Source of the DNA: Ferrimonas kyonanensis DSM 18153 | GTDB taxonomy: Bacteria > Pseudomonadota > Gammaproteobacteria > Enterobacterales > Shewanellaceae | Reading direction: 5' to 3' | Assembly: GCF_000425405.1 (NCBI RefSeq) | Contig: NZ_KE384364.1 | Location: 48,345 to 112,344 of the forward strand | DNA: 64,000 nucleotides | In this document: piece after piece, positions 1-64,000 of the stretch | How positions within the stretch are numbered: position 1 is the stretch's first letter | Layout of the letters: each line of letters opens with the position of its first letter | Translations under genes and position numbers: made by a program | The notes under the pieces: model-generated | What the model was told of the DNA's origin: nothing | The model's input: the letters and a program-made list of their open reading frames with translations, nothing else | Database searches by the model: none

Positions 1-1
1 A

Positions 2-91
2 TGGCGGTGAGGGAGGGATTCGAACCCTCGATACCGATCAAGGTATACGCCCTTAGCAGGGGCGCGCCTTCAGCCACTCGGCCACCTCACC
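2..91 (-). tRNA. tRNA-Ser (anticodon GCU)
   Basis: Read on the minus strand this is a 90-nt class II tRNA. The 7-bp acceptor stem (GGTGAGG with CCTCACC) is followed by discriminator G and an encoded CCA. The anticodon stem CGCCC/GGGCG encloses loop CTGCTAA, giving anticodon GCU, which reads AGC/AGU serine codons. The long variable arm and the GGTTCGAATCC T-arm are visible. It lies downstream of csrA on the same strand, as in Shewanella relatives, but has its own promoter. Confidence 0.97.
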
Positions 92-169
92 ATTTCGACT
101 TGGTTTATTCGGGGTAAGTCGCCCCTAGCCACCGTTCGCCGAGTCATCCTCAGCTGCGGTGCGGGGCGT

Positions 170-197
170 ATATTACGTTGTCGCAGAAATATGTCAA
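170..197 (-). promoter_or_regulatory. sigma70 promoter of tRNA-Ser
   Basis: On the minus strand a perfect -35 TTGACA (192-197) is separated by 16 bp from a -10 TAATAT (170-175). A GC-rich stretch (CGCCCCGC) follows at the expected start region. Such a discriminator is typical of stringently controlled stable-RNA promoters. The -10 lies about 80 nt upstream of the mature tRNA 5' end, so a 5' leader must be removed. Confidence 0.75.
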
Positions 198-330
198 ACG
201 CTTTTTCCTGCGCCACAAGCCAATTGCAGCGTTTTTGGCCAAGCCGAGCTCATTTAAGGCGGTAACGGCCAAAAACTCAACTATTGAACGCTAAAAACAG
301 TGACCAAGCCGGGGAATAACCCTGCGGGCA

Positions 331-365
331 TAAAAAAACCGACGCAGTTGCGTCGGTTCTTTTTA
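331..365 (-). terminator. Rho-independent terminator of csrA
   Basis: The 8-bp stem ACCGACGC/GCGTCGGT (338-345 with 350-357) has a 4-nt loop. On the minus strand it is followed by seven U residues just after the csrA stop. A T-run on the plus side too makes it potentially bidirectional. Confidence 0.85.
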
Positions 366-557
366 GAAGTTTCCACCCTGCGGAGTGCCGTCTTTTTCGG
401 CTTGAATCCGCATGTAGATCTCTTCGCGATGAACGGAAACCTCTTTGGGGGCATTTACACCAATACGTACCTGGTTGCCTTTTACTCCCAAAACGGTAAC
501 GGTAACTTCGTCACCAATCATCAAGGTTTCGCCTACGCGGCGAGTCAAAATCAGCAT
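363..557 (-). CDS. csrA: Carbon storage regulator CsrA
   Basis: This 64-residue RNA-binding dimer blocks translation or alters stability of target mRNAs by binding GGA loops in their leaders. The sequence carries the canonical N terminus [10 protein letters not shown] and the RNA-contact residues around Val42-His43-Arg44. Only the last few residues differ from the 61-residue E. coli protein. The start has a strong Shine-Dalgarno (GAGAGGAG, 6-8 nt upstream). The order alaS-lysC-csrA-tRNA-Ser is the conserved arrangement in Alteromonadales. Its activity is expected to be controlled by small RNAs under BarA/UvrY, and barA is also in this window; the sRNAs are not. Confidence 0.97.
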
Positions 558-661
558 TCTTTCGCTCCTCTCTCTTCAAGTCCACCGCTCCTAGCGACGG
601 AATCTTGCAGCGCTATTATAAAGTTAGCCTAGATTAATTCTACCCACATCGGCAGATATTC

Positions 662-1879
662 TCAGTCTTCGCCCAATCCAAATGAACTGTGAAGGCTTCG
701 GACCGCAAGCTCAAGATACTTCTCATCGATGGCAACGGAGATTTTTATCTCTGATGTGGCTATCAAATGAATCTTAATCCCTTCCCGCCCCAAGACCTCA
801 AACATCTGCTTAGCAATACCGGTGTGGTACTGCATGGATGCTCCGACAACGGACACCTTGCAGATGTCTTGGGTTTCTATCAGCTGGTCAACTCCCAGCT
901 CTGGCATCAACGGTTCGATCAGTGATTTTGCCAGAGTAAAGTCATCCCGGTGAACCGTAAAGGTTAAATCAACCGAATCATTCGCCGCTGACGACTGAAC
1001 GATCATGTCGACCTCTACTTTTGCCTCCGCCAATGGTGAAAAGACGGTGGCGGCAATCCCCGGCTGGTCCTTTAACCCAGTCAGAGTAATGCTGGCTTCC
1101 TCGCGGCTAAACGCAATGCCGGTTACACAGGCATCAGATTGGCAATGGCTGTCATAGTTGATCAGAGTGCCCTCTCCTTCCTTGAAACTCGACAACACCC
1201 GTAGCGGGACCCGGTGACGGCCGGCAAACTCCACCGACCGTATCTGCAGCACCCTAGCGCCCATGCTGGACATCTCCAGCATCTCCTCAAAGGTGATGTG
1301 ATCCATTTTACGAGCCTTAGGTTCTACCCTTGGATCAGTAGTATAGACCCCTTCGACGTCGGTGAATATCTGACATTCATCGGCACCAATGGCTGCCGCG
1401 AGTGCCACCGCCGTGGTGTCTGAGCCTCCCCGGCCTAATGTGGTCACTTCCCGGTGGGGACTGACCCCCTGAAAACCGGCCACAATGGCAACCTGTCCCA
1501 GGGCCAGGCATTCACTCAGCCGCTGCTTGCAGACGTGGGTGATCTCTGCCTTGCCGTGATGGCCATCGGTATCAATCCCTACCTGCGACGCCAGCAGCGA
1601 TAATGCAGCGATTCCCCGCTTCTGCAACGCCATTGCCATCAAGGCGATGGAGATCTGCTCGCCAGTGCTCACCAACATATCCAACTCGCGCTCACTGGGC
1701 TTGGCGGATACTTGGGAGGCAAGCTCCAGCAGGCGGTTGGTTTCACCGGCCATCGCCGATAACACCACCACCACTTGATGCCCTTCCCTTACGGAGCGGG
1801 CGATGCCATCGGCGACCGCCTCAATGCGATCCAGGGATCCCACCGAGGTGCCGCCAAACTTCTGGACAAATAAAGCCAC
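662..1879 (-). CDS. lysC: Aspartate kinase (aspartokinase), lysine-sensitive type
   Basis: The enzyme phosphorylates L-aspartate with ATP, the first committed step towards lysine, threonine and methionine. The protein has 405 residues. The amino-acid-kinase domain (about 1-245) opens with KFGGTS (7-12) and carries the TTLGRGGSDTTA phosphate-binding segment at 147-158. Two ACT domains (about 264-330 and 342-405) provide allosteric feedback, and no homoserine dehydrogenase domain is fused. This short alpha/beta architecture is the one found between alaS and csrA in Shewanella and Pseudomonas. The gene begins 3 nt after alaS ends, so the two are probably co-transcribed. The symbol follows common usage; the effector amino acid cannot be read from the sequence. 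Confidence 0.93.
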   Translation of the reverse strand: MALFVQKFGGTSVGSLDRIEAVADGIARSVREGHQVVVVLSAMAGETNRLLELASQVSAKPSERELDMLVSTGEQISIALMAMALQKRGIAALSLLASQVGIDTDGHHGKAEITHVCKQRLSECLALGQVAIVAGFQGVSPHREVTTLGRGGSDTTAVALAAAIGADECQIFTDVEGVYTTDPRVEPKARKMDHITFEEMLEMSSMGARVLQIRSVEFAGRHRVPLRVLSSFKEGEGTLINYDSHCQSDACVTGIAFSREEASITLTGLKDQPGIAATVFSPLAEAKVEVDMIVQSSAANDSVDLTFTVHRDDFTLAKSLIEPLMPELGVDQLIETQDICKVSVVGASMQYHTGIAKQMFEVLGREGIKIHLIATSEIKISVAIDEKYLELAVRSLHSSFGLGED

Positions 1880-1882
1880 GAC

Positions 1883-4504
1883 TTACAGCCGCTGAGCCAA
1901 CCAGTCATTGACGGTCGCCAATGCCGATGGCACGGCGGCGACGTCGGTACCGCCGGCTTGGGCCATATCAGGACGACCGCCGCCTTTACCACCGACCTGT
2001 TGGGCCACCATGTTCACCAATTCACCGGCTTTGACTTTGCCGGTCAAATCTTTGGTCACACCGGCGATCAAGCTAACCTTGTCCGCTTTCGAGACGGCCA
2101 ATACCACGATGCCTGAACCCAACTTGTTCTTCAACTGGTCCAGGGTGTCACGCAGCGACTTAGGGTCGGCCCCTTCCAGGTTCGCCACAATCACCTTAAC
2201 GCCGCCAATCTCGATGGCCTGATCCGCCAGTGATGCACCGGCATGAGCTGTCAGCTTGGCGTTCAGGCGCTCTACTTCTTTCTCCAACCAGCGGCCTCGC
2301 TCAACCATGGTGCGAATGCGATCCGCCAAATTATGGGAGTCGCTTTTCACCATAGATGCCAGGTTATCGAACTGCTCGCCCAGCTGGTGCATGGCCTCGA
2401 TGGCGTACTGGCCGGTAATCGCCTCGATGCGACGCACACCGGCGGCAATGCCACCTTCGGAAACAATCTTAAAGAAACCGATGTCGCCAGTGCGGTTGAC
2501 GTGGGTTCCGCCACACAGTTCGGTGGAGAACTCACCCATGCCGACCACCCGCACTTCATCATCGTACTTTTCACCAAACAGCGCCATGGCACCGGCTTGC
2601 TTGGCATCGTCAATGTTCATCAGTCGGGTCGAGACATCGTGGTTGGCGCGAATCTGATCGTTCACCAATTTTTCGATGGTGCGCAATGTCTTGATGTTCA
2701 GCCCTTCGAAGTGGCTGAAATCGAAACGCAGGCTGTCGGCGGCTACCAATGAGCCTTTCTGGGTAACGTGCTCACCCAGCACCTTGCGCAACGCGGCGTG
2801 CAGCAGGTGGGTCGCCGTGTGGTTCAGCTTAATGGCCTGACGACGGTTCTCATCGATGGCGGCAGTCAACTCCTCACCAACGTGAATCTCACCACCGGAG
2901 ACGTAGCCCACGTGCAGGATGGCGTTGCCAGCCTTACGGGTATCGGTAACACTGAAGGCACCGTCGGCCATCAGCAGTTCACCACGGTCGCCGCTCTGAC
3001 CGCCGCTTTCGGCGTAGAATGGCGTGGTGTCCAGGATCACCTGTCCCTCTTGACCTTCCAGCAGTTGCGATACCGACTCGCCCTCTTTGTAGATGGCAAT
3101 CACCTTGGCGGCCTGTTCGGTCAGCTCATAGCCACTGAACTCGGATTCGGCATCGATGCGCAAGACTTCGTTGTAATCCACACCGAACTTGCTGGCTTGC
3201 TGAGCACGCTTACGCTGCGCGGCCATGGCGTCATCAAAGCCCTGCTGGTCAATCTTGACTTCGCGTTCGCGAGCGATGTCAGCGGTCAGATCAGCCGGGA
3301 AGCCGTAAGTGTCATAGAGTTCAAATACCTTGGCACCAGGAATGGTGTCACCATCGAGATCCGTCAGTACCTCTTCCAACAGTGCCAGACCACGATCAAC
3401 CGTGCGCAGGAACTGTTCCTCTTCGGTCTTCAGTACCTTGGTGATCACCGGCATCTGGGTGTTCAGCTCGTTGTAGGCCGCGCCCATCAACTCAGCCAGT
3501 TTCGGTGCCAGACGGTGGAAGAAAGGAGCCCTGGCCCCCAACTTGTGGCCATGACGGACGGCGCGGCGGATAATGCGGCGAAGTACATAACCACGACCTT
3601 CGTTGGAGGGCATAACGCCATCGGCCAGCAGGAACGCACAGGAGCGGATGTGGTCGGCGATCACCCGCAGTGAGTTGTTTTCCAGATCCGATACGTTCAG
3701 CAGTTGCGCCGATTGCTTAATCAGGCTCTGAAACAGATCGATTTCGTAGTTGGAATGCACGCCTTGCATGATGGCGGCGATGCGCTCAAGCCCCATGCCG
3801 GTATCCACCGACGGCTTGGGCAGCGGATTCATGGTTCCGTCGGCCTGACGGTTGTACTGCATGAATACGATGTTCCAGATTTCAATGAAGCGGTCGCCGT
3901 CCTCTTCTGGCGTGCCAGGACGGCCGCCCCAGATGTGGTCGCCGTGGTCGTAGAAGATCTCGGTGCAAGGACCACAAGGTCCGGTATCACCCATCTGCCA
4001 GAAGTTGTCGGAGGCGTAAGGTGCGCCTTTGTTGTCACCGATGCGGATGATGTTGTCTGCCGCAACGCCGATCTGATTCAGCCAGATGTCGTAGGCTTCA
4101 TCGTCGGACTCGTAGATGGTGACGCACAGCTTCTCTTTTGGCAGCTTCAACTCTTCGGTCAAAAACTTCCAGGCAAAATGAATGGCATCCACTTTGAAAT
4201 AATCGCCGAAGCTGAAGTTACCCAGCATTTCGAAGAAGGTGTGGTGACGGGCGGTGTACCCCACATTTTCCAGGTCGTTATGCTTACCACCGGCGCGCAC
4301 ACAGCGCTGCGAGGTTGTGGCTCGGGTGTAGTTGCGCTGCTCGGCGCCCAGGAACACATCTTTGAACTGGTTCATACCGGCATTGGTAAACAGCAATGTC
4401 GGATCGTTATGGGGAACCAGGGAGCTGGACTCCAATACTTCGTGGTTCTGGGTGCGGAAATATTCCAGGAAAGCTTCCCGAATTTCAGCAGTGGTCATAC
4501 GCAT
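1883..4504 (-). CDS. alaS: Alanyl-tRNA synthetase
   Basis: The enzyme charges tRNA-Ala and edits mischarged Ser/Gly. The product of 873 residues (E. coli 876) has the class II catalytic core at the N terminus ([20 protein letters not shown]). The editing domain contributes zinc ligands HTATHLLH and CGGTH (Cys664), and a C-terminal DHHA1 domain follows. The open frame continues 37 codons upstream. I chose the ATG at 4504 because AGGA lies 7 nt before it and the protein then starts [12 protein letters not shown], close to E. coli MSKSTAEIRQAF; an ATG two codons later (4498) is the alternative. It lies between recX and lysC on the same strand. Confidence 0.97.
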
Positions 4505-4644
4505 GCGGTCATCCTGAAAAAACTGATTGAGTGACGTTCGACAGCCACCTACCCACTGTGGGTGAGGCCGCTGCCCATACAAACGCTCAATTATATCCGC
4601 AAGGATGGTCTGCAAACCAGTAAAGAAGGGGAAATTACGAAAAA

Positions 4645-5061
4645 TTAGCCGTGCTGGCGCAATTCATCAAAGGCAAACTGAATCTGCTCCGATTCAAAAC
4701 CTCGCCCCATCAAAAAACGATAGGCTTTCTGGCGGCTAGCGTACTGCTCGATGTCGTTGCGTTGATAACGACGCTCAGCCACAGAGAGGCAGGCTGCCCA
4801 CCAGTCCAACTCCTGTTGCTGCAGGGCGCTTTCAATCAGGGAAGAGGACACGCCTTTGGTTCTCAACTCCTGGCGCAGGCGGTTGGGGCCGACACCACGG
4901 TGAAAGCGACTGCGCACATAGCCCATGGCAAAACGGGTATCATCCAGGTAGCCCCAATCCTGAAGCTGCTCCATCAATGGTGCGTCTTCTGAAACAGAAA
5001 AGCCGCGTTGACGCAGCTTCTGCACCAACTCGGCTTTTGAGTGATCGCGGCGGCTGAGCAA
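4645..5061 (-). CDS. recX: Regulatory protein RecX
   Basis: RecX binds RecA filaments and inhibits recombinase and coprotease activity. It consists of three-helix repeats, seen here as [18 protein letters not shown] near the start and [27 protein letters not shown] further on. The coordinates use the first conventional start, TTG at 5061 (138 residues). The reading frame stays open and homologous upstream ([13 protein letters not shown]) to a CTG at 5097, three nt after the recA stop and 8 nt behind an AGGAG inside the last recA codons. Initiation at CTG (150 residues) is therefore plausible. Position directly behind recA is the standard one and implies translational coupling. Confidence 0.93.
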
Positions 5062-5100
5062 CCCCAGCGCCGCGTGTTTGGTCTCTTTGTCGCTCAGAGC

Positions 5101-6147
5101 TTACTCTCCTGCCGGAGCCTCGGCTTCGGCGCCTTCAAACTCATCTTTAGCAGGTTCGGCTTTGACCAGCAGCATGGCACGCAACTGAGTCTCGATCTCT
5201 TCGGCAATGGCCACGTTTTCCTTGAGGAAACGGATGCTGTTGGCCTTACCCTGACCGATTTTCTCGCCTTTATAGCTGTACCAGGCGCCGGACTTTTCGA
5301 CCAATTTGTGCTTCACGCCCAGATCGATCAGCTCGCCCTCTTTGGAAGTGCCTTCACCGTACAGGATCTGGAACTCCGCCTGTTTAAACGGTGGAGCCAC
5401 CTTGTTCTTCACGACCTTAACCCGGGTTTCGTTACCCACCACTTCGTCACCATCTTTAATGGCACCAGTGCGGCGAATATCCAGACGGACGGAAGAGTAG
5501 AATTTCAGGGCGTTACCACCGGTCGTGGTCTCGGGGCTGCCGAACATCACACCGATCTTCATCCGAATCTGGTTAATGAAGATGCACAGGGTGTTGGAGC
5601 GCTTAATGTTGGCCGTCAGCTTTCGCAGGGCCTGAGACATCAAACGGGCCTGAAGGCCGACGTGGGAGTCACCCATCTCGCCTTCGATCTCCGCCTTTGG
5701 TGTCAGGGCGGCAACGGAGTCGACAATCACAACATCGACGGCACCGGAGCGCACCAGCATGTCACAGATCTCCAGCGCCTGCTCGCCGGTGTCCGGCTGA
5801 GACACCAACAACTCTTTGACGTTAACACCCAGCTTCTCCGCATAGATAGGATCCAGCGCGTGCTCGGCGTCCACAAAGGCACAGGTCTTGCCCATTTTCT
5901 GCGCTTCGGCGACAACTTGCAGGGTCATGGTGGTTTTACCAGAAGACTCAGGACCGTAGATTTCTACAACCCGGCCGGCCGGCAAACCGCCGATGCCAAG
6001 CGCCACATCCAGACCCAGTGAACCGGTGGAGATGGACTCGATATCCAGGGTGGTGGCGTCACCGAGACGCATGATTGAGCCTTTGCCAAACTGCTTTTCA
6101 ATCTGGCCCAGGGCGGCCGACAGGGCGCGCTGTTTGTTGTTGTCCAT
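5101..6147 (-). CDS. recA: RecA recombinase
   Basis: RecA is the DNA strand-exchange ATPase and the coprotease that triggers LexA cleavage. The protein has 348 residues with Walker [10 protein letters not shown], the conserved [19 protein letters not shown] terminus and an acidic C-terminal tail ([14 protein letters not shown]). The start ATG at 6147 has GGAG 6 nt upstream and aligns with E. coli MAIDENKQK; the 8 extra open codons upstream are not used. Transcription is SOS-controlled by the LexA box at 6203-6222. recX follows without a terminator. Confidence 0.98.
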
Positions 6148-6200
6148 TGCAAGCTCCACTCTAAAATTCAATGGGTCGTTCTGTCATTTGTTGGGGTCAG

Positions 6201-6226
6201 TATACTGTATAGTCATACAGTATCAA
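6201..6226 (-). promoter_or_regulatory. recA promoter with LexA (SOS) box
   Basis: On the minus strand -35 TTGATA (6221-6226) and -10 TATACT are separated by 16 bp. The spacer is exactly the SOS operator CTGT-N8-ACAG (6205-6220) within the 20-bp site TACTGTATAGTCATACAGTA. This matches the E. coli recA operator-promoter layout, in which LexA covers the spacer. The box is about 85 bp upstream of divergent mutS, so LexA could in principle touch that gene too. Confidence 0.93.
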
Positions 6227-6304
6227 GAGTTGTTTGCCATCTAGAGGCGAAATTCAATAACGGGTATCATAGCCGCTTCACTGAATTTGACTAGCAGGAA
6301 CCTT

Positions 6305-8872
6305 GTGAGCACCCAGTCCGCGGCCCTTCAGCACCACACGCCCATGATGCAACAATACCTGACCCTCAAAGCTGAGCATCAGGACGTTATTCTGTTCTAT
6401 CGTATGGGCGACTTTTATGAGCTCTTTTACGACGACGCCAAACGGACCGCGCAGCTGCTGGACATCACCCTGACTGCCCGAGGCAAAAGCGGCGGTGATC
6501 CTATCCCCATGGCGGGGGTTCCCTACCACGCGGTAGAGGGCTACCTGGCCAGGCTGGTGCAGATGGGCGAATCGGTTGCCATCTGTGAACAGGTGGGCGA
6601 CCCCGCCACCAGTAAGGGGCCGGTAGAACGCAAGGTGGTGAGGATTGTCACCCCGGGCACCGTGACCGACGAAGCGCTGCTGACTGAACGACGCGATAAC
6701 CTGGTGGCCGCGGTCTATGAACACCAGGGCCAGTATGGTTTTGCCACTCTTGACATGACCTCGGGCCGCTTCTTCCTCAATGAACTGGCGGACGACGATG
6801 CCCTACTGGCCGAACTGCAGCGAGTCAGCCCGGCAGAGCTGCTGTATTCCGAATCGTTTCCCGGCAAGGCGCTGCTGGAGTCCTGCCAGGGATTGCGGCG
6901 ACGACCCGAGTGGGAGTTTGACCTGGCCACGGCCCGCAAGCAGCTCACCAGCCAGTTTGGCACCCGCGACCTGGCAGGCTTTGGCGTCGACAACGCCGCC
7001 AAAGGGTTGTGTGCGGCGGGTTGCCTGCTGCAGTACGTCAAGGACACTCAACGCACCGCCCTGCCTCATATCCGCAGCATCAGCCGTCAGCAAAACGGTG
7101 ACTGCATCATTCTTGATGCCGCCACCCGCAAAAATCTGGAGCTGACTCACAACCTCAGCGGTGGCCACGACAACACCCTGGCGTCGGTACTGGATCGCAC
7201 CGCCACCGCCATGGGCTCGCGACAGTTGCAACGCTGGGTGCATCAGCCACTGACGCAACGCAAGCAACTGAACCTGAGGCTGGATGCGGTGGAGGAGCTG
7301 CTGGACAGCGGCCTGTTTGTGGAGCTGTCTGAACTGTTGAAAGCCATCGGTGACATCGAACGGGTACTGGCCCGACTGGCGCTTCGCAGCGCCCGGCCAC
7401 GGGATTTTGCCCGGCTTCGCAACGCCCTGACTCACTTGCCAGAACTCAAAGCAACCCTGGCGGACAGCCACAGCCCTCGCCTGGGACAGTTGATCACCCA
7501 GTTGGGGGAGTTTCCCGACGAACTGGCTCTGCTGGAGCGAGCCATCATCGACAACCCGCCGGTCCTGATTCGGGACGGCGGCGTTATCGCCCCTGGCTAC
7601 GATGCCGATCTGGATTACTGGCGGGATCTGTCACAGGGTGCCACCGACTACCTGGCCGAGCTGGAACAGCGGGAACGAGACAACACCGGTATCGCCACCC
7701 TGAAGGTGGGGTACAACAAGGTGCACGGCTACTACATTGAGGTCAGCCGGGCCCAGTCGGCGCTGGTCCCCGCCAGCTATGTGCGTCGGCAAACCCTGAA
7801 AAACACCGAACGCTTTATCGTACCGGAGCTCAAGGAGCACGAGGACAAGGTGTTGACCAGTCAGGGCAAGGCGCTGGCTCTGGAGAAGCAACTGTATGAG
7901 CAGTTGTTCGACCTGCTGCTGCCGAAACTGGCCGATCTGCAGGAGTTTGGCTTTGCCTGCGCCGAGCTGGATGTGCTGCAGAACTTCGCCGAACGCGCCC
8001 AGAGCCTGAACTACTGCCGCCCGCAGCTGACCGATGACGCCGGAATCCACATCGAAGGGGGGCGTCACCCGGTGGTGGAGCAGGTGATGAAGGATCCCTT
8101 TATCGCCAACCCGGTCGCGCTGGCTCCCAGCCGCCGCATGCTGATCCTGACAGGGCCCAACATGGGCGGTAAGTCCACCTACATGCGCCAGACCGCCCTG
8201 ATCACCCTGATGGCCCACATTGGCAGCTTTGTGCCCGCCGATGGCGCCCGAATCGGCCCGGTGGATCGGATCTTTACCCGCATCGGCGCATCGGACGATT
8301 TGGCCTCCGGCCGCTCGACCTTCATGGTGGAGATGACCGAAACCGCCAACATTCTTAACAATGCCGGGCCCAACAGCCTGGTACTGATGGATGAGATTGG
8401 CCGCGGCACCTCCACCTACGATGGCCTGTCCCTGGCCTGGGCGGCGGCCGAGTACCTGACCAGCAAAAGCCAGTCGATGACGCTGTTTGCCACTCATTAC
8501 TTCGAACTTACCCAACTGCCGGACGTGCAGCCCGGTGCCGTCAACGTACACCTGGACGCGGTGGAACACGGTGACACCATCGCCTTTATGCACGCAGTTC
8601 AGGATGGCCCAGCCAGTCGCAGCTATGGCCTGCAAGTGGCTGCCCTGGCGGGCGTGCCCAAAGGGGTGATTCGACAGGCCAAGCAGAAACTGGCCCAGCT
8701 TGAGCAACTGGAACATCAGGGCGGACACACCCCACAGATGGCGCTGCCGATCCCAAGTGGTGAGCCCGAACGCCATCCGGTGGTAGAGATGCTGGAACAG
8801 GTTGATCCTGACAGCCTCAGCCCCCGACAGGCTCAGGATCTGCTGTACCGGCTCAAGCAGGAGCTGAACTGA
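6305..8872 (+). CDS. mutS: DNA mismatch repair protein MutS
   Basis: MutS recognises mismatches and small loops as a dimer and recruits MutL. The product of 855 residues has the mismatch-binding Phe-x-Glu motif in [16 protein letters not shown] near the N terminus, clamp and lever domains in the middle, and Walker A GPNMGGKS at residue 617 (E. coli 614). It ends with the tetramerising helix region. I start at GTG 6305, which has AGGA 6 nt upstream and gives [11 protein letters not shown]; an in-frame TTG at 6287 lacks a ribosome site. It is divergent from recA and convergent with rpoS, an arrangement known in Vibrio and Shewanella. Confidence 0.97.
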
Positions 8873-8874
8873 GA

Positions 8875-8907
8875 CAAAAAAACGCGGTCATCTGACCGCG
8901 TTTTTTC
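8875..8907. terminator. Bidirectional terminator between mutS and rpoS
   Basis: The 9-bp stem ACGCGGTCA/TGACCGCGT (8882-8901) is flanked by an A-run on the left and seven T on the right. It can terminate mutS rightward and rpoS leftward. Confidence 0.88.
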
Positions 8908-8930
8908 AATGCACCTAAGGGCAATGCCAG

Positions 8931-9923
8931 TCACTGTCGAAACAGTGCCTCGCTTGAGAGACCCTGAGCTCCCAGCAGATCTTTGAGCCGGCGCAACGCT
9001 TCCACCTGAATCTGACGAACCCGTTCCCGGGTCAGGCCAATTTCACGGCCGACGTCTTCCAGGGTGGAAGGCTCGTAGCCCAGCAGCCCGAACCGACGTG
9101 CCAAGACCTCACGCTGCTTGGAATTCAGCTCATCCAGCCAGCGCACCACCGAGTCCTGAATGTCATCTTCCTGAACCCTGACCTCCGGGCTGGCCCCATC
9201 GTCGTCGGCGATGATGTCCAGCAGCGCCTTATCGGAGTCGCCACCGATGGGCGTATCCACCGAGCTGATCTTCTCATTCAGCTTAAGCATCTTACTGACG
9301 TCTTCCACCGGTCGATCGAGCTTGGCCGCAATCTCATCGGCGGTCGGCTCATGATCCAGGCTGTGGGCCAGTTCACGGGCAGTACGCAGATAGACGTTGA
9401 GCTCTTTCACCACATGGATAGGCAGGCGAATGGTCCTGGTCTGATTCATGATGGCCCGCTCAATGGTCTGGCGGATCCACCAGGTGGCGTAGGTTGAAAA
9501 ACGGAACCCGCGTTCGGGATCAAATTTTTCAACGGCACGAATCAAGCCCAGATTGCCTTCTTCGATAAGATCGAGAAGTGCGAGCCCACGGTTGTTGTAG
9601 CGACGGGCAATTTTCACCACCAAACGAAGATTACTTTCAATCATTCGATTGCGGGATTTAGCACAATCACGCTGCGCACGGCGAGCGTAATAGACCTCCT
9701 CCTCTGCAGTTAGCAGGGGTGAAAACCCGATCTCGCTCAGGTACAACTGAGTTGCATCGAGGTTCTTTTGCAGATCATCCTGAACCAGTTGATCTACTGC
9801 GGATTCATTTGCCTTGCGGGTCTTATTCGATCCTTTCTGAGCCGATTCAGTCCCCAAAACCGCATCGTCTCGATCGATTGCCACCGCAGCGGCACTGCTG
9901 TATTGCTTGTTATTCCGACTCAT
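8931..9923 (-). CDS. rpoS: RNA polymerase sigma factor RpoS (sigma S)
   Basis: This is the stationary-phase and general-stress sigma factor, 330 residues like E. coli RpoS. Conserved region 1.2 ([21 protein letters not shown]), region 2 ([48 protein letters not shown]), region 3 and the region 4 helix-turn-helix ([20 protein letters not shown]) are all visible. The ATG at 9923 has GGGAG 8 nt upstream, and the 26 upstream open codons are ignored. It lies 81 nt after nlpD; in E. coli the main rpoS promoter is inside nlpD, and the same may hold here, although I could not assign one. Confidence 0.97.
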
Positions 9924-10004
9924 TGGCCAGTCTCCCAATTTGTCCCAAACCACATTGATTAATTCACGGTAAAGCCTCCATATACCTTGACGTCCCTTCA
10001 AAAA

Positions 10005-10880
10005 TTACCGCTTAGGGAGATACCGTTCCGGATCCACGGGCTTACCTTTGTAGCGAATCTCAAAGTGCAATTTCACTCTGTCGCTGTCGGTTTGTCCCAT
10101 CTCTGCGATCCGTTGACCGGCTTTCACTCCCTGTTGTTCGCGTACTAAGATTTTCTTATTGTGGGCATACGCACTTAGATAATCATCACTGTGTTTAATA
10201 ATTATTAACTTGCCATACCCTCGCAACGCACTTCCGGCATACACCACCTTGCCTTGTGCCGAAGCCACAACAGGCGTTCCTTCCTTAGAAACAATGTCTA
10301 ACCCTTTTAGCCCTTGCCCCGAATCGGAGTAACGCGCAACCACCTTTCCGGAGGTTGGCCATCTCCACCCGGCCACTTTTTTGGGCAGTTGAGAGTTTAA
10401 CGACCTGTTAATAAATTGTGAGCTTCTTGTTGAAGCATACTCTTGAGAATTTTTGGGATCAACCGATTTAGTGTTTTCTTTTTGTTTTTTCGAATTGGTA
10501 GTACCAGATGTGGATTGACGAGCATTCACAGTGGTTTTCACTGTTTTTGGTGGTTTGGAGGTGGGTCTTGCTGCTTTTTTGACCGGCTCTAAATCAAGCC
10601 ACTGCCCAACGTGTATGGTGTAGGGCGATCCCAGTGAATTGTTCTTTGCCAATTGGCGGAAATCGGTTCCCGACGCCCAGGCGATGGAATAGAGGGTATC
10701 CCCGGGCTGCACCTTGTAGCGTTTTTGATTGACGCTGCCTTTGACGGTGTCCCGAAACGTCTTGCCTGTGTATAAAGTTTCCACAGGCGCCGGGTTGGAC
10801 GCCTGAAAACTGCAGCCGGCAGAGATCATCACCAACACAACCAGACAAAGACGAGTTAAAACAGGGCAATTATCGCACAC
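10005..10880 (-). CDS. nlpD: LysM/M23-family lipoprotein NlpD (murein hydrolase activator)
   Basis: NlpD is an outer-membrane lipoprotein that activates amidase AmiC at the septum. The 291-residue product has a signal peptide with lipobox ending at Cys23 (MISAGC), a LysM peptidoglycan-binding domain (about 55-98), a Ser/Thr/Lys-rich, AT-richer linker, and a C-terminal LytM/M23 domain (about 185-288). The metal-binding His of active M23 enzymes is replaced (GLKGLDIV), so the domain is catalytically dead, as in E. coli NlpD. The start is GTG at 10880, overlapping the upstream gene by 25 nt. Confidence 0.94.
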   Translation of the reverse strand: MCDNCPVLTRLCLVVLVMISAGCSFQASNPAPVETLYTGKTFRDTVKGSVNQKRYKVQPGDTLYSIAWASGTDFRQLAKNNSLGSPYTIHVGQWLDLEPVKKAARPTSKPPKTVKTTVNARQSTSGTTNSKKQKENTKSVDPKNSQEYASTRSSQFINRSLNSQLPKKVAGWRWPTSGKVVARYSDSGQGLKGLDIVSKEGTPVVASAQGKVVYAGSALRGYGKLIIIKHSDDYLSAYAHNKKILVREQQGVKAGQRIAEMGQTDSDRVKLHFEIRYKGKPVDPERYLPKR

Positions 10881-11392
10881 AAAAACAATCCCAAAATGAT
10901 CCAGCCTATCCAGGCATAATGAGCAGGCAGACGCCCGGTTTGCCGAGCAACCCAGGCCACCAGGTAATAGCGGCTGGCCCGACTGATCAAGGCAGCTACT
11001 GTAAACGATAGCAGCGAAATCCCACTGGCCCCGGCCGCCAATGTCGCCAGTTTATAGGGGATGGGCGTCAGCCCGGTTACCGCCAGTACCCAGGGGCCCC
11101 ATTGCTGAAACAGCCCCAGGGTCTGCCGCAACTCCTCCTGGTAGCCCCAACGCTCCACCAGTGGCATCACCCAAACCTGCATGCCCCAGCGAGCCGCCAG
11201 GTAAGCCACCAGGCCACCGACCACAGCCGCCAGAGTGGTTACCGTCGCATAGTACCAGCAACGGCGAGGTCGGGCCCGACATAAGGGCGCCAGCAACAGC
11301 TCCACCGGTACCGGCAAGATAAGGCCTTCCAGAAACGCAAACGCCGCCAGTGAGCGGCGGCGTAACGATGAAGCACCCTTATTCCGTTGCAC
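10856..11392 (-). CDS. YqaA/DedA-family (SNARE-associated) inner-membrane protein
   Basis: This small multispanning protein sits between pcm and nlpD, as in Vibrio and Shewanella. Hydrophobic segments include [20 protein letters not shown], a central [19 protein letters not shown] helix and two C-terminal helices. The [19 protein letters not shown] segment is the proline/glycine re-entrant motif typical of the DedA/VTT family. Such proteins are implicated in lipid scrambling or transport across the inner membrane; the exact substrate is unknown. The start is uncertain: GTG at 11392 (178 residues, overlapping pcm by 14 nt) is used, while the frame is open to 11440 inside pcm. No good ribosome site is visible, so translation is probably coupled to pcm. 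Confidence 0.8.
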
Positions 11393-12017
11393 CGGCAACC
11401 AGAGGCACAAAGCGCACCCCTTCCAGCACTTCGCTGACAAAGCGATCCCCCTGACGGGTGATCAGGTGCAACACCTGTTCATTCTCTCCCAGAGGGATGA
11501 CCATGCGGCCACCGTCGGCCAGTTGCTGCAGCAACGCTTGCGGCAATTCCCGTGCTGCGGCCGTCACAATGATGCCGGAAAACGGCGCCCTCGCCTGCCA
11601 GCCCTGCCAGCCATCGCCGTATTTGAAGGCGATGTTGTGCAGATCCATCTTCTTCAACCGTTGTCGGGCGGTGATCTGCAGGCTTTTGATGCGCTCAACG
11701 GTGCACAGCTGCGGCACCAACTGCGCCAGAATGGCCGACTGGTAGCCAGAACCGGTGCCAATCTCCAGCACCGGACCCGGTTGCAGTCCGGCCAGCAGCG
11801 CCTGTGTCATGCGGGCAACAATGTAGGGCTGAGAGATGGTCTGCCCCTGACCGATAGGCAGAGCGGTGTTTTCCCAGGCCCGCTGGGTCAGCGCCCCCTC
11901 GACAAAGCCCTGACGGGGCGTAGTAGCGATGGCATTCAGCACCCGGGCATCGGCAATGCCCGCTTGCTGAAGTTGTTGAGCCAACCTCTGACCGTAAGCC
12001 TGCGCATTGCCGATCAT
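11379..12017 (-). CDS. pcm: Protein-L-isoaspartate O-methyltransferase
   Basis: The enzyme repairs isoaspartyl damage in ageing proteins using S-adenosylmethionine. The 212-residue product has the [13 protein letters not shown] segment (about 59-71) and SAM motif [12 protein letters not shown] (83-93), followed by VERIKSLQ. It overlaps surE by 4 nt (ATGA), which implies coupled translation. The pcm-surE pair upstream of nlpD-rpoS is the classic stationary-phase survival arrangement. Confidence 0.96.
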
Positions 12018-12763
12018 TGCCAGTCACCCATCCAGTTCTGTAACCCCGCCAACTGCTCGTGTGCCGTCAGGTCAACAGTCAGCGGAGTGATGGAGATGTA
12101 ACCGTTGGCCACCGCATCAAAATCGGTGCCGTCACCGGCATCCTGCTGACGACCGGGAGGGCCGAGCCAAAAGATATCGCGGCCGGCCGGATCCTGAGTC
12201 CGAATCATGCCTTCGGCTTTGTGGCGAGCCCCCAACCGAGTGACTTTCACCCCCTGAATCTGTTCCGAAGGCAGATCCGGCACATTGATATTGAGGATCT
12301 GATCCGATGGCAACGGGTGTTGCTGCAGGTGCTGCACCAGCTTGACGGTAAACTCAGCGGCGGTCTCGTAATGGCGCATGTCCCGGCCTACCAAGGATAC
12401 GGCAATGGTCGGCAGCCCCAGGTGACGCCCCTCCATGGCCGCCGCTACGGTACCGGAGTAGAGGGTATCGTCGCCAAGGTTGGCACCGGCGTTGATGCCG
12501 GAAACCACCAAGTCCGGCTCACCGTCCATCAGTTCCCGAATCGCCAGATGAACGCAATCGGTCGGCGTACCATTGACGGCGATGTAGCCATTTTCAATGG
12601 TCTGAATTCGCAATGGATTGGTCAGCGTCAGCGAGTTACTGGCACCACTGCAGTTGCGATCCGGGGCCACGGTGGTGACCTCGGCGATCTGCGCCAATGC
12701 TTCAGACAAGGCCCGGATACCCGGGGCATGAACGCCGTCGTCGTTGCTTACAAGAATTCTCAT
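12014..12763 (-). CDS. surE: 5'/3'-nucleotidase SurE
   Basis: SurE is a metal-dependent nucleoside monophosphate phosphatase and exopolyphosphatase linked to stationary-phase survival. The 249-residue product begins [15 protein letters not shown] with the metal-binding Asp8-Asp9 pair. Ser39 in [11 protein letters not shown] and the Asn of [12 protein letters not shown] complete the metal site. It lies 12 nt after truD and overlaps pcm. Confidence 0.96.
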
Positions 12764-12775
12764 AGTGAGCTATTT

Positions 12776-13828
12776 TTATCCATTAACCGATTGATTTTCA
12801 ATACTCTGTACATCTTGATAGCGGAGTATTTCCCGCAATACCGAGGTGGCATAGGCCCCCGCTGGCAGCACGAACTTCAACGTCAGGGTCTCGGCATCCT
12901 GCTGCCAGTTCATCCCTTGAGGCTGTAACAACAGCGGCCGCCGCTCCTGCTTCATTCGCGCGGCTTCCAATCCGGCCACCAGTTCAGGCCAGCGCTGCAG
13001 CTGTGACTGCTCAAACTGATCGGCCTCGTCATCGCCGTAGCGAGCGCTGCCGGCCATGGGGGCAGACAGCCTCAGTTCGCCACGAGCGAGACGATCACCG
13101 AGATCGGCATCACCGACCTCGGACTTAAAGAAACTGCCGCCGGCAGGCATCATCAGGGTGTCGCCGGGCAGCAGCGCCAAACCGTGACGCTGCAGGCGCT
13201 CCGACACCAAGTGATTGAACAGGAAACTGCGGGCCGCCGACAGATACAGGCTGCGCTTATTGCGGTCCTTGACCCGGCGTCCGGAAAACATCTCGGCAGC
13301 CCGGGACACGTTGCGGCCACCATGGCCAAACCGCTGTTCACCGAAGTAGTTGGGCACACCGGTTTCCCGAACCTGCTGCAACCTGGCTTCAAGGCCATCA
13401 TCGGCCTTCAGCTGCCTGAGAGTCAGGGTAAAGGCATTGCCCAGCAGCGCCCCCACCCGCAGCTTTTTGCTATGCCGCAGGGCCTGCAGTACCTGGATGC
13501 TGTCGTCATTGAGGCTGTACCAGTCCGGTGTGTCCTTGCCAGGAATTCGCACCGACAGCCATTGAGTGGTGACACCGAATTTGTCTTTGAGGCCAGCCCA
13601 GGACACGTCCATGGCCTTAACGCCGGCGAACTCCGCCAGCTTTCTGGCCAACTGATGCGTGGTCATCTCCCGTTTGCGAATCTGCAACAGATGGTGTTCG
13701 CCCTGACCATCGGCGCTGAAGGGTAACAACTCGTCGACCTGGAAATCTTCCGGCTGACTGCGCAGCAAGCCGCTGGCGGTCGGCTGACCATGAAGAAAGT
13801 GCCACTGCGGCAGCGAATAGTCAGACAC
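12776..13828 (-). CDS. truD: tRNA pseudouridine(13) synthase TruD
   Basis: TruD converts U13 of tRNA-Glu to pseudouridine. The protein has 350 residues (E. coli 349). The catalytic Asp is Asp82 in the [13 protein letters not shown] motif, and the TruD insertion domain follows ([16 protein letters not shown]). It overlaps ispF by 8 nt at its start, part of the ftsB-ispD-ispF-truD-surE operon. Confidence 0.96.
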
Positions 13829-14297
13829 GATTCAGCACCACCACAGCTTCAACGGCAATTCCTTCGGCCCGCCCGGTAAACCCCAGTTTTTCGGTGGTGG
13901 TGGCTTTCACATTCACCTGAGACAACTGAGCCTCCAAATCGGCACTGATGTTACTGCGCATAGCGTCAATATGAGGCGCCATCTTCGGCGCCTGGGCAAT
14001 CACCGTGACGTCGAGGTTGCCCAAGCGGTAACCCTGCTCCTTGATTAAAGCATAGCAATGACGCAGCAGTTCCCGGCTGTCGGCGCCCTTGAAGCGGGGA
14101 TCGGTGTCGGGAAAATGATGACCGATGTCACCCAGCGCCATGGCCCCCAACAGGGCGTCGCTAACGGCATGCAGAATCACATCACCGTCGGAGTGGGCCA
14201 GCAGCCCCTGATGATAGGCGACCGGTACACCCGCCAGGATAACGGGGCCTTCTCCACCAAATTTGTGTACATCAAAACCGTGACCGATGCGGATCAT
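13821..14297 (-). CDS. ispF: 2-C-methyl-D-erythritol 2,4-cyclodiphosphate synthase
   Basis: IspF is a non-mevalonate (MEP) isoprenoid pathway enzyme that cyclises CDP-methylerythritol phosphate with release of CMP. The 158-residue product has the zinc ligands Asp9 and His11 in GHGFDVHKF and the [18 protein letters not shown] signature. It overlaps ispD by one nucleotide (TAATG). Confidence 0.97.
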
Positions 14298-14983
14298 TAC
14301 AGCTCCTTTATCAATAATTCAGCCATCCTGAGATCGTCAGGGTGGGTAACTTTCATGTTGCTGATGCACCCTTCCACCAGGGTCGGCTGCCAGCCAACAC
14401 GCTCCATGGCTGAGGCTTCATCGGTGATGGCAGCCCCCTGTGCCAGCGCCTGAGTCAGCGCCTCGCGCAGGGCCACCAGGGGGAACAGCTGAGGGGTCAG
14501 TGCGTGCCATAATCCCTGGCGCTCGACGGTATGATCGATGTCGCCGGCGTTGTTGGCGCGTTTCATGGTATCGCGAACCGGCGCCGCCAAAATGCCCCCT
14601 TGGGCACCGGACTGCTGCAGCAGGCGAGTGATGTCCAACTGACGCAGGCAGGGACGGGCGGCATCGTGCACCATGACCCAGGCATCGTCATCGTCGATGG
14701 CGTTGAGTGCCGCCAATACCGAGTCGGCCCGCTCGCCGCCTCCATCGACCCGGCGTATCCTTGGATCGCCGGACTCCGCCAGTTGCTCAAACAGGGTATC
14801 GCTTGGGCTCAGTGCCACCACCACCTGACTGACGTCCGAATGGGCCAGCAGACGAGACAGGGTATGAGACAGGATCGGGCGACCGTCGAGGTTGAGGTAT
14901 TGTTTGGGCAGATCAGCACCCATGCGTTTGCCGATGCCGGCGGCAGGCACGACGGCATACACTTTATGTTGTTGTTGTCGCAT
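14297..14983 (-). CDS. ispD: 2-C-methyl-D-erythritol 4-phosphate cytidylyltransferase
   Basis: IspD transfers CMP from CTP to methylerythritol 4-phosphate, two steps before IspF. The 228-residue product has the nucleotidyltransferase loop [11 protein letters not shown] and LPKQYL near the N terminus. VHDAARPCL in the middle and the conserved [12 protein letters not shown] segment near the end complete the active site. Confidence 0.97.
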
Positions 14984-15013
14984 TTAAGCTCCGAAATGAC
15001 CGGGAGGCAGGCG

Positions 15014-15307
15014 TTATTGACCGACGTCGGATGAGGGGCGCTTGATGACTCGGAAGAACTGTTCGTCACTGCCGACCATACCCAGCTCGTTGCGAGCCCG
15101 CTCCTCCACCGATTCCAGACCGTTACGCAGATCGGCGATCTCCTCACGCAACATCTGGTTGCGCTGCTCGAGATCGAGATTGTTGTCACTCTGTTCGGCG
15201 ATCTGCACTTCCAGCCGCCGCACTTCGGCGTAGCCGTTCTCACCGCTCCAGAGGCGGTATTGCAGTCCCACCAGGGCCAGCGTCATGATTATCAGCAGTA
15301 CTCGCAT
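15014..15307 (-). CDS. ftsB: Cell division protein FtsB
   Basis: FtsB is a bitopic divisome protein that forms a coiled-coil complex with FtsL and FtsQ. One transmembrane helix (about residues 1-18) is followed by a leucine-heptad coiled coil (about 25-65) and the conserved EERARNELGM motif. The ATG at 15307 (97 residues) has GGTGG 5 nt upstream and matches the E. coli N terminus; a GTG three codons earlier lacks spacing. It lies 30 nt before ispD. Confidence 0.92.
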   Translation of the reverse strand: MRVLLIIMTLALVGLQYRLWSGENGYAEVRRLEVQIAEQSDNNLDLEQRNQMLREEIADLRNGLESVEERARNELGMVGSDEQFFRVIKRPSSDVGQ

Positions 15308-15374
15308 CTCATCCACCCGTACGTTGATGTCAGAGATCTTGACCTAAGGTGAGGGAAAAGAAAAGAAAAAAGCC

Positions 15375-15405
15375 AACAAAAAAGCCGCCCGCAGGCGACT
15401 TTTTG
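15375..15405 (-). terminator. Terminator of eno
   Basis: The imperfect 8-bp stem around AAGTCGCC/GGCGGCTT (15382-15401, one mismatch, CGCA-type loop) is followed by a U-run on the minus strand. It lies between the eno stop and ftsB. Confidence 0.7.
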
Positions 15406-15428
15406 CATTTTCAATCACGACGCAGGAA

Positions 15429-18464
<3,036 letters not shown>

Positions 18465-18533
18465 CTAGTGGGAGTTCACTATTCGGACGGGATGACAGTA
18501 TAACAGAGGCCAACTAACAGAACAATTGAGAAC

Positions 18534-19316
18534 TCACGGTTCTCGACGTTTTAGTTGCTGCCAATACTGCTCCAACTCCTCCAAGCTGTGTTGCAGCAGG
18601 GCACGGCCTGAATCGGAGGCCAAGGCTTCGACGCCACGGAAGCGCCGCTCGAACTTACCGTTGGCGCGGCGCAGGGCCTGCTCGGGGTTCACCTTCAGGT
18701 GGCGGGCCAGGTTGGTAACCGCAAACAGCAGATCGCCAATTTCATCTTCGACCCGATCCGAATCCACCGCTGGCTGATTGACCTCAGCCAGGACCTCGTC
18801 CACCTCTTCATGAATCTTGGCCACCACCGGCGCTAGCGCATCCCAGTCAAAGCCTACCGCGGCCACCCGCTTCTGGATTTTCAGAGCCCGATTCAGCGCC
18901 GGCATCGCCTGAGGAATGTCGTCCAGCACCGAATGCTCGCCCTTGTCCGCCCGTTCGGCGGACTTACTGGCTTCCCAGTTGGCTTTCAGTTCGGACTCGG
19001 GAATGGCTGCCTCGGCAAACACGTGAGGATGACGCCGCTCCAGCTTATCGCAGATGCGACGGGCGACCTCTTCGAAATCGAACCACTGACGCTCCTTGCC
19101 CAATTGGGCGTAGAACACTACCTGAAACAGCAGGTCGCCCAGCTCTCCAGGTAACTCATCCCAACTCTGACGCTCAATGGTGTCGGCCACCTCGTAGGCC
19201 TCTTCCAGGGTGTGCGGCACGATGGTGGCAAAGTCCTGCTTGAGGTCCCAGGGACAGCCACCATCGGGGTCCCGCAACTTGGCCATGATGGCCAGCAATC
19301 GATCCATCTGGCTCAC
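18534..19316 (-). CDS. mazG: Nucleoside triphosphate pyrophosphohydrolase MazG
   Basis: MazG hydrolyses NTPs to NMPs and PPi and in E. coli lowers ppGpp during starvation. The 260-residue product has two MazG domains. The first contains GGCPWDLKQDFATIVPHTLEEAYEVADTIE (given here by its ends, GGCPWD and EEAYEV) and the second the EVDEVLAE and EDEIGDLLFAV acidic motifs. Its start overlaps the end of relA by 4 nt, tying it to stringent response expression. Confidence 0.96.
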   Translation of the reverse strand: MSQMDRLLAIMAKLRDPDGGCPWDLKQDFATIVPHTLEEAYEVADTIERQSWDELPGELGDLLFQVVFYAQLGKERQWFDFEEVARRICDKLERRHPHVFAEAAIPESELKANWEASKSAERADKGEHSVLDDIPQAMPALNRALKIQKRVAAVGFDWDALAPVVAKIHEEVDEVLAEVNQPAVDSDRVEDEIGDLLFAVTNLARHLKVNPEQALRRANGKFERRFRGVEALASDSGRALLQHSLEELEQYWQQLKRREP

Positions 19317-21517
19317 AGGCGCCCGACCTCCAGCACTCCGGGGATCTGGCTCAGTCTGGACACCAGTCGGGTCAACGAGTCCATGTTAAACAGCTCCAGC
19401 TTCAACTCAATGGCGGCGGTGTGCTGCTTGGCATCACTGTGACTGCGCATCTCCAGTACGTTGGATTTTTCGTTGGCCAGCAGGGTGGTCACGTCCCGCA
19501 GCAAACCACCGCGGTCATTGGCGATGACTCGAATGGAGACGGTGTAGCCGCCGGAAACGCTTTCGCCCCAGACCACCTCGACACCCCGCTCCGGGTGTTT
19601 GCCCAACAGGCTGGCCAGCTGTTCACACTCTTCCCGGTGCACCGACACACCGCGGCCCTGGGTGATGTAGCCGTAGATGGGATCACCGGGCAACGGTTGA
19701 CAACACTTGGCCATGTGAGTCATCAGGTTACCAACGCCATTAACCTCAATCTGACCCGAGCTTTGGCGGGGTTTGGTGGGCGGCCGGCTGACCAGTTCCG
19801 CCAGCGCCTCTTCGTCACTGTCCTGTTCTCGCTTATGGCGGCTTTGAATGTGGTTGATCACCTGGTTGAGGCGAATGTCGCCGCCACCGATGGCCGCCAG
19901 CAGATCCTCCAGGGCGTGCATATTAAACCGCTGCACCGCACTGTGGGCGTCCTCGAGCTTAAGCCCGTGACGCTGCAGTTCGGTCTCCATCATCTCCTTG
20001 CCGGCGGCGGCATTTTTGTCTTTGTCTTCCAACTTAAAGAAGTGGGCAATCTTGGCCCGGGCGCGGCTGGTTTTGATGTAGCCGAGGCTGGGGTTAAGCC
20101 AGTCACGCTTCGGGTTCGGCTGCTTAGCGGTGATGATCTCCACCCGCTGCCCGGTCTCGACAATGGTGGTAAAGGGCACGATGCGGCCATCAATTTTGGC
20201 ACCGATGCAACGGTGACCCACCACCGAATGGATGTAGTAGGCAAAATCCAGCACGGTGCTGCCGGCAGGCAGATCGACCACGTCGCCGCGAGGAGTGAAC
20301 ACATAGACCCGGTCTTCAAACACCTGGCTGCGCACCTCGTCCACCAGGTTGCCGCTTTCCACCACGTCTTCCTGCCACTGGAGGATTTTTCTCAGCCAGT
20401 TGATCTTCTCCTCGAAACCGGAGGATTTGCCCGACTGTGGCCCCTCTTTGTACTTCCAGTGCGCCGCCACCCCCAGTTCCGCATCCTGGTGCATCTGTTC
20501 GGTGCGGATCTGGATCTCGACACTCTTGGCCTGCGGGCCAAGCACCACGGTGTGGATGGATTGATAGCCATTGGGCTTGGGGGTGGCCACGTAATCGTCG
20601 AATTCGTTGGGCAGGTGGCGCCATTGGGTATGCACGACCCCAAGGGCGGCATAACAGTCCTGCAGGCGCTCGGCAATGATCCGCACCGCCCGCACATCGA
20701 ACAGTTCGGAAAACGCCAGGTTCTTCTTCTGCATCTTCTTCCAGATGCTGTAGATGTGTTTCGGACGCCCGTACACCTCGGCGCGGATGCCATCGGCGTC
20801 CAGTTGCTTCTGCAGGCCGGAGACAAACTCTTCGATGTAGTTCTGCCGGTCGATGCGTTTCTCATCCAGCAGTTTGGCAATCTCTTTGTAGGTATCCGGG
20901 TGCAGGTAACGGAACGACAGATCTTCCAGCTCCCATTTGAGCTGGCCAATGCCGAGACGGTTGGCCAGTGGCGCGTAGATGTCCCGTACTTCTCGGGCCA
21001 GCACCACTCGGGTCTCTTCGTCGGCGTTTTTGACCTCCCGAAGCATGACCACCCCTTCGGCCAGTTTGATCACCACCGCCCGCACGTCTTCCACCATCGC
21101 CAGCAGCATGCGGCGCAGGTTATCAATCTGCCCTTCGGAGGCGCTGATGCCGGTTCCGGTCTGCAGGGTTCGAATGGCGTCCATCACCTGAACACTTTTG
21201 ATCAGCGGCAACAGGCGCTCGCCAAATTCGGCCTCCACCTGCTCCAGCGTCAGTACCTGTTCATCGATGCAGGTAAACAGCAAGCTGGCTTCCAGGGTAT
21301 CGATGTCCATGTTCAACGGCAGCAGAATCTCCACCATCTCCCTTGCTCGAATCAGGCAGGCGTCCACCACCTTCGTATCGACGTCAGTGAGGTTCTGGCA
21401 ATAACGATAGGTGGCTTCCAGCTGTTGCTGCTGACTGTCACTGAGTGCCAATTGCTGCAGCCACTGCTGCAGATCAACCTGTTGTTCTCCAAAATGGATC
21501 TGACGAACGGAAACCAT
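19313..21517 (-). CDS. relA: GTP pyrophosphokinase RelA ((p)ppGpp synthetase I)
   Basis: RelA is the ribosome-associated enzyme that makes (p)ppGpp in response to uncharged tRNA. The 734-residue product has an N-terminal pseudo-HD domain in which the catalytic HD is missing (LLFTCIDEQVLTLE), so it is a synthetase only. The synthetase domain follows (YGRPKHIYSIWKKM, ELFDVRAVRI, GYQSIHTVVLGP), then TGS (VYVFTPRGDVVDLPAGST), a zinc-finger/helical region (MAKCCQPLPGD) and a C-terminal ACT domain. It precedes mazG. Confidence 0.97.
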   Translation of the reverse strand: MVSVRQIHFGEQQVDLQQWLQQLALSDSQQQQLEATYRYCQNLTDVDTKVVDACLIRAREMVEILLPLNMDIDTLEASLLFTCIDEQVLTLEQVEAEFGERLLPLIKSVQVMDAIRTLQTGTGISASEGQIDNLRRMLLAMVEDVRAVVIKLAEGVVMLREVKNADEETRVVLAREVRDIYAPLANRLGIGQLKWELEDLSFRYLHPDTYKEIAKLLDEKRIDRQNYIEEFVSGLQKQLDADGIRAEVYGRPKHIYSIWKKMQKKNLAFSELFDVRAVRIIAERLQDCYAALGVVHTQWRHLPNEFDDYVATPKPNGYQSIHTVVLGPQAKSVEIQIRTEQMHQDAELGVAAHWKYKEGPQSGKSSGFEEKINWLRKILQWQEDVVESGNLVDEVRSQVFEDRVYVFTPRGDVVDLPAGSTVLDFAYYIHSVVGHRCIGAKIDGRIVPFTTIVETGQRVEIITAKQPNPKRDWLNPSLGYIKTSRARAKIAHFFKLEDKDKNAAAGKEMMETELQRHGLKLEDAHSAVQRFNMHALEDLLAAIGGGDIRLNQVINHIQSRHKREQDSDEEALAELVSRPPTKPRQSSGQIEVNGVGNLMTHMAKCCQPLPGDPIYGYITQGRGVSVHREECEQLASLLGKHPERGVEVVWGESVSGGYTVSIRVIANDRGGLLRDVTTLLANEKSNVLEMRSHSDAKQHTAAIELKLELFNMDSLTRLVSRLSQIPGVLEVGRL

Positions 21518-21629
21518 GGTGCGTGCTCATCCTCTAACTGGCCCAACGGCTTGGGCATCCTGGTGTGGCTGTCGTCATCATTGACGACCCGTGGCCCCGG
21601 GGATCGGCTCACCCCGGCAGCAATCTATC

Positions 21630-22958
21630 CTATTGCAATTCAAAGAGTGCCATCGACTCCAGATGCTGAGTATGCGGGAACATATCCACCAGTCCAACCC
21701 TTGTCAGACGATAATTCTGCCCGGTGAGCAATTTTGCATCACGGGCCAGGCTGGCGGGGTTGCAGGAAACGTACAGCACCCGTTTCGGCTGCCAGGTACT
21801 CAGGTGGGCCAAGGCGCCCACGGCACCGGCACGGGCCGGGTCCAGCAGCAACAGGTCCACCGGTTGCAACCAGGGAGCACTCAGCTCCTCGGCATTCAGA
21901 TCGGCCTGATGAAAGCTGAGGTTCGTCAGCCCCAGTTCGGCGGCCCGGGCATTGCCGCGCACCACCATCTGCTCCACCCCTTCGACGGCAATCACCGCCT
22001 TGGCCCGTCGGGCCAGCGGCAGGCTGAAATTGCCGACACCGGCAAACAGATCCAGCACCACATCGTTGGCCTCCGGAGCCAGCCACGACAGCGCCTGGGT
22101 CACCATCTGCCGGTTAACCGCGTCGTTAACCTGAATAAAATCCCCGGGCAGGTACGCCAGCGGCAACTCAGGTTCACCGTTGCCGATGGCAAAAGGCGAC
22201 AACGGCAGACCATCGAGGCGGGTGATCGCCTCGTTGCCGTCAATCAACACCGTCAACTTGTGGGTGCTGGCAAACTGCTGCAACCGCTGCCGGTCCGCCT
22301 CGGCCAGTTTCTGAGTAAAACGAAAACAGGCCAGATTGCCGTCATCGGTCTGGGTCAACTCGATGTGCCCCAGTTGGCGGCGGGCTTTCAGGCTAGACGC
22401 CAACTGTTTCAGCGGCGCGATCAGGTCGCAAAACGGCACCACCAGCACCGGACAGCGGTCGATGGCGACAATGTCGCGACTGCCTTCCTGGCGAAAGCCC
22501 AGCTGCAGGGCCCCCTGATCCATCTTTACCGCCAGTCGGGCCCGGCGGCGGTAGTGCCAGTCGGCGCCGACGACCGGCTCCGCCACCTGGTCACAGTGGG
22601 CATCCCCCAGTTTGCTCAATAACTCAAGCAGCGACTGCTGCTTATGGCTGCGCTGGTCGGCCACACTCAGGTGCTGCAACTGGCAACCGCCACAACGGCC
22701 AAAATGGGGGCAATCCGGCTCGATGCGTGCCGGCGCATCGTTGAGCCGCTTTACCACTTTGCCGACCGCGAAGCGCTTTTTCTGCTCGGTCAGTTGCACT
22801 TCAGCCTGCTCTCCCGGCAGCAAGCCGGGCAGAAACACCACCTTGCCCTGATACTCCGCAACCCCCTGACCTTTGTGATCGAGACGATCGGCACTGAGGC
22901 GGATTTTTTTAGACAACTTCTTTAATTTATTGGACTTAGGGGTAAAAAACTGTGCCAT
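21630..22958 (-). CDS. rlmD: 23S rRNA (uracil(1939)-C5)-methyltransferase RlmD
   Basis: RlmD makes m5U1939 in 23S rRNA. The 442-residue product has an N-terminal TRAM domain, an iron-sulfur cluster motif with DCPHFGRCGGCQ (C-x5-C-x2-C plus a later Cys), a SAM-binding segment VLDLFAGVGNFSLP, and the nucleophile Cys in VLYVSCNPASLARD. A short basic N-terminal extension (KSNKLKKLSKK) precedes TRAM. It is divergent from barA and upstream of relA, a common order in Alteromonadales and enterics. Confidence 0.96.
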   Translation of the reverse strand: MAQFFTPKSNKLKKLSKKIRLSADRLDHKGQGVAEYQGKVVFLPGLLPGEQAEVQLTEQKKRFAVGKVVKRLNDAPARIEPDCPHFGRCGGCQLQHLSVADQRSHKQQSLLELLSKLGDAHCDQVAEPVVGADWHYRRRARLAVKMDQGALQLGFRQEGSRDIVAIDRCPVLVVPFCDLIAPLKQLASSLKARRQLGHIELTQTDDGNLACFRFTQKLAEADRQRLQQFASTHKLTVLIDGNEAITRLDGLPLSPFAIGNGEPELPLAYLPGDFIQVNDAVNRQMVTQALSWLAPEANDVVLDLFAGVGNFSLPLARRAKAVIAVEGVEQMVVRGNARAAELGLTNLSFHQADLNAEELSAPWLQPVDLLLLDPARAGAVGALAHLSTWQPKRVLYVSCNPASLARDAKLLTGQNYRLTRVGLVDMFPHTQHLESMALFELQ

Positions 22959-23094
22959 AGAAAGGTCCGTTGATTACAATAGGGGGATCGTGACACGTCT
23001 TGGCCTGTCAGGGGTTCCCCTGAAAAGCTGGAAAATCCAGCGGCATTAAGGGATAACAATAGCCAAACATACTTAGCGGAGCATTGTCCCACAG

Positions 23095-25821
23095 ATGAAT
23101 GGGGTCACCAAATACAGTCTCAGGGCCTGGGTGCTGGTGTTGGCACTGGCACCCACCATATTGATCGGCGTGCTGCTGGGCAGTTTCTTCACTCTGACCC
23201 GTTTTTCGGAGCTGGACCACTCGCTGCTGGTGCGCGGAAAGAACATCGTCAGCCCCCTGGCTATGGCGGCCAGCTATGGCCTGAGCACCAGCAACCGTGA
23301 CTACAGCCAGCGGCTCATCGACATGATCCACAAGCAAAACTCGCTGTTTGTGCAGTTGATTGCGATATTCGACAATCAAAACCAGGTGTTTGCCACCAGC
23401 CAGTACCGGCAGAATTTCGACCTGATTAAGCTGCCCATCAACCGGGATCTGACCGAAGGCATCAACATCGAGCACATCGGTGACCATGTGATCATGCGAG
23501 CGCCAATCTACACCCTGCCGACCCCGGCGGTGGACACCAATTTTACTCCTCGAACCCAGCTGGGTTACATCGTACTGCAGATCAACAAACATGAAGCCCT
23601 GGTCAGCCAGTATCGGGGCGCAGGCTGGGCCTTCATCATCGTCCTCATCGGTGTGCAGCTGAACCTGCTGTTCACCTTCCGGCTGATGAAAAATGTCACC
23701 CGCCCCATCACCGACATGGTGACGGCGGTGGCCAAGATTCGCGAGGGCAAACTGGATACCCGGCTGCAGGGGGAGCTGATCGGCGAACTGGATCACCTGA
23801 AGCGAGGCATCAACGCCATGGCCTCGTCCCTGGCGGAATACCACAACGAGATGCAGCAAAACATCGATCAGGCCACCTCGGATCTGCGGGAGACCCTGGA
23901 GCAGATCGAGATTCAGAACGTGGAGCTGGACATCGCCAAGAAGCGGGCCCTGGAGGCCAGCCGGGTCAAATCAGAGTTCATGGCCAACATGAGCCATGAA
24001 CTGCGTACCCCCCTCAATGGCGTCATCGGCTTCACCCGCCAGCTGCTAAAGACCCCGTTGCATGACAACCAGCGCGACTACCTCAATACCATAGAGCGCA
24101 GCGCCACCAACCTGTTGTCCATCATCAACGACATCCTCGATTTCTCGAAGCTGGAAGCGGGCAAGATGGTGCTGGAAAAGATGCCGTTTGCCCTGCGGGA
24201 AGCGGTCGATGAAACCATGCAACTGCTGTCCACCGCCGCCGCCGAAAAGGAGCTGGAACTGGTGATCGACATCGATGAGCGGGTCCCGGACAGCCTCAAT
24301 GGCGACGTGATGCGACTGCAGCAGATTCTCACCAACCTGGTCAACAACGCCATTAAGTTCACCGACAAGGGCAGCGTGCGCCTGCAGTTGGATGCCGCCA
24401 AGGAGACGCCGGAACGGGTGCTGATCCGCGGCGAAGTGGCGGACACCGGCATCGGCATCAGCAAAGAGCAACAATCGATGTTGTTTCAGGCCTTTGGCCA
24501 GGCCGACAGCTCCATCAGTCGTCGCTTTGGCGGCACCGGCCTGGGGCTGGTGATCACCAAACGACTGGTCAATCACATGGATGGCCAGATTGGCTTCACC
24601 TCCAGTGAAGGCCAGGGGTCCACGTTCTGGTTTACCCTCAGCATCGAAAAGAGCCCGTTTACCATCTCCGACCCGCTGATTCTGGAACAGGTCTATGGCC
24701 AGAGCGCGCTGGTGTTTGAGCCACGGCTGCTGACCCGCAACAACCTGGTGCACCAGCTTGACAGCTGGCACATCAAGGCCACCGCCTGCGGCAGCAGTTC
24801 GCCGCTGCAGCAGCACCTCAACGGCCAACACTACAATCACGCCCTGATCGCCTGGCGCAAGCTCAAGCCCAGCGACGGCATGATGGAAACCCTGTCGGTG
24901 ATCCGCAACCACTGCGACAACCTGGTGCTGCTGCTGGACAGCAACAACAGCGAGGTGGCGAACCAGATGGCCGGCCTGGGCATCGATCATTGCCTGACCC
25001 TGCCCATGAGCGAGCGACGGCTGTTCGCCAGCCTCACCAATAAAGACGCTCAGCACCTGCCGGCGCCTCAGTTGCCCATGCCCCTGGGCCGGGACAAAAA
25101 GGCGCTCAAAACCCTGGCCGTGGACGACAACCGCGCCAACCTCAAGTTGATCGATACCCTGCTCAGTGAACTGGTGGAGGAGGTCGACACCCTCTCCTCC
25201 GGCACCCAGGCGATCCAGCGGGCCCAGGAGCAGGAATACGACATCATCTTTATGGACATTCAGATGCCGGACATCGACGGCATTCAAGCCACGCAGCGAA
25301 TCCGCCAGCAATCCCGCAATACCCGTACCCCGATCATCGCCGTCACCGCCCACCTGCTGGGCGCCGAGCGAGAGCAAGTACTCGCCAGCGGCATCGACGA
25401 CATCCTGACCAAACCCATCGACGAAGAGGGATTGGAGCAGGTCATCGACCGCTGGACCTCCACCGCCAGCCCGGTATTGACTCAGGTGGTGGACTGGGAA
25501 CTGGCACTGACGCAATCCGGCGGCAATAATGAACTGGCCAAAGAGATGCTCAAGATGCTGATGGACAGCATTCCGGAAACCCGGGAGCTGATCGACAACC
25601 ACCTGCAATTGGGGGATCGCACCGCCATGCTGAAAACCGTCCATAAGCTGCACGGCGCCACCTGCTACTCCGGCGTGCCCGGGCTGCAGAAGCTGTGTGC
25701 GGATCTGGAGTCACAACTGAAGCAAGGCAACAGCACCGCCCAGCTGGAACCGGAAATTCTTGAGTTACTCGACGAATTAAACAAGGTAGAATCCGCGGCC
25801 GAAACCATACTGGCCGCCTAA
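23095..25821 (+). CDS. barA: Hybrid sensor histidine kinase BarA
   Basis: BarA is the membrane sensor that phosphorylates UvrY/GacA and so induces the Csr small RNAs that titrate CsrA. The 908-residue protein has a first transmembrane helix (about 11-33), a periplasmic region, a second helix (about 177-200) and HAMP with ITDMV. The dimerisation/phosphoacceptor motif is FMANMSHELRTPLNG (His301), followed by the HATPase (GIGISKEQ, GTGLGLVI), a receiver domain with phosphoacceptor Asp721 (FMDIQMPD) and a C-terminal HPt domain with His853 (KLHGATCYSG). The central pseudo-receiver typical of BarA lies around 530-660. The UvrY gene is not in this window. Confidence 0.96.
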   Translation: MNGVTKYSLRAWVLVLALAPTILIGVLLGSFFTLTRFSELDHSLLVRGKNIVSPLAMAASYGLSTSNRDYSQRLIDMIHKQNSLFVQLIAIFDNQNQVFATSQYRQNFDLIKLPINRDLTEGINIEHIGDHVIMRAPIYTLPTPAVDTNFTPRTQLGYIVLQINKHEALVSQYRGAGWAFIIVLIGVQLNLLFTFRLMKNVTRPITDMVTAVAKIREGKLDTRLQGELIGELDHLKRGINAMASSLAEYHNEMQQNIDQATSDLRETLEQIEIQNVELDIAKKRALEASRVKSEFMANMSHELRTPLNGVIGFTRQLLKTPLHDNQRDYLNTIERSATNLLSIINDILDFSKLEAGKMVLEKMPFALREAVDETMQLLSTAAAEKELELVIDIDERVPDSLNGDVMRLQQILTNLVNNAIKFTDKGSVRLQLDAAKETPERVLIRGEVADTGIGISKEQQSMLFQAFGQADSSISRRFGGTGLGLVITKRLVNHMDGQIGFTSSEGQGSTFWFTLSIEKSPFTISDPLILEQVYGQSALVFEPRLLTRNNLVHQLDSWHIKATACGSSSPLQQHLNGQHYNHALIAWRKLKPSDGMMETLSVIRNHCDNLVLLLDSNNSEVANQMAGLGIDHCLTLPMSERRLFASLTNKDAQHLPAPQLPMPLGRDKKALKTLAVDDNRANLKLIDTLLSELVEEVDTLSSGTQAIQRAQEQEYDIIFMDIQMPDIDGIQATQRIRQQSRNTRTPIIAVTAHLLGAEREQVLASGIDDILTKPIDEEGLEQVIDRWTSTASPVLTQVVDWELALTQSGGNNELAKEMLKMLMDSIPETRELIDNHLQLGDRTAMLKTVHKLHGATCYSGVPGLQKLCADLESQLKQGNSTAQLEPEILELLDELNKVESAAETILAA

Positions 25822-25834
25822 TTGGAATCCATAC

Positions 25835-26428
25835 ATGAGTAAAGCACCCGGCTTTTTCAGCCGCATCAAAGCCCTGTCTCCCGAGGGCAAGCGCTTGTTC
25901 GCCACCGCCCTGGCGGAGCGCATGCTGCCAAACTTCCAGCTGTTTTGCGCGGCTCTGGACAACAACGACCACGCTCAACTGCAGTCGTCCCTGGATCTGT
26001 TATGGGAAAGCTGTTTCAGCCGGCGCCTGAAACTCAGTTATGAGCTGCAGTTGGAGAAACTGGAGGCGATCACCCCAGAGCCGGACGACCACGACATGTA
26101 CGGGGTCTACCCGGCCATGGACGCGGTGGTCGCCGTCAGCACCATCTTCATTGCCATGCAGCAGAAGATCGAGGACGACCTGATCAACGTGTCCAAACTC
26201 TCCAGCTCAACGGTCACCAACTACATCGAAGTGGTGGAAGAGCCGGAGCTGGAAGGCAAAGCCCTGGATGACTTCATCTTTGCCCATGAGATGATGCAGC
26301 AGGAGAAAGCGATCCAGCAGCAACTGCTGGAGTGGGTCGAATCGGAACCCAACACCGACGACATCAAAGAGATGCGCCGTGACATCCGTCAGGCGGCCAC
26401 CTCCAACATCGGCATCAGCCTGGGCTGA
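25835..26428 (+). CDS. YjaG-like DUF416 protein
   Basis: This 197-residue protein has no known biochemical function. It matches the YjaG/DUF416 pattern: ALAERMLPNFQLFC near the start, LDLLWESCF, a DMYGVYPAMDAVVAVS core and a C-terminal RRDIRQAATSNIGI. The fold is all-helical, with no signal peptide or membrane segment. It starts 13 nt after barA and is probably co-transcribed with it. Recognition rests on resemblance to E. coli YjaG; neither role nor link to BarA can be inferred. Confidence 0.85.
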   Translation: MSKAPGFFSRIKALSPEGKRLFATALAERMLPNFQLFCAALDNNDHAQLQSSLDLLWESCFSRRLKLSYELQLEKLEAITPEPDDHDMYGVYPAMDAVVAVSTIFIAMQQKIEDDLINVSKLSSSTVTNYIEVVEEPELEGKALDDFIFAHEMMQQEKAIQQQLLEWVESEPNTDDIKEMRRDIRQAATSNIGISLG

Positions 26429-26436
26429 TGCTTGAC

Positions 26437-26456
26437 GCCGGTCCCCCGGGGCCGGC
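26437..26456. terminator. Convergent-gene hairpin between yjaG and the TetR gene
   Basis: The 20-nt self-complementary hairpin GCCGGTCCC/GGGGCCGGC forms nine pairs including one G-U with a 2-nt centre. It sits in the 30-nt gap between the two convergent stop codons. No U-tract follows, so intrinsic termination is uncertain. Confidence 0.45.
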
Positions 26457-26458
26457 GG

Positions 26459-27205
26459 CTACTCCTCCAGCGACGCCTCCACCCGCTCAATCAGTTCATC
26501 CACATCAAACTCGCTCAAGCTGGCATCGATGTCGGTGCAGATGTCCATCACTGGCTCCAGGCAGGCCAGCGTCATCGGCTCAGACCAACGCAGCGACGCA
26601 ATACTTGGCAGCATCGCCTCAAACACCCGCTCCATCGGCATCTGCACCATCTCATCCCGAAAGCTGTAGTTATTACTGAACAGAGAAAAGCCCCGCTCCA
26701 CACAGGTAACCAGATTGAGGCAGTGATGAATCTCCTCATCGGTGGCCTGCAACTCCCCGAGAGTGCGGGCCCGCTCAAGAAAGTCGCAATTAAGCTGATA
26801 CCAGCCATCCAGTAATTTTCGGGTGGTGGCAATACGGTGATGGGACGCGTGCTTCCAGACACAGGGCATGGCCGCCAAAAACTGCACTCCTGCCGGGTCC
26901 ATGGCCTGACGCGCACGGTGGACCCACAGCAACTGCATCGCCATAAACCGCTGCTGAAAGCTGGCAGGATAGAGGGCAATCTCCTGAGTCGCCTTGACGC
27001 CCCACTTGCCAATGATGCGGTTAAACAAGGCAACGGCGATGTCCTCACGGCTGGAAAAATAGTTATACAGGCTATTTACCGGACAATTGGACTGGCGAGC
27101 CAACTCAAGCAAACTTAAGGAGAAAAGCCCGTGTTCGACTATCGCTATTTCGGCGGTATTTAATATCGTACTTATTCTCTTTCTTTTTAATTCAGCTCGA
27201 GTCAT
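26459..27205 (-). CDS. TetR/AcrR-family transcriptional regulator
   Basis: The 248-residue protein has an N-terminal TetR DNA-binding domain: ISTILNTAEIAIVEHG, then the helix-turn-helix SLSLLELARQSNCPVNSLYNYFSSREDI (recognisable from VNSLYNYFSSRE). The helical ligand-binding C-terminal part is not recognisable to a known ligand class. It is divergent from dsbL and separated from it by 240 nt that hold a TATAAT box and a palindrome, so local control of the dsbL-dsbI-channel-assT operon is a reasonable inference. The tail is very acidic. Confidence 0.85.
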   Translation of the reverse strand: MTRAELKRKRISTILNTAEIAIVEHGLFSLSLLELARQSNCPVNSLYNYFSSREDIAVALFNRIIGKWGVKATQEIALYPASFQQRFMAMQLLWVHRARQAMDPAGVQFLAAMPCVWKHASHHRIATTRKLLDGWYQLNCDFLERARTLGELQATDEEIHHCLNLVTCVERGFSLFSNNYSFRDEMVQMPMERVFEAMLPSIASLRWSEPMTLACLEPVMDICTDIDASLSEFDVDELIERVEASLEE

Positions 27206-27264
27206 CTCTGCACCAGATCACAAATAAGTTGGGGAAAGTATTCATAAAAGAATTACCGTTTTCT

Positions 27265-27297
27265 GTTAGCTAACCCACAAATAAAGCCCGATATAAT
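27265..27297 (+). promoter_or_regulatory. Candidate promoter and operator of the dsbL-assT operon
   Basis: A perfect -10 TATAAT (27292-27297) lies 149 bp upstream of dsbL. Seventeen base pairs before it, at the -35 position, there is no TTGACA; a perfect 10-bp palindrome GTTAGCTAAC (27265-27274) lies there. A palindrome overlapping the -35 suggests regulator binding. The assignment to the adjacent TetR protein is a guess. Confidence 0.4.
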
Positions 27298-27445
27298 CAG
27301 AACGCGAATTCGGTCACATCTCGCTTTATAAAAGTAAAATAATTCCCCGGTTTCCCGGCCGGTGTCGTCACAGTTACCCATCGCCAGTCTCCCTATTCTA
27401 GTCACCACACACGGCACTATCGCCGTCGACTCAACGGAGACCCTT

Positions 27446-28057
27446 ATGAAGCGCATCCTCACTCTGGCCGCCGCCTCGCTGCTGGCCCTGACCGCCCAAG
27501 CCGCGGACTTCAGCGAAGGTAAGCATTACATTGACCTTAAAGATCAGGGCTTTAACGCTCCAAACCAGGTCGTTAAAGTGTATTCGACCAACTGCCCTTT
27601 CTGCTACAAGTATGAAAAAGCAGTGATGCCAAATTACATTAAAAATCTACCTGAGGGGGTGGGGTACGACGCCTATCACATCACCACTAAACCACCGTTC
27701 GGTAAAGAAAAAGCAACGGTAGTGGCGGTAGCAAAATCCCTGAGCGACAAGCAGTACAAAGCCGTAAAAATGGCATACTACAAACACATTCATGACGATA
27801 AAATAAAATTTAAGAGCCCTGAAGAAGCCATCGAGTTTGGCTTGAATGCCGGTGGCATAGATGCCTCAACCTTTGCCGCTAAAAAAGACAGTGACGCCGT
27901 CATCACTCTTCTGAAGAAATGGGATCAGGGCCTCAAAGTTGCCAAGGTTAAAGGCATTCCTGCCATTGTTGTCAATGGTCGTTACCTGATTATTACCCAA
28001 TCGATCACCAGCATGGCGATGCTGGATGAACTGACCGCCGATCTGCTGGCTAAATAG
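27446..28057 (+). CDS. dsbL: DsbA-like thiol:disulfide oxidase DsbL (AssT partner)
   Basis: This periplasmic oxidase introduces disulfides, in characterised systems specifically into AssT. From the ATG at 27446 (GGAGA 6 nt upstream; longer upstream frame rejected) the product has 203 residues. The signal peptide is MKRILTLAAASLLALTAQA, and the thioredoxin active site is Cys50-Pro-Phe-Cys53 (STNCPFCYKYEKA). The cis-proline loop is VKGIPAIVVNGRY. CPFC is the DsbL version of the motif (DsbA has CPHC). It is followed 11 nt later by dsbI and then by assT, the same set as in uropathogenic E. coli. It is AT-richer than its neighbours. Confidence 0.88.
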   Translation: MKRILTLAAASLLALTAQAADFSEGKHYIDLKDQGFNAPNQVVKVYSTNCPFCYKYEKAVMPNYIKNLPEGVGYDAYHITTKPPFGKEKATVVAVAKSLSDKQYKAVKMAYYKHIHDDKIKFKSPEEAIEFGLNAGGIDASTFAAKKDSDAVITLLKKWDQGLKVAKVKGIPAIVVNGRYLIITQSITSMAMLDELTADLLAK

Positions 28058-28068
28058 GGAGCCCCACC

Positions 28069-28683
28069 ATGAGTGTAATCAGCAAAGGCTGGCAGGATCT
28101 CAGCCGCTCTCCCCTGCCCACCCTGGCCCAGTGGCAAAACCAGCGTTGGTTGTGGCTACTGATGAGCGGCGCGGCGCTGTTCCTGATTCTGTCGGCCATG
28201 GGCTATTTCCAGTGGTTCCTGGAGATGGACCCGTGCGAGATCTGCGTCTACATCCGTTTCAGCCAGATGTGCATCCTGTTTGCCGGGCTGATCATCGCCA
28301 TCCAACCAGGAAACCCTCTGCTCAAGCTGATCGGTCTGGCGCTGGCGTGGTACGCCGTAGTCCAGGGCATGATCTGGTCCATCGACCTGGCCGGCCTGCA
28401 CGACTCCTCCCATGCCCTGGATGCGGTGATGGCCGAAGGCGGCGACCTGTTTGCTGCCGGTGGCGGCGGCGGTGCCTGCTCCACCGAACCGACCTTCCCA
28501 CTGGGACTGCCGATGCATGAGTGGTTCCCCTACGAGTTCCAGCCTTCCGGCATCTGTGGCGAAGACGACTGGAGCCTGCTGGGGCTGAACATGGCCCAGT
28601 ACTGCATCATCGCCTACGCCATCTTCATCGCCGCCCTGGCGCCGGTGACCGCCGGCTGGATTCACCAGCTTAGAAACAAATAA
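28069..28683 (+). CDS. dsbI: DsbB-like quinone-dependent disulfide oxidoreductase DsbI
   Basis: DsbI is an inner-membrane protein that reoxidises DsbL and passes electrons to quinone. The 204-residue product has four predicted transmembrane helices (about 27-48, 64-80, 86-106, 170-195). The first periplasmic redox pair is Cys56-x-x-Cys59 (DPCEICVYIRF) and the second loop pair is Cys137 and Cys163. Glycine-rich GGGGGAC precedes Cys137. The spacing is that of the DsbB/DsbI family, and its position directly behind dsbL makes DsbI the better name. Confidence 0.87.
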   Translation: MSVISKGWQDLSRSPLPTLAQWQNQRWLWLLMSGAALFLILSAMGYFQWFLEMDPCEICVYIRFSQMCILFAGLIIAIQPGNPLLKLIGLALAWYAVVQGMIWSIDLAGLHDSSHALDAVMAEGGDLFAAGGGGGACSTEPTFPLGLPMHEWFPYEFQPSGICGEDDWSLLGLNMAQYCIIAYAIFIAALAPVTAGWIHQLRNK

Positions 28684-28729
28684 CTCAAACAGGTGCCCCA
28701 CGATGGGCACCCCACTCTCTGGAGAAACG

Positions 28730-29479
28730 ATGATGAAAACCCTCAATGCCACGCTCGTGGCAGCGACGATGGCCTGTGCCTGTCTGCCGGCCCACGCCGG
28801 CATGCTGGCGGTAGAAGCCGGGCTGATGGACTGGGGCAGCCAGGCCGAAGACCATTTCGGCAAAGGCAAGAGCGAAAACAGCTTCATCAAAATCAAGGGC
28901 GCCACCGGCAACGCCTTTGGGGATCTGTACGCCCATGTGCAACTGGAAGACGTTGAAGACAGCGAGATGATCGGCTCGGAGATCAACATCGTCGGTCAGA
29001 TCAACATCGGCCAGTCGGATTTCAACTGGTACGGGCAGGTGTTCAATAAGCAAAAGCCGGTGTGGTCGGAAACCAACACCCTGCTGGGACTCAGTTGGGA
29101 TAAAACCTATGACAACGGCCTCTATGCCCAGCTGGCCGTCGCCGGCCACATCGTGACCGCCGACTACAAGCATTTCGATGGCGATTTTGAGGGCGGCTTC
29201 AACGGTGGCTATGTCATCTACACCCTGAGCAAGGGGTTCAGCCTCGGCGAACAAGCGTTCAGCATGGTGTGGTGGCAAGAACACTACTTTGGTCGCGACG
29301 ATCTGTACCTGAGCCTGTCTGGTGACGGTGAAGACTTTGGCCTCAATGGCTCGGCCATCCTTCGCTGGCACGCCACCGATTCTCTGTCGGCCTCTCTGAC
29401 TTACAAATACGCCAACAACAACCTGGGCAAGGAGGGCTTCCATGACGGCCTCTTCTACGGCCTGCAATACACCTTTTAA
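28730..29479 (+). CDS. Tsx/OmpK-like outer-membrane channel protein
   Basis: The 249-residue secreted beta-barrel has a signal peptide ending ACLPAHA, amphipathic strands rich in Trp/Tyr, and a C-terminal aromatic residue (LQYTF) required for barrel insertion. The WGSQAEDHFGKG and IKGATGNAFGDLYAHVQLEDV segments resemble nucleoside-specific channels of the Tsx/OmpK family. GGAGA lies 4 nt before the ATG; an adjacent second ATG is equally possible. It sits between dsbI and assT, which suggests it admits aryl sulfates or phenolic acceptors to the periplasm; that is inference. Confidence 0.8.
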   Translation: MMKTLNATLVAATMACACLPAHAGMLAVEAGLMDWGSQAEDHFGKGKSENSFIKIKGATGNAFGDLYAHVQLEDVEDSEMIGSEINIVGQINIGQSDFNWYGQVFNKQKPVWSETNTLLGLSWDKTYDNGLYAQLAVAGHIVTADYKHFDGDFEGGFNGGYVIYTLSKGFSLGEQAFSMVWWQEHYFGRDDLYLSLSGDGEDFGLNGSAILRWHATDSLSASLTYKYANNNLGKEGFHDGLFYGLQYTF

Positions 29480-29506
29480 GCCTCGACGAATTACTGGAGA
29501 AACACC

Positions 29507-31210
29507 ATGAAAAAAACACTGATTGCCACCTCCCTTGCCATGGGCCTGCTGGGCCTGAGCCACGCCGCCATCGCCGGAGGCGACTGGGCCGATAAATACC
29601 TGACCACCGTCGCCACTCAGGGGGAGATCGGCATCGTGAAGGTTAACCCCTACGATTTTGCCCCGTTAACCGCCGTCATCGACCTCAATGGCTTCAGCAT
29701 CTCCGACGTCCAGGTCCGCATCGAGCCCAAGAAAGGCGGCGCGGTGATCCAGTACCCGGTGTCCGACAGTGCCATCACCACCCACAACGGCATTCCGGTG
29801 TTTGGCCTGTACGCCGATTACAACAACACCGTGTCGGTGGAATACAACAAAGACGGCAAGCGCATCAAGGAGCAGTACAAGATCAAGACCGCACCGGTCA
29901 AGCAACTGCTGTTTGATGGTCAGACCCGCTCCTTCCCGGAAGTGGACGTGGTCAAGGTGGATAAGCAGTTCAAAGACCGCCTCTACCTGGTGAACCACCT
30001 GGGTGCCGACGACCAGACCCAGGGCTGGGACAACTACCCCATCGTGTTTGTCACCGACACCGCCGGTGAAGTGCGCTGGTTCATGGATTGGGACAAGGTC
30101 TACGATCAGGACACCACCAAGGGGATCGCCATGGGCTTCCACCTGGCGGACAACGGTGAGTTGTACTGGGGGCAGGATCATTACTACGCCCGCTACGACA
30201 TGCTGGGGCGCAAGGTGTTTAAACGCGATATGCCTCGGGGCTTTACCGGCTTCTCTCACGCCATGCTGGAGATGCCCAACGGCCACTACCTGCTGCGAGT
30301 CGCCAAGAAAAAATACCTGCGCGAAGACGGTAAGCGCATCGACACCGTTCGCGACCACGTAATCGAAGTGGACCAGACCGGCAATGTGGTTCAGGTATGG
30401 GACTTCAACAAGATCTTCGACAACATGCGCGATGATCTTTTGAAAGGACTGGATTCCGGTGCCGTGTGTCTGAACGTGGATGAAAGCCACGCCGGTGAAA
30501 CCATGGACATCGAGCCGGACGCCCCGTTTGGCGACCTGCCCGGCGTCGCAGCCGGTCGCAACTGGGCTCACATCAACTCCATCGATTATGACCCGAAAGA
30601 CGACTCCATCATCGTCTCCATGCGTCACCAGGGCACCGCCAAGGTCAGTCGCGATGGCGAAGTGAAGTGGATTCTGGCCGCCAACAAGGGCTGGGGCAAA
30701 CTTTCCAACAAGGTGCTGACCCCGGTGGATGCCAACGGCAAACCGCTGGATTGCAACATGAACACCGGCACCTGTGACAACACCGACTTCGACTGGCCCT
30801 GGACTCAGCACACCTCCTGGCTCACCAGTCGCGGTACTCTGGTTTCCTTCGACAATGGCGACGGCCGTCACTTCGAGCAACCGGCCATGCCGACCATGAA
30901 GTACAGTCGCGGCGTCGAATACAAGATCGATGAAGACAAGATGACGGTGCAGCAGACCTTCGAGTACGGCAAGGAGCGAGGCTACGAGTGGTACTCGCCG
31001 ATCACCTCCAACATCGAGTGGCGCGACGACAAGAACAGCTTCTTCATGTATTCCGCCTCTGCGGGCCTGTTTACCGGCAAGCCTGGCAAACACTTCATCA
31101 ACGAAGTGACCGAAAACGGCAAGGTCAAAGTGGAACTGACCGTTAACTCCATGGCCAAAACCGAGCCCAGCTACCGGGCGCTGATCGTCGATCCTAAGCA
31201 GCTGTTCTAA
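29507..31210 (+). CDS. assT: Periplasmic arylsulfate sulfotransferase AssT
   Basis: AssT transfers sulfate from a phenolic sulfate ester to another phenol, without PAPS, through a sulfohistidine intermediate in a six-bladed propeller. The 567-residue product has a signal peptide ending SHAAIAG and an N-terminal beta-domain. The catalytic His is His435 in TQHTSW, matching His436 of the E. coli enzyme. A Cys416-Cys423 pair is placed like the essential DsbL-formed disulfide. It closes the dsbL-dsbI-channel-assT operon, with a ribosome site CTGGAGAAACACC before the ATG. Native substrates are unknown. Confidence 0.92.
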   Translation: MKKTLIATSLAMGLLGLSHAAIAGGDWADKYLTTVATQGEIGIVKVNPYDFAPLTAVIDLNGFSISDVQVRIEPKKGGAVIQYPVSDSAITTHNGIPVFGLYADYNNTVSVEYNKDGKRIKEQYKIKTAPVKQLLFDGQTRSFPEVDVVKVDKQFKDRLYLVNHLGADDQTQGWDNYPIVFVTDTAGEVRWFMDWDKVYDQDTTKGIAMGFHLADNGELYWGQDHYYARYDMLGRKVFKRDMPRGFTGFSHAMLEMPNGHYLLRVAKKKYLREDGKRIDTVRDHVIEVDQTGNVVQVWDFNKIFDNMRDDLLKGLDSGAVCLNVDESHAGETMDIEPDAPFGDLPGVAAGRNWAHINSIDYDPKDDSIIVSMRHQGTAKVSRDGEVKWILAANKGWGKLSNKVLTPVDANGKPLDCNMNTGTCDNTDFDWPWTQHTSWLTSRGTLVSFDNGDGRHFEQPAMPTMKYSRGVEYKIDEDKMTVQQTFEYGKERGYEWYSPITSNIEWRDDKNSFFMYSASAGLFTGKPGKHFINEVTENGKVKVELTVNSMAKTEPSYRALIVDPKQLF

Positions 31211-31236
31211 GCCGCCAAGGGCCGACTATCAGCAAT

Positions 31237-31273
31237 AAAAAAAGCCAGTCGCAATCGCCGACTGGCTTTTTTA
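31237..31273. terminator. Bidirectional terminator between assT and pgpA
   Basis: The stem GCCAGTCG/CGACTGGC (31244-31251 with 31259-31266) extends through A/T runs on both sides, giving a U-tract in either direction. It separates the accessory assT operon from the core nusB-thiL-pgpA group. Confidence 0.9.
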
Positions 31274-31297
31274 TTGAGCAAGGGAGTTGGGCGGTAT

Positions 31298-31780
31298 CTA
31301 CAACCCGGGAAAGACGCGAGCCAGGGCCTGCAGCCACACCAGGGCAAAGATACCGGCAATGATGTCATCCACCATGATGCCCAGCCCACCATCCACCTGC
31401 TTATCGAAGAAGCGAATCGGCCAAGGCTTCCAGATATCAAACAACCGGAACAGGGCAAAACCGATGATCAGCCAGATCCACCCGGCCGGTGCCGCGATCA
31501 GGGTGATCAGCATGCCGACGACCTCGTCCCAGACGATGGCGGGGTGATCGTGCTCGCCCATGTCCTTGGCGGCCTTGCCACAGATGTAGATGCCGGCGGC
31601 CGAGAACAGGATCAACGTCATCAGGTAGGGGAACAAGCCCCAGTCCTGCATCAGGAAATAGAAAGGAAATGCCGCCAGGGTACCAAAGGTACCGGGCGCC
31701 TTGGGCGCCAGCCCCAATCCGCCCCCCAGAGCCAGGAAATGCACCGGGTTCTTAAGGCTGAGTCCTGCAAAACGTGTCAT
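31298..31780 (-). CDS. pgpA: Phosphatidylglycerophosphatase A
   Basis: PgpA dephosphorylates phosphatidylglycerophosphate to phosphatidylglycerol in the inner membrane. The 160-residue product has FLALGGGLGLAPKAPGTFGTL at its start (shown by its key GLAPKAPGT residues). The metal-binding DKQVDGGLGIMVDDIIAG motif (Asp-Asp pair) and several hydrophobic helices follow. It lies 12 nt after thiL, the order known in E. coli. Confidence 0.95.
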   Translation of the reverse strand: MTRFAGLSLKNPVHFLALGGGLGLAPKAPGTFGTLAAFPFYFLMQDWGLFPYLMTLILFSAAGIYICGKAAKDMGEHDHPAIVWDEVVGMLITLIAAPAGWIWLIIGFALFRLFDIWKPWPIRFFDKQVDGGLGIMVDDIIAGIFALVWLQALARVFPGL

Positions 31781-31792
31781 TACTTTATTCCG

Positions 31793-32764
31793 TTAAAAGT
31801 GTTGAAAACCCGTGGGGGCGTCGCTCTCCACTTCACCATTTCGGTAGTAGTGGATCCCCTCCCCGGCCCGAATCTGACCAATGCAGGTGTGGTTGACGCC
31901 GGCCTCGCCCAGGGCCGTCATCAATGCGCCCTTCTTGGCTTCCGGTACGGTAAACAGCAACTCATAATCCTCGCCCCCGGCGATGGCCACCCGCTGGGCC
32001 TGCTCCAGCCCTAGGGTCTCCACCAACGCCGAAGACAGCGGCACATCGGTGATCTCCACATGGGCCGAGACCTCTGAGGCCTTGACGATATGGCGCAGGT
32101 CACCGGCCAGGCCGTCGGAGATGTCCATACAGGCACTGGCGATGCCACGCAGCGAGCGGCCCGCCAGGATTCGGGGCGTCGGTCGCAGATGACGGGTCAC
32201 CAGAAACTCGCGGTGATCGTCACTGGCGGTCAGATCACCGTGCAGAATCTTCAAACCGGCGGCGCTGTCGCCCAGGTTACCGGTGACAAAGATCCAGTCG
32301 CCCGGCGAGGCACCGTGACGGTAGATTCCCTGCCCTGCGGGGACATGGCCCATGGCGGTCAGGGTGATGGTCAGCGGTCCGCGGGTGGTGTCACCACCCA
32401 CCAGGGCGATGCCATAGTATTCACAGATCTGATTCAGCCCGGCGGCAAACTCCGCCAGCCAGGGTTCATTGCTCTCCGGCAGGGTCAGTGCCAGGGTCAA
32501 CCAGGCCGGATCGGCGCCCATGGCCGCCAGATCAGAGAGGTTGACCGCCACCGACTTGTACGCCAGCACCGCCGGCTCAATCTGCTTGAGAAAGTGAATC
32601 CCCTCCACCAGGGTATCGGTGGTCACCACCAACTGGTTATTGTCGGGAGCCCGCAATATCGCGGCATCGTCACCGATGCCAAACAGCACGTCCTTTCGCT
32701 GGTTACCCCGTTGGCAACCCTGGCGAAAGTAACGCTCAATCAACTCAAATTCACTAATCGCCAT
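31793..32764 (-). CDS. thiL: Thiamine-monophosphate kinase
   Basis: ThiL phosphorylates thiamine monophosphate to the active diphosphate with ATP. The 323-residue product starts MAISEFELIERYF. It carries the metal/ATP-site sequences GIGDDAAIL, TDTLVEGIHF and ALVGGDTTRGPL, with CMDISDGLAGDL further on. The ATG at 32764 has no Shine-Dalgarno, because a terminator-like hairpin ends only 7 nt upstream of it. An in-frame TTG at 32806 would translate through the hairpin and add 14 residues with no family resemblance. It lies between nusB and pgpA. Confidence 0.95.
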   Translation of the reverse strand: MAISEFELIERYFRQGCQRGNQRKDVLFGIGDDAAILRAPDNNQLVVTTDTLVEGIHFLKQIEPAVLAYKSVAVNLSDLAAMGADPAWLTLALTLPESNEPWLAEFAAGLNQICEYYGIALVGGDTTRGPLTITLTAMGHVPAGQGIYRHGASPGDWIFVTGNLGDSAAGLKILHGDLTASDDHREFLVTRHLRPTPRILAGRSLRGIASACMDISDGLAGDLRHIVKASEVSAHVEITDVPLSSALVETLGLEQAQRVAIAGGEDYELLFTVPEAKKGALMTALGEAGVNHTCIGQIRAGEGIHYYRNGEVESDAPTGFQHF

Positions 32765-32796
32765 ATAAAAACGGCCACATTTTTGGGATGTGGCCG
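32765..32796 (-). terminator. Terminator-like hairpin abutting the thiL start codon
   Basis: On the minus strand a 9-bp stem CGGCCACAT/ATGTGGCCG (32788-32796 with 32772-32780) with a 7-nt loop is followed by TTTTT (32767-32771) and then, two bases later, by the thiL ATG (32762-32764). It looks like an intrinsic terminator for nusB, and it takes the place of the thiL ribosome-binding site. Confidence 0.75.
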
Positions 32797-32820
32797 CTCC
32801 ATTCAATATTGCATTGCCGG

Positions 32821-33231
32821 TTATCGCTGCAAGGCGTTAGCCAGCTTATCAAGCACGCCGTTGACAAACTTGTGGCTGTCGTCGGATGCAAACGCTTTCG
32901 CCAGTTCAATGGCCTCGTTGATGGCCACCTTGTAAGGCACGTCATCACGGTAGAGCAACTCATAGGCGCCCACCCGCAATACCGCCATCTCGATGGGGTC
33001 CACTTCCTCCAGCAAACGCGCCAGATAAGGCTTACAGCGCTCATCCAGTTGCTTGCAATGGCTGACTACGCCAACCAGCAATTCGCGGAAGTAAGCCACA
33101 TCAACGCCGTCGGTTTCCTGCTCGGTGAGGAAGTGATGCTCGATGTTGGCCACATCATTCCCGCTTAACTGCCATGAATAGATGGCTTGCACCGCCAAAC
33201 GGCGGGCTTTACGACGCTCTGAAGGCTTCAC
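32821..33231 (-). CDS. nusB: Transcription antitermination factor NusB
   Basis: NusB binds boxA RNA with S10 (NusE) to allow antitermination in rRNA operons. The 136-residue all-helical product starts [20 protein letters not shown]. It has the conserved [27 protein letters not shown] core (recognised by AYELLYR and [10 protein letters not shown]) and [11 protein letters not shown] near the C terminus. It follows ribH by 25 nt. Confidence 0.97.
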
Positions 33232-33256
33232 GTAATTCTCCTGATGTATCCGTCGC

Positions 33257-33721
33257 TTAAATGTTCTTAAGGACGTTAACCATCTCCAAGGCGCTCATTG
33301 CGGCCTCGTGGCCTTTGTTGCCAGCCTTGGTGCCGGCACGCTCAATGGCCTGCTCGATGGTGTCGGTAGTGAGGACGCCGAAGGCCACCGGAGTATCAAA
33401 CTCCAGCATTACCTGTGCCAGTCCCTTGTTGCACTCTCCGGCAACGAAATCAAAGTGTGGTGTACCACCACGAATCACCGCCCCCAGGGCGATGATGGCG
33501 TCAAACTCGCCGCCTTTTGCCAGCTTACGGGCAACCAGAGGCAGTTCGAATGCGCCAGGAGCACGGACAATGGTGATATCATCATCATTGACTTGTCCAA
33601 GGCGCTTCAGGGTATCGATCGCCCCTTGAACCAGGCTCTCTACAACAAAGCTGTTAAAGCGGCCAACCACCAGTGCAACCTTGGCACCCTTGGCTTCAAT
33701 GTTTCCTTCGATGACTTTCAT
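33257..33721 (-). CDS. ribH: 6,7-dimethyl-8-ribityllumazine synthase
   Basis: RibH condenses the ribityl-uracil from RibD with the butanone phosphate from RibB to give lumazine, the riboflavin synthase substrate. The product of 154 residues starts [12 protein letters not shown]. It has the VGRFNSFV ribityl site, [10 protein letters not shown], and the [14 protein letters not shown] loop containing the catalytic His, and ends with the [17 protein letters not shown] helix. The frame is open upstream for 12 codons, but the ATG at 33721 fits the family. Confidence 0.97.
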
Positions 33722-33830
33722 TATTTGTACCCAAAAACAGATTGGTAGACGCCCCACACCGGTGGCGGGGCGAAAAGTGGCGTAATGATAGCACAGCCGT
33801 CAGCAAAACCTTAATGCCGACGGCTCACAA

Positions 33831-34934
33831 TTATTCGCCGATGTATTCGGTCACTTCCAGGCCGAAACCGGACAGAGAGTGATACCGTTTTTGACCCGAC
33901 AGCAAGCGCATTTGAGTCACCCCGAGGTTGGCCAGGATCTGCGATCCCACCCCAACGGTACGGGAGGTGCCAAAGGGCTTGCGTTTAGGCCCCTGTTCGC
34001 CGGCGTCTTCAACCGCCAGGGCTCGAATTCGATCCAGCATCTCGTCGCTGCTCTGGTGGCGCCCCAGCAGAACCAGCACGCCGCCTTCATCACCGATGCG
34101 GCTCATGGCTTTGTCCAGTGACCAGGCACCACTGCCTCCGCGCTGGGAAAACAGCAGATCATTGAAACCGTCGTGCAGGTGAACCCGAACCAGCGGGTTG
34201 TTGCTGACGTCCCCCTTCACCAGGGCAAAGTGGGCTTCGCCGTCGATGGTGTCACGGAAACTCACCAGCTCGAAATCGCCGAAACGGGTCGGCCAGTGAC
34301 AGCTGGACTCACGCACGATGGTGGTTTCATTGTTGTTGCGGTATTCAATCAGGTCGGCAATGGTGCCGACTTTCAGATCATGCTCCGCGGCAAACAACTC
34401 CAGTTGTGGGCGACGGGCCATGGTGCCGTCTTCGTTGAGAATCTCAACGATTACCGCCGCCGATTCGAAGCCCCCGAGACGAGCCAGATCCACCGAGGCT
34501 TCGGTGTGACCGGCCCGGGTCAGGACGCCGCCCTGGCGGGCGCGCAGAGGAAAAATGTGGCCCGGCTGCACCAGATCCGACGGCCCGGCGTCTTTGCCGA
34601 CGGCGGTCAGGACGGTGACGGCGCGATCGGCGGCGGAGATGCCGGTGGTTACCCCTTCGGCCGCTTCAATGGAAACGGTGAAGGCGGTGCCGTATTGCTC
34701 GGTGTGGCGCGATACCATCGGCGGCAGACCCAGGCGATCACAACGCTCACCACTCATGGGCATGCAGATCAACCCGCGCCCATACTTGGCCATAAAGTTA
34801 ATGGCGTCGGGAGTCACCGCTTCGGCGGCCATGATCAGGTCACCTTCATTCTCACGGTCTTCATCGTCCATCAGGATAACCATTTTGCCCTGACGGATGT
34901 CTTCGATGATCTCTTCAATACTATTCAGTGCCAT
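33831..34934 (-). CDS. ribB: 3,4-dihydroxy-2-butanone-4-phosphate synthase with degenerate RibA-like domain (RibBX)
   Basis: The N-terminal domain (about 1-200) is a complete Rib[13 protein letters not shown] (22-32), the GRGLICMPM loop and [14 protein letters not shown] carry the metal and substrate residues. The C-terminal half (about 205-367) is laid out like GTP cyclohydrolase II. At the zinc-site position it reads [17 protein letters not shown], with none of the three zinc cysteines, and the catalytic GRG segment is also lost ([10 protein letters not shown]). It is therefore probably not a GTP cyclohydrolase and corresponds to the RibBX variant known from Shewanella. A functional ribA should exist elsewhere. 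It sits between ribE and ribH. Confidence 0.92.
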
Positions 34935-34947
34935 CTTGCTGACCTTG

Positions 34948-35604
34948 TTATTTTAAAAATCCAGATTTCGCCAACATCTCCATGGTGATGCCACCGGACT
35001 CCTCGCTGTCTGTTGCAGGCTGCATCAATCGCTCCAGGTATCGGGCAATCAGATCCACCTCCAGGTTGACGGTCGAGCCGGGTCGCAGTTCACCAATGGT
35101 GGTTTCCTGGACGGTATGGGGGACTAGGGTAAGACGAAAACGATTACCGTCGACTTCATTGGCGGTCAGGCTGATGCCGTCGATGGTGACCGAGCCCTTT
35201 TCAGGGATGTAGCGGCCCAGGCCCGCTGGGGCCCGCAGCCAGAACTCAATGGCGCGACCACGGTCGCTGATGCTCTCTACGGTTGCCAGACCATCCACAT
35301 GGCCACTGACCATATGACCGCCCAGGCGGGTGTTGACGGTAACCGCCCGCTCCAGGTTGACCGACTGGCCCACCGCGTAATGGGCAAAATTGGTACGGGC
35401 CAGGGTCTCTCCGGACACATCCGCCACGTAGCCGTCACTCAGCTTGGCAACCACGGTCAGGCACACGCCATTGGTGGCAATGCTGTCACCCAACTGCACG
35501 TCCTCCAGTGGCAACTTGCCACTGGCCACGGTTACCCGTAAATCTTCACCGCGGCGCTCTAACTGGCGCAACTGGCCCACCGCTTCGATAATGCCTGTAA
35601 ACAT
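34948..35604 (-). CDS. ribE: Riboflavin synthase alpha chain
   Basis: The enzyme dismutates two lumazines to riboflavin. The 218-residue product consists of two lumazine-binding repeats starting MFTGIIEAVGQL, with DSIATNGVCLTV in the first and GGHMVSGHVDG and KGSVTIDGISLTAN in the second. The start codon follows the ribD stop directly. The symbol ribC is also used in E. coli. Confidence 0.96.
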   Translation of the reverse strand: MFTGIIEAVGQLRQLERRGEDLRVTVASGKLPLEDVQLGDSIATNGVCLTVVAKLSDGYVADVSGETLARTNFAHYAVGQSVNLERAVTVNTRLGGHMVSGHVDGLATVESISDRGRAIEFWLRAPAGLGRYIPEKGSVTIDGISLTANEVDGNRFRLTLVPHTVQETTIGELRPGSTVNLEVDLIARYLERLMQPATDSEESGGITMEMLAKSGFLK

Positions 35605-36717
35605 CTATGACTCCGCGCGCACCAGGGTCAGGCGCAAATCGGCACCGACCCGGCGAACGTCTTTAAATTGAAATTCGGGCACCTGTGACATGGCGGTTAA
35701 CTGGGGCAAATTCAAGACCCCACGACCGTCACTGCCCATCATTTTCGGTGCCTGATAGAAAATAATCTCATCCCATAGCCCGGCTTGAACAAAAGCCCCG
35801 GCCAGGGTCGCCCCGGCTTCGACCATCAGGGTGTTGATCTGACGTTGACTCAGTTCGGCCATCAGCGCATGAAGGTCCACCTTGCCGGCGACAGACGGCC
35901 CTTGCCAACAGGCCACATGCTCGGGCCAGTCGCAGCCATACTCCTGTGTCGAAGCCAGCAGCACCGGCGACTCAATCTGGGTCAATTGCAGCCCGGGTCG
36001 CAGCCGAGCCTGGCCATCGATCACCACTCGCAGCGGCTGCGACCAGTGGGCCGGTAAGTTCACCGATGCGGGCAACTGTTCGGGACGCACATTCATCGAG
36101 GGGTTATCCGCCAGCACCGTACCGGCGCCGGTAATCACCGCCCCGTGACTCAAACGCATCAACTGAACGTCGCGGCGGGCATCGGCAGCGGTGATCCACT
36201 TGGACTCACCGTTGGCCAATGCCGTGCGGCCATCCATGGACGCCGCCAACTTAATCCGAATGTAGGGACGCCCCTTGGCCATGCGGCTGATAAAGCCCGG
36301 GTTGAGTTGACGCGCCTGGGCCTCCAATACTCCGGAGACCACCTCAATGCCGGCCTGCTTCAGCATCGACAAACCACGACCCGCCACCTGAGGGTTAGGA
36401 TCGACCATGGCGGCCACCACCCGACTGACCCCCGCCTTGATCAAGGCTTCGGCACAGGGCGGCGTGCGGCCATGGTGCGAGCAGGGCTCCAGGGTCACGT
36501 AGGCCGTGGCCCCCTTGGCCCGCTCACCCGCCTGACGCAAGGCAAACACTTCGGCATGGGGCTCGCCGGCCTTAGGGTGAAACCCTTCGCCGACGATGGC
36601 GCCGTCTCTGACCAGCACGCACCCCACAGCAGGGTTGGGCCGGGCGGTAAAACGGCCGCGCCGGGCCAACTCGATAGCCCGGCGCATAAAGGAATAATCG
36701 TGTTGTGAGCCGTTCAT
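35605..36717 (-). CDS. ribD: Bifunctional riboflavin deaminase/reductase RibD
   Basis: RibD carries out steps 2 and 3 of riboflavin synthesis. The 370-residue product has an N-terminal cytidine-deaminase-like zinc domain with HAEVFAL and the PCSHHGRTPPCAEAL motif. A C-terminal NADPH-dependent reductase domain follows from about residue 150 (IRIKLAASMDGRTA, LMVEAGATLAGAF). It follows nrdR by 6 nt and abuts ribE. Confidence 0.96.
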   Translation of the reverse strand: MNGSQHDYSFMRRAIELARRGRFTARPNPAVGCVLVRDGAIVGEGFHPKAGEPHAEVFALRQAGERAKGATAYVTLEPCSHHGRTPPCAEALIKAGVSRVVAAMVDPNPQVAGRGLSMLKQAGIEVVSGVLEAQARQLNPGFISRMAKGRPYIRIKLAASMDGRTALANGESKWITAADARRDVQLMRLSHGAVITGAGTVLADNPSMNVRPEQLPASVNLPAHWSQPLRVVIDGQARLRPGLQLTQIESPVLLASTQEYGCDWPEHVACWQGPSVAGKVDLHALMAELSQRQINTLMVEAGATLAGAFVQAGLWDEIIFYQAPKMMGSDGRGVLNLPQLTAMSQVPEFQFKDVRRVGADLRLTLVRAES

Positions 36718-36723
36718 TTATCG

Positions 36724-37173
36724 TTATTTTTCCAGCTTGGCGATGGCTTCACCAAATTGCGACAAATCTTCAAAGGCGCGGTACACCGAGGCGAAGCGAA
36801 TGTAGGCCACCTTATCGAGGGCAATCAGTTGTTCCATCACCAGGTTGCCGACCATGTCCGAGCCCACTTCCCGCTCGCCGGTAGCCCGCAGGGCTGATTT
36901 AATCTTAGTCAAAGACTGTTCAATCGCTTCTGCCGACACCGGTCGCTTCTCCACCGCCCGTTGAATACCCCGGCGCAGCTTCTCTTCGTCGAAAGGTTCG
37001 CGGGTGCCGTCCTGCTTGATCACTCTGGGCATCACCAGCTCGGCACTTTCAAAAGTGGTAAATCGCTCATGGCAGGTCAGGCACTCACGGCGCCGACGAA
37101 CCTGATGACCTTCGGCCACCAGTCGGGAGTCGATCACCTTGGTGTCCGTCGTAGAACAAAATGGGCAGTGCAT
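36724..37173 (-). CDS. nrdR: Transcriptional repressor NrdR
   Basis: NrdR senses (d)ATP and represses ribonucleotide reductase genes. The 149-residue product has an N-terminal zinc ribbon CPFC...CLTC ([35 protein letters not shown]) and an ATP-cone domain ([20 protein letters not shown]). It heads the nrdR-ribD-ribE-ribBX-ribH-nusB series, an order conserved in gammaproteobacteria. Confidence 0.97.
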
Positions 37174-37253
37174 GGCGCCTCCGGCAGGTCCCTTTTACCA
37201 GGACAGGTAAACTGACTGCTAAGAATACCGGATTTAGGGCTTTAGGTTAACAA

Positions 37254-38399
37254 TCAGGGCGTTTCTTCACAGCTGAGTTTGATCTCCATCCGCTCTGAAG
37301 GAGCAATTCGTGACGGATGCGACTGCCAATGGTCCCCTGAGAGGCCAGCATCGACCCCGAGGCGGTACAGCGGCAGCATGTTCTCCGGTCCAAATTGCAA
37401 TGGTTCGAAGTCCAATGGATAGCTCTGGGGGATGGCGGCGTAACAAAAACCCATCTGTTTTGCCGCCGCCATGCGATAGACCCGCAGCAAGCTTTCATTG
37501 ACCCGATACTGGTTACTGTCATACGCAAACTGAATGCCGTTGGCCAGAGCTTTGCCACTGGAGGGGTGCTGTCGCTGAAACAACAGTTGGTGATTCACCA
37601 CCACCCATACCCGCTGCTGAGCCCGGGGCAGCAGTCGAAACTGGTCTACCATGAAGGGCCGCAAAAACAACAAATCCCAGGCGGAATCGTGATGCATCTG
37701 ATAGTAGGTGCTACCGGCGACGCCGACCGGGAAATAGCGAGCCTCGAAGGCACCGGGGAACGCCGATGCCGCCTGCAACACATCTCGATAGTAGTGGTAA
37801 CGATCGCTTCGGTCGCTGGCGGCGATGGCACCAAGATCCCAGAACACCGGCACACCGGCATCGGCATTGGTGGTCCCCACGTAGAGTCGCCGCCCCTGAC
37901 GGTGGCTCGCTGCCACCTCATCAATCATCCCATCGGTGATAAAATGGTCGATCAGCGCCCGCAATTTATCGCTGTCATACGCCGAACGGCCAAACAGCGC
38001 CCCGAACGGGTTGAGATGGCCAACAATGGCCGAGGCCGGTTGTTCGGCATAGGCCTGCTTCAGAGCCTGATCGTACTTCGGCCCCAAAAACGCCACCGTG
38101 GCCACCAGGGCGCCAGTGGAGATGCCGGTGACGACCTGAAACCGCGGCCGGTCCCCCCGCTGCTGCCAACCGGCCAACAAGCCGGCATTCCAGGCGCCGT
38201 AGGCACCGCCTCCGGACAACACCAGGTGATCCACTCGAGTTTGAGTCAGTGCAATGACCGGCGGCGGATTTGGGTTCGGGTCGGCAATGGCGCCAAAGGG
38301 CAGATCCTGTTCATGACCCGCAGGCAGGGGCGCAGGCCGGCTGGCACAGGCTTGCAGACACAGTGCCAGCATTGCCGCCAGCCAGATGTTCGAGGTCAT
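37254..38399 (-). CDS. Patatin-like phospholipase-family lipoprotein
   Basis: The 381-residue protein has a lipoprotein signal with the lipobox LQAC (Cys18) and a patatin fold. The oxyanion loop is GGGAYGAW (63-70) and the nucleophile elbow GISTG (Ser94). The second dyad residue normally sits in a DGG/DGA motif; here the corresponding stretch reads YQMHHDSAW (Asp238), keeping an Asp but losing the following Gly. It may act on membrane lipids from the periplasmic side or outer membrane, but activity is not certain. It stands between glyA and nrdR. Confidence 0.82.
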   Translation of the reverse strand: MTSNIWLAAMLALCLQACASRPAPLPAGHEQDLPFGAIADPNPNPPPVIALTQTRVDHLVLSGGGAYGAWNAGLLAGWQQRGDRPRFQVVTGISTGALVATVAFLGPKYDQALKQAYAEQPASAIVGHLNPFGALFGRSAYDSDKLRALIDHFITDGMIDEVAASHRQGRRLYVGTTNADAGVPVFWDLGAIAASDRSDRYHYYRDVLQAASAFPGAFEARYFPVGVAGSTYYQMHHDSAWDLLFLRPFMVDQFRLLPRAQQRVWVVVNHQLLFQRQHPSSGKALANGIQFAYDSNQYRVNESLLRVYRMAAAKQMGFCYAAIPQSYPLDFEPLQFGPENMLPLYRLGVDAGLSGDHWQSHPSRIAPSERMEIKLSCEETP

Positions 38400-38412
38400 T
38401 GTTGTTGCTCCA

Positions 38413-38440
38413 CAAAAAAGCCCATCCTCAGGATGGGCTC
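38413..38440 (-). terminator. Terminator of glyA
   Basis: On the minus strand a 9-bp stem AGCCCATCC/GGATGGGCT (38419-38427 with 38431-38439) is followed by six U just beyond the glyA stop codon. Confidence 0.88.
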
Positions 38441-38458
38441 AGTATACCGAATCGGCGA

Positions 38459-39715
38459 TTAACGGTAGACAGGTTTAGTACGGCACAGGGCCAGCACCTG
38501 CTGCTGCACCCGCTCCACCACGGCTTCGTTGCCGAAGTCATCCAGGATGTCGCAGATCCAGCCGGTCATTTCACGGCACTCGGCCTCATTGATGCCACGA
38601 CGGGTCAGCGCCGGTGTACCGATCCGCAGACCGGAGGTCACAAACGGGCTACGGGGATCATTGGGAACCGAGTTTTTGTTGACGGTGATGTTGGCCCGCC
38701 CCAGGGCGGCATCGGCGTCTTTGCCGGTAATGTCCTTGTCGATGAGGTCCAGCAGGAACAGGTGATTGTCGGTACCACCGGACACCACCTTGTAACCGCG
38801 ACTCATAAACACGTCCGCCATCGCCTTGGCGTTGACCACAACCTGCTTCTGATACTCGGCAAACTCCGGCTGCAGTGCCTCTTTAAAGGCGACCGCTTTA
38901 GCGGCAATCACATGGCACAAAGGCCCGCCCTGACCGCCGGGGAACACCGCCGAGTTGAGCTTCTTATACACGGTTTCATCACCGCAGGCAGACAGAATCA
39001 GGCCGCCACGGGGACCGGCCAGAGTCTTGTGAGTGGTGGTGGTAACCACGTGCGCATGAGGCACCGGATTAGGATAAACCCCCGCCGCAATCAGGCCGGC
39101 AACGTGGGCCATATCCACAAACAGGTAAGCCCCCACCTCATCGGCAATGGCACGGAACTTAGCCCAGTCGATGATGCCGGAATAGGCGGAGAAGCCAGCA
39201 ATGATCATCTTCGGCTGATGCTCTTTGGCCAGAGCCAGCACCTCGTCGTAGTCGATTTCACCGGTTTCCGGCGTGATACCGTACTGCACGGCGTTGTAGA
39301 TCTTACCGGAAAACGACACGCTGGCACCGTGAGTCAGGTGGCCACCATGGGCCAGGCTCATGCCCAGAACGGTATCGCCAGGTTGAAGCAGAGCCATGAA
39401 CACCGCCGCATTGGCCTGAGAACCGGAGTGCGGCTGAACGTTGGCGTACTCGGATCCAAACAGTTCATTGGCGCGGTCAATGGCAAGCTGTTCGGACACA
39501 TCGACATACTCGCAGCCGCCGTAATAGCGTTTGGACGGGTAGCCTTCGGCATACTTGTTGGTCAACTGGGAGCCTTGGGCTTCCAGTACGCGAGGGCTGG
39601 TGTAGTTCTCGGAGGCAATCAGCTCGATGTGCTCTTCTTGGCGCGTGCGCTCCGCCTCCATCGCCTGCCACAACTCGGGATCGAAATCGGCGATGTTCAT
39701 TGTTTTGTCCAGCAT
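38459..39715 (-). CDS. glyA: Serine hydroxymethyltransferase
   Basis: GlyA is a PLP enzyme that interconverts serine and glycine with tetrahydrofolate, the main source of one-carbon units. The 418-residue product starts [16 protein letters not shown], has the [14 protein letters not shown] segment, and carries the Schiff-base lysine Lys230 in [14 protein letters not shown] (E. coli Lys229). It has its own terminator. The 210-nt region upstream shows no clear riboswitch. Confidence 0.98.
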
Positions 39716-39925
39716 CCATGTCTCCTGGTGTAGGGGGTTATTTTTTAGGCGCCACTATATTACTCCTGTGTGACGGCGATCCCAAGTCCAATGACACCGA
39801 CCGAGTCGCTCTCATAAACGAACGCAATGAAACGCCCATCGAACTCTATCCATTGAACCGTTGCCAACCGAGGAGAAATGCGCGAGGCAGCCCCACCAGA
39901 ACCGGACTGCCCGCGCCGGAACCGC

Positions 39926-40306
39926 TTAGCGGCTCTGAGTCGGTACCCCCTGACCCACGCCTTTAATGGCGTTGTTCTGATCCAGGTACACCAACCGAGG
40001 CTTGTGGCTGGCCGCTTGCTGGTGGTCCATCTGCACATAGGCACAGATGATCAACCGATCTCCGGGGCTGGCTTTATGGGCCGCAGCGCCATTGACCGAG
40101 ATGATGCGCGACCCCCGCTCCGCTTCGATGGCATAGGTGGCAAAGCGCTCGCCATTGTCGACGTTGTACAACTCGATCTTCTCGTACTCCAGAATGCCGG
40201 CGGCCTCGAGAAAGTCCCGGTCGATGGCACAAGAGCCTTCGTATTCCAACTCGGCGTGGGTCACTCTGGCCTGGTGCAATTTGCCTTTCAGCATCTCTGT
40301 TTTCAT
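39926..40306 (-). CDS. panD: Aspartate 1-decarboxylase proenzyme
   Basis: PanD makes beta-alanine for pantothenate/CoA from aspartate. The 126-residue product self-cleaves between Gly24 and Ser25 ([10 protein letters not shown]), producing the pyruvoyl cofactor. The conserved ENVDNGERF-like ([12 protein letters not shown]) and NGAAAH segments are present. It stands alone here, not with panBC. Confidence 0.96.
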
Positions 40307-40368
40307 CGCTTGTATGTTCCTTGGTTTAGAGTTCTTCGGGGCCGAACTGGCGGCCCCTTTGTCAGGCG

Positions 40369-42000
40369 TCAGGCGGTTCTGAACTGCCCCAATGTGTGTT
40401 GCAGGCGATCCGCCAGCTGCGTCAACTCGGCGCCGGAGAGGGCGGTCTGCTCAGAGCCGGCCAACACCTCTTTGGAGGCCAGGTTGATGCCTTCGAGGTG
40501 CTGCCCCAGATCCTCGGCGACCGCCGCCTGTTCGCCACAGGCACTGGCAATCTGCAGGTTCATCGAAGCGATGTTGCCCACCGCTCCCACCACCTGCTCG
40601 ATGGAGGTACGCGCCTGATTCGACTGTTCGACACAGGCGGCAATCAACTGGCAACTGTTCTGAGTCGCACTGCCCGCTTGCTTGGAGCGATTTTGCAGCT
40701 GCTCGATGATGGCAACGATGCGGCTGGTGGACTCCTGAGTGCGACCGGCCAGGGTACGAACTTCATCCGCCACCACCGCAAAGCCGCGGCCCTGATCGCC
40801 GGCCCGGGCGGCTTCGATGGCCGCATTGAGCGCCAACAAATTGGTTTGATCGGCGATGTCGCGAATCACATCCACCACCATGCTGATGTTGGCAGAATCC
40901 TGCTCCAGCTCGCCGACCAGGGCCCCCGCCTGCTGAATCACCGATTCCGCCTGCTGAATGCCTTCGATGCCCTGAATCACCACCGTCATCCCCTCATTGG
41001 CGTCCTGGGTTGCCGACTCGGCAGAGTGGGAGGCCTCCTCGGTATTCCGAGCCACCTCGGCCACGGTGGACTGCATTTCGGTCATGGCGCTGGAGATGGA
41101 CGCCACTTGCAGTTGCTGCTGACGCATCCCCTCGGAAGTTTGCTCAGACACCGAACCCATGGCTTCGATGGAGGCCCCCAACTGATTAGACGCCTCGGTG
41201 ATCTGGGCCACCAATGCCGCCAGGCGGGACTGCATCTCCAGGCTGTCCTGCGCCAACTGCCCCAACTCGTCGTCGGCAAACTGGTTTCGGCTCAGTACAT
41301 GGGTCAGGTCGCCCTTGGCAATGGCTTCAATCAGGTTGCGTACTCGAGCCAGAGGGGTGCAGATCTGCCGCACCAGCAGCATGCCGGTCACCAGCATAAA
41401 CACCAGCATCACCGCGCCGCCGAGGGCGATCACCCAGTACATGGTCACCACCGATGCCGCGCTGGCATCAGCCTCCTCATCGACGAAGCTCTGGTTCAGT
41501 GTCACCAGGGCCTCGATGGCATCGATCAGCTCCAGATAGGCAGGGTAACTGGCCATGATGGCGGAGTTGGCGTCTTCATAACGATCCTGGCTGATCAGCC
41601 CCAGAAACGGCTCATTGGCCACCAAGTAGGCCCGCCAGCTTTGCTCCATCACAGAGAACGCCTGCCGATCCGCCTCGTTAGCCAGGGTCGCCCGATAACG
41701 GTCGAGGTTGTCGTCCATGGACAGCGCCATCTTCTTGCCTTCCAGCACCCACTCCGGCATGTCCGGATCCCCGGCGTTGGACACCAGCGAAAAATCGTAC
41801 TTGCGGTAGTCGATAATGAACGCCCGCATGTCTTCGGCCTGCATCAGGCTGGGGATGGTGGTGGTGTTGAACGCGGTAATGGTGGCCGCCATGGTGGTGG
41901 CTTGTCGAGTGACAATGCCAATCAACACCGCCATGGCCAGGGCGATTAACAGATAGGCCAGGGATATCTTATTTTTTACACTGAGATTATTGAGTCGCAC
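40369..42000 (-). CDS. Methyl-accepting chemotaxis protein
   Basis: The 543-residue chemoreceptor has a first transmembrane helix (about 12-31), a helical periplasmic sensor of four-helix-bundle type (32-185), a second helix (186-209) and HAMP (210-262). The signalling domain has the conserved tip [23 protein letters not shown] (about 381-403) and the [15 protein letters not shown] continuation. No C-terminal CheR/CheB-tethering pentapeptide is seen (ends QFRTA). The ligand is unknown. It lies downstream of the SMR and hydrolase genes next to the cai locus, so a quaternary-ammonium attractant is possible but unproven. Confidence 0.93.
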
Positions 42001-42111
42001 TCCAGGCTCCTTGTGGCGCAGTGGTAGTCAAAATAGAGAAATAGAGAGATGTCTCGAGATGCACGACAGTCTTAACGCCGAAGCCTAAACCGGCCGCCAA
42101 GACTTCGGCAG

Positions 42112-42441
42112 TCAATGCTGCACCGAGCGAGAGAACAGGTGGATGATCAGCGTTCCCGCCACGATCAGCCCCATCCCCAACATCGCCGCAGCATCCAAAG
42201 GCTGTTTCAGCCGCCACCACCCAACGCCGGCCACCAGCACGATGCCGGCGCCGCACCAGATGGCATAGGCGATGCCCACCGGCATCACCCGAACCACCTG
42301 CGCCAGCAACGCAAACGCCACCAGGTAGCCACACAGGCACAACAGCGTCGGCAGCGGTTGTGTAAACCCCTGGGTGCGCGGCAGCAAACTGGTGGCAGAC
42401 ACTTCGGCAATGATCGCCACAAGCAGGCAGAGGTAGGCCAT
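42112..42441 (-). CDS. Small multidrug resistance (SMR) family exporter, EmrE-like
   Basis: The 109-residue protein has four transmembrane helices. The essential membrane Glu lies in VAIIAEVSATSLL (EmrE Glu14 position), and the family signature GIAYAIWCGAGIVLV is in helix 3. I start at the ATG 42441, which matches EmrE; the upstream frame runs into the hydrolase gene. SMR proteins exchange protons for quaternary ammonium compounds, and EmrE also exports betaine and choline. Its place 4 nt behind the hydrolase downstream of caiE therefore fits a quaternary-amine theme, although the substrate is not determined. Confidence 0.9.
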   Translation of the reverse strand: MAYLCLLVAIIAEVSATSLLPRTQGFTQPLPTLLCLCGYLVAFALLAQVVRVMPVGIAYAIWCGAGIVLVAGVGWWRLKQPLDAAAMLGMGLIVAGTLIIHLFSRSVQH

Positions 42442-42445
42442 GGGA

Positions 42446-43387
42446 TTACGCCAGCAAAGCCCGAATCCGCGGACCGGTGTCCTGCAGGTACTGATCGGCT
42501 TGATCAAACACCCCCAGCATCTTGATAAAGCCGTGGATCACCCCTTCATAGAGGCGATACTCCACCGAGACCCCGGCGGCGGTCAGCTTGTCGGCATACA
42601 GGCGACTGTCGTCGCACAGCGGGTCGTACTCGGCACAGGCGATCAGGGTTGGCGGCAGATCCTCATGACTGCTGGCCCGCAGCGGTGAGCAATAGGGGTG
42701 CAAGCCATCGACCGGGCTGCGCAGGTAGTGATTCCAGTAATAGCTCATGCTGGCTCGCTGCAACAGGTAGCCTTCGCCGTGATTGATGGCCGACGGCGTA
42801 TCCCAGCCGTACTGCACCGCCGGGTAAACCAGGACCTGGCAGGCCAGACGCGGGCCATTTTCATCCCGCGCCCGCAAGGCCACGGCCGCCGCCAGGTTGC
42901 CGCCGGCACTGTCGCCAAACACACCGATGCGCCGTGAGTCCAGCCCCAGTTTTTGGGCATGCTCAAACACCCAGCAAGTGGCGGCATAGCAGTCGTCCAT
43001 GGGGGTCGGGAATTTGTGCTCAGGCGCCTTTTGATAGTTCACCGCCACCACCACCGCACCGGTGTGGTTGGCCAGGGCGCGACTGAAGCCGTCGTTGGTT
43101 TCAATATTGGACACCATCCAGCCACTGCCGTGGAAAAACACCAGCGCCGGCTGCAATTCGGCACTGGCGTCGCCCTCGAGCGGCCGGTAGATTCGAATAG
43201 GCAGATCGGCGCTGGGGCCGGGAATGAAACGATGTTCCACCGCCGCAACGGCGGCCGGCTCTCTGCAGGGACTGTCACTGGACAGCTCCAGATGACGGGC
43301 CTCTGCCGGGGTCATCTCTTCGTAGGCTTTGGCGCCGGAGTCACGCACCTGCTGCAAAAATTCATCGACCTTGGGATCTAATGGCAT
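42446..43387 (-). CDS. Alpha/beta hydrolase (HSL/Aes-type esterase)
   Basis: The 313-residue cytoplasmic esterase of the hormone-sensitive-lipase group has an oxyanion motif HGSGW (86-90; usually HGGG). The nucleophile is Ser160 in GDSAGGN, the acid probably Asp255 in AEYDPLCDD, and the base His285 in VIHGF. No signal peptide is present. It follows caiE after 229 nt containing a long hairpin and precedes the SMR exporter. Hydrolysis of acyl-carnitine or choline esters would fit the neighbourhood but cannot be read from the sequence. Confidence 0.88.
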   Translation of the reverse strand: MPLDPKVDEFLQQVRDSGAKAYEEMTPAEARHLELSSDSPCREPAAVAAVEHRFIPGPSADLPIRIYRPLEGDASAELQPALVFFHGSGWMVSNIETNDGFSRALANHTGAVVVAVNYQKAPEHKFPTPMDDCYAATCWVFEHAQKLGLDSRRIGVFGDSAGGNLAAAVALRARDENGPRLACQVLVYPAVQYGWDTPSAINHGEGYLLQRASMSYYWNHYLRSPVDGLHPYCSPLRASSHEDLPPTLIACAEYDPLCDDSRLYADKLTAAGVSVEYRLYEGVIHGFIKMLGVFDQADQYLQDTGPRIRALLA

Positions 43388-43437
43388 AACGGTTTCCTTT
43401 AAGCGTGCACCGCCGTGTAGTCACAGCGAAATCGAGT

Positions 43438-43486
43438 GCGCCACCCCAACACCTGCCAGCCGTTGAACGGCCTGGCGGGGTGGCGC
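43438..43486. terminator. Long hairpin between caiE and the hydrolase gene
   Basis: A perfect 10-bp outer stem GCGCCACCCC/GGGGTGGCGC (43438-43447 with 43477-43486) encloses an inner GCCAG-CCG/CGG-CTGGC stem. It has no clear U-tract on either side, so it may be a processing site or a Rho-dependent stop for the cai operon. Confidence 0.45.
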
Positions 43487-43500
43487 GAAGTAAAAATGTC

Positions 43501-43589
43501 GTCTGTCTGACCGGCAATCACTTGGGTAAGCGAATGTTTAGGATGAGAGGATCGCTTGTGCGTTGATGGATAATCACCGGCAGACAGAC
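43501..43589. repeat. Inverted repeat just downstream of caiE
   Basis: The arms GTCTGTCTGACCGG (43501-43514) and CCGGCAGACAGAC (43577-43589) are complementary apart from one bulged base and are 62 nt apart. They start about 27 nt past the caiE stop on the minus strand. The function is unknown. Confidence 0.5.
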
Positions 43590-43616
43590 AACAAAACCAA
43601 ATTCAATCGGCCAACC

Positions 43617-44258
43617 TCAGGCGGCCGGCCCCTCGGCCGGATCGCGCTCCCGGTTGGCTGCGGTGGTGACCGCAGTTTCCTGCACCCCTGTGGTGCCCTG
43701 AAGGCGGGGACGGTTGGGCTCCATGGCCGTCCGGGGTTCGACTTCATTCATCGATGCCGCCGACCGTTTTGCCAAATCCTGATACTCCTGGGTATTGAGG
43801 CGCTTCCATTCCAGCTCCTGATCCGAGACCGACCGGACCGCTTTTGCCGGCGTCCCCATCAGCAGCTGCCGGGGCTGGCCCTGAAAACCGGCTTTGACGA
43901 AACTCATGGCGGCGACGATGCTCTGTTCGGCCACCACGGCCCCATCCATCACCACCGCATTCATGCCCACCAGGGCCTCTTTGCCGATAACGCAGCCATG
44001 CAGAATGGCGCCGTGGCCAATGTGGCCGTTCTCACTGACGATGGTATCGCGGTCGCTGTAACCATGCATGATGCAGCCGTCCTGAACGTTGCACCCGGCT
44101 TCCAGGATCAGGCGGCCATAGTCCCCTCGCAGCGATGCGGTCGGACCCACATACACTCCAGGGCCGACGATGACATCGCCGATCAATACTGCGGTCGGAT
44201 GGACATAGGCGCTAGGGTCAACGACTGGAATAACACCTTCAAATTCATAGCAGGGCAT
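43617..44258 (-). CDS. caiE: Carnitine operon protein CaiE
   Basis: CaiE is a gamma-carbonic-anhydrase-like trimeric left-handed beta-helix protein that stimulates CaiB/CaiD activity in E. coli, probably by supplying a cofactor. The 213-residue product has hexapeptide repeats ([21 protein letters not shown] and onwards) and the CaiE-typical [16 protein letters not shown] and [15 protein letters not shown]-terminal tail beyond the E. coli length ends in [16 protein letters not shown]. It is the last gene of the cai operon, but 184 nt separate it from the preceding hydratase gene. Confidence 0.95.
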
Positions 44259-44340
44259 AAAACACCTTCAGAACCTATGACGTAACAACACTGAAAACAA
44301 ATAAATAAAAATCGCAATAATAAAAAGGGCGTGACACTAC

Positions 44341-44354
44341 TTTGGTGCACCAAA
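44341..44354. promoter_or_regulatory. 14-bp perfect palindrome in the gap upstream of caiE
   Basis: TTTGGTGCACCAAA is perfectly self-complementary. It lies about 83 bp before caiE in a 184-nt AT-rich gap, the largest break in the otherwise compact cai operon. It could be an operator for an internal promoter; no -10/-35 pair is convincing. Confidence 0.35.
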
Positions 44355-44442
44355 CGCATTGCGAATGGAAATAGAGCACGCCAACAGCTGCCTTAAAACA
44401 ACACTCAAAAACAATCAAGAACAACAGTGAAAATCTAAATAA

Positions 44443-45300
44443 CTAACGCCACTCAACTAAACCAAAATTCAAATAACAACAGTCAGAGTCGTCTGCATCC
44501 ACTACTCTAAAATGGACACAATTATCACTCCATTTCCAAATTTGAGTCTTTACCCTCGCGCCTGGATAAAGCGCCTTGGTTAACCGGGTTTTAAATCGAG
44601 TTAACCGCTCCGGCTCGCCAGGAATCACACTTCGAATAATGTGTCGGCAGGCCACCCCGGTGGTGCTCACGCCGTGCAGATTCGGCTTGGGATGGCCAAA
44701 CTTCTGCGCATAGGCCCAGTCCACATGCTGAGGGTGATAATCACCGCTGAGGCGATACACCAGAGCCTGATTCAGTGGCACCTGTTCCGTCACTTCAAAG
44801 TCCGGCTGCCGCTCCGGAATTTCGACAATGTCGCGGGGCGCTTTCGGACCGCCAAAGCCGCCGTCATACAGGCAGCAATCCCAGCTTTCATTCGTGAACA
44901 GCAGGGTGCCATCCTGATTGCGGGTTTCACCGATGTGCTGGGCCAGACAGCCTCGCCCCTCACCGCGGTCGTACAACCCCTTCAGCAACACAGTGGTACT
45001 GAGTTTGCCGGTCACCAGTTCCGGGGTCAGTGGCCGATGTACCCGAAAATCGAAGCCCCAATGCAAAGAGCCGCCCCACTCAAAACCAAAGTCGATGGTT
45101 TTGGTGACTTCACTGTCCACAATTGGCATGGCACAGAAGGTGGGCAGCACTTTCAGATCTTGTTCATACACATACTCAAGGTCGGTCTTACCATCACTGC
45201 CGGCACCGCATCCCAGCCCCAGCAGCATCAAGTCCCTGACCGTATACTCATTAATAAAAGGCCCGTATGTCTGGCCTTGCATTTCCAGCTTTAACGCCAT
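44443..45300 (-). CDS. MaoC/hydratase-2-like acyl-CoA dehydratase in the cai operon
   Basis: The 285-residue double hot-dog protein resembles the hydratase 2 unit of peroxisomal multifunctional enzymes (DLEYVYEQDLKVLPTF near residues 40-55). The active-site stretch is VYRLSGDYHPQHVD (181-194) with Asp187 and His192 at the catalytic spacing, then LHGVSTTG (208-215). The family consensus has Asn where His189 stands. Start ATG 45300 has AAGGAG 7 nt upstream; a longer open frame was rejected. Enterobacterial cai operons lack this gene. It is expected to hydrate or dehydrate crotonobetainyl-CoA or a related CoA ester, with stereochemistry opposite to CaiD. A paralogue lies at 60541-61392. Confidence 0.85.
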   Translation of the reverse strand: MALKLEMQGQTYGPFINEYTVRDLMLLGLGCGAGSDGKTDLEYVYEQDLKVLPTFCAMPIVDSEVTKTIDFGFEWGGSLHWGFDFRVHRPLTPELVTGKLSTTVLLKGLYDRGEGRGCLAQHIGETRNQDGTLLFTNESWDCCLYDGGFGGPKAPRDIVEIPERQPDFEVTEQVPLNQALVYRLSGDYHPQHVDWAYAQKFGHPKPNLHGVSTTGVACRHIIRSVIPGEPERLTRFKTRLTKALYPGARVKTQIWKWSDNCVHFRVVDADDSDCCYLNFGLVEWR

Positions 45301-45409
45301 GTCGAAACTCCTTCTATCGAACGTCTCCGCCCTCTCCACCAGACAGCGGATCAACGGTGGCAACCGGTGCCCTATCGACACCGACTGCCACCACGGACAT
45401 GCAAGTCGG

Positions 45410-46195
45410 TTACTTGCCCGCCCAGACCGGATCGCGCTTCTCAGCAAACGCCGCAGGTCCTTCCAGCGCATCTTCAGAATGCAGAACCGCCGGGTAGTGC
45501 TTCAGCACACCGCTGCGGGTGTAGCGGTAGCCCTCTTCGACGGTCATTTCACTGGTGGTACGAACCACCTCTTTCAATGCCGCCACGGCCAGAGGCGCGC
45601 TCTGAGCGATTTGCGCTGCCAGTTCACGGGCAGAGTCCATCAGCTCGGCGTTGCTGACGACGCGGTTGACGATGCCCCAGCGCAGCGCTTCTTCGGCATC
45701 CATACGGCGACCGGTCATCATCATCTCGTTAACGATGGCCGGTGGCAGCAGTTTTGGCAGACGCAGCATGCCGCCGCTGTCTGGCACGATGCCCAGCTTG
45801 GCTTCGGGCAGAGCAAAGCTGGCGTTATCGGCACAGACAATCATGTCGGCACCCAGCGCCAGTTCAAAACCACCGCCGAAGGCGTAACCATTGACGGCGG
45901 CAATCACCGGCTTGTCCAGGTCAAACAGTTCGGTCAGACCGGCGAAACCACCGGGGCCGAAATCCGCATCCGGCGCTTCGCCTTCGGCGGCCGCTTTCAG
46001 ATCCCAGCCGGCGGAGAAGAAACGCTCGCCCGCACCGGTGATGATGGCAACTCGAAGCTCAGGATCATCTCGGAATGCCAGAAAAACTTCGCCCATTTCA
46101 AAGCTGGTTTTGGCATCAATGGCATTGGCTTTAGGCCGATCCAATGTAATTTCCAAAATGCTGCCATTTCGAGTTACGTGCAATGATTCGCTCAT
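45410..46195 (-). CDS. caiD: Crotonobetainyl-CoA hydratase CaiD
   Basis: CaiD reversibly hydrates crotonobetainyl-CoA to L-carnitinyl-CoA. The 261-residue crotonase-fold protein is close to E. coli CaiD along its whole length ([20 protein letters not shown]). The oxyanion-hole segments [20 protein letters not shown] and [16 protein letters not shown] and the acidic [13 protein letters not shown] are present. It sits after caiC in the caiTABCD order. Confidence 0.97.
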
Positions 46196-46246
46196 GTTCT
46201 TACTCCATTAAGAGTCAACTGATGACTCCATCCACTAAATTAAAGA

Positions 46247-47812
46247 TTACTCTTTTTCACACAGGAGATTTTTTCTAACTTTGCCGGTGCACGTTCTTGG
46301 CAAATTCGGCAATAGCTCAACAAAAGAGGGCACTTTAAATTTGGCCATCTTTTCTGCGCAATAGTTAATAATGTCCTGCTCATTAATATCTGCGTCGGGT
46401 CTCAGCACCACAAAGGCTTTAATGGCCTCATCACGAATCGAGTCTTTAACGCCAATAACGGCCGCTTCAATCACTTTCGGATGCGCGGTGATGATGTTTT
46501 CAATCTCCATGCAGGAGATATTTTCTCCCCCCCGCTTCACCATGTTGCAACTGCGGTCGACAAAGTAGAAAAACCCTTCTTCGTCCACGTAGCCGGAATC
46601 GCCGGTTCTGAGCCAGCCATCCGCGCCAATCGCTTTGGCGGTGGCCTCCGGTGCCTGATAATACTCCTTGAAGATGGTCCGCCCCGGTTCGCCCTTGACC
46701 TGAATCTCGCCGATCTCGCCGGCGGCCAGCTCCTGGCCTTCCGGGGAGACAATACGAGCCTCATAACCAAAGCCGGTACGGCCGATGGACGGCCAGCGGC
46801 GTTTATCTCCGGGACGATCGCCGATGATACCGACGATGGTCTCCGTCATTCCCCAGGATGTCAGCAAACGCACATTGAATCGCTCAATGAACGCGTCTTT
46901 CTCCTGCACGGGCATGCTCAGGTAGAACATCACCTCCCGCAAACGATGGTTGCGCTCCCATGGCTGCTGCGGCTGCATCATCATGGTGCGCATCATCAAC
47001 GGGATGCACTCGGTCACCGTCGCCTGGTATTTGCATACCTGACTCCAGAAATTGCGGGCGCTGAATCTCTCCAGCAATACGAAGGTCGCCCCGGCGGAGA
47101 ACGCCGCCATGGCCGCGGTACACTGGCAATCGATGTGGTATACCGGCATGGCCGTCATATACACATCATCGCTGCGCAGGGCCGCCTGCCAGGCACTGTA
47201 ATAGCCGGCAAAACGCAAGTTGTAGTGAGTGATCACTACGCCTTTGGGGCGTGAGGTGGTGCCGGATGTGAACAGAATCTCAGCGGTGTCATCCCAACCA
47301 ATCTCAGACTCGGCAACGAAGCGGGTCGAGTACTGGCTCAGCAACTGAGCAAAGTCCCCAACGCCCTCGATGACTCCGCCGTCTTTGAGGTCGGTGACCA
47401 GAATCTGCTCGAGGTCGGTCTGAGCGCCGGCTCGAATCTGGCTGTAAATAGGCAAAAATTCGGTGGTGGTCACCACGCGTCGAATGCCACACTTTTCCGC
47501 CAGGTAGGCGCACTCATCCAGCAACCAATGGGTATTAACGGGCACCATCACCGCGCCAATTTTCGCCAGTCCGAACCAGCACAGGATGAACTCCACGCTG
47601 TTGTTCAGATGCAGGGCGACACGTTCGCCTTTCACCACTCCCAGGGCCGTAAACAGGTTGGCGGCCCGATTGATCTCGCCATTGAGTCCGGCGTAGGAGT
47701 ACTGAGTGGCGTTTCCGGACGCATCTTCAAAAATCAACGCCGTTTTGTCGCTATGCAATTCAGCCAGGTCGTCCCAGGTCTGACGCAAGTTATGTCCGCT
47801 AATAATGTCCAT
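46247..47812 (-). CDS. caiC: Carnitine/crotonobetaine-CoA ligase CaiC
   Basis: CaiC activates carnitine, crotonobetaine or gamma-butyrobetaine to CoA esters with ATP, priming the CaiB transfer cycle. The 521-residue ANL-superfamily enzyme has the P-loop [12 protein letters not shown], the A5-type TSWGMTET and the YRTGD-equivalent [16 protein letters not shown]. The C-terminal catalytic lysine region GKVRKN is also seen. It lies 106 nt downstream of caiB and 51 nt before caiD. Confidence 0.96.
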
Positions 47813-47918
47813 TTGTTACCTTACAACATCAACCATCTGTGTGGATTTTGAAACCCTAATGACCGGAGTTCAGCTTGTCACTCTCCACCCTCCGGACACG
47901 TGATCTGCTGACGGTGTT

Positions 47919-49151
47919 TTACGCCTCAGGCGCCTTGTCAACCTTGGCCAGACCCTTGTCTGCCAATTCTGTGATCGCTTCATCGCTGTAGCCGATATCA
48001 CGCAAAATGGCGGCGGTGTCCATGCCATGATCCGGCATGCCGCGCCAGATCTGACCCGGGTTGTTTTTAAACTTGGGCATCACATTGGGGCCCTTGCAGC
48101 GTTTGCCGTCGATGGTGTCCCATTCGGTAATGGACTCACGGGCAATGTACTGCGGGTTAGACTCCAGATCTTCGGCGCTCAACACCTTGGCACAGGCGAT
48201 CTTCAGTTCCGCGAAGCGCTTGCGCACCTCGGCCACGGAGCGGGCATTGATGTAGCTATCCAGGGCATCCTCGATCGCTTGACCATGAGGGCATTCGATG
48301 CGGTGAATCAGCTGAGTTCCTTCCGGCACGGCTTCGGTTCCCAGCAGGTGGCCCAGGCCAATGTCCTTGAACAGCTCTTCGATCTGGTTGGCACCGACCA
48401 TCTCCATCACGATGTAACCGTCTTCACACTTGTACAGACCGCAGCCAGCGTAGTAAGGGTCGCGGCCCTTGTACTGACGAGGCGCCATCTGACCACCGTT
48501 GAAGTAGTCCATCATGAAGTACTGGCCCATGCGCAACATCACCTCATACATGGCCACATCGATGCTCTCACCAACGCCGGTTTCCTTGGCCTTGTGGAAG
48601 GCTGCCAGGGCCGCGGTGGTCACGGTCATGCCGGAGAAGTAATCGGCGGTGTAAGGGAACGCCGACATCGGCTGATCCACATCGCCGTTCTGCATCAGAT
48701 AGCCGCTGAACGCCTGAGCAATGGTGTTGTACGCCGCCAGGTTGGTGTATTCATCGGTACCAAACTGACCAAAACCGGACAGGTGTGCCACAACCAGCTT
48801 AGGGTTGCGTTCCCACAGCAGCTCATCGGTAATGCCACGGCGAGCAAACGCTGGTCCTTTACTGGCTTCAATGAAGATGTCGGTGGTTTCCATCAGTTTC
48901 AGGAACGCATCACGGCCTTCGTCTTTAAAGATGTTCAAAGACAGCGCATGCAGGTTGCGTCGTGACAACTGAGGGTAGTTAGGCTGCACCCGAATGGTGT
49001 CGGCGTAGGCAACGTTCTCAATCCAGATCACTTCTGCGCCCCATTCCGCCAGCATCTGGCCTGCGAATGGACCGGCAATCTCGATACCGGAAAACACAAC
49101 CCGAACCCCGGAAAGAGGACCAAATTTCGGTGTGGCTAATGTCTGTGACAT
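47919..49151 (-). CDS. caiB: L-carnitine CoA-transferase CaiB
   Basis: CaiB is a class III (Frc-type) CoA transferase exchanging CoA between gamma-butyrobetainyl-CoA or crotonobetainyl-CoA and carnitine. The 410-residue product starts [19 protein letters not shown] after a short leader. The catalytic Asp170 lies in [10 protein letters not shown] (E. coli Asp169). It is part of caiTABCD-(hydratase)-E. A clear paralogue, CaiB2, is at 59204-60424. Confidence 0.97.
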
Positions 49152-49228
49152 GGTGATGTCCTTATGTAATGTGTCTCAAAATGGCAGCCAGGACGGCGCA
49201 ATCGCGACGCCTGGCTGCATTGCGGGGA

Positions 49229-50365
49229 TTAGCGGTACTCTTTCAGAACCGCACGACCCAGAGTCAGGATCTGCATCTCGTCGGAACCACCAGAGACACG
49301 ATCCACGCGCAGGTCACGCCAGAAGCGGCTGATGCGATGCTCACCGGCGATGGCGTAGCCACCCAGTACCTGCATGGCAGAATCCACCACTTCAAAGGCT
49401 GCATTGGCGCAGTAGAACTTGCACATCGCCGCATCACCGGAGGTCATCATGCCGTTGTCGGCTTTCCAGGCCACGTGGTAGATCATGTTCTTCATGTTGC
49501 TCAGCTTGATGGCCATGTGAGCAAACTTTTCCTGAATCAGCTGGGTACGACCGATGGCCTCGCCGAACTGAACACGCTGGTTGGCGTACTTAGCCGCATC
49601 CTCGAAGGCGCAGTAAGCGGTACCGTAGTTGGTGCAAGCCACCAGGAAGCGTTCCATGTCGAACTCTTCTTTGACTCGCTGGAAGCCGTTGCCTTCACGG
49701 CCGAAGAAATCTTTCTCCTCCAGCTCGACATCGATGAACTGCACTTCGCAGCAGCTGTCCATCTTCAGACCCAGTTTCGGCAGCTTGCTCAGCTTGATGC
49801 CTGGCTTAGTCATGTCGACAAAGAACTCGGAGAACACCGGCGTGTCGGACGCGGCATCGCGAGCCATCACCACCAGGTAAGGGGTACCGGCGGCGCTGGT
49901 GATAAAGCACTTGCTGCCGTTCAGGTAGATCTTGCCGTCTTTACGCAGGTAGTTGGTGGTCAAGCTGCCCACATCGGAGCCGGCACCGGGTTCGGTAATG
50001 GCCGAGTTCCACATCTGCTTACCGGTACCGCGCAGTGCCATGATCTTATCGATCTGCTCGTCGGTGCCTTCACGCAGCACGGTGGTAAAGCCTGCCAGTT
50101 GATACAGCACGTAGGTCGGGGCGCCCAGGCGGCCCAGCTCTTCCCAGATCACCGCCAGGGTGGTCAGGCCGGCGTCAAAGCCGTCATGCTCTTCCGGCAG
50201 CAACAGGCTATCGATGCCCATCTCAGCCAGTTCCTTAACGAAACGCTCAGGGTAGGTGCTGGTCTCATCGCACTCGGCAAAGTACGCTTCCCAGTTTTCA
50301 CGCTCCATCAGGTCACGAACGCCTTTAACAAACAGTTCCTGTTCGTCGGTTAATCTGTAATCCAT
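49229..50365 (-). CDS. caiA: Crotonobetainyl-CoA reductase CaiA
   Basis: CaiA is an acyl-CoA-dehydrogenase-family flavoprotein that reduces crotonobetainyl-CoA to gamma-butyrobetainyl-CoA with electrons from FixAB. The product has 378 residues from ATG 50365 ([20 protein letters not shown]); a TTG two codons upstream is not needed. FAD-site sequences [12 protein letters not shown] and CFITSAAG and the C-terminal [14 protein letters not shown] are present. In this pathway the carnitine skeleton serves as terminal electron acceptor in anaerobic growth. Confidence 0.97.
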
Positions 50366-50423
50366 AATCAATACCTTCTAGTTACTTCTCTATTCGCGAC
50401 GTAGGTCGTCACCCAAATGGAAT

Positions 50424-51959
50424 TTAGTCCGACCACTTGTTCTTCTTGGCGTCCTTAAGGAAGGACGTAATCACCAAGATGTTGACAATCACCAGTGGTG
50501 CACCGCCGGCAATAATCGCCGTTTGCAGAGGCTTCAGGCCACCCAGAGACAGCAGCACGATGCCGATAACACCCACCAGAATGGACCAGCCCACACGAAT
50601 CCACACTGGTGGCTCGTTGTCGGCATCCACACCCTTACAGGTGGACATGGCCAAGGTGTAAGAACAGGCGTTGATCAGAGTCACGGTCGCCAGGAAACAC
50701 AGGATAAAGAAGCCCCACATGGTGATGGTGCTCATAGGCAGAGCGGCCCAGGTCTCGATGATGGCCCGAGGTGCGCCATGCTCCTGGATAAGCTGTCCCA
50801 TGTTGATGAGGCTGTTGTGCATCAGGTTAACGGTGTTACTGCCCAGAATGGTCCACAGGAACCAGGTAGACGCAGTCAGGCCACCCACCATGGTCAGACA
50901 CAGCTGACGCACGGTACGACCACGGGAGATCTTGGCCAGGAAGATGCACATCTGGATGCCATACACCACCCACCAGGCCCAGTAGAATACGGTCCAGTCT
51001 TGTGGCCAACTGCCTTCACTGATGGAGCTGGTGTAGAACAGCATGCGTGGCAGGTAGCTGAGCATTACGCCCACGGACTCGGTGAAGTAGTTTACGGTGA
51101 AGCTGGTGGCGCCGATGAGCAGTACCCACACCAGCATGATGATGCTCAGGTAGCTGCGCAGGTCACTGGCAATCTTGATGCCCTTAGTCAGACCAAAGGC
51201 CACACAAACGGCGTTAAAGATGATCCAAACGGAGATAACGAAGGTATCGACTTCAATGGTACGAGGAATGCCAAACAGCCATTGGATACACTCGGTCACC
51301 AGAGGCGTCGCCAGACCCAGGCTGGTGCCCATGGCCAGAATCAGTGCAACCACATAGACGTTATCGATAATGGAGCCCAGAACGCCTTTGTGATGTTTGC
51401 CCAGAACCGGCTCAAGGGTACCACTGGGGCGAACCACATCCATCTTCTTCACAAACAGGAAGTAACCCAGGGCAACAGTAAAGAAGCCATATCCCATCCA
51501 GGGCAGAGGACCCCAGTGGAACAAGCTGTAGGCCACACCCAACTCTTTGGCCTGAACCGACATGGATTCCAGCTCAAAAGGAGGATAAGTCAGGTAGTAG
51601 TAGGCTTCCAGAGAGCCCCAGTACAGTACCGCCGCAGAGGTACAGGAGGCAAACATAAGGAAAATCCAACTTCCGGTACTGAATTCCGGCTTTTCCTGAC
51701 CGAGGCGGTTATTGGCGTAGGGGCCCCACACCAACCAGGCCCAACCGATGGCCAGAGCGATCATATACCACTCAAATGCCCACCCCCAGGAGTGAGTCAG
51801 GTAGTGAAACACGGAACTGATGGCTTGGTTAGCCGCATCCAGATCCCGCACAGTAAAATAGGAGAGCAAAATCACAACCAGCAGAGATGGGAAGAATATG
51901 GTTGGTTCAATCCCCACCTTTTTCGGCTGTGTGCCCTTTACAGCTTGTACACTGTCCAT
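50424..51959 (-). CDS. caiT: L-carnitine/gamma-butyrobetaine antiporter CaiT
   Basis: CaiT is a BCCT-family transporter with 12 transmembrane helices that exchanges carnitine for gamma-butyrobetaine without Na+ or H+ coupling. The 511-residue product carries the aromatic box FYWAWWVVY (Trp329, Trp330, Tyr333). Met337 matches E. coli Met331, and Arg268 in SDLRSYLS matches Arg262, whose side chain replaces the Na2 sodium ion. All key residues of the antiporter type are thus present. It is the first cai gene proper, 224 nt after the porin. GGAG lies 8 nt before the ATG. Confidence 0.97.
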
Positions 51960-52027
51960 CCTAAAATCTCCATTCCAGTTACCTCGTATATTCTGGAGGC
52001 AACAAGTTTGATTTCTTTTATTTAATT

Positions 52028-52052
52028 GACCTTTTCACTAGACAAAAAGGTC
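52028..52052. promoter_or_regulatory. Inverted repeat in the porin-caiT gap
   Basis: The arms GACCTTTT and AAAAGGTC (52028-52035, 52045-52052) are perfectly complementary with a 9-nt centre, about 70-95 nt upstream of caiT. It may be an operator or a leader hairpin. A TATAAA-like box lies further upstream on the minus strand, around 52095-52105. The rest of the 224-nt gap is AT-rich without a gene. Confidence 0.4.
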
Positions 52053-52183
52053 TCCGTGACAACATCGATATTGATATTGACAATATTTACTTCGATTTAT
52101 AATTTAGCTGGCAAAGAGGTCTAAATTAAAAGTACTTAAATACTCACTCTCTTAAAAATGAAATCAGTACTGCATCTCATTTA

Positions 52184-53278
52184 TCAGAAATAATATTGAA
52201 GATTTATGTTGAAACGACCATTCCAGTCATCGCTGCTCTGCTCGAGGCCCAGGCTATTGCCACCCAGCCACAGAGTGTTCTTGGCATTGTAATAATCTAC
52301 ATAGACAAAGAAGCTCTTATAAGAGACAGAGAAACCGGTGGAGTTCAGGATTGAGTCATCGAAGCCCGCTTGATCCGGCTGCAATACACTGTAGTCGTTA
52401 TAAACCGTAATTGTGCCCCAGCTCATTGGGAACTTCTTCGCAATATTGGCGGTCAGGATTTTGCCTTCGCTGGCCACTTCATAGAAGCCGGTCACAGCAC
52501 CGATGCCAATTTTATTGGTATCGACACTGCCGTCGTCATACTGATCGAAGCTGTAGTCCAGGTACTGCAGTTGCAGACCCCAGTCGCCGTAGCTGAAATC
52601 ACCGTGTGCGGCCCAGGTCAGGGTGTCACCGGACTCATTCTCAACACTGTTGTACAGTTGTCCGTACTCCAGCGATGCGCCCAACAGCAATTCGTAACCT
52701 TCACCGCTGAGACGATAGGACTGACGCAGGTCGAAGGTATTACGCTCTTCGTTGTTGTAGGTGTTGTCACCGATGGTGCCCGAGCCCACGGTACCGGCGT
52801 AGTTCCGATAATCACTGCCGCTGTAAGTTGAGCCCTGGTGGAAAGAAAACTCAGTTTCCCATGGCCCTTTTACGTAGCTCAGGTTGGCACCCACACCCCA
52901 GTCATCTTCAAAACCCAGGTAGTAGTTCAGGCTGTACCACCAGCTGTGAGAAGCAAAGTTCTTGTTACCAAACGCCTTGTCAACCACACCCAGTTTGAAG
53001 GTCAGATCTTCGCTGGCATTCCAGTAAGCATAGGCGTACTTCAGGTAGTCGTAGGAATCGGTAAAGCGATACTCCGCCGTCACCCCGTAATCATCGAAGT
53101 TCTCGGAAAGTTTGATAGCGAACATATTGAAGTCAAAGTCGCCGGACGTGGCTTTTGACGTCTCACTATAATCTTTCCAATTGTAATTAACCCGAACATT
53201 ACCCGCTACCTCAACTGCTGAAACTGATTGGCTAACCAGTAATAAAGCAATGGGTAAAGACATTATTTTCTTATTCAT
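52184..53278 (-). CDS. Outer-membrane porin at the head of the cai operon
   Basis: The 364-residue beta-barrel protein has a signal peptide (MNKKIMSLPIALLLVSQSVSA) and alternating aromatic strands (WYSLNYYLGF, FFVYVDYYNA). It ends in LQYYF, the terminal Phe used for BAM recognition. The ATG at 53278 has a very strong ribosome site GGAGGTGA 5 nt upstream. I cannot assign it to a named porin. Its orientation and place upstream of caiT suggest a dedicated entry route for carnitine or related betaines; enterobacterial cai loci have none. Confidence 0.82.
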   Translation of the reverse strand: MNKKIMSLPIALLLVSQSVSAVEVAGNVRVNYNWKDYSETSKATSGDFDFNMFAIKLSENFDDYGVTAEYRFTDSYDYLKYAYAYWNASEDLTFKLGVVDKAFGNKNFASHSWWYSLNYYLGFEDDWGVGANLSYVKGPWETEFSFHQGSTYSGSDYRNYAGTVGSGTIGDNTYNNEERNTFDLRQSYRLSGEGYELLLGASLEYGQLYNSVENESGDTLTWAAHGDFSYGDWGLQLQYLDYSFDQYDDGSVDTNKIGIGAVTGFYEVASEGKILTANIAKKFPMSWGTITVYNDYSVLQPDQAGFDDSILNSTGFSVSYKSFFVYVDYYNAKNTLWLGGNSLGLEQSSDDWNGRFNINLQYYF

Positions 53279-53811
53279 CCAAATCACCTCCATTTTAGGT
53301 TGATTGCATTATGCATATCGGATTTCAGGAAAAAACAGCCCCAGGTCACACTTCCCCTTTAGCGAGTAAGGTTAATACGAGCATTTCTTGAAGCTGGTCA
53401 CACTTTGTCGGCCGATATTTATTTTTAGAGCAAAAATCACTCACCACAAAATGGCTCGAACGGTATTTTTTGTGACACAGATAACATTTGCACTGTTCGA
53501 ACGCCGGTTTCGATTGCTCTCAAATCGGGTACGGCGGTATTAATTAAAAACAGGAAACGGCAGCACACAAAAATGCAGGAAATGAATATTTTTACTCCCA
53601 CAAAAAACGGCAGTAAGTTTTCTTTTCACCGCTTTTTAAGTTTGCTTGTTTATACAGTGAGACTCACGAACAACATTCGAGATATAGCGCAAAAAACACC
53701 GCTATCCTCGCTATGAATTTCGGGTCACACACCTAAGGAAATAGCGCCAGGCGTTCACTGAATTGAACCCGGCTTAGCCTCAAACATTGCGAGAATCACA
53801 CTGGAGAGACA
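53279..53811. promoter_or_regulatory. Divergent regulatory region between the porin/cai arm and fixABCX
   Basis: These 533 nt hold no gene. They contain a near-consensus CRP site TGTGA-CACAGA-TAACA (53471-53486) and three direct copies of GGTCACAC (53344-53351, 53396-53403, 53723-53730), the first two exactly 52 bp apart. A perfect GTTCGAAC palindrome lies near 53496. In E. coli the caiT-fixA gap is controlled by CRP, FNR and CaiF; no caiF gene is in this window. Confidence 0.55.
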
Positions 53812-54585
53812 ATGAAAATTATTGCGTGTTACAAGCTGGTTCCTGAAGAGCAGGACATCGCCGTAACCTCCGACGGCGCCATCGATACCAGCAAAGCCTC
53901 CCTGAAAATCAGCCAATTTGATCTCAGCGCGGTAGAAGCGGCGGTACAACTGAAAGCCGCAGCCGGTGAAGGACACATCACCGCCCTGAGCATGGGCGGC
54001 AAAGCCCTGGAGAACCCAAAGGCCCGTAAGGACATTCTGTCTCGTGGCCCCGATGCCCTGACCATTGTGGTCGACGACAGCCTGCAACAATCGCTGCCCC
54101 ATCAAACCGCGCACGTATTGGCGGCTGCCGCGGCCAAGTCAGAGTTTGACCTGATTCTTTGCGGTGACGGCTCTGGCGACCTGTATGCCCAACAAGTGGG
54201 CTTGCTGCTAGGCGAAAAATTGGGCCTGCCCACCATCAACGGTGTTAGCAAGATTCTCTCCAGCGACGCCGGCATCCTGCGGGTTGAGCGAGAGTTGGAT
54301 GACGAGGTTGAGGTACTGGAAATTGCCCTGCCCGCCGTGGTCTCGGTTTCTGCCGACATTAACGAGCCTCAAATCCCATCCATGAAAGCGATTCTGGGTG
54401 CGGCCAAAAAGCCCACCACCACTCTGAGCCTGGCGGATCTGGCTCTGGAAGAGCAACCGGCAGTGGCTGAACTGGTCTCCATCAAGGCGCCGGAACAGCA
54501 ACAGCGCCAGCGTCACATCATTGAAGGCGACGGCGACGACCAAATCGCCGAATTCACCGAGCTACTGCGTAAAGCCGCCAACTAA
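53812..54585 (+). CDS. fixA: Electron transfer flavoprotein beta-type subunit FixA
   Basis: FixA is one half of the FixAB electron-transfer flavoprotein that feeds electrons to CaiA. The 257-residue product starts [15 protein letters not shown]. It has the ETF-beta adenine-nucleotide fold with [19 protein letters not shown] and the C-terminal recognition-loop region. GGAGAG lies 6-8 nt upstream of the ATG. It is the first gene of fixABCX, divergent from the porin-cai arm. Confidence 0.96.
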
Positions 54586-54601
54586 TTGAGAGGAATTGAG
54601 A

Positions 54602-55543
54602 ATGAGCAAACTGGCAAATGTATGGGTCTTCAGCGACGTTGACTCACGCCTACCGGAAGTGATCGCTGGCGGCTTGCAACTGGGTGACAAAGTCAGCGCC
54701 CTGGTACTGGGCAGCGATGCCGATGTCGCCATGGCTCACAGCCTTGGCGCCCACCAGGTATTCCACCTGGGAGAGAAACCAGACACCCGCATCGTCGAAG
54801 ACTACGTGGACACCATGATCCACGCTGCCGATGCCCATGGCCGCCCCGAACTGGTTCTGATCGGTGCAACCCGCCGTGGCAAAGCCATCGCCGCCAAACT
54901 CGGTGCCCGCCTGCAAGCCGGTGTCTTTAACGACGCCAGCGAACTGACGATTGCCGACGCCAAAGTAAAAGCCAAGCACATGGTCTACGGCGGTCTGGCA
55001 CTGGGTGAAGAAACCCTGTGCTCTCAAACCGCCATCGTGACCCTGGCCAACGGCGTTTTTGAACCTGCTGCAGCCACTGGTGCCAGCGGCGAAACCGTGG
55101 CTCTGGAGTTTGTTGCTCCGAAACACAGCATCACCTGTGTCGAGCGCCGCCAAAAAGCCGGTCAAGGCGTGGATCTGGGCAAAGCCAAGCGCGTCGTCGG
55201 TGTTGGCAGCGGCATCGTCTCTCAGGACAACCTGAAAAAAGCACAAGAGCTGGCTTCACTGCTGGGTGCTGAAATGGGCTGCAGCCGCCCCATCGCCGAA
55301 ACCGAGAAATGGATGGAGCGCGAACGCTACATCGGTGTCTCCGGCATCATGCTCAAGCCGGAACTGTACTTTGCCGTGGGCATCTCTGGTCAGATTCAAC
55401 ACATGGTGGGCGTCAACAGTGCCCAGACCATTGTGGCCATCAACAAAGACAAGAATGCACCGATTTTCCAGTACGCCGATTACGGCCTGGTGGGTGATGC
55501 CGGCAAGGTGATCCCAGCATTGATCGAGTCTCTCAACGCGTAA
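54602..55543 (+). CDS. fixB: Electron transfer flavoprotein alpha-type subunit FixB
   Basis: FixB is the FAD-binding alpha subunit of the ETF pair. The 313-residue product starts MSKLANVWVFSDVDSRLPE. The C-terminal FAD domain contains RVVGVGSGIVSQ, LGAEMGCSRPIAE, YIGVSGIMLKPELYFAVGISGQIQH (shown by its core GVSG...GISGQIQH) and AINKDKNAPIF. The ATG at 54602 has GAGAGGAA upstream; a TTG two codons earlier was ignored. Confidence 0.96.
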   Translation: MSKLANVWVFSDVDSRLPEVIAGGLQLGDKVSALVLGSDADVAMAHSLGAHQVFHLGEKPDTRIVEDYVDTMIHAADAHGRPELVLIGATRRGKAIAAKLGARLQAGVFNDASELTIADAKVKAKHMVYGGLALGEETLCSQTAIVTLANGVFEPAAATGASGETVALEFVAPKHSITCVERRQKAGQGVDLGKAKRVVGVGSGIVSQDNLKKAQELASLLGAEMGCSRPIAETEKWMERERYIGVSGIMLKPELYFAVGISGQIQHMVGVNSAQTIVAINKDKNAPIFQYADYGLVGDAGKVIPALIESLNA

Positions 55544-55615
55544 CCATTGTTCATTGTCAACATTTTGGCCCAAGGACGGGCCACGGACGACTCAACCTGA
55601 AAGAGTAACACTATT

Positions 55616-56905
55616 ATGTCTGAAGAAGCCTTTGACACCATCATCGTCGGAGCGGGGGTAGCCGGTTGCATCGCCGCCTACGTTCTGGCCAAGGGTGGAG
55701 CCGACGTCCTGGTCATCGAACGGGGCAACTACGCCGGCTCAAAAAACATGACCGGCGGCCGCCTCTATGGTCATAGCCTGGAGCGCGTCATTCCTGGCTT
55801 TGCCAGTGAAGCCCCCATCGAGCGCAAAGTCACCAAGGAGAAAGTGACCTTCCTGACCGACGACAGCGCCGTCACTCTCGACTACCACAACGGCCGCGAT
55901 CAAAACGCCCTGCAGGAATCCTACACCGTACTGCGCGGCGAGTTTGACCAGTGGCTGATGGCCAAGGCCGAAGAAGCCGGGGCTCAATTCATCACCGGCA
56001 TTCGCGTCGACAAGATTCTGACCGAAAATGGCAAAGTGCTGGGCGTGGAAGCCGATGGCGACGAACTCACCGCCAAAGCCGTCATCCTGGCCGAGGGGGT
56101 TAACCCGGTACTGGGCGAACAGCTCGGTATGGTCTCCAAGGTGAAAGCCAGTGCCATGGCCGTCGGTGCCAAAGAGCTGATTGAGCTCAGTGAAGCCCAG
56201 ATTCAGGACCGCTTCAACGTCAGTGGTGACGAAGGCGCTGCCTGGCTGTTTGCCGGTTCGCCCTCCAATGGTCTGATGGGTGGCGGATTCCTGTACACCA
56301 ACAAAACCACCGTCTCGCTCGGTGTCGTCTGTGGCCTTCATGACATCGGCACCTCCAGCAAAACCGTGCCGCAGATGCTGGAAGACTTCAAAAATCATCC
56401 AGCGGTTAAACCGTTGATCGAAGGCGGCAAGATGATCGAATACTCCGGTCACGTGGTTCCGGAAGCCGGCCTGCACATGGTACCGAAACTGGTGGATGAT
56501 GGCGTACTGATTGTCGGTGATGCCGCCGGTTTCTGTCTCAACGTTGGCTACACCGTTCGCGGCATGGACTTGGCCATCGCTTCCGGCGAAGCCGCCGCTC
56601 AAGCCATTTTGACCGCTCGCGAAAACAGCGATTTCTCCGCAGCTGGCCTGGGCAGTTACCAGACCCTGCTGGAAGACAGCTTTGTCATGAAAGATCTGAA
56701 GCTGTATCAGAAACTGCCCGCCTTTATGGAAAACCCGCGCATCTTTAACCAGTACCCCAAGATGGTCGCCGACATCATGCAAGAGATGTTTACCGTCGAT
56801 GGCAGCGACACGCCGCCGATTCGGAAAATGCTGATGAAGCACTGTAAAGAGGTGGGTTACCTCAATTTGATTAAAGACGGATTCAAAGGAGTCACGGCAC
56901 TATGA
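55616..56905 (+). CDS. fixC: ETF:quinone oxidoreductase-like flavoprotein FixC
   Basis: FixC is an FAD enzyme that with FixX passes electrons to FixAB. The 429-residue product has an N-terminal dinucleotide-binding motif GAGVAG (13-18) and the ERGNYAGSKNMTGGRLYG segment. A C-terminal FAD motif, VLIVGDAAGFCLNVGYTVRGMD, is recognised by GDAAGF. It is the GR2-type ETF-QO family member lacking its own ferredoxin domain, which is supplied by FixX. It overlaps fixX by 4 nt (ATGA). Confidence 0.96.
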   Translation: MSEEAFDTIIVGAGVAGCIAAYVLAKGGADVLVIERGNYAGSKNMTGGRLYGHSLERVIPGFASEAPIERKVTKEKVTFLTDDSAVTLDYHNGRDQNALQESYTVLRGEFDQWLMAKAEEAGAQFITGIRVDKILTENGKVLGVEADGDELTAKAVILAEGVNPVLGEQLGMVSKVKASAMAVGAKELIELSEAQIQDRFNVSGDEGAAWLFAGSPSNGLMGGGFLYTNKTTVSLGVVCGLHDIGTSSKTVPQMLEDFKNHPAVKPLIEGGKMIEYSGHVVPEAGLHMVPKLVDDGVLIVGDAAGFCLNVGYTVRGMDLAIASGEAAAQAILTARENSDFSAAGLGSYQTLLEDSFVMKDLKLYQKLPAFMENPRIFNQYPKMVADIMQEMFTVDGSDTPPIRKMLMKHCKEVGYLNLIKDGFKGVTAL

Positions 56906-57189
56906 GCAATTCAGTGAACGTCGACGTCAAACTGGGTGTGAACAAGTTCTATGTGGATGAAGGACACCCGCACATTGTCCTGAAAGACAACCCCGACATG
57001 AACGAGTTCAAAAAGCTGGTTAACGCCTGCCCGGCCGGTCTGTACAAGCTGGCTGACGACGGCACCCCCCGCTTCGACGCTGCCGGCTGTCTGGAATGTG
57101 GCACCTGCAAATTCCTGTGTGGTGACACCATTCTGGAAAAGTGGGAATACCCACGGGGCACATTCGGTATCGAGTACCGCTACGGCTAA
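56902..57189 (+). CDS. fixX: Ferredoxin-like protein FixX
   Basis: FixX is the small iron-sulfur partner of FixC. The 95-residue product has the cluster ligands Cys63, Cys66 and Cys69 (CLECGTC) plus Cys73 and Cys43 (NACPAGLY). It ends GTFGIEYRYG, the ETF-QO-like C terminus. Translation is coupled to fixC by overlap, and a terminator follows. Confidence 0.96.
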   Translation: MSNSVNVDVKLGVNKFYVDEGHPHIVLKDNPDMNEFKKLVNACPAGLYKLADDGTPRFDAAGCLECGTCKFLCGDTILEKWEYPRGTFGIEYRYG

Positions 57190-57194
57190 GAATG

Positions 57195-57228
57195 CAGAGA
57201 GGCAAAGAGATTTGCCTCTCTTATTTCT
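57195..57228 (+). terminator. Terminator of fixABCX
   Basis: A 10-bp stem GAGAGGCAAA/TTTGCCTCTC (57197-57206 with 57211-57220) with loop GAGA is followed by TTATTTCT. Confidence 0.85.
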
Positions 57229-57563
57229 ATAGTGAACGGTCACTAAATACGTTCCTCTTAGAAGGGGGGGCAAAACTAAATAGACCGTTCCCAGACTGAA
57301 TCACAGTCAACCACCACTAAATTAAGCAGCAAGAAACTGTAATTTACAGTACAGAATAAGCACTAAGAGAGACATTAAATTCAGTATTTGTTAGATCATA
57401 CACGGTTAGCAATGAAGGGTTTTGATAACCTCTACTGGATTGAGTTGACACTGGAGTGACACGATCGGTTTTTAAGCAACACAGCAATGGAAGAGCTAAT
57501 TATCACCACTATTTAGGGACAATAAACTCCACCGTCTTTCTGTGCAGAATTTGAGGGCACATA
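57229..57563. promoter_or_regulatory. Regulatory gap upstream of yaaU with inverted repeats
   Basis: This stretch has no gene. It contains TAGTGA-ACGG-TCACTA (57230-57245). Its core GAACGGTC recurs inverted as GACCGTTC around 57284-57291. A second perfect palindrome, ACTGTAA-T-TTACAGT, lies at 57336-57350. A TTGACA is seen near 57444 but without a good -10. The layout suggests separate regulation of yaaU and the second cai module. Confidence 0.4.
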
Positions 57564-58880
57564 ATGAAAAATGCGAAAAAATTCGATGACATGGAGTTTA
57601 CCCCACTCCACAGAAAGATCATGCTCTGGGGCAGTGGCGGCCCCTTCCTAGACGGTTATATCCTGGTCATCATCGGCATCGCTCTGGAACAATTGATTCC
57701 ACAGATGCAACTGGACTCCAACTGGATTGGATTGGTGGGCGCATCGACTCTGGTCGGTTTGTTCGTCGGCACCGCCCTGTTCGGCTACATCGCTGATCTG
57801 TTCGGCCGCAAGTTGATGTTTCTGATCGACATCATCGCCATCGGCGCCCTGTCCATCGCCACCGTTTTTGTCTCCTCCCCGATGGAACTGGTGATCATGC
57901 GCTTTCTCATCGGCGTGGTCATTGGTGCCGATTATCCCATTGCCACCTCTATGGTTGCCGAATTTTCTCCGACCCGACACCGAGCGTTCACCATGGGGTT
58001 CATCGCCCTGATGTGGTACGTCGGCGCCACCTGTGCCAACGCCGTCGGCTATATGCTGTATGACCTTGAAGATGGCTGGCGCTGGATGCTGGGCAGCGGT
58101 GTCATTCCCTGCCTGGTCATTCTCCTGGGCCGCTTCCATCTGCCGGAATCCCCCCGTTGGCTAATGCAAAAGGGCCGAATCGAAGAGTGCAAACAGGTGA
58201 TGGCCACCTACTTTGGCAAAGAGATCGCCCTGGATGTGGAGGAGAAAAAGCCCACCCGCTACCGGGATATTTTTGAAAAACGAAACCTCAGAATGGTGAT
58301 ATTTACCGGCACCATCTGGAGCTGCCAAATCATTCCCATGTTTGCCATTTATACCTTTGGGCCGCAAATTATCGGCTTATTGGGACTTCACGATGGCAAG
58401 GACGCGGCGTTAGGAAACATTCTGATCAGCGCCTTCTTTATTGCCGGCTGCGTTCCCGCCATGTACTGGCTCAACTCCATCGGCCGCCGGCCACTGCTGA
58501 TAGGCAGTTTCGCCATCATGACTGCCGCCCTGGCGGTATTGGGCATCGTTCCCAACCCCGGAATCGGCCTGGTGATCGCCGCCTTTGGCCTGTACGCCTT
58601 TTTCTCCGGCGGCCCCGGAATTCTGCAATGGCTGTACCCCAATGAACTGTTCCCCACCGAGATACGCGCCTCCGCCGTCGGTGCGGTCATGGCCTTCAGT
58701 CGCATCGGCACCATTCTGTCCACCTATGCTCTGCCGCTGTTTATGGCCAAGTACGGCGTGTCCATGACCATGCTGATGGGGGCGGTCGTCTCCCTCGTTG
58801 GCTTCTTTATTTCGGTCACCATGGCACCGGAAACCCGCGGGTTGGCCTTGAATGAAACCAGCTCGGCAAAATTTGGATAA
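57564..58880 (+). CDS. yaaU: MFS transporter YaaU
   Basis: The 438-residue major-facilitator protein of the sugar-porter-like group has 12 predicted helices. The start KKFDDMEFTPLHRKIMLWGSGGPFLDGY (key GSGGPFLDGY) matches E. coli YaaU, as do GYIADLFGRKLMFLID, ADYPIATSM and LPESPRWL. The gene also follows fixX in E. coli, which supports orthology. The substrate is unknown; linkage to cai/fix in distant species suggests a carnitine-related solute or a pathway product. A bulged hairpin at 58980-59011 lies downstream. Confidence 0.92.
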   Translation: MKNAKKFDDMEFTPLHRKIMLWGSGGPFLDGYILVIIGIALEQLIPQMQLDSNWIGLVGASTLVGLFVGTALFGYIADLFGRKLMFLIDIIAIGALSIATVFVSSPMELVIMRFLIGVVIGADYPIATSMVAEFSPTRHRAFTMGFIALMWYVGATCANAVGYMLYDLEDGWRWMLGSGVIPCLVILLGRFHLPESPRWLMQKGRIEECKQVMATYFGKEIALDVEEKKPTRYRDIFEKRNLRMVIFTGTIWSCQIIPMFAIYTFGPQIIGLLGLHDGKDAALGNILISAFFIAGCVPAMYWLNSIGRRPLLIGSFAIMTAALAVLGIVPNPGIGLVIAAFGLYAFFSGGPGILQWLYPNELFPTEIRASAVGAVMAFSRIGTILSTYALPLFMAKYGVSMTMLMGAVVSLVGFFISVTMAPETRGLALNETSSAKFG

Positions 58881-59203
58881 GGTATCTCTATGCCAATGAA
58901 TAAAATAAACAGACTTTATAAATAGAGTGGTTATGTAAATAATCAAAGCTCATTTATTTATAGCAAATTAACTTATAATAGGCCTGCCGGATACACTGAC
59001 CGGACAGGCCTCTCTCGCCTCTAAAACAATAAAGAAACAAAGAGCACAAATACCTACAACAAATAAAAATAAAATTACCAAACAAAAAACGTGAACCAAA
59101 GTGTATTTTTATTAGTCATAGACAGGTAATGTCCACTCTCGAAATTAGTTGAAAATAGAACAAAACCTTTATTTAACTCACAGACGAATAAGGACGACGC
59201 GCT
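58881..59203. other. Intergenic region yaaU-caiB2 with a strong hairpin
   Basis: These 323 nt hold no gene and are markedly AT-rich. A hairpin AGGCCTG-CCGG/CCGG-A-CAGGCCT (58980-59011, 9-nt loop, one bulged A) lies 100 nt after yaaU. It lacks a U-tract and may mark the 3' end of yaaU mRNA. A TTGAAA-17-TTTAAC pair about 40-60 nt before caiB2 is only a weak promoter candidate. AAGGAC lies 9 nt before the caiB2 ATG. Confidence 0.5.
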
Positions 59204-60424
59204 ATGACTGATAAAATTGAAACGCCTAAATTCGGCCCACTCACCGGTGTTCGAGTGGTCTTTTCCGCCATGGAGATTGCCGGTCCTTTTCCCGCCCAGA
59301 TGATGGCCGAATGGGGCGCCGAAGTGATCTGGATAGAAAACGTTGCCTACGCCGATACCATTCGCGTACAGGAATTCTACAGCCAGTTTTCGCGTCGTAA
59401 CCTTCACAGTCTGTGCTTAAACATCTTTTCCGACGACGGCAAAGCGGCTTTCCTGAAACTGATCGAAACCGCAGATGTCTTTATCGAATCCAGCAAAGGG
59501 CCGGCGTTCAGTCGCCGCGGCATCACCGACGACTTGTTGTGGCAACACAATCCCGCGCTGGTGATCGCCCACCTGTCCGGCTACGGCCAATGGGGCGAAG
59601 ACAAATACATTAACCTGCCTTCCTATGACCACATTGCCGGTGCCTTCAGTGGTTTTCTGATTCAAAACGGTGAAAAAGACCAACCCATTCCCCCCTTTCC
59701 CTATACCGGTGATTACATCAGCGGCATGACGGTACTGAGTTCAGTGCTGGCCGCCTTGTACAACGCCAAGGCCACCGGCAAAGGGGAGAGCATCGACGTT
59801 GCCATGTACGAAGCCCTGCTGCGAGTCGGTCAGTACTACATGGTCGACTATTTCAATAACGGCAAACTCTACCCCAGATCAACACGCGGCAAGGATCCGA
59901 CTCAGGTCGGCTGTGGCGTATACAAGTGCAACGACGGTTACATCGTCATGGACCTGGTGGGCTGGAAACAGATTCAGGGAATGCTGACGGTCATGGGCGA
60001 AGATCATCTGCTGGGCAGCGATGACTACCCAGAAGGGATTCAGGGGATTCGGGCCGACAGCCCGGCAGCCGACTACCTGGAGGAAAAACTGGATCAGTTC
60101 TTCGCTGGCCGCAGTATCGAAGAGTGTGAAGCCCTGTTTGCCGAACTGGTGGTTGCCGGGACCCGGGTCCTGACCATCCCGGAGCTGGAGTCACACCCAC
60201 ATTACGTCGCCCGGAACAATTTCATTGAATGGCAGACTCAGGACGGCGATACCGTCAAAGGCCTCAATGTCACTCCGAAATTTAAAAACAACCCGGGTAA
60301 AGTCTGGCGCCCCATGCCCAAACGCGGCATGGACTCGCGCAGCATCATGTCCGAATTGGGTTACTCCGACAGCGACATCGCCTCTCTGATCGAACAGGGG
60401 CTGTTAAAAACCGACGACCAGTAA
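59204..60424 (+). CDS. Second CaiB-like class III CoA-transferase (CaiB2)
   Basis: The 406-residue protein is clearly paralogous to CaiB at 47919-49151. It shares [35 protein letters not shown] and [14 protein letters not shown], and ends in a similar [16 protein letters not shown]. The catalytic Asp170 is kept in [10 protein letters not shown]. It should transfer CoA to carnitine or a structurally close betaine. It heads a three-gene module with a MaoC-like protein and a BCCT transporter, preceded by yaaU. No second caiA, caiC or caiD accompanies it, so it must rely on the first cluster or act on other CoA donors. Confidence 0.92.
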
Positions 60425-60540
60425 ACCGGTTTCACTTTCGCAATGCAGTCGGCCAGGGACGGCCACCCCTTGATGGCATCAACGGGGCTGCGGACGTTAC
60501 GACTTCAGGAGCCCTGACTCCTATTGAGAGAAGATGAATT

Positions 60541-61392
60541 ATGGCTATCAAACTCGAAACTATCGGCCAGACCTACGGCCCGTATCACACCGACTATGAC
60601 ATCACCCAGTTGATCGTGTTTGCCCTGGGCAGTGGCGCCGCCAGCGACGGTAAAACCGACCTGGACTGGGCCTACGAACAAGATCTGCGGATTAACCCTG
60701 TGTATCTCGCCACCATCGTCGCCTCCGATAAGGTCACCGCCGACATCGATTTTGGCTTTGACTGGGCCGGCATTCTCCATTGGGGAATCGACATGCAGAT
60801 TCACAAACCGCTGCTGGAAACCAGCGGAACCCTGTCCACCAACATCACCCTGAATGCCCTGTATGACCGGGGTGAAGGACGGGGCTGCCTGGCTCAGAAG
60901 ATTGCCGAAACCTACGACCAGCATGGCGATAAACTGCTGACCATCGATAACTGGGACTGCGCCATCTACGATGGTGGTTTCGGGGGCGAAAAAGCCCCCA
61001 GAGACATCGTCGAGATCCCCGACCGCCAGCCGGACTATGAGATCGACGAAACCCTGAGCCTCAACCAGCCGGTGATCTTCCGCCTGCTGGGCAACTATCA
61101 CCCTCTGCACGTTGACTGGGACTACGCCCAGAAGTACGGCTATGACCGGCCCATCCACATGGCGCTGGCGGTGTCAGGAATGGCCTGTCGCCACATCTGC
61201 AATACCCTGCTGGAGCGCCAGCCACAACGGTTGACCCGGTTCAAGCTGCGCTTCACCGGCGTCAGCTATCCCGGCATGACGGTTACCACCCAGATCTGGC
61301 GCTGGGACGATCACTCGGTTCGATTCCGGGTGATCGATAAAAACAACCCAGACACCGTGCTGCTTAATTTTGCCCTGGCAGAATGGCAGTGA
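60541..61392 (+). CDS. Second MaoC/hydratase-2-like protein, catalytic Asp replaced
   Basis: The 283-residue paralogue of the hydratase at 44443-45300 is alike over its full length (QTYGPY, DGKTDLDWAYEQDLR, NWDCAIYDGGFGGEKAPRDIVEIP). The active-site stretch reads IFRLLGNYHPLHVDW: Asn185 (codon AAC) replaces the catalytic Asp, while His190 stays. The following LHG is changed to IHM (205-207). It may be inactive as a hydratase, act as a binding or regulatory subunit, or do altered chemistry. It lies 116 nt after caiB2 and 82 nt before the second transporter. Confidence 0.85.
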   Translation: MAIKLETIGQTYGPYHTDYDITQLIVFALGSGAASDGKTDLDWAYEQDLRINPVYLATIVASDKVTADIDFGFDWAGILHWGIDMQIHKPLLETSGTLSTNITLNALYDRGEGRGCLAQKIAETYDQHGDKLLTIDNWDCAIYDGGFGGEKAPRDIVEIPDRQPDYEIDETLSLNQPVIFRLLGNYHPLHVDWDYAQKYGYDRPIHMALAVSGMACRHICNTLLERQPQRLTRFKLRFTGVSYPGMTVTTQIWRWDDHSVRFRVIDKNNPDTVLLNFALAEWQ

Positions 61393-61474
61393 TCCCCAGG
61401 GGCGGGAGTCACTCCCCGCCCCAGTTCTGCCCGACCGGGCACATTGTCCCCCTAACCCGCTTTGGAGAGCAGCA

Positions 61475-63031
61475 GTGAGTACTATTCCGTCTACGGAGGC
61501 ACGCCTCGGCTATGGTGCGTCATCCCTTTTGCCGAATATCGACACCTTCAAGTTTTTTGGCGCCTTTACTCTGGTGTTGCTGGGCACAGTGCCCATGCTG
61601 CTCTACCCAGACAGTTCAAAAACCCTGATTTTCTCCCTGTTCCAATTCATTACCCAGGAACTGGGCTGGCTGTACATCATGGCCGGGATCGGCGCCTTCC
61701 TGTGGTGCCTGTGGCTGGCTTTCGGCCCCTATGGCAACAAGGTATTGGGCAGTACCCCCGAATACTCCGACTACAGCTGGGTGGCGATGCTGGTGTGTGC
61801 CGGTGTCGGCTCCGGCATCATGTATGGCAGCATGCTCGACTGGGCCCACTTGTCTAACCTGGGTATCAACGGCACCGAAGTCGGCAGTGCCCAGGCCAAG
61901 GAGTGGGCCTCGGCCTACGCCATGTTCCACTGGGGGCCCATCGCCTGGGCCATGTACGCCACCCTGGCGATTCCCATCGCCTACTCGTTTCACGTGAAGA
62001 AAACACCGGTACTGAACATCTCCCAGTGCTGCCATTTTGTACTTGGGGATCGGGTTAACGGCCCGGTGGGCAAGGTCATCGACATTCTGTTTATGATTGG
62101 CCTCATTGGTGGCGCCGCCACCTCATTGAGCCTGGGCGCCCCGGTGATTGCCGCCGGCATCAGTGTCCTGACCGGCATTCCCAATGGCCTGCAGCTGGAA
62201 GTGCTGGTGCTGTTTTTGGTCACCGCGGTGTTCGGGATGAGTGCCTTTTTTGGCATTAAGCGCGGCCTGCGGGCCATGTCCGACATTAACGTGGTGCTGT
62301 CGGTGGCACTGCTGGCGTTTGTGCTGCTGACCGGGCCGACGGTCTTCACCATGGAGATGGGGGTCAGCACCCTGGGGCGGGTACTGTCGAATTTCGTTGC
62401 CATGGCCACCAATATGGATCCCATTGAAAACTGCGGCCTGATCTCCAACTGGACCGTGTTTTACTGGGCCTGGTGGGCCTCGTTTGCACCGTTTATGTCT
62501 ATTTTTATTGCCAAAATATCCCGCGGCCGCACCGTCAAAGCCACCATACTGGTGACCCTGGTGGCCGCCTCCAGCGGCTGTGCCGCCTTCTACATCATCT
62601 TCGGCAACTTTGGATTGCACCTGCAGCTGGCCGGTCAGTTGGACGTGGCCTCCCTGGTTACCCAGTTCAAAGGCGGCGAGGTGATCGTACGAATGGCCGA
62701 GTTTCTGCCGTTAACGCCGCTGTTTATTGGCACCTTCTCACTGGTGTGTGGCATCTTCCTGGCCACCACTTATGATGCCGTCAGCTACGCCCTGTCCGCG
62801 ACCACCACCGCCCACCTGACTCCGGACCAGGAGCCGGCCCGTTGGAATCGTCTGTTCTGGGCCTTCGTATTAAGCCTGCTGCCGCTGGGCATTATGGTGG
62901 TCAACGGCCCGCTTGAGGTACTGCAGACCGCCACCATCATTTCGGGACTGCCGATCATGGGGGTCGTCACCCTGGGAATCGTCTCCTTTGTCAAAGAAGT
63001 GAAGGCCACCGGCTGGGCGCAATCTCGCTGA
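61475..63031 (+). CDS. Second BCCT-family betaine/carnitine transporter (CaiT2)
   Basis: The 518-residue, 12-helix BCCT protein is related to CaiT. It keeps the aromatic box start FYWAWW, the FHWGP helix and Met341 aligned with CaiT Met331. At the position of CaiT Arg262, however, it has Asn272 (SDINVVLS versus SDLRSYLS), as in sodium-coupled BCCT carriers. CaiT Tyr327 is replaced by Phe337, and the following residues read APF as in BetP-type proteins. Na+-coupled net uptake is therefore more likely than simple exchange. The start is GTG 61475 with GGAG 9 nt upstream; a longer frame overlapping the previous gene was rejected. Confidence 0.9.
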   Translation: MSTIPSTEARLGYGASSLLPNIDTFKFFGAFTLVLLGTVPMLLYPDSSKTLIFSLFQFITQELGWLYIMAGIGAFLWCLWLAFGPYGNKVLGSTPEYSDYSWVAMLVCAGVGSGIMYGSMLDWAHLSNLGINGTEVGSAQAKEWASAYAMFHWGPIAWAMYATLAIPIAYSFHVKKTPVLNISQCCHFVLGDRVNGPVGKVIDILFMIGLIGGAATSLSLGAPVIAAGISVLTGIPNGLQLEVLVLFLVTAVFGMSAFFGIKRGLRAMSDINVVLSVALLAFVLLTGPTVFTMEMGVSTLGRVLSNFVAMATNMDPIENCGLISNWTVFYWAWWASFAPFMSIFIAKISRGRTVKATILVTLVAASSGCAAFYIIFGNFGLHLQLAGQLDVASLVTQFKGGEVIVRMAEFLPLTPLFIGTFSLVCGIFLATTYDAVSYALSATTTAHLTPDQEPARWNRLFWAFVLSLLPLGIMVVNGPLEVLQTATIISGLPIMGVVTLGIVSFVKEVKATGWAQSR

Positions 63032-63046
63032 TTCCCCCCCCCTTGT

Positions 63047-63081
63047 CGCCGGAATCCGGGCTCTGCTACTGGATTCCGGCG
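63047..63081 (+). terminator. Hairpin after the second transporter gene
   Basis: A perfect 11-bp inverted repeat CGCCGGAATCC/GGATTCCGGCG (63047-63057 with 63071-63081) with a 13-nt loop begins 15 nt after the stop codon. No U-tract follows, so termination efficiency is uncertain. Confidence 0.55.
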
Positions 63082-63200
63082 CACGACCCAGTATCATAGG
63101 CGCCATTCCAATGACGCTCGCCAGCACGCTGGGGAACTCCGGAGTCAACCACCGGAGCCGGCCTGACTGGCACTGATTGATTTTTGATATAGGAAACTCC

Positions 63201-64000
63201 ATGGCACAGTTCATCTATTCCATGCTCAGAGTGGGTAAGGTGGTTCCACCTAAGCGCCACATCCTCAAAGACATCTCACTCTCGTTCTTTCCCGGCGCCA
63301 AGATCGGCGTACTGGGTCTGAACGGTGCCGGTAAGTCCACCCTGCTGCGGATCATGGCCGGCGTCGACACCGAGTTTGAAGGGGAAGCCCGGCCGATGCC
63401 CGGCATCAATGTCGGCTACCTGCCTCAGGAACCGCAGATGGATCTGGAAAAGACCGTCCGCGAAGTGGTCATGGAAGCGGTCAGCGACGTGGCCGGCGCC
63501 ATCGCCCGCCTCAACGAGGTGTACGACGCCTATGCCGCCGAAGACGCCGACTTTGATGCTCTGGCCAAGGAGCAGGGTGAACTGGAAGCGCTGATCGACG
63601 CCAAAGACGGCCACAACCTGGATAACGCCCTGGAGCGCGCCGCCGATGCCATGCGCCTGCCAGAGTGGGACGCCAAAATTAAGGTGCTGTCCGGTGGTGA
63701 ACGCCGCCGGGTGGCCCTGGCCCGTCTGCTGCTGGAAAAGCCGGACATGCTGCTGCTGGACGAACCCACCAACCACCTGGACGCCGAGTCCGTAGCCTGG
63801 CTGGAACGCTTCCTGGAAGAGTACCCGGGTACCGTGGTGGCCATTACCCACGACCGTTACTTCCTCGATAACGCCGCCGGCTGGATTCTGGAACTGGATC
63901 GTGGCGAAGGGATTCCGTGGGAAGGCAACTACTCCTCCTGGCTGGAACAGAAAGAGGCCCGTCTGGAGCAGGAAGCCGCTCAGGAAAAGGCACACATGAA
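63201..64000 (+). CDS. ettA: Energy-dependent translational throttle protein EttA (3' end beyond window)
   Basis: EttA is an ABC-F ATPase that binds the ribosomal E site and gates the first peptide-bond cycle according to the ATP/ADP ratio. The visible 266 codons start MAQFIYSMLRVGKVVPPKRH. They contain the first nucleotide-binding domain: Walker A GLNGAGKST from residue 39, signature LSGGERRR, Walker B LLLLDEPTNHLDAESV, and ITHDRYFLD. The arm region after it is also included. AGGAA lies 6 nt before the ATG. The linker and second ATPase domain lie outside the window, so the gene is cut by the window edge and is not broken. Confidence 0.96.
   Translation, partial: MAQFIYSMLRVGKVVPPKRHILKDISLSFFPGAKIGVLGLNGAGKSTLLRIMAGVDTEFEGEARPMPGINVGYLPQEPQMDLEKTVREVVMEAVSDVAGAIARLNEVYDAYAAEDADFDALAKEQGELEALIDAKDGHNLDNALERAADAMRLPEWDAKIKVLSGGERRRVALARLLLEKPDMLLLDEPTNHLDAESVAWLERFLEEYPGTVVAITHDRYFLDNAAGWILELDRGEGIPWEGNYSSWLEQKEARLEQEAAQEKAHM

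Follow-up and report, generated by a model that had tools for sequence, protein, structure and literature searches.

Carnitine-type loci are responsible for the anaerobic conversion of animal and marine betaines. The main locus described here has the same genes, in the same order, as the caiTABCDE-fixABCX-yaaU locus of E. coli, yaaU included; in strain MG1655, where yaaU lies directly after fixX, there is however no MaoC gene, no second CaiB and no BCCT transporter after yaaU, unlike in the DNA we analyzed. Another related system is the bbu cluster of Emergencia timonensis, whose BbuA we take to be a flavoenzyme that eliminates trimethylamine. According to the available part of its description (PMC8364193), this cluster shares class III CoA-transferases, an acyl-CoA dehydrogenase-like enzyme and a betaine transporter with our locus, but has bbuA and a thioesterase, and a MaoC protein is not mentioned there; in the same part, gamma-butyrobetaine, a product of carnitine-type loci, is said to feed trimethylamine formation in the gut. 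With regard to the hydratase 2/MaoC fold, a second source available in part assigns the role of base to a His and places an Asp at the 3-hydroxyl (PMC11321319), and a D194N mutant of a homologous hydratase had 2.6 U/mg remaining (PMC3823801).

Results

The window, as we call the whole 64,000-nucleotide stretch of DNA from the marine bacterium Ferrimonas kyonanensis that was analyzed, contains fixABCX (53812-57189, plus strand), the presumed electron supply, and four plus-strand genes that a sequence-only reading had grouped into a second carnitine-type module at 57564-63031. These are a yaaU-like MFS transporter gene (57564-58880), caiB2 for a class III CoA-transferase (59204-60424), maoC2 for a MaoC protein (60541-61392) and a gene for a DddT-like BCCT transporter (61475-63031), for which a GTG start at 61475, with GGAGAG just upstream, is likelier than the TTG at 61370 given in the list of open reading frames. 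All four frames are intact, and the genes are in this sense real. Their grouping did not survive, however, and a module that includes yaaU and the BCCT gene was dropped, because both are resident in genomes that lack caiB2-maoC2. In fact, yaaU lies after fixX in the other four genomes of the genus that bear cai genes and in all eight Shewanella fix loci read (of 18 Shewanella-group genomes with a MaoC, 16 were read as 20-kb regions, with fix-side flanks for 8 of these; G089 and G112, whose contigs are L130 and L125, are not among the 16). Similarly, the BCCT gene follows yaaU in all four of the other cai-bearing genomes of the genus, each without caiB2-maoC2, and is a resident of five out of five such genomes when the window's own is counted. 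The pair caiB2-maoC2 (59204-61392) is the sole special part of the proposed module, with yaaU a fix-side member outside this cassette and the BCCT transporter a possible supplier of substrate.

In F. sediminum (G009), 231 other bases are found in place of a segment of the window's genome at 59135-61426 (plus strand). This gap starts with a stretch that resembles the caiB2 leader (as good a match was reached in 1 of 500 shuffles, and in 6 of 200 when compared to the whole segment), which is compatible with insertion and loss alike. A repeated mobile element in the gap was considered and rejected, as 170 gap bases are single-copy in that genome and had no match in the four other genomes searched. 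Inside the segment missing from F. sediminum there is also a GC-rich hairpin 3' of maoC2 (61399-61422, plus strand; -19.8 kcal/mol), which 5 of 200 shuffles match in folding and which is not followed by a T run; it is not among the terminator-like sites of our scan of positions 58800-63200. That scan returned five terminator-like sites versus 4.6 in shuffles and two promoter-like sites versus 2.7, and upstream of caiB2 the scores of FNR and CRP sites were reached by 49 and 123 of 200 shuffles, respectively.

Judged from its sequence, CaiB2 is a CaiB-family class III CoA-transferase with the catalytic Asp. It scores 633.4 bits against the NCBIfam L-carnitine CoA-transferase family NF002914 (cut-off 413), its nearest solved relative is CaiB (1xa3, 1xk6; 582 bits), and Asp170, as the sequence-only reading had claimed, is kept and aligns with the Asp of the E. 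coli enzyme. CaiB2 differs from CaiB, however, in its separate branch and in 14 altered positions that are conserved in at least 21 of the 22 non-actinobacterial CaiB rows. A recent duplication of the caiB gene of the main operon (47919-49151, minus strand), which served as the comparison paralogue, is ruled out by that branch and by an identity of 60% between the two proteins. Phylogenetic analysis, proposed earlier as a check, placed CaiB2 outside, but beside, the clade of E. coli, Shewanella and Ferrimonas CaiB (support 100/99), and paired it with the CaiB2 of a Campylobacterales genome (100/98 in the second CaiB tree; of the three trees, only the first included L003 and a long Adlercreutzia row, and the CaiB of G075, which has an internal stop, was excluded). 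A search of the window's genome for further CaiB-like proteins (E up to 0.001) found none save one 27% relative.

MaoC2 carries the Pfam MaoC and MFE-2 N domains and belongs to no NCBIfam family. Its structural model (mean pLDDT 81) matches 1s9c and 3khp over the full length, with a TM score of 0.87. Compared to hydratases 2 (human MFE-2, 1s9c; 3khp; P. capsici, 3kh8), it shares the full-length fold and the catalytic His but differs in the replaced Asp and in further fixed changes. This residue is N185 in the window, which bears out the earlier claim of a change at a key position, and it is Asn, Cys or Ile in all three MaoC2 proteins; the Asp is present in all 45 MaoC1 rows, and His190 is kept in all 48 MaoC rows (45 MaoC1 and 3 MaoC2). 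At thirteen more sites that are invariant in MaoC1, every MaoC2 departs from MaoC1, and at 12 of these sites the three have the same new residue; the MaoC2 clade has a support of 100/100 in a tree for which 31 of the 48 rows were used. Identities by codon position between the window and the Campylobacterales genome are 0.735/0.890/0.307 for maoC2 and 0.754/0.842/0.293 for caiB2, and this pattern, together with the intact frames, rules out decay of these genes. From alignments and model, MaoC2 is predicted to be a hydratase-2 fold protein that has lost the Asp, kept the His and remained under strong constraint in three lineages. It is probably not an ordinary hydratase, and because a key catalytic residue is lost, it probably carries out a different reaction on a carnitine-like compound.

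MaoC2 is indeed a second MaoC-like gene product, but what had been missed is that the main cai operon already includes maoC1 (44443-45300, minus strand), our comparison paralogue, whose product has the hydratase Asp. MaoC1 probably replaces CaiD in many cai loci. Likewise, the statement that there is no second reductase proved to be an artefact of the window edge, as caiA2 lies 1.3 kb beyond the window end (L054:9613-10749, equal to 65269-66405 in window numbering), and its product is 83% identical to CaiA and scores 687 bits against the NCBIfam crotonobetainyl-CoA dehydrogenase family (cut-off 540).

In agreement with the changes reported for it earlier, the BCCT transporter carries several substitutions within the CaiT and DddT sites. 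Against the NCBIfam CaiT family NF002887 it scores 361.9 bits, below the cut-off of 541. In CaiT, Arg262 and Met331 presumably stand in for sodium; here Met331 is kept and Arg262 is replaced by Asn. The nearest solved relative is DddT (21ff; 447 bits, versus 231 for CaiT), with 43% identity over 491 columns. Nine of the 11 listed sodium-site residues are identical (Na1, 5/6; Na2, 4/5), as are 8 of the 12 at the substrate site, with A99G, W105G, Y112H and Y324F as the differences (the L061 row was left out of this site alignment).

Within the family, caiB2-maoC2 was found in only 1 of 152 genomes, the window's own. The sequence-only reading had considered that absence or decay of the module in all close relatives would refute it; the pair is in fact absent from the rest of genus and family, but this is not decay, given the conservation of the genes in two distant lineages. 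A Campylobacterales genome has the pair (CaiB2 71% and MaoC2 76% identical) and, like the window's genome, keeps both CaiB and CaiB2, and Endozoicomonas elysicola has a MaoC2 that is 64% identical. MaoC1 stands beside MaoC2 in all three loci and is directly adjacent in E. elysicola. The E. elysicola locus is nearly identical to that of G1210, a genome from its own family, with 98-100% identity for CaiT, CaiA, MaoC1, Fix, the symporter and CaiE, except that caiB, caiC and maoC2 lie together in a single replaced block with sharp boundaries; G1210 has MaoC1 only and no MaoC2, and the two MaoC1 proteins are 99.6% identical. The single CaiB of E. elysicola (E up to 1e-60) lies within the swapped block, so the block must serve the function of the whole cai locus. 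This CaiB joins the CaiB2 group at weak support (78/68, third CaiB tree) and is equally close to the CaiB of Enterobacillus (67%), whose locus shows no MaoC2. A MaoC match (E up to 1e-40) was obtained in 2 of 37 genomes of the family of E. elysicola, the second being G1210. In even draws from the order (394 genomes) and the class (369), such a match was seen only in the window's genome, and among 378 genomes drawn from the phylum there was one other relative of CaiB (E up to 1e-80). The MaoC2 proteins known from our scan with short exact patterns number three, the window's own included; a first contig scan, with exact peptides of MaoC2 alone, found no locus, which is a weak sign of absence. 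A plasmid origin was also considered and set aside, since 72,556 plasmid records hold no close relative of the cassette: the best MaoC is 46% identical, on a Curtobacterium plasmid (E limit 1e-10), and the top CaiB, from records labelled E. coli, reaches 62% (E limit 1e-60). Foreign base composition was not seen either (GC 0.546 and 0.579, versus 0.569 for the window).

Discussion

It seems to us a real possibility, though still short of probable, that caiB2-maoC2 serves as a front-end cassette in anaerobic metabolism of the carnitine type and has been exchanged horizontally. CaiB2 would move CoA from an end product of the pathway, such as gamma-butyrobetainyl-CoA, to a carnitine-like betaine, and MaoC2 would act on this CoA ester with His190 as the base and without an Asp contacting the leaving hydroxyl, either through elimination of a group in its unprotonated state (carboxylate, neutral amine or neutral sulfide) or through a His-only proton shift; for the resulting enoyl-CoA, CaiA or CaiA2 would act as the reductase and FixABCX as the source of electrons. 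The earlier proposal that some other substrate is fed into the first pathway stands in part. A separate CoA-loading front end fits it, as CaiB2 is no recent copy of CaiB and has MaoC2 as its neighbour, and the remaining steps are common to both pathways; however, with no second CaiB in E. elysicola, the substrate of the cassette may be that of CaiB. In a bolder and rather unlikely version, MaoC2 would be the founder of a novel enzyme class built on the hydratase-2 fold, an eliminase that relies on the His alone and acts on betaine- or sulfonium-type acyl-CoA whose leaving group departs unprotonated, and caiB2-maoC2 would connect carnitine-type respiration to a new electron acceptor and spread as a cassette between phyla.

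The E. elysicola locus, where the swapped-block CaiB is the sole one and stands alongside an ordinary CaiT, would also agree with CaiB2 being a redundant variant whose substrates, the esters of L-carnitine, crotonobetaine and gamma-butyrobetaine, are those of CaiB, with MaoC2 as a poor or accessory hydratase, and the score of CaiB2 above the L-carnitine CoA-transferase cut-off points the same way. We find this doubtful, however, given that the window's and the Campylobacterales genomes both keep CaiB and CaiB2, and that the new residues of MaoC2 are fixed and common to distant lineages. Alternatively, MaoC2 could be a non-catalytic partner that, like ChsH2 in its complex with ChsH1, assembles with MaoC1 (or CaiB2) into a heteromer and there shapes or controls the pocket of the other subunit, while CaiB2 may pair with CaiB as BbuB does with BbuC. 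The constant proximity of MaoC1 and MaoC2 agrees with this, as do two precedents: in the available part of its description, ChsH1-ChsH2 likewise sets an Asp-less MaoC, the dyad-lacking partner ChsH2, alongside an Asp-bearing one (PMC11321319), and BbuB and BbuC are both required according to the part available for the bbu cluster (PMC8364193). In that description, however, ChsH2 also lacks the His, with a Tyr instead, whereas all three MaoC2 have it, and MaoC1 and MaoC2 are both of full double-hot-dog length. Furthermore, CaiB2 retains its own Asp, and MaoC1 is nearly the same in E. elysicola and in the MaoC2-less G1210, so it shows no adaptation to a partner; on balance, we regard such a partnership as improbable.

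Respiration of DMSP (or beta-alanine betaine) would have the BCCT transporter import the compound, CaiB2 make its CoA ester, MaoC2 eliminate dimethyl sulfide (or trimethylamine) and CaiA2 reduce acryloyl-CoA. The closeness of the transporter to DddT and its largely retained Na1 and Na2 residues are in line with this route, and the Asp would not be needed for a neutral leaving group. Nevertheless, the four altered substrate-site residues include W105 and Y112, and DddT activity was lost upon W105A and Y112F substitution, while neither of the two metagenomic DddT homologues tested transported DMSP (PMC13270143). The BCCT gene, moreover, is present in four genomes without caiB2-maoC2, and the other two MaoC2 loci yielded no relative of it, which leaves this route very unlikely. 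D-carnitine had also been put forward as a substrate, and by the naming rules the (R)-3-hydroxyacyl geometry corresponds to it. MaoC hydratases do yield (R)-3-hydroxyacyl-CoA (PMC3823801). MaoC2 as a D-carnitinyl-CoA dehydratase is nonetheless hardly credible, because the Asp needed by a carnitinyl-CoA dehydratase of this fold is lost, and MaoC1 would suit this role better, having retained that residue.

To return to the front-end cassette, our results suggest that the CoA-loading front end of carnitine-type loci is exchangeable and that these loci have two unrelated hydratases, CaiD and MaoC1. The results also point to a conserved MaoC branch, that of MaoC2, for which the textbook chemistry is hardly possible, and the two Endozoicomonas-family loci, which differ almost only in the front end, offer a ready natural comparison.

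Results

Of the main locus, the minus strand carries caiT-caiA-caiB-caiC-caiD-maoC1-caiE-hydrolase and the plus strand fixABCX-yaaU; 3' of yaaU lie, in order, caiB2 (59204-60424, +), maoC2 (60541-61392, +), a BCCT transporter gene (probably 61475-63031, +) and the gene for an ABC-F ATPase, presumably ettA-like. The sequence-only reading had joined yaaU, caiB2, maoC2 and the BCCT gene into a second carnitine-type module; all four ORFs are present where it placed them, but yaaU and BCCT are residents of the locus, because both are also found in the other four cai-bearing Ferrimonas genomes, and only caiB2-maoC2 is particular. In those four genomes, in E. coli MG1655 and in 8/8 Shewanella loci read, fixX is followed by yaaU. 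CaiB (E <= 1e-60) occurs in five of the 14 Ferrimonas genomes, and all five carry the BCCT, which in the four besides the window's lies directly 3' of yaaU and is 76-97% identical to the window's BCCT; among the nine CaiB-less genomes, seven had no BCCT match at E <= 1e-120 and two had one of 43-45%. Across the 152 genomes of the family, CaiB was found in 32 (E <= 1e-100) and MaoC in 20 (E <= 1e-20), and the window's genome was the only one with two of either. Compared to Ferrimonas sediminum, the nearest genome in the genus, the odd segment spans 59135-61426, is replaced there by 231 other bases, and has flanks that are 89-91% identical. It is closed 3' of maoC2 by a GC-rich hairpin (-19.8 kcal/mol, equalled by 5/200 shuffles); as this hairpin has no T run and is absent from the terminator scan's list, maoC2 and BCCT may or may not share a transcript.

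The same reading had found no second reductase, which proved to be a window-edge effect, as caiA2 (L054:9613-10749, in the region running past the window end, 3' of the ABC-F gene) encodes a protein 83% identical to CaiA whose score exceeds the NCBIfam crotonobetainyl-CoA dehydrogenase cut-off, and is also present in the four other cai-bearing Ferrimonas genomes (85-98%). With the membership of yaaU and BCCT and the missing reductase withdrawn, and the four ORFs standing, that reading was partly right in observation and is partly supported in interpretation.

Several neighbours deserve mention. A porin-like gene without Pfam match (52184-53278, -) precedes caiT in cai-bearing Ferrimonas genomes, and a 36-39% relative lies 3' of yaaU in 6/8 Shewanella loci read; the porin-fixA gap holds a CRP-like site, TGTGACACAGATAACA (53471-53486, +), with 9/10 consensus bases, equalled by 2/200 shuffles. 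In Ferrimonas and Shewanella loci the cai operon closes with the alpha/beta hydrolase gene (Abhydrolase_3; 42446-43387, -), which would fit an acylcarnitine esterase; many actinobacterial cai loci have a more distant alpha/beta hydrolase. The aspartate decarboxylase gene panD is close to the cai locus in the window (39926-40306, -), the four other cai-bearing Ferrimonas genomes and two Campylobacterota loci (L119:10727-11110; L135:11591-11968); a gene for GTP cyclohydrolase II is found in L119 as well, and the two perhaps serve CoA and flavin supply.

Scanning 84,980 species genomes with a MaoC alignment yielded 44 MaoC loci, all with additional cai-type genes in the DNA examined. MaoC1-type hosts were Shewanella, Ferrimonas, Enterobacillus, Endozoicomonas, Campylobacterota, Bacillota, Actinomycetota and one Dormiibacterota MAG, and maoC1 (44443-45300, - in the window) also accompanies CaiA, CaiB and CaiC in cai loci L119-L162. 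One Shewanella-group CaiB (G075:C63:42594-43814) has an in-frame TAG. Loci of this MaoC-CaiB kind can reside on plasmids, since an 83-kb Curtobacterium plasmid (NZ_CP126272.1, 65746-69414) bears adjoining MaoC (46%) and CaiB (45%) relatives. CaiD of at least 84% identity was seen in 13 of the 44 loci (Shewanella, Ferrimonas); in seven the sole crotonase was a 38-40% one, and in 24, some of them truncated at contig ends, there was none in the DNA examined. Because a whole-genome search of eight genomes outside Shewanella and Ferrimonas gave no CaiD match above 41%, MaoC1 probably does CaiD's job in loci where no CaiD was seen, a role for which our searches of open-licence PMC papers listed no description.

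MaoC2 forms a clade (100/100) of three: the window's protein and those of an uncultured Campylobacterales (76%) and Endozoicomonas elysicola (64%). Gene order is caiT-caiA-caiB-caiC-maoC1-caiB2-maoC2-sodium:solute symporter-panD in the former and caiT-caiA-caiB-caiC-maoC2-maoC1-fixA-fixB-symporter-fixC-fixX-caiE in the latter. Campylobacterota and Endozoicomonas cai loci carry this symporter whether MaoC2 is present or absent (L119:9078-10685; L120, the E. elysicola locus, 11894-13492; L135:9057-10652; mutual identity 60-70%). His190 is found in all 48 MaoC rows; the catalytic Asp is kept in 45/45 MaoC1 rows (near-duplicates counted), whereas the three MaoC2 have N, C and I in its place. Another 13 sites invariant across MaoC1 are changed in all three, and at 12 of these the three share one residue. 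The published triad's Gly is no discriminator, being A, A and G in MaoC2, because MaoC1 has both G (24 rows) and A (21). Window and Campylobacterales maoC2 are identical at 0.735, 0.890 and 0.307 of first, second and third codon positions, and the gene is thus under constraint. The MaoC2 structure model (mean pLDDT 81, alignment of 22 rows, residues 37-59 partly below 50) resembles human hydratase 2 and 3khp (TM 0.87).

Discussion

A genome of E. elysicola's family, G1210, has the same cai locus without maoC2. Protein identity between the two is 99.6% for CaiT, 98.7% for CaiA, 99.6% for MaoC1, 99.2% for FixA, 98.4% for FixB (187/315 residues aligned), 98.7% for the symporter, 100% for FixC and 99.5% for CaiE, versus 62.0% for CaiB and 67.8% for CaiC. 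DNA identity, taken over 200-base steps, stays at 0.90-1.00 across the flanks, dropping again at the region's far right end, and lies at 0.54-0.73 in the block of caiB, caiC and maoC2 (about 4.7-8.9 kb of L120), where two steps in maoC2 have no counterpart in G1210. Thus maoC2 switches together with the enzymes that load CoA, while transporters, reductase and MaoC1 stay the same; the swap may have gone in either direction. CaiB of G1210 falls within the ordinary-CaiB clade (100/99); that of E. elysicola falls outside, grouping weakly with CaiB2 (78/68), and is equally near the CaiB of Enterobacillus, in whose locus no MaoC2 was seen. The two CaiC are sisters (100/99).

As for MaoC2 function, in the hydratase fold the His is described as positioned for alpha-proton removal in the dehydration direction, with the Asp touching the 3-hydroxyl (PMC11321319), and for a homologous hydratase PMC3823801 reports 2.6 U/mg remaining in D194N, against about 61 U/mg for wild type as computed from a value of 91.2 stated to be about 1.5 times wild type. 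Because of this Asp role and this loss, a conserved, His-only MaoC2 is unlikely to be a good hydratase. It could be an eliminase for groups that depart unprotonated, could catalyse a proton shift, or could be a partner with no catalytic role; an obligate partnership with MaoC1 is spoken against by a MaoC1 that is unchanged between E. elysicola, with MaoC2, and G1210, without it. In the route we propose, CaiB2 would transfer CoA, MaoC2 would act next, and CaiA or CaiA2 would reduce with Fix electrons.

DddT is the closest solved relative of the BCCT (447 bits, 43% identity), ahead of CaiT (231 bits) and BetP (163 bits). Because it retains 9 of the 11 listed sodium-site residues of DddT and has Asn for CaiT Arg262, its sequence suggests a sodium symporter, not an antiporter. 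In the BCCT, Gly stands in place of DddT W105, His in place of Y112 and Phe in place of Y324; among DddT mutants, PMC13270143 describes W105A and Y112F as having lost activity and Y324A as wild-type-like. The BCCT can be assigned neither to exchange of L-carnitine nor to uptake of DMSP.

Carnitine-type loci were already known; what is new here is a variant in which caiB2-maoC2 would be an exchangeable front end with an Asp-less MaoC.
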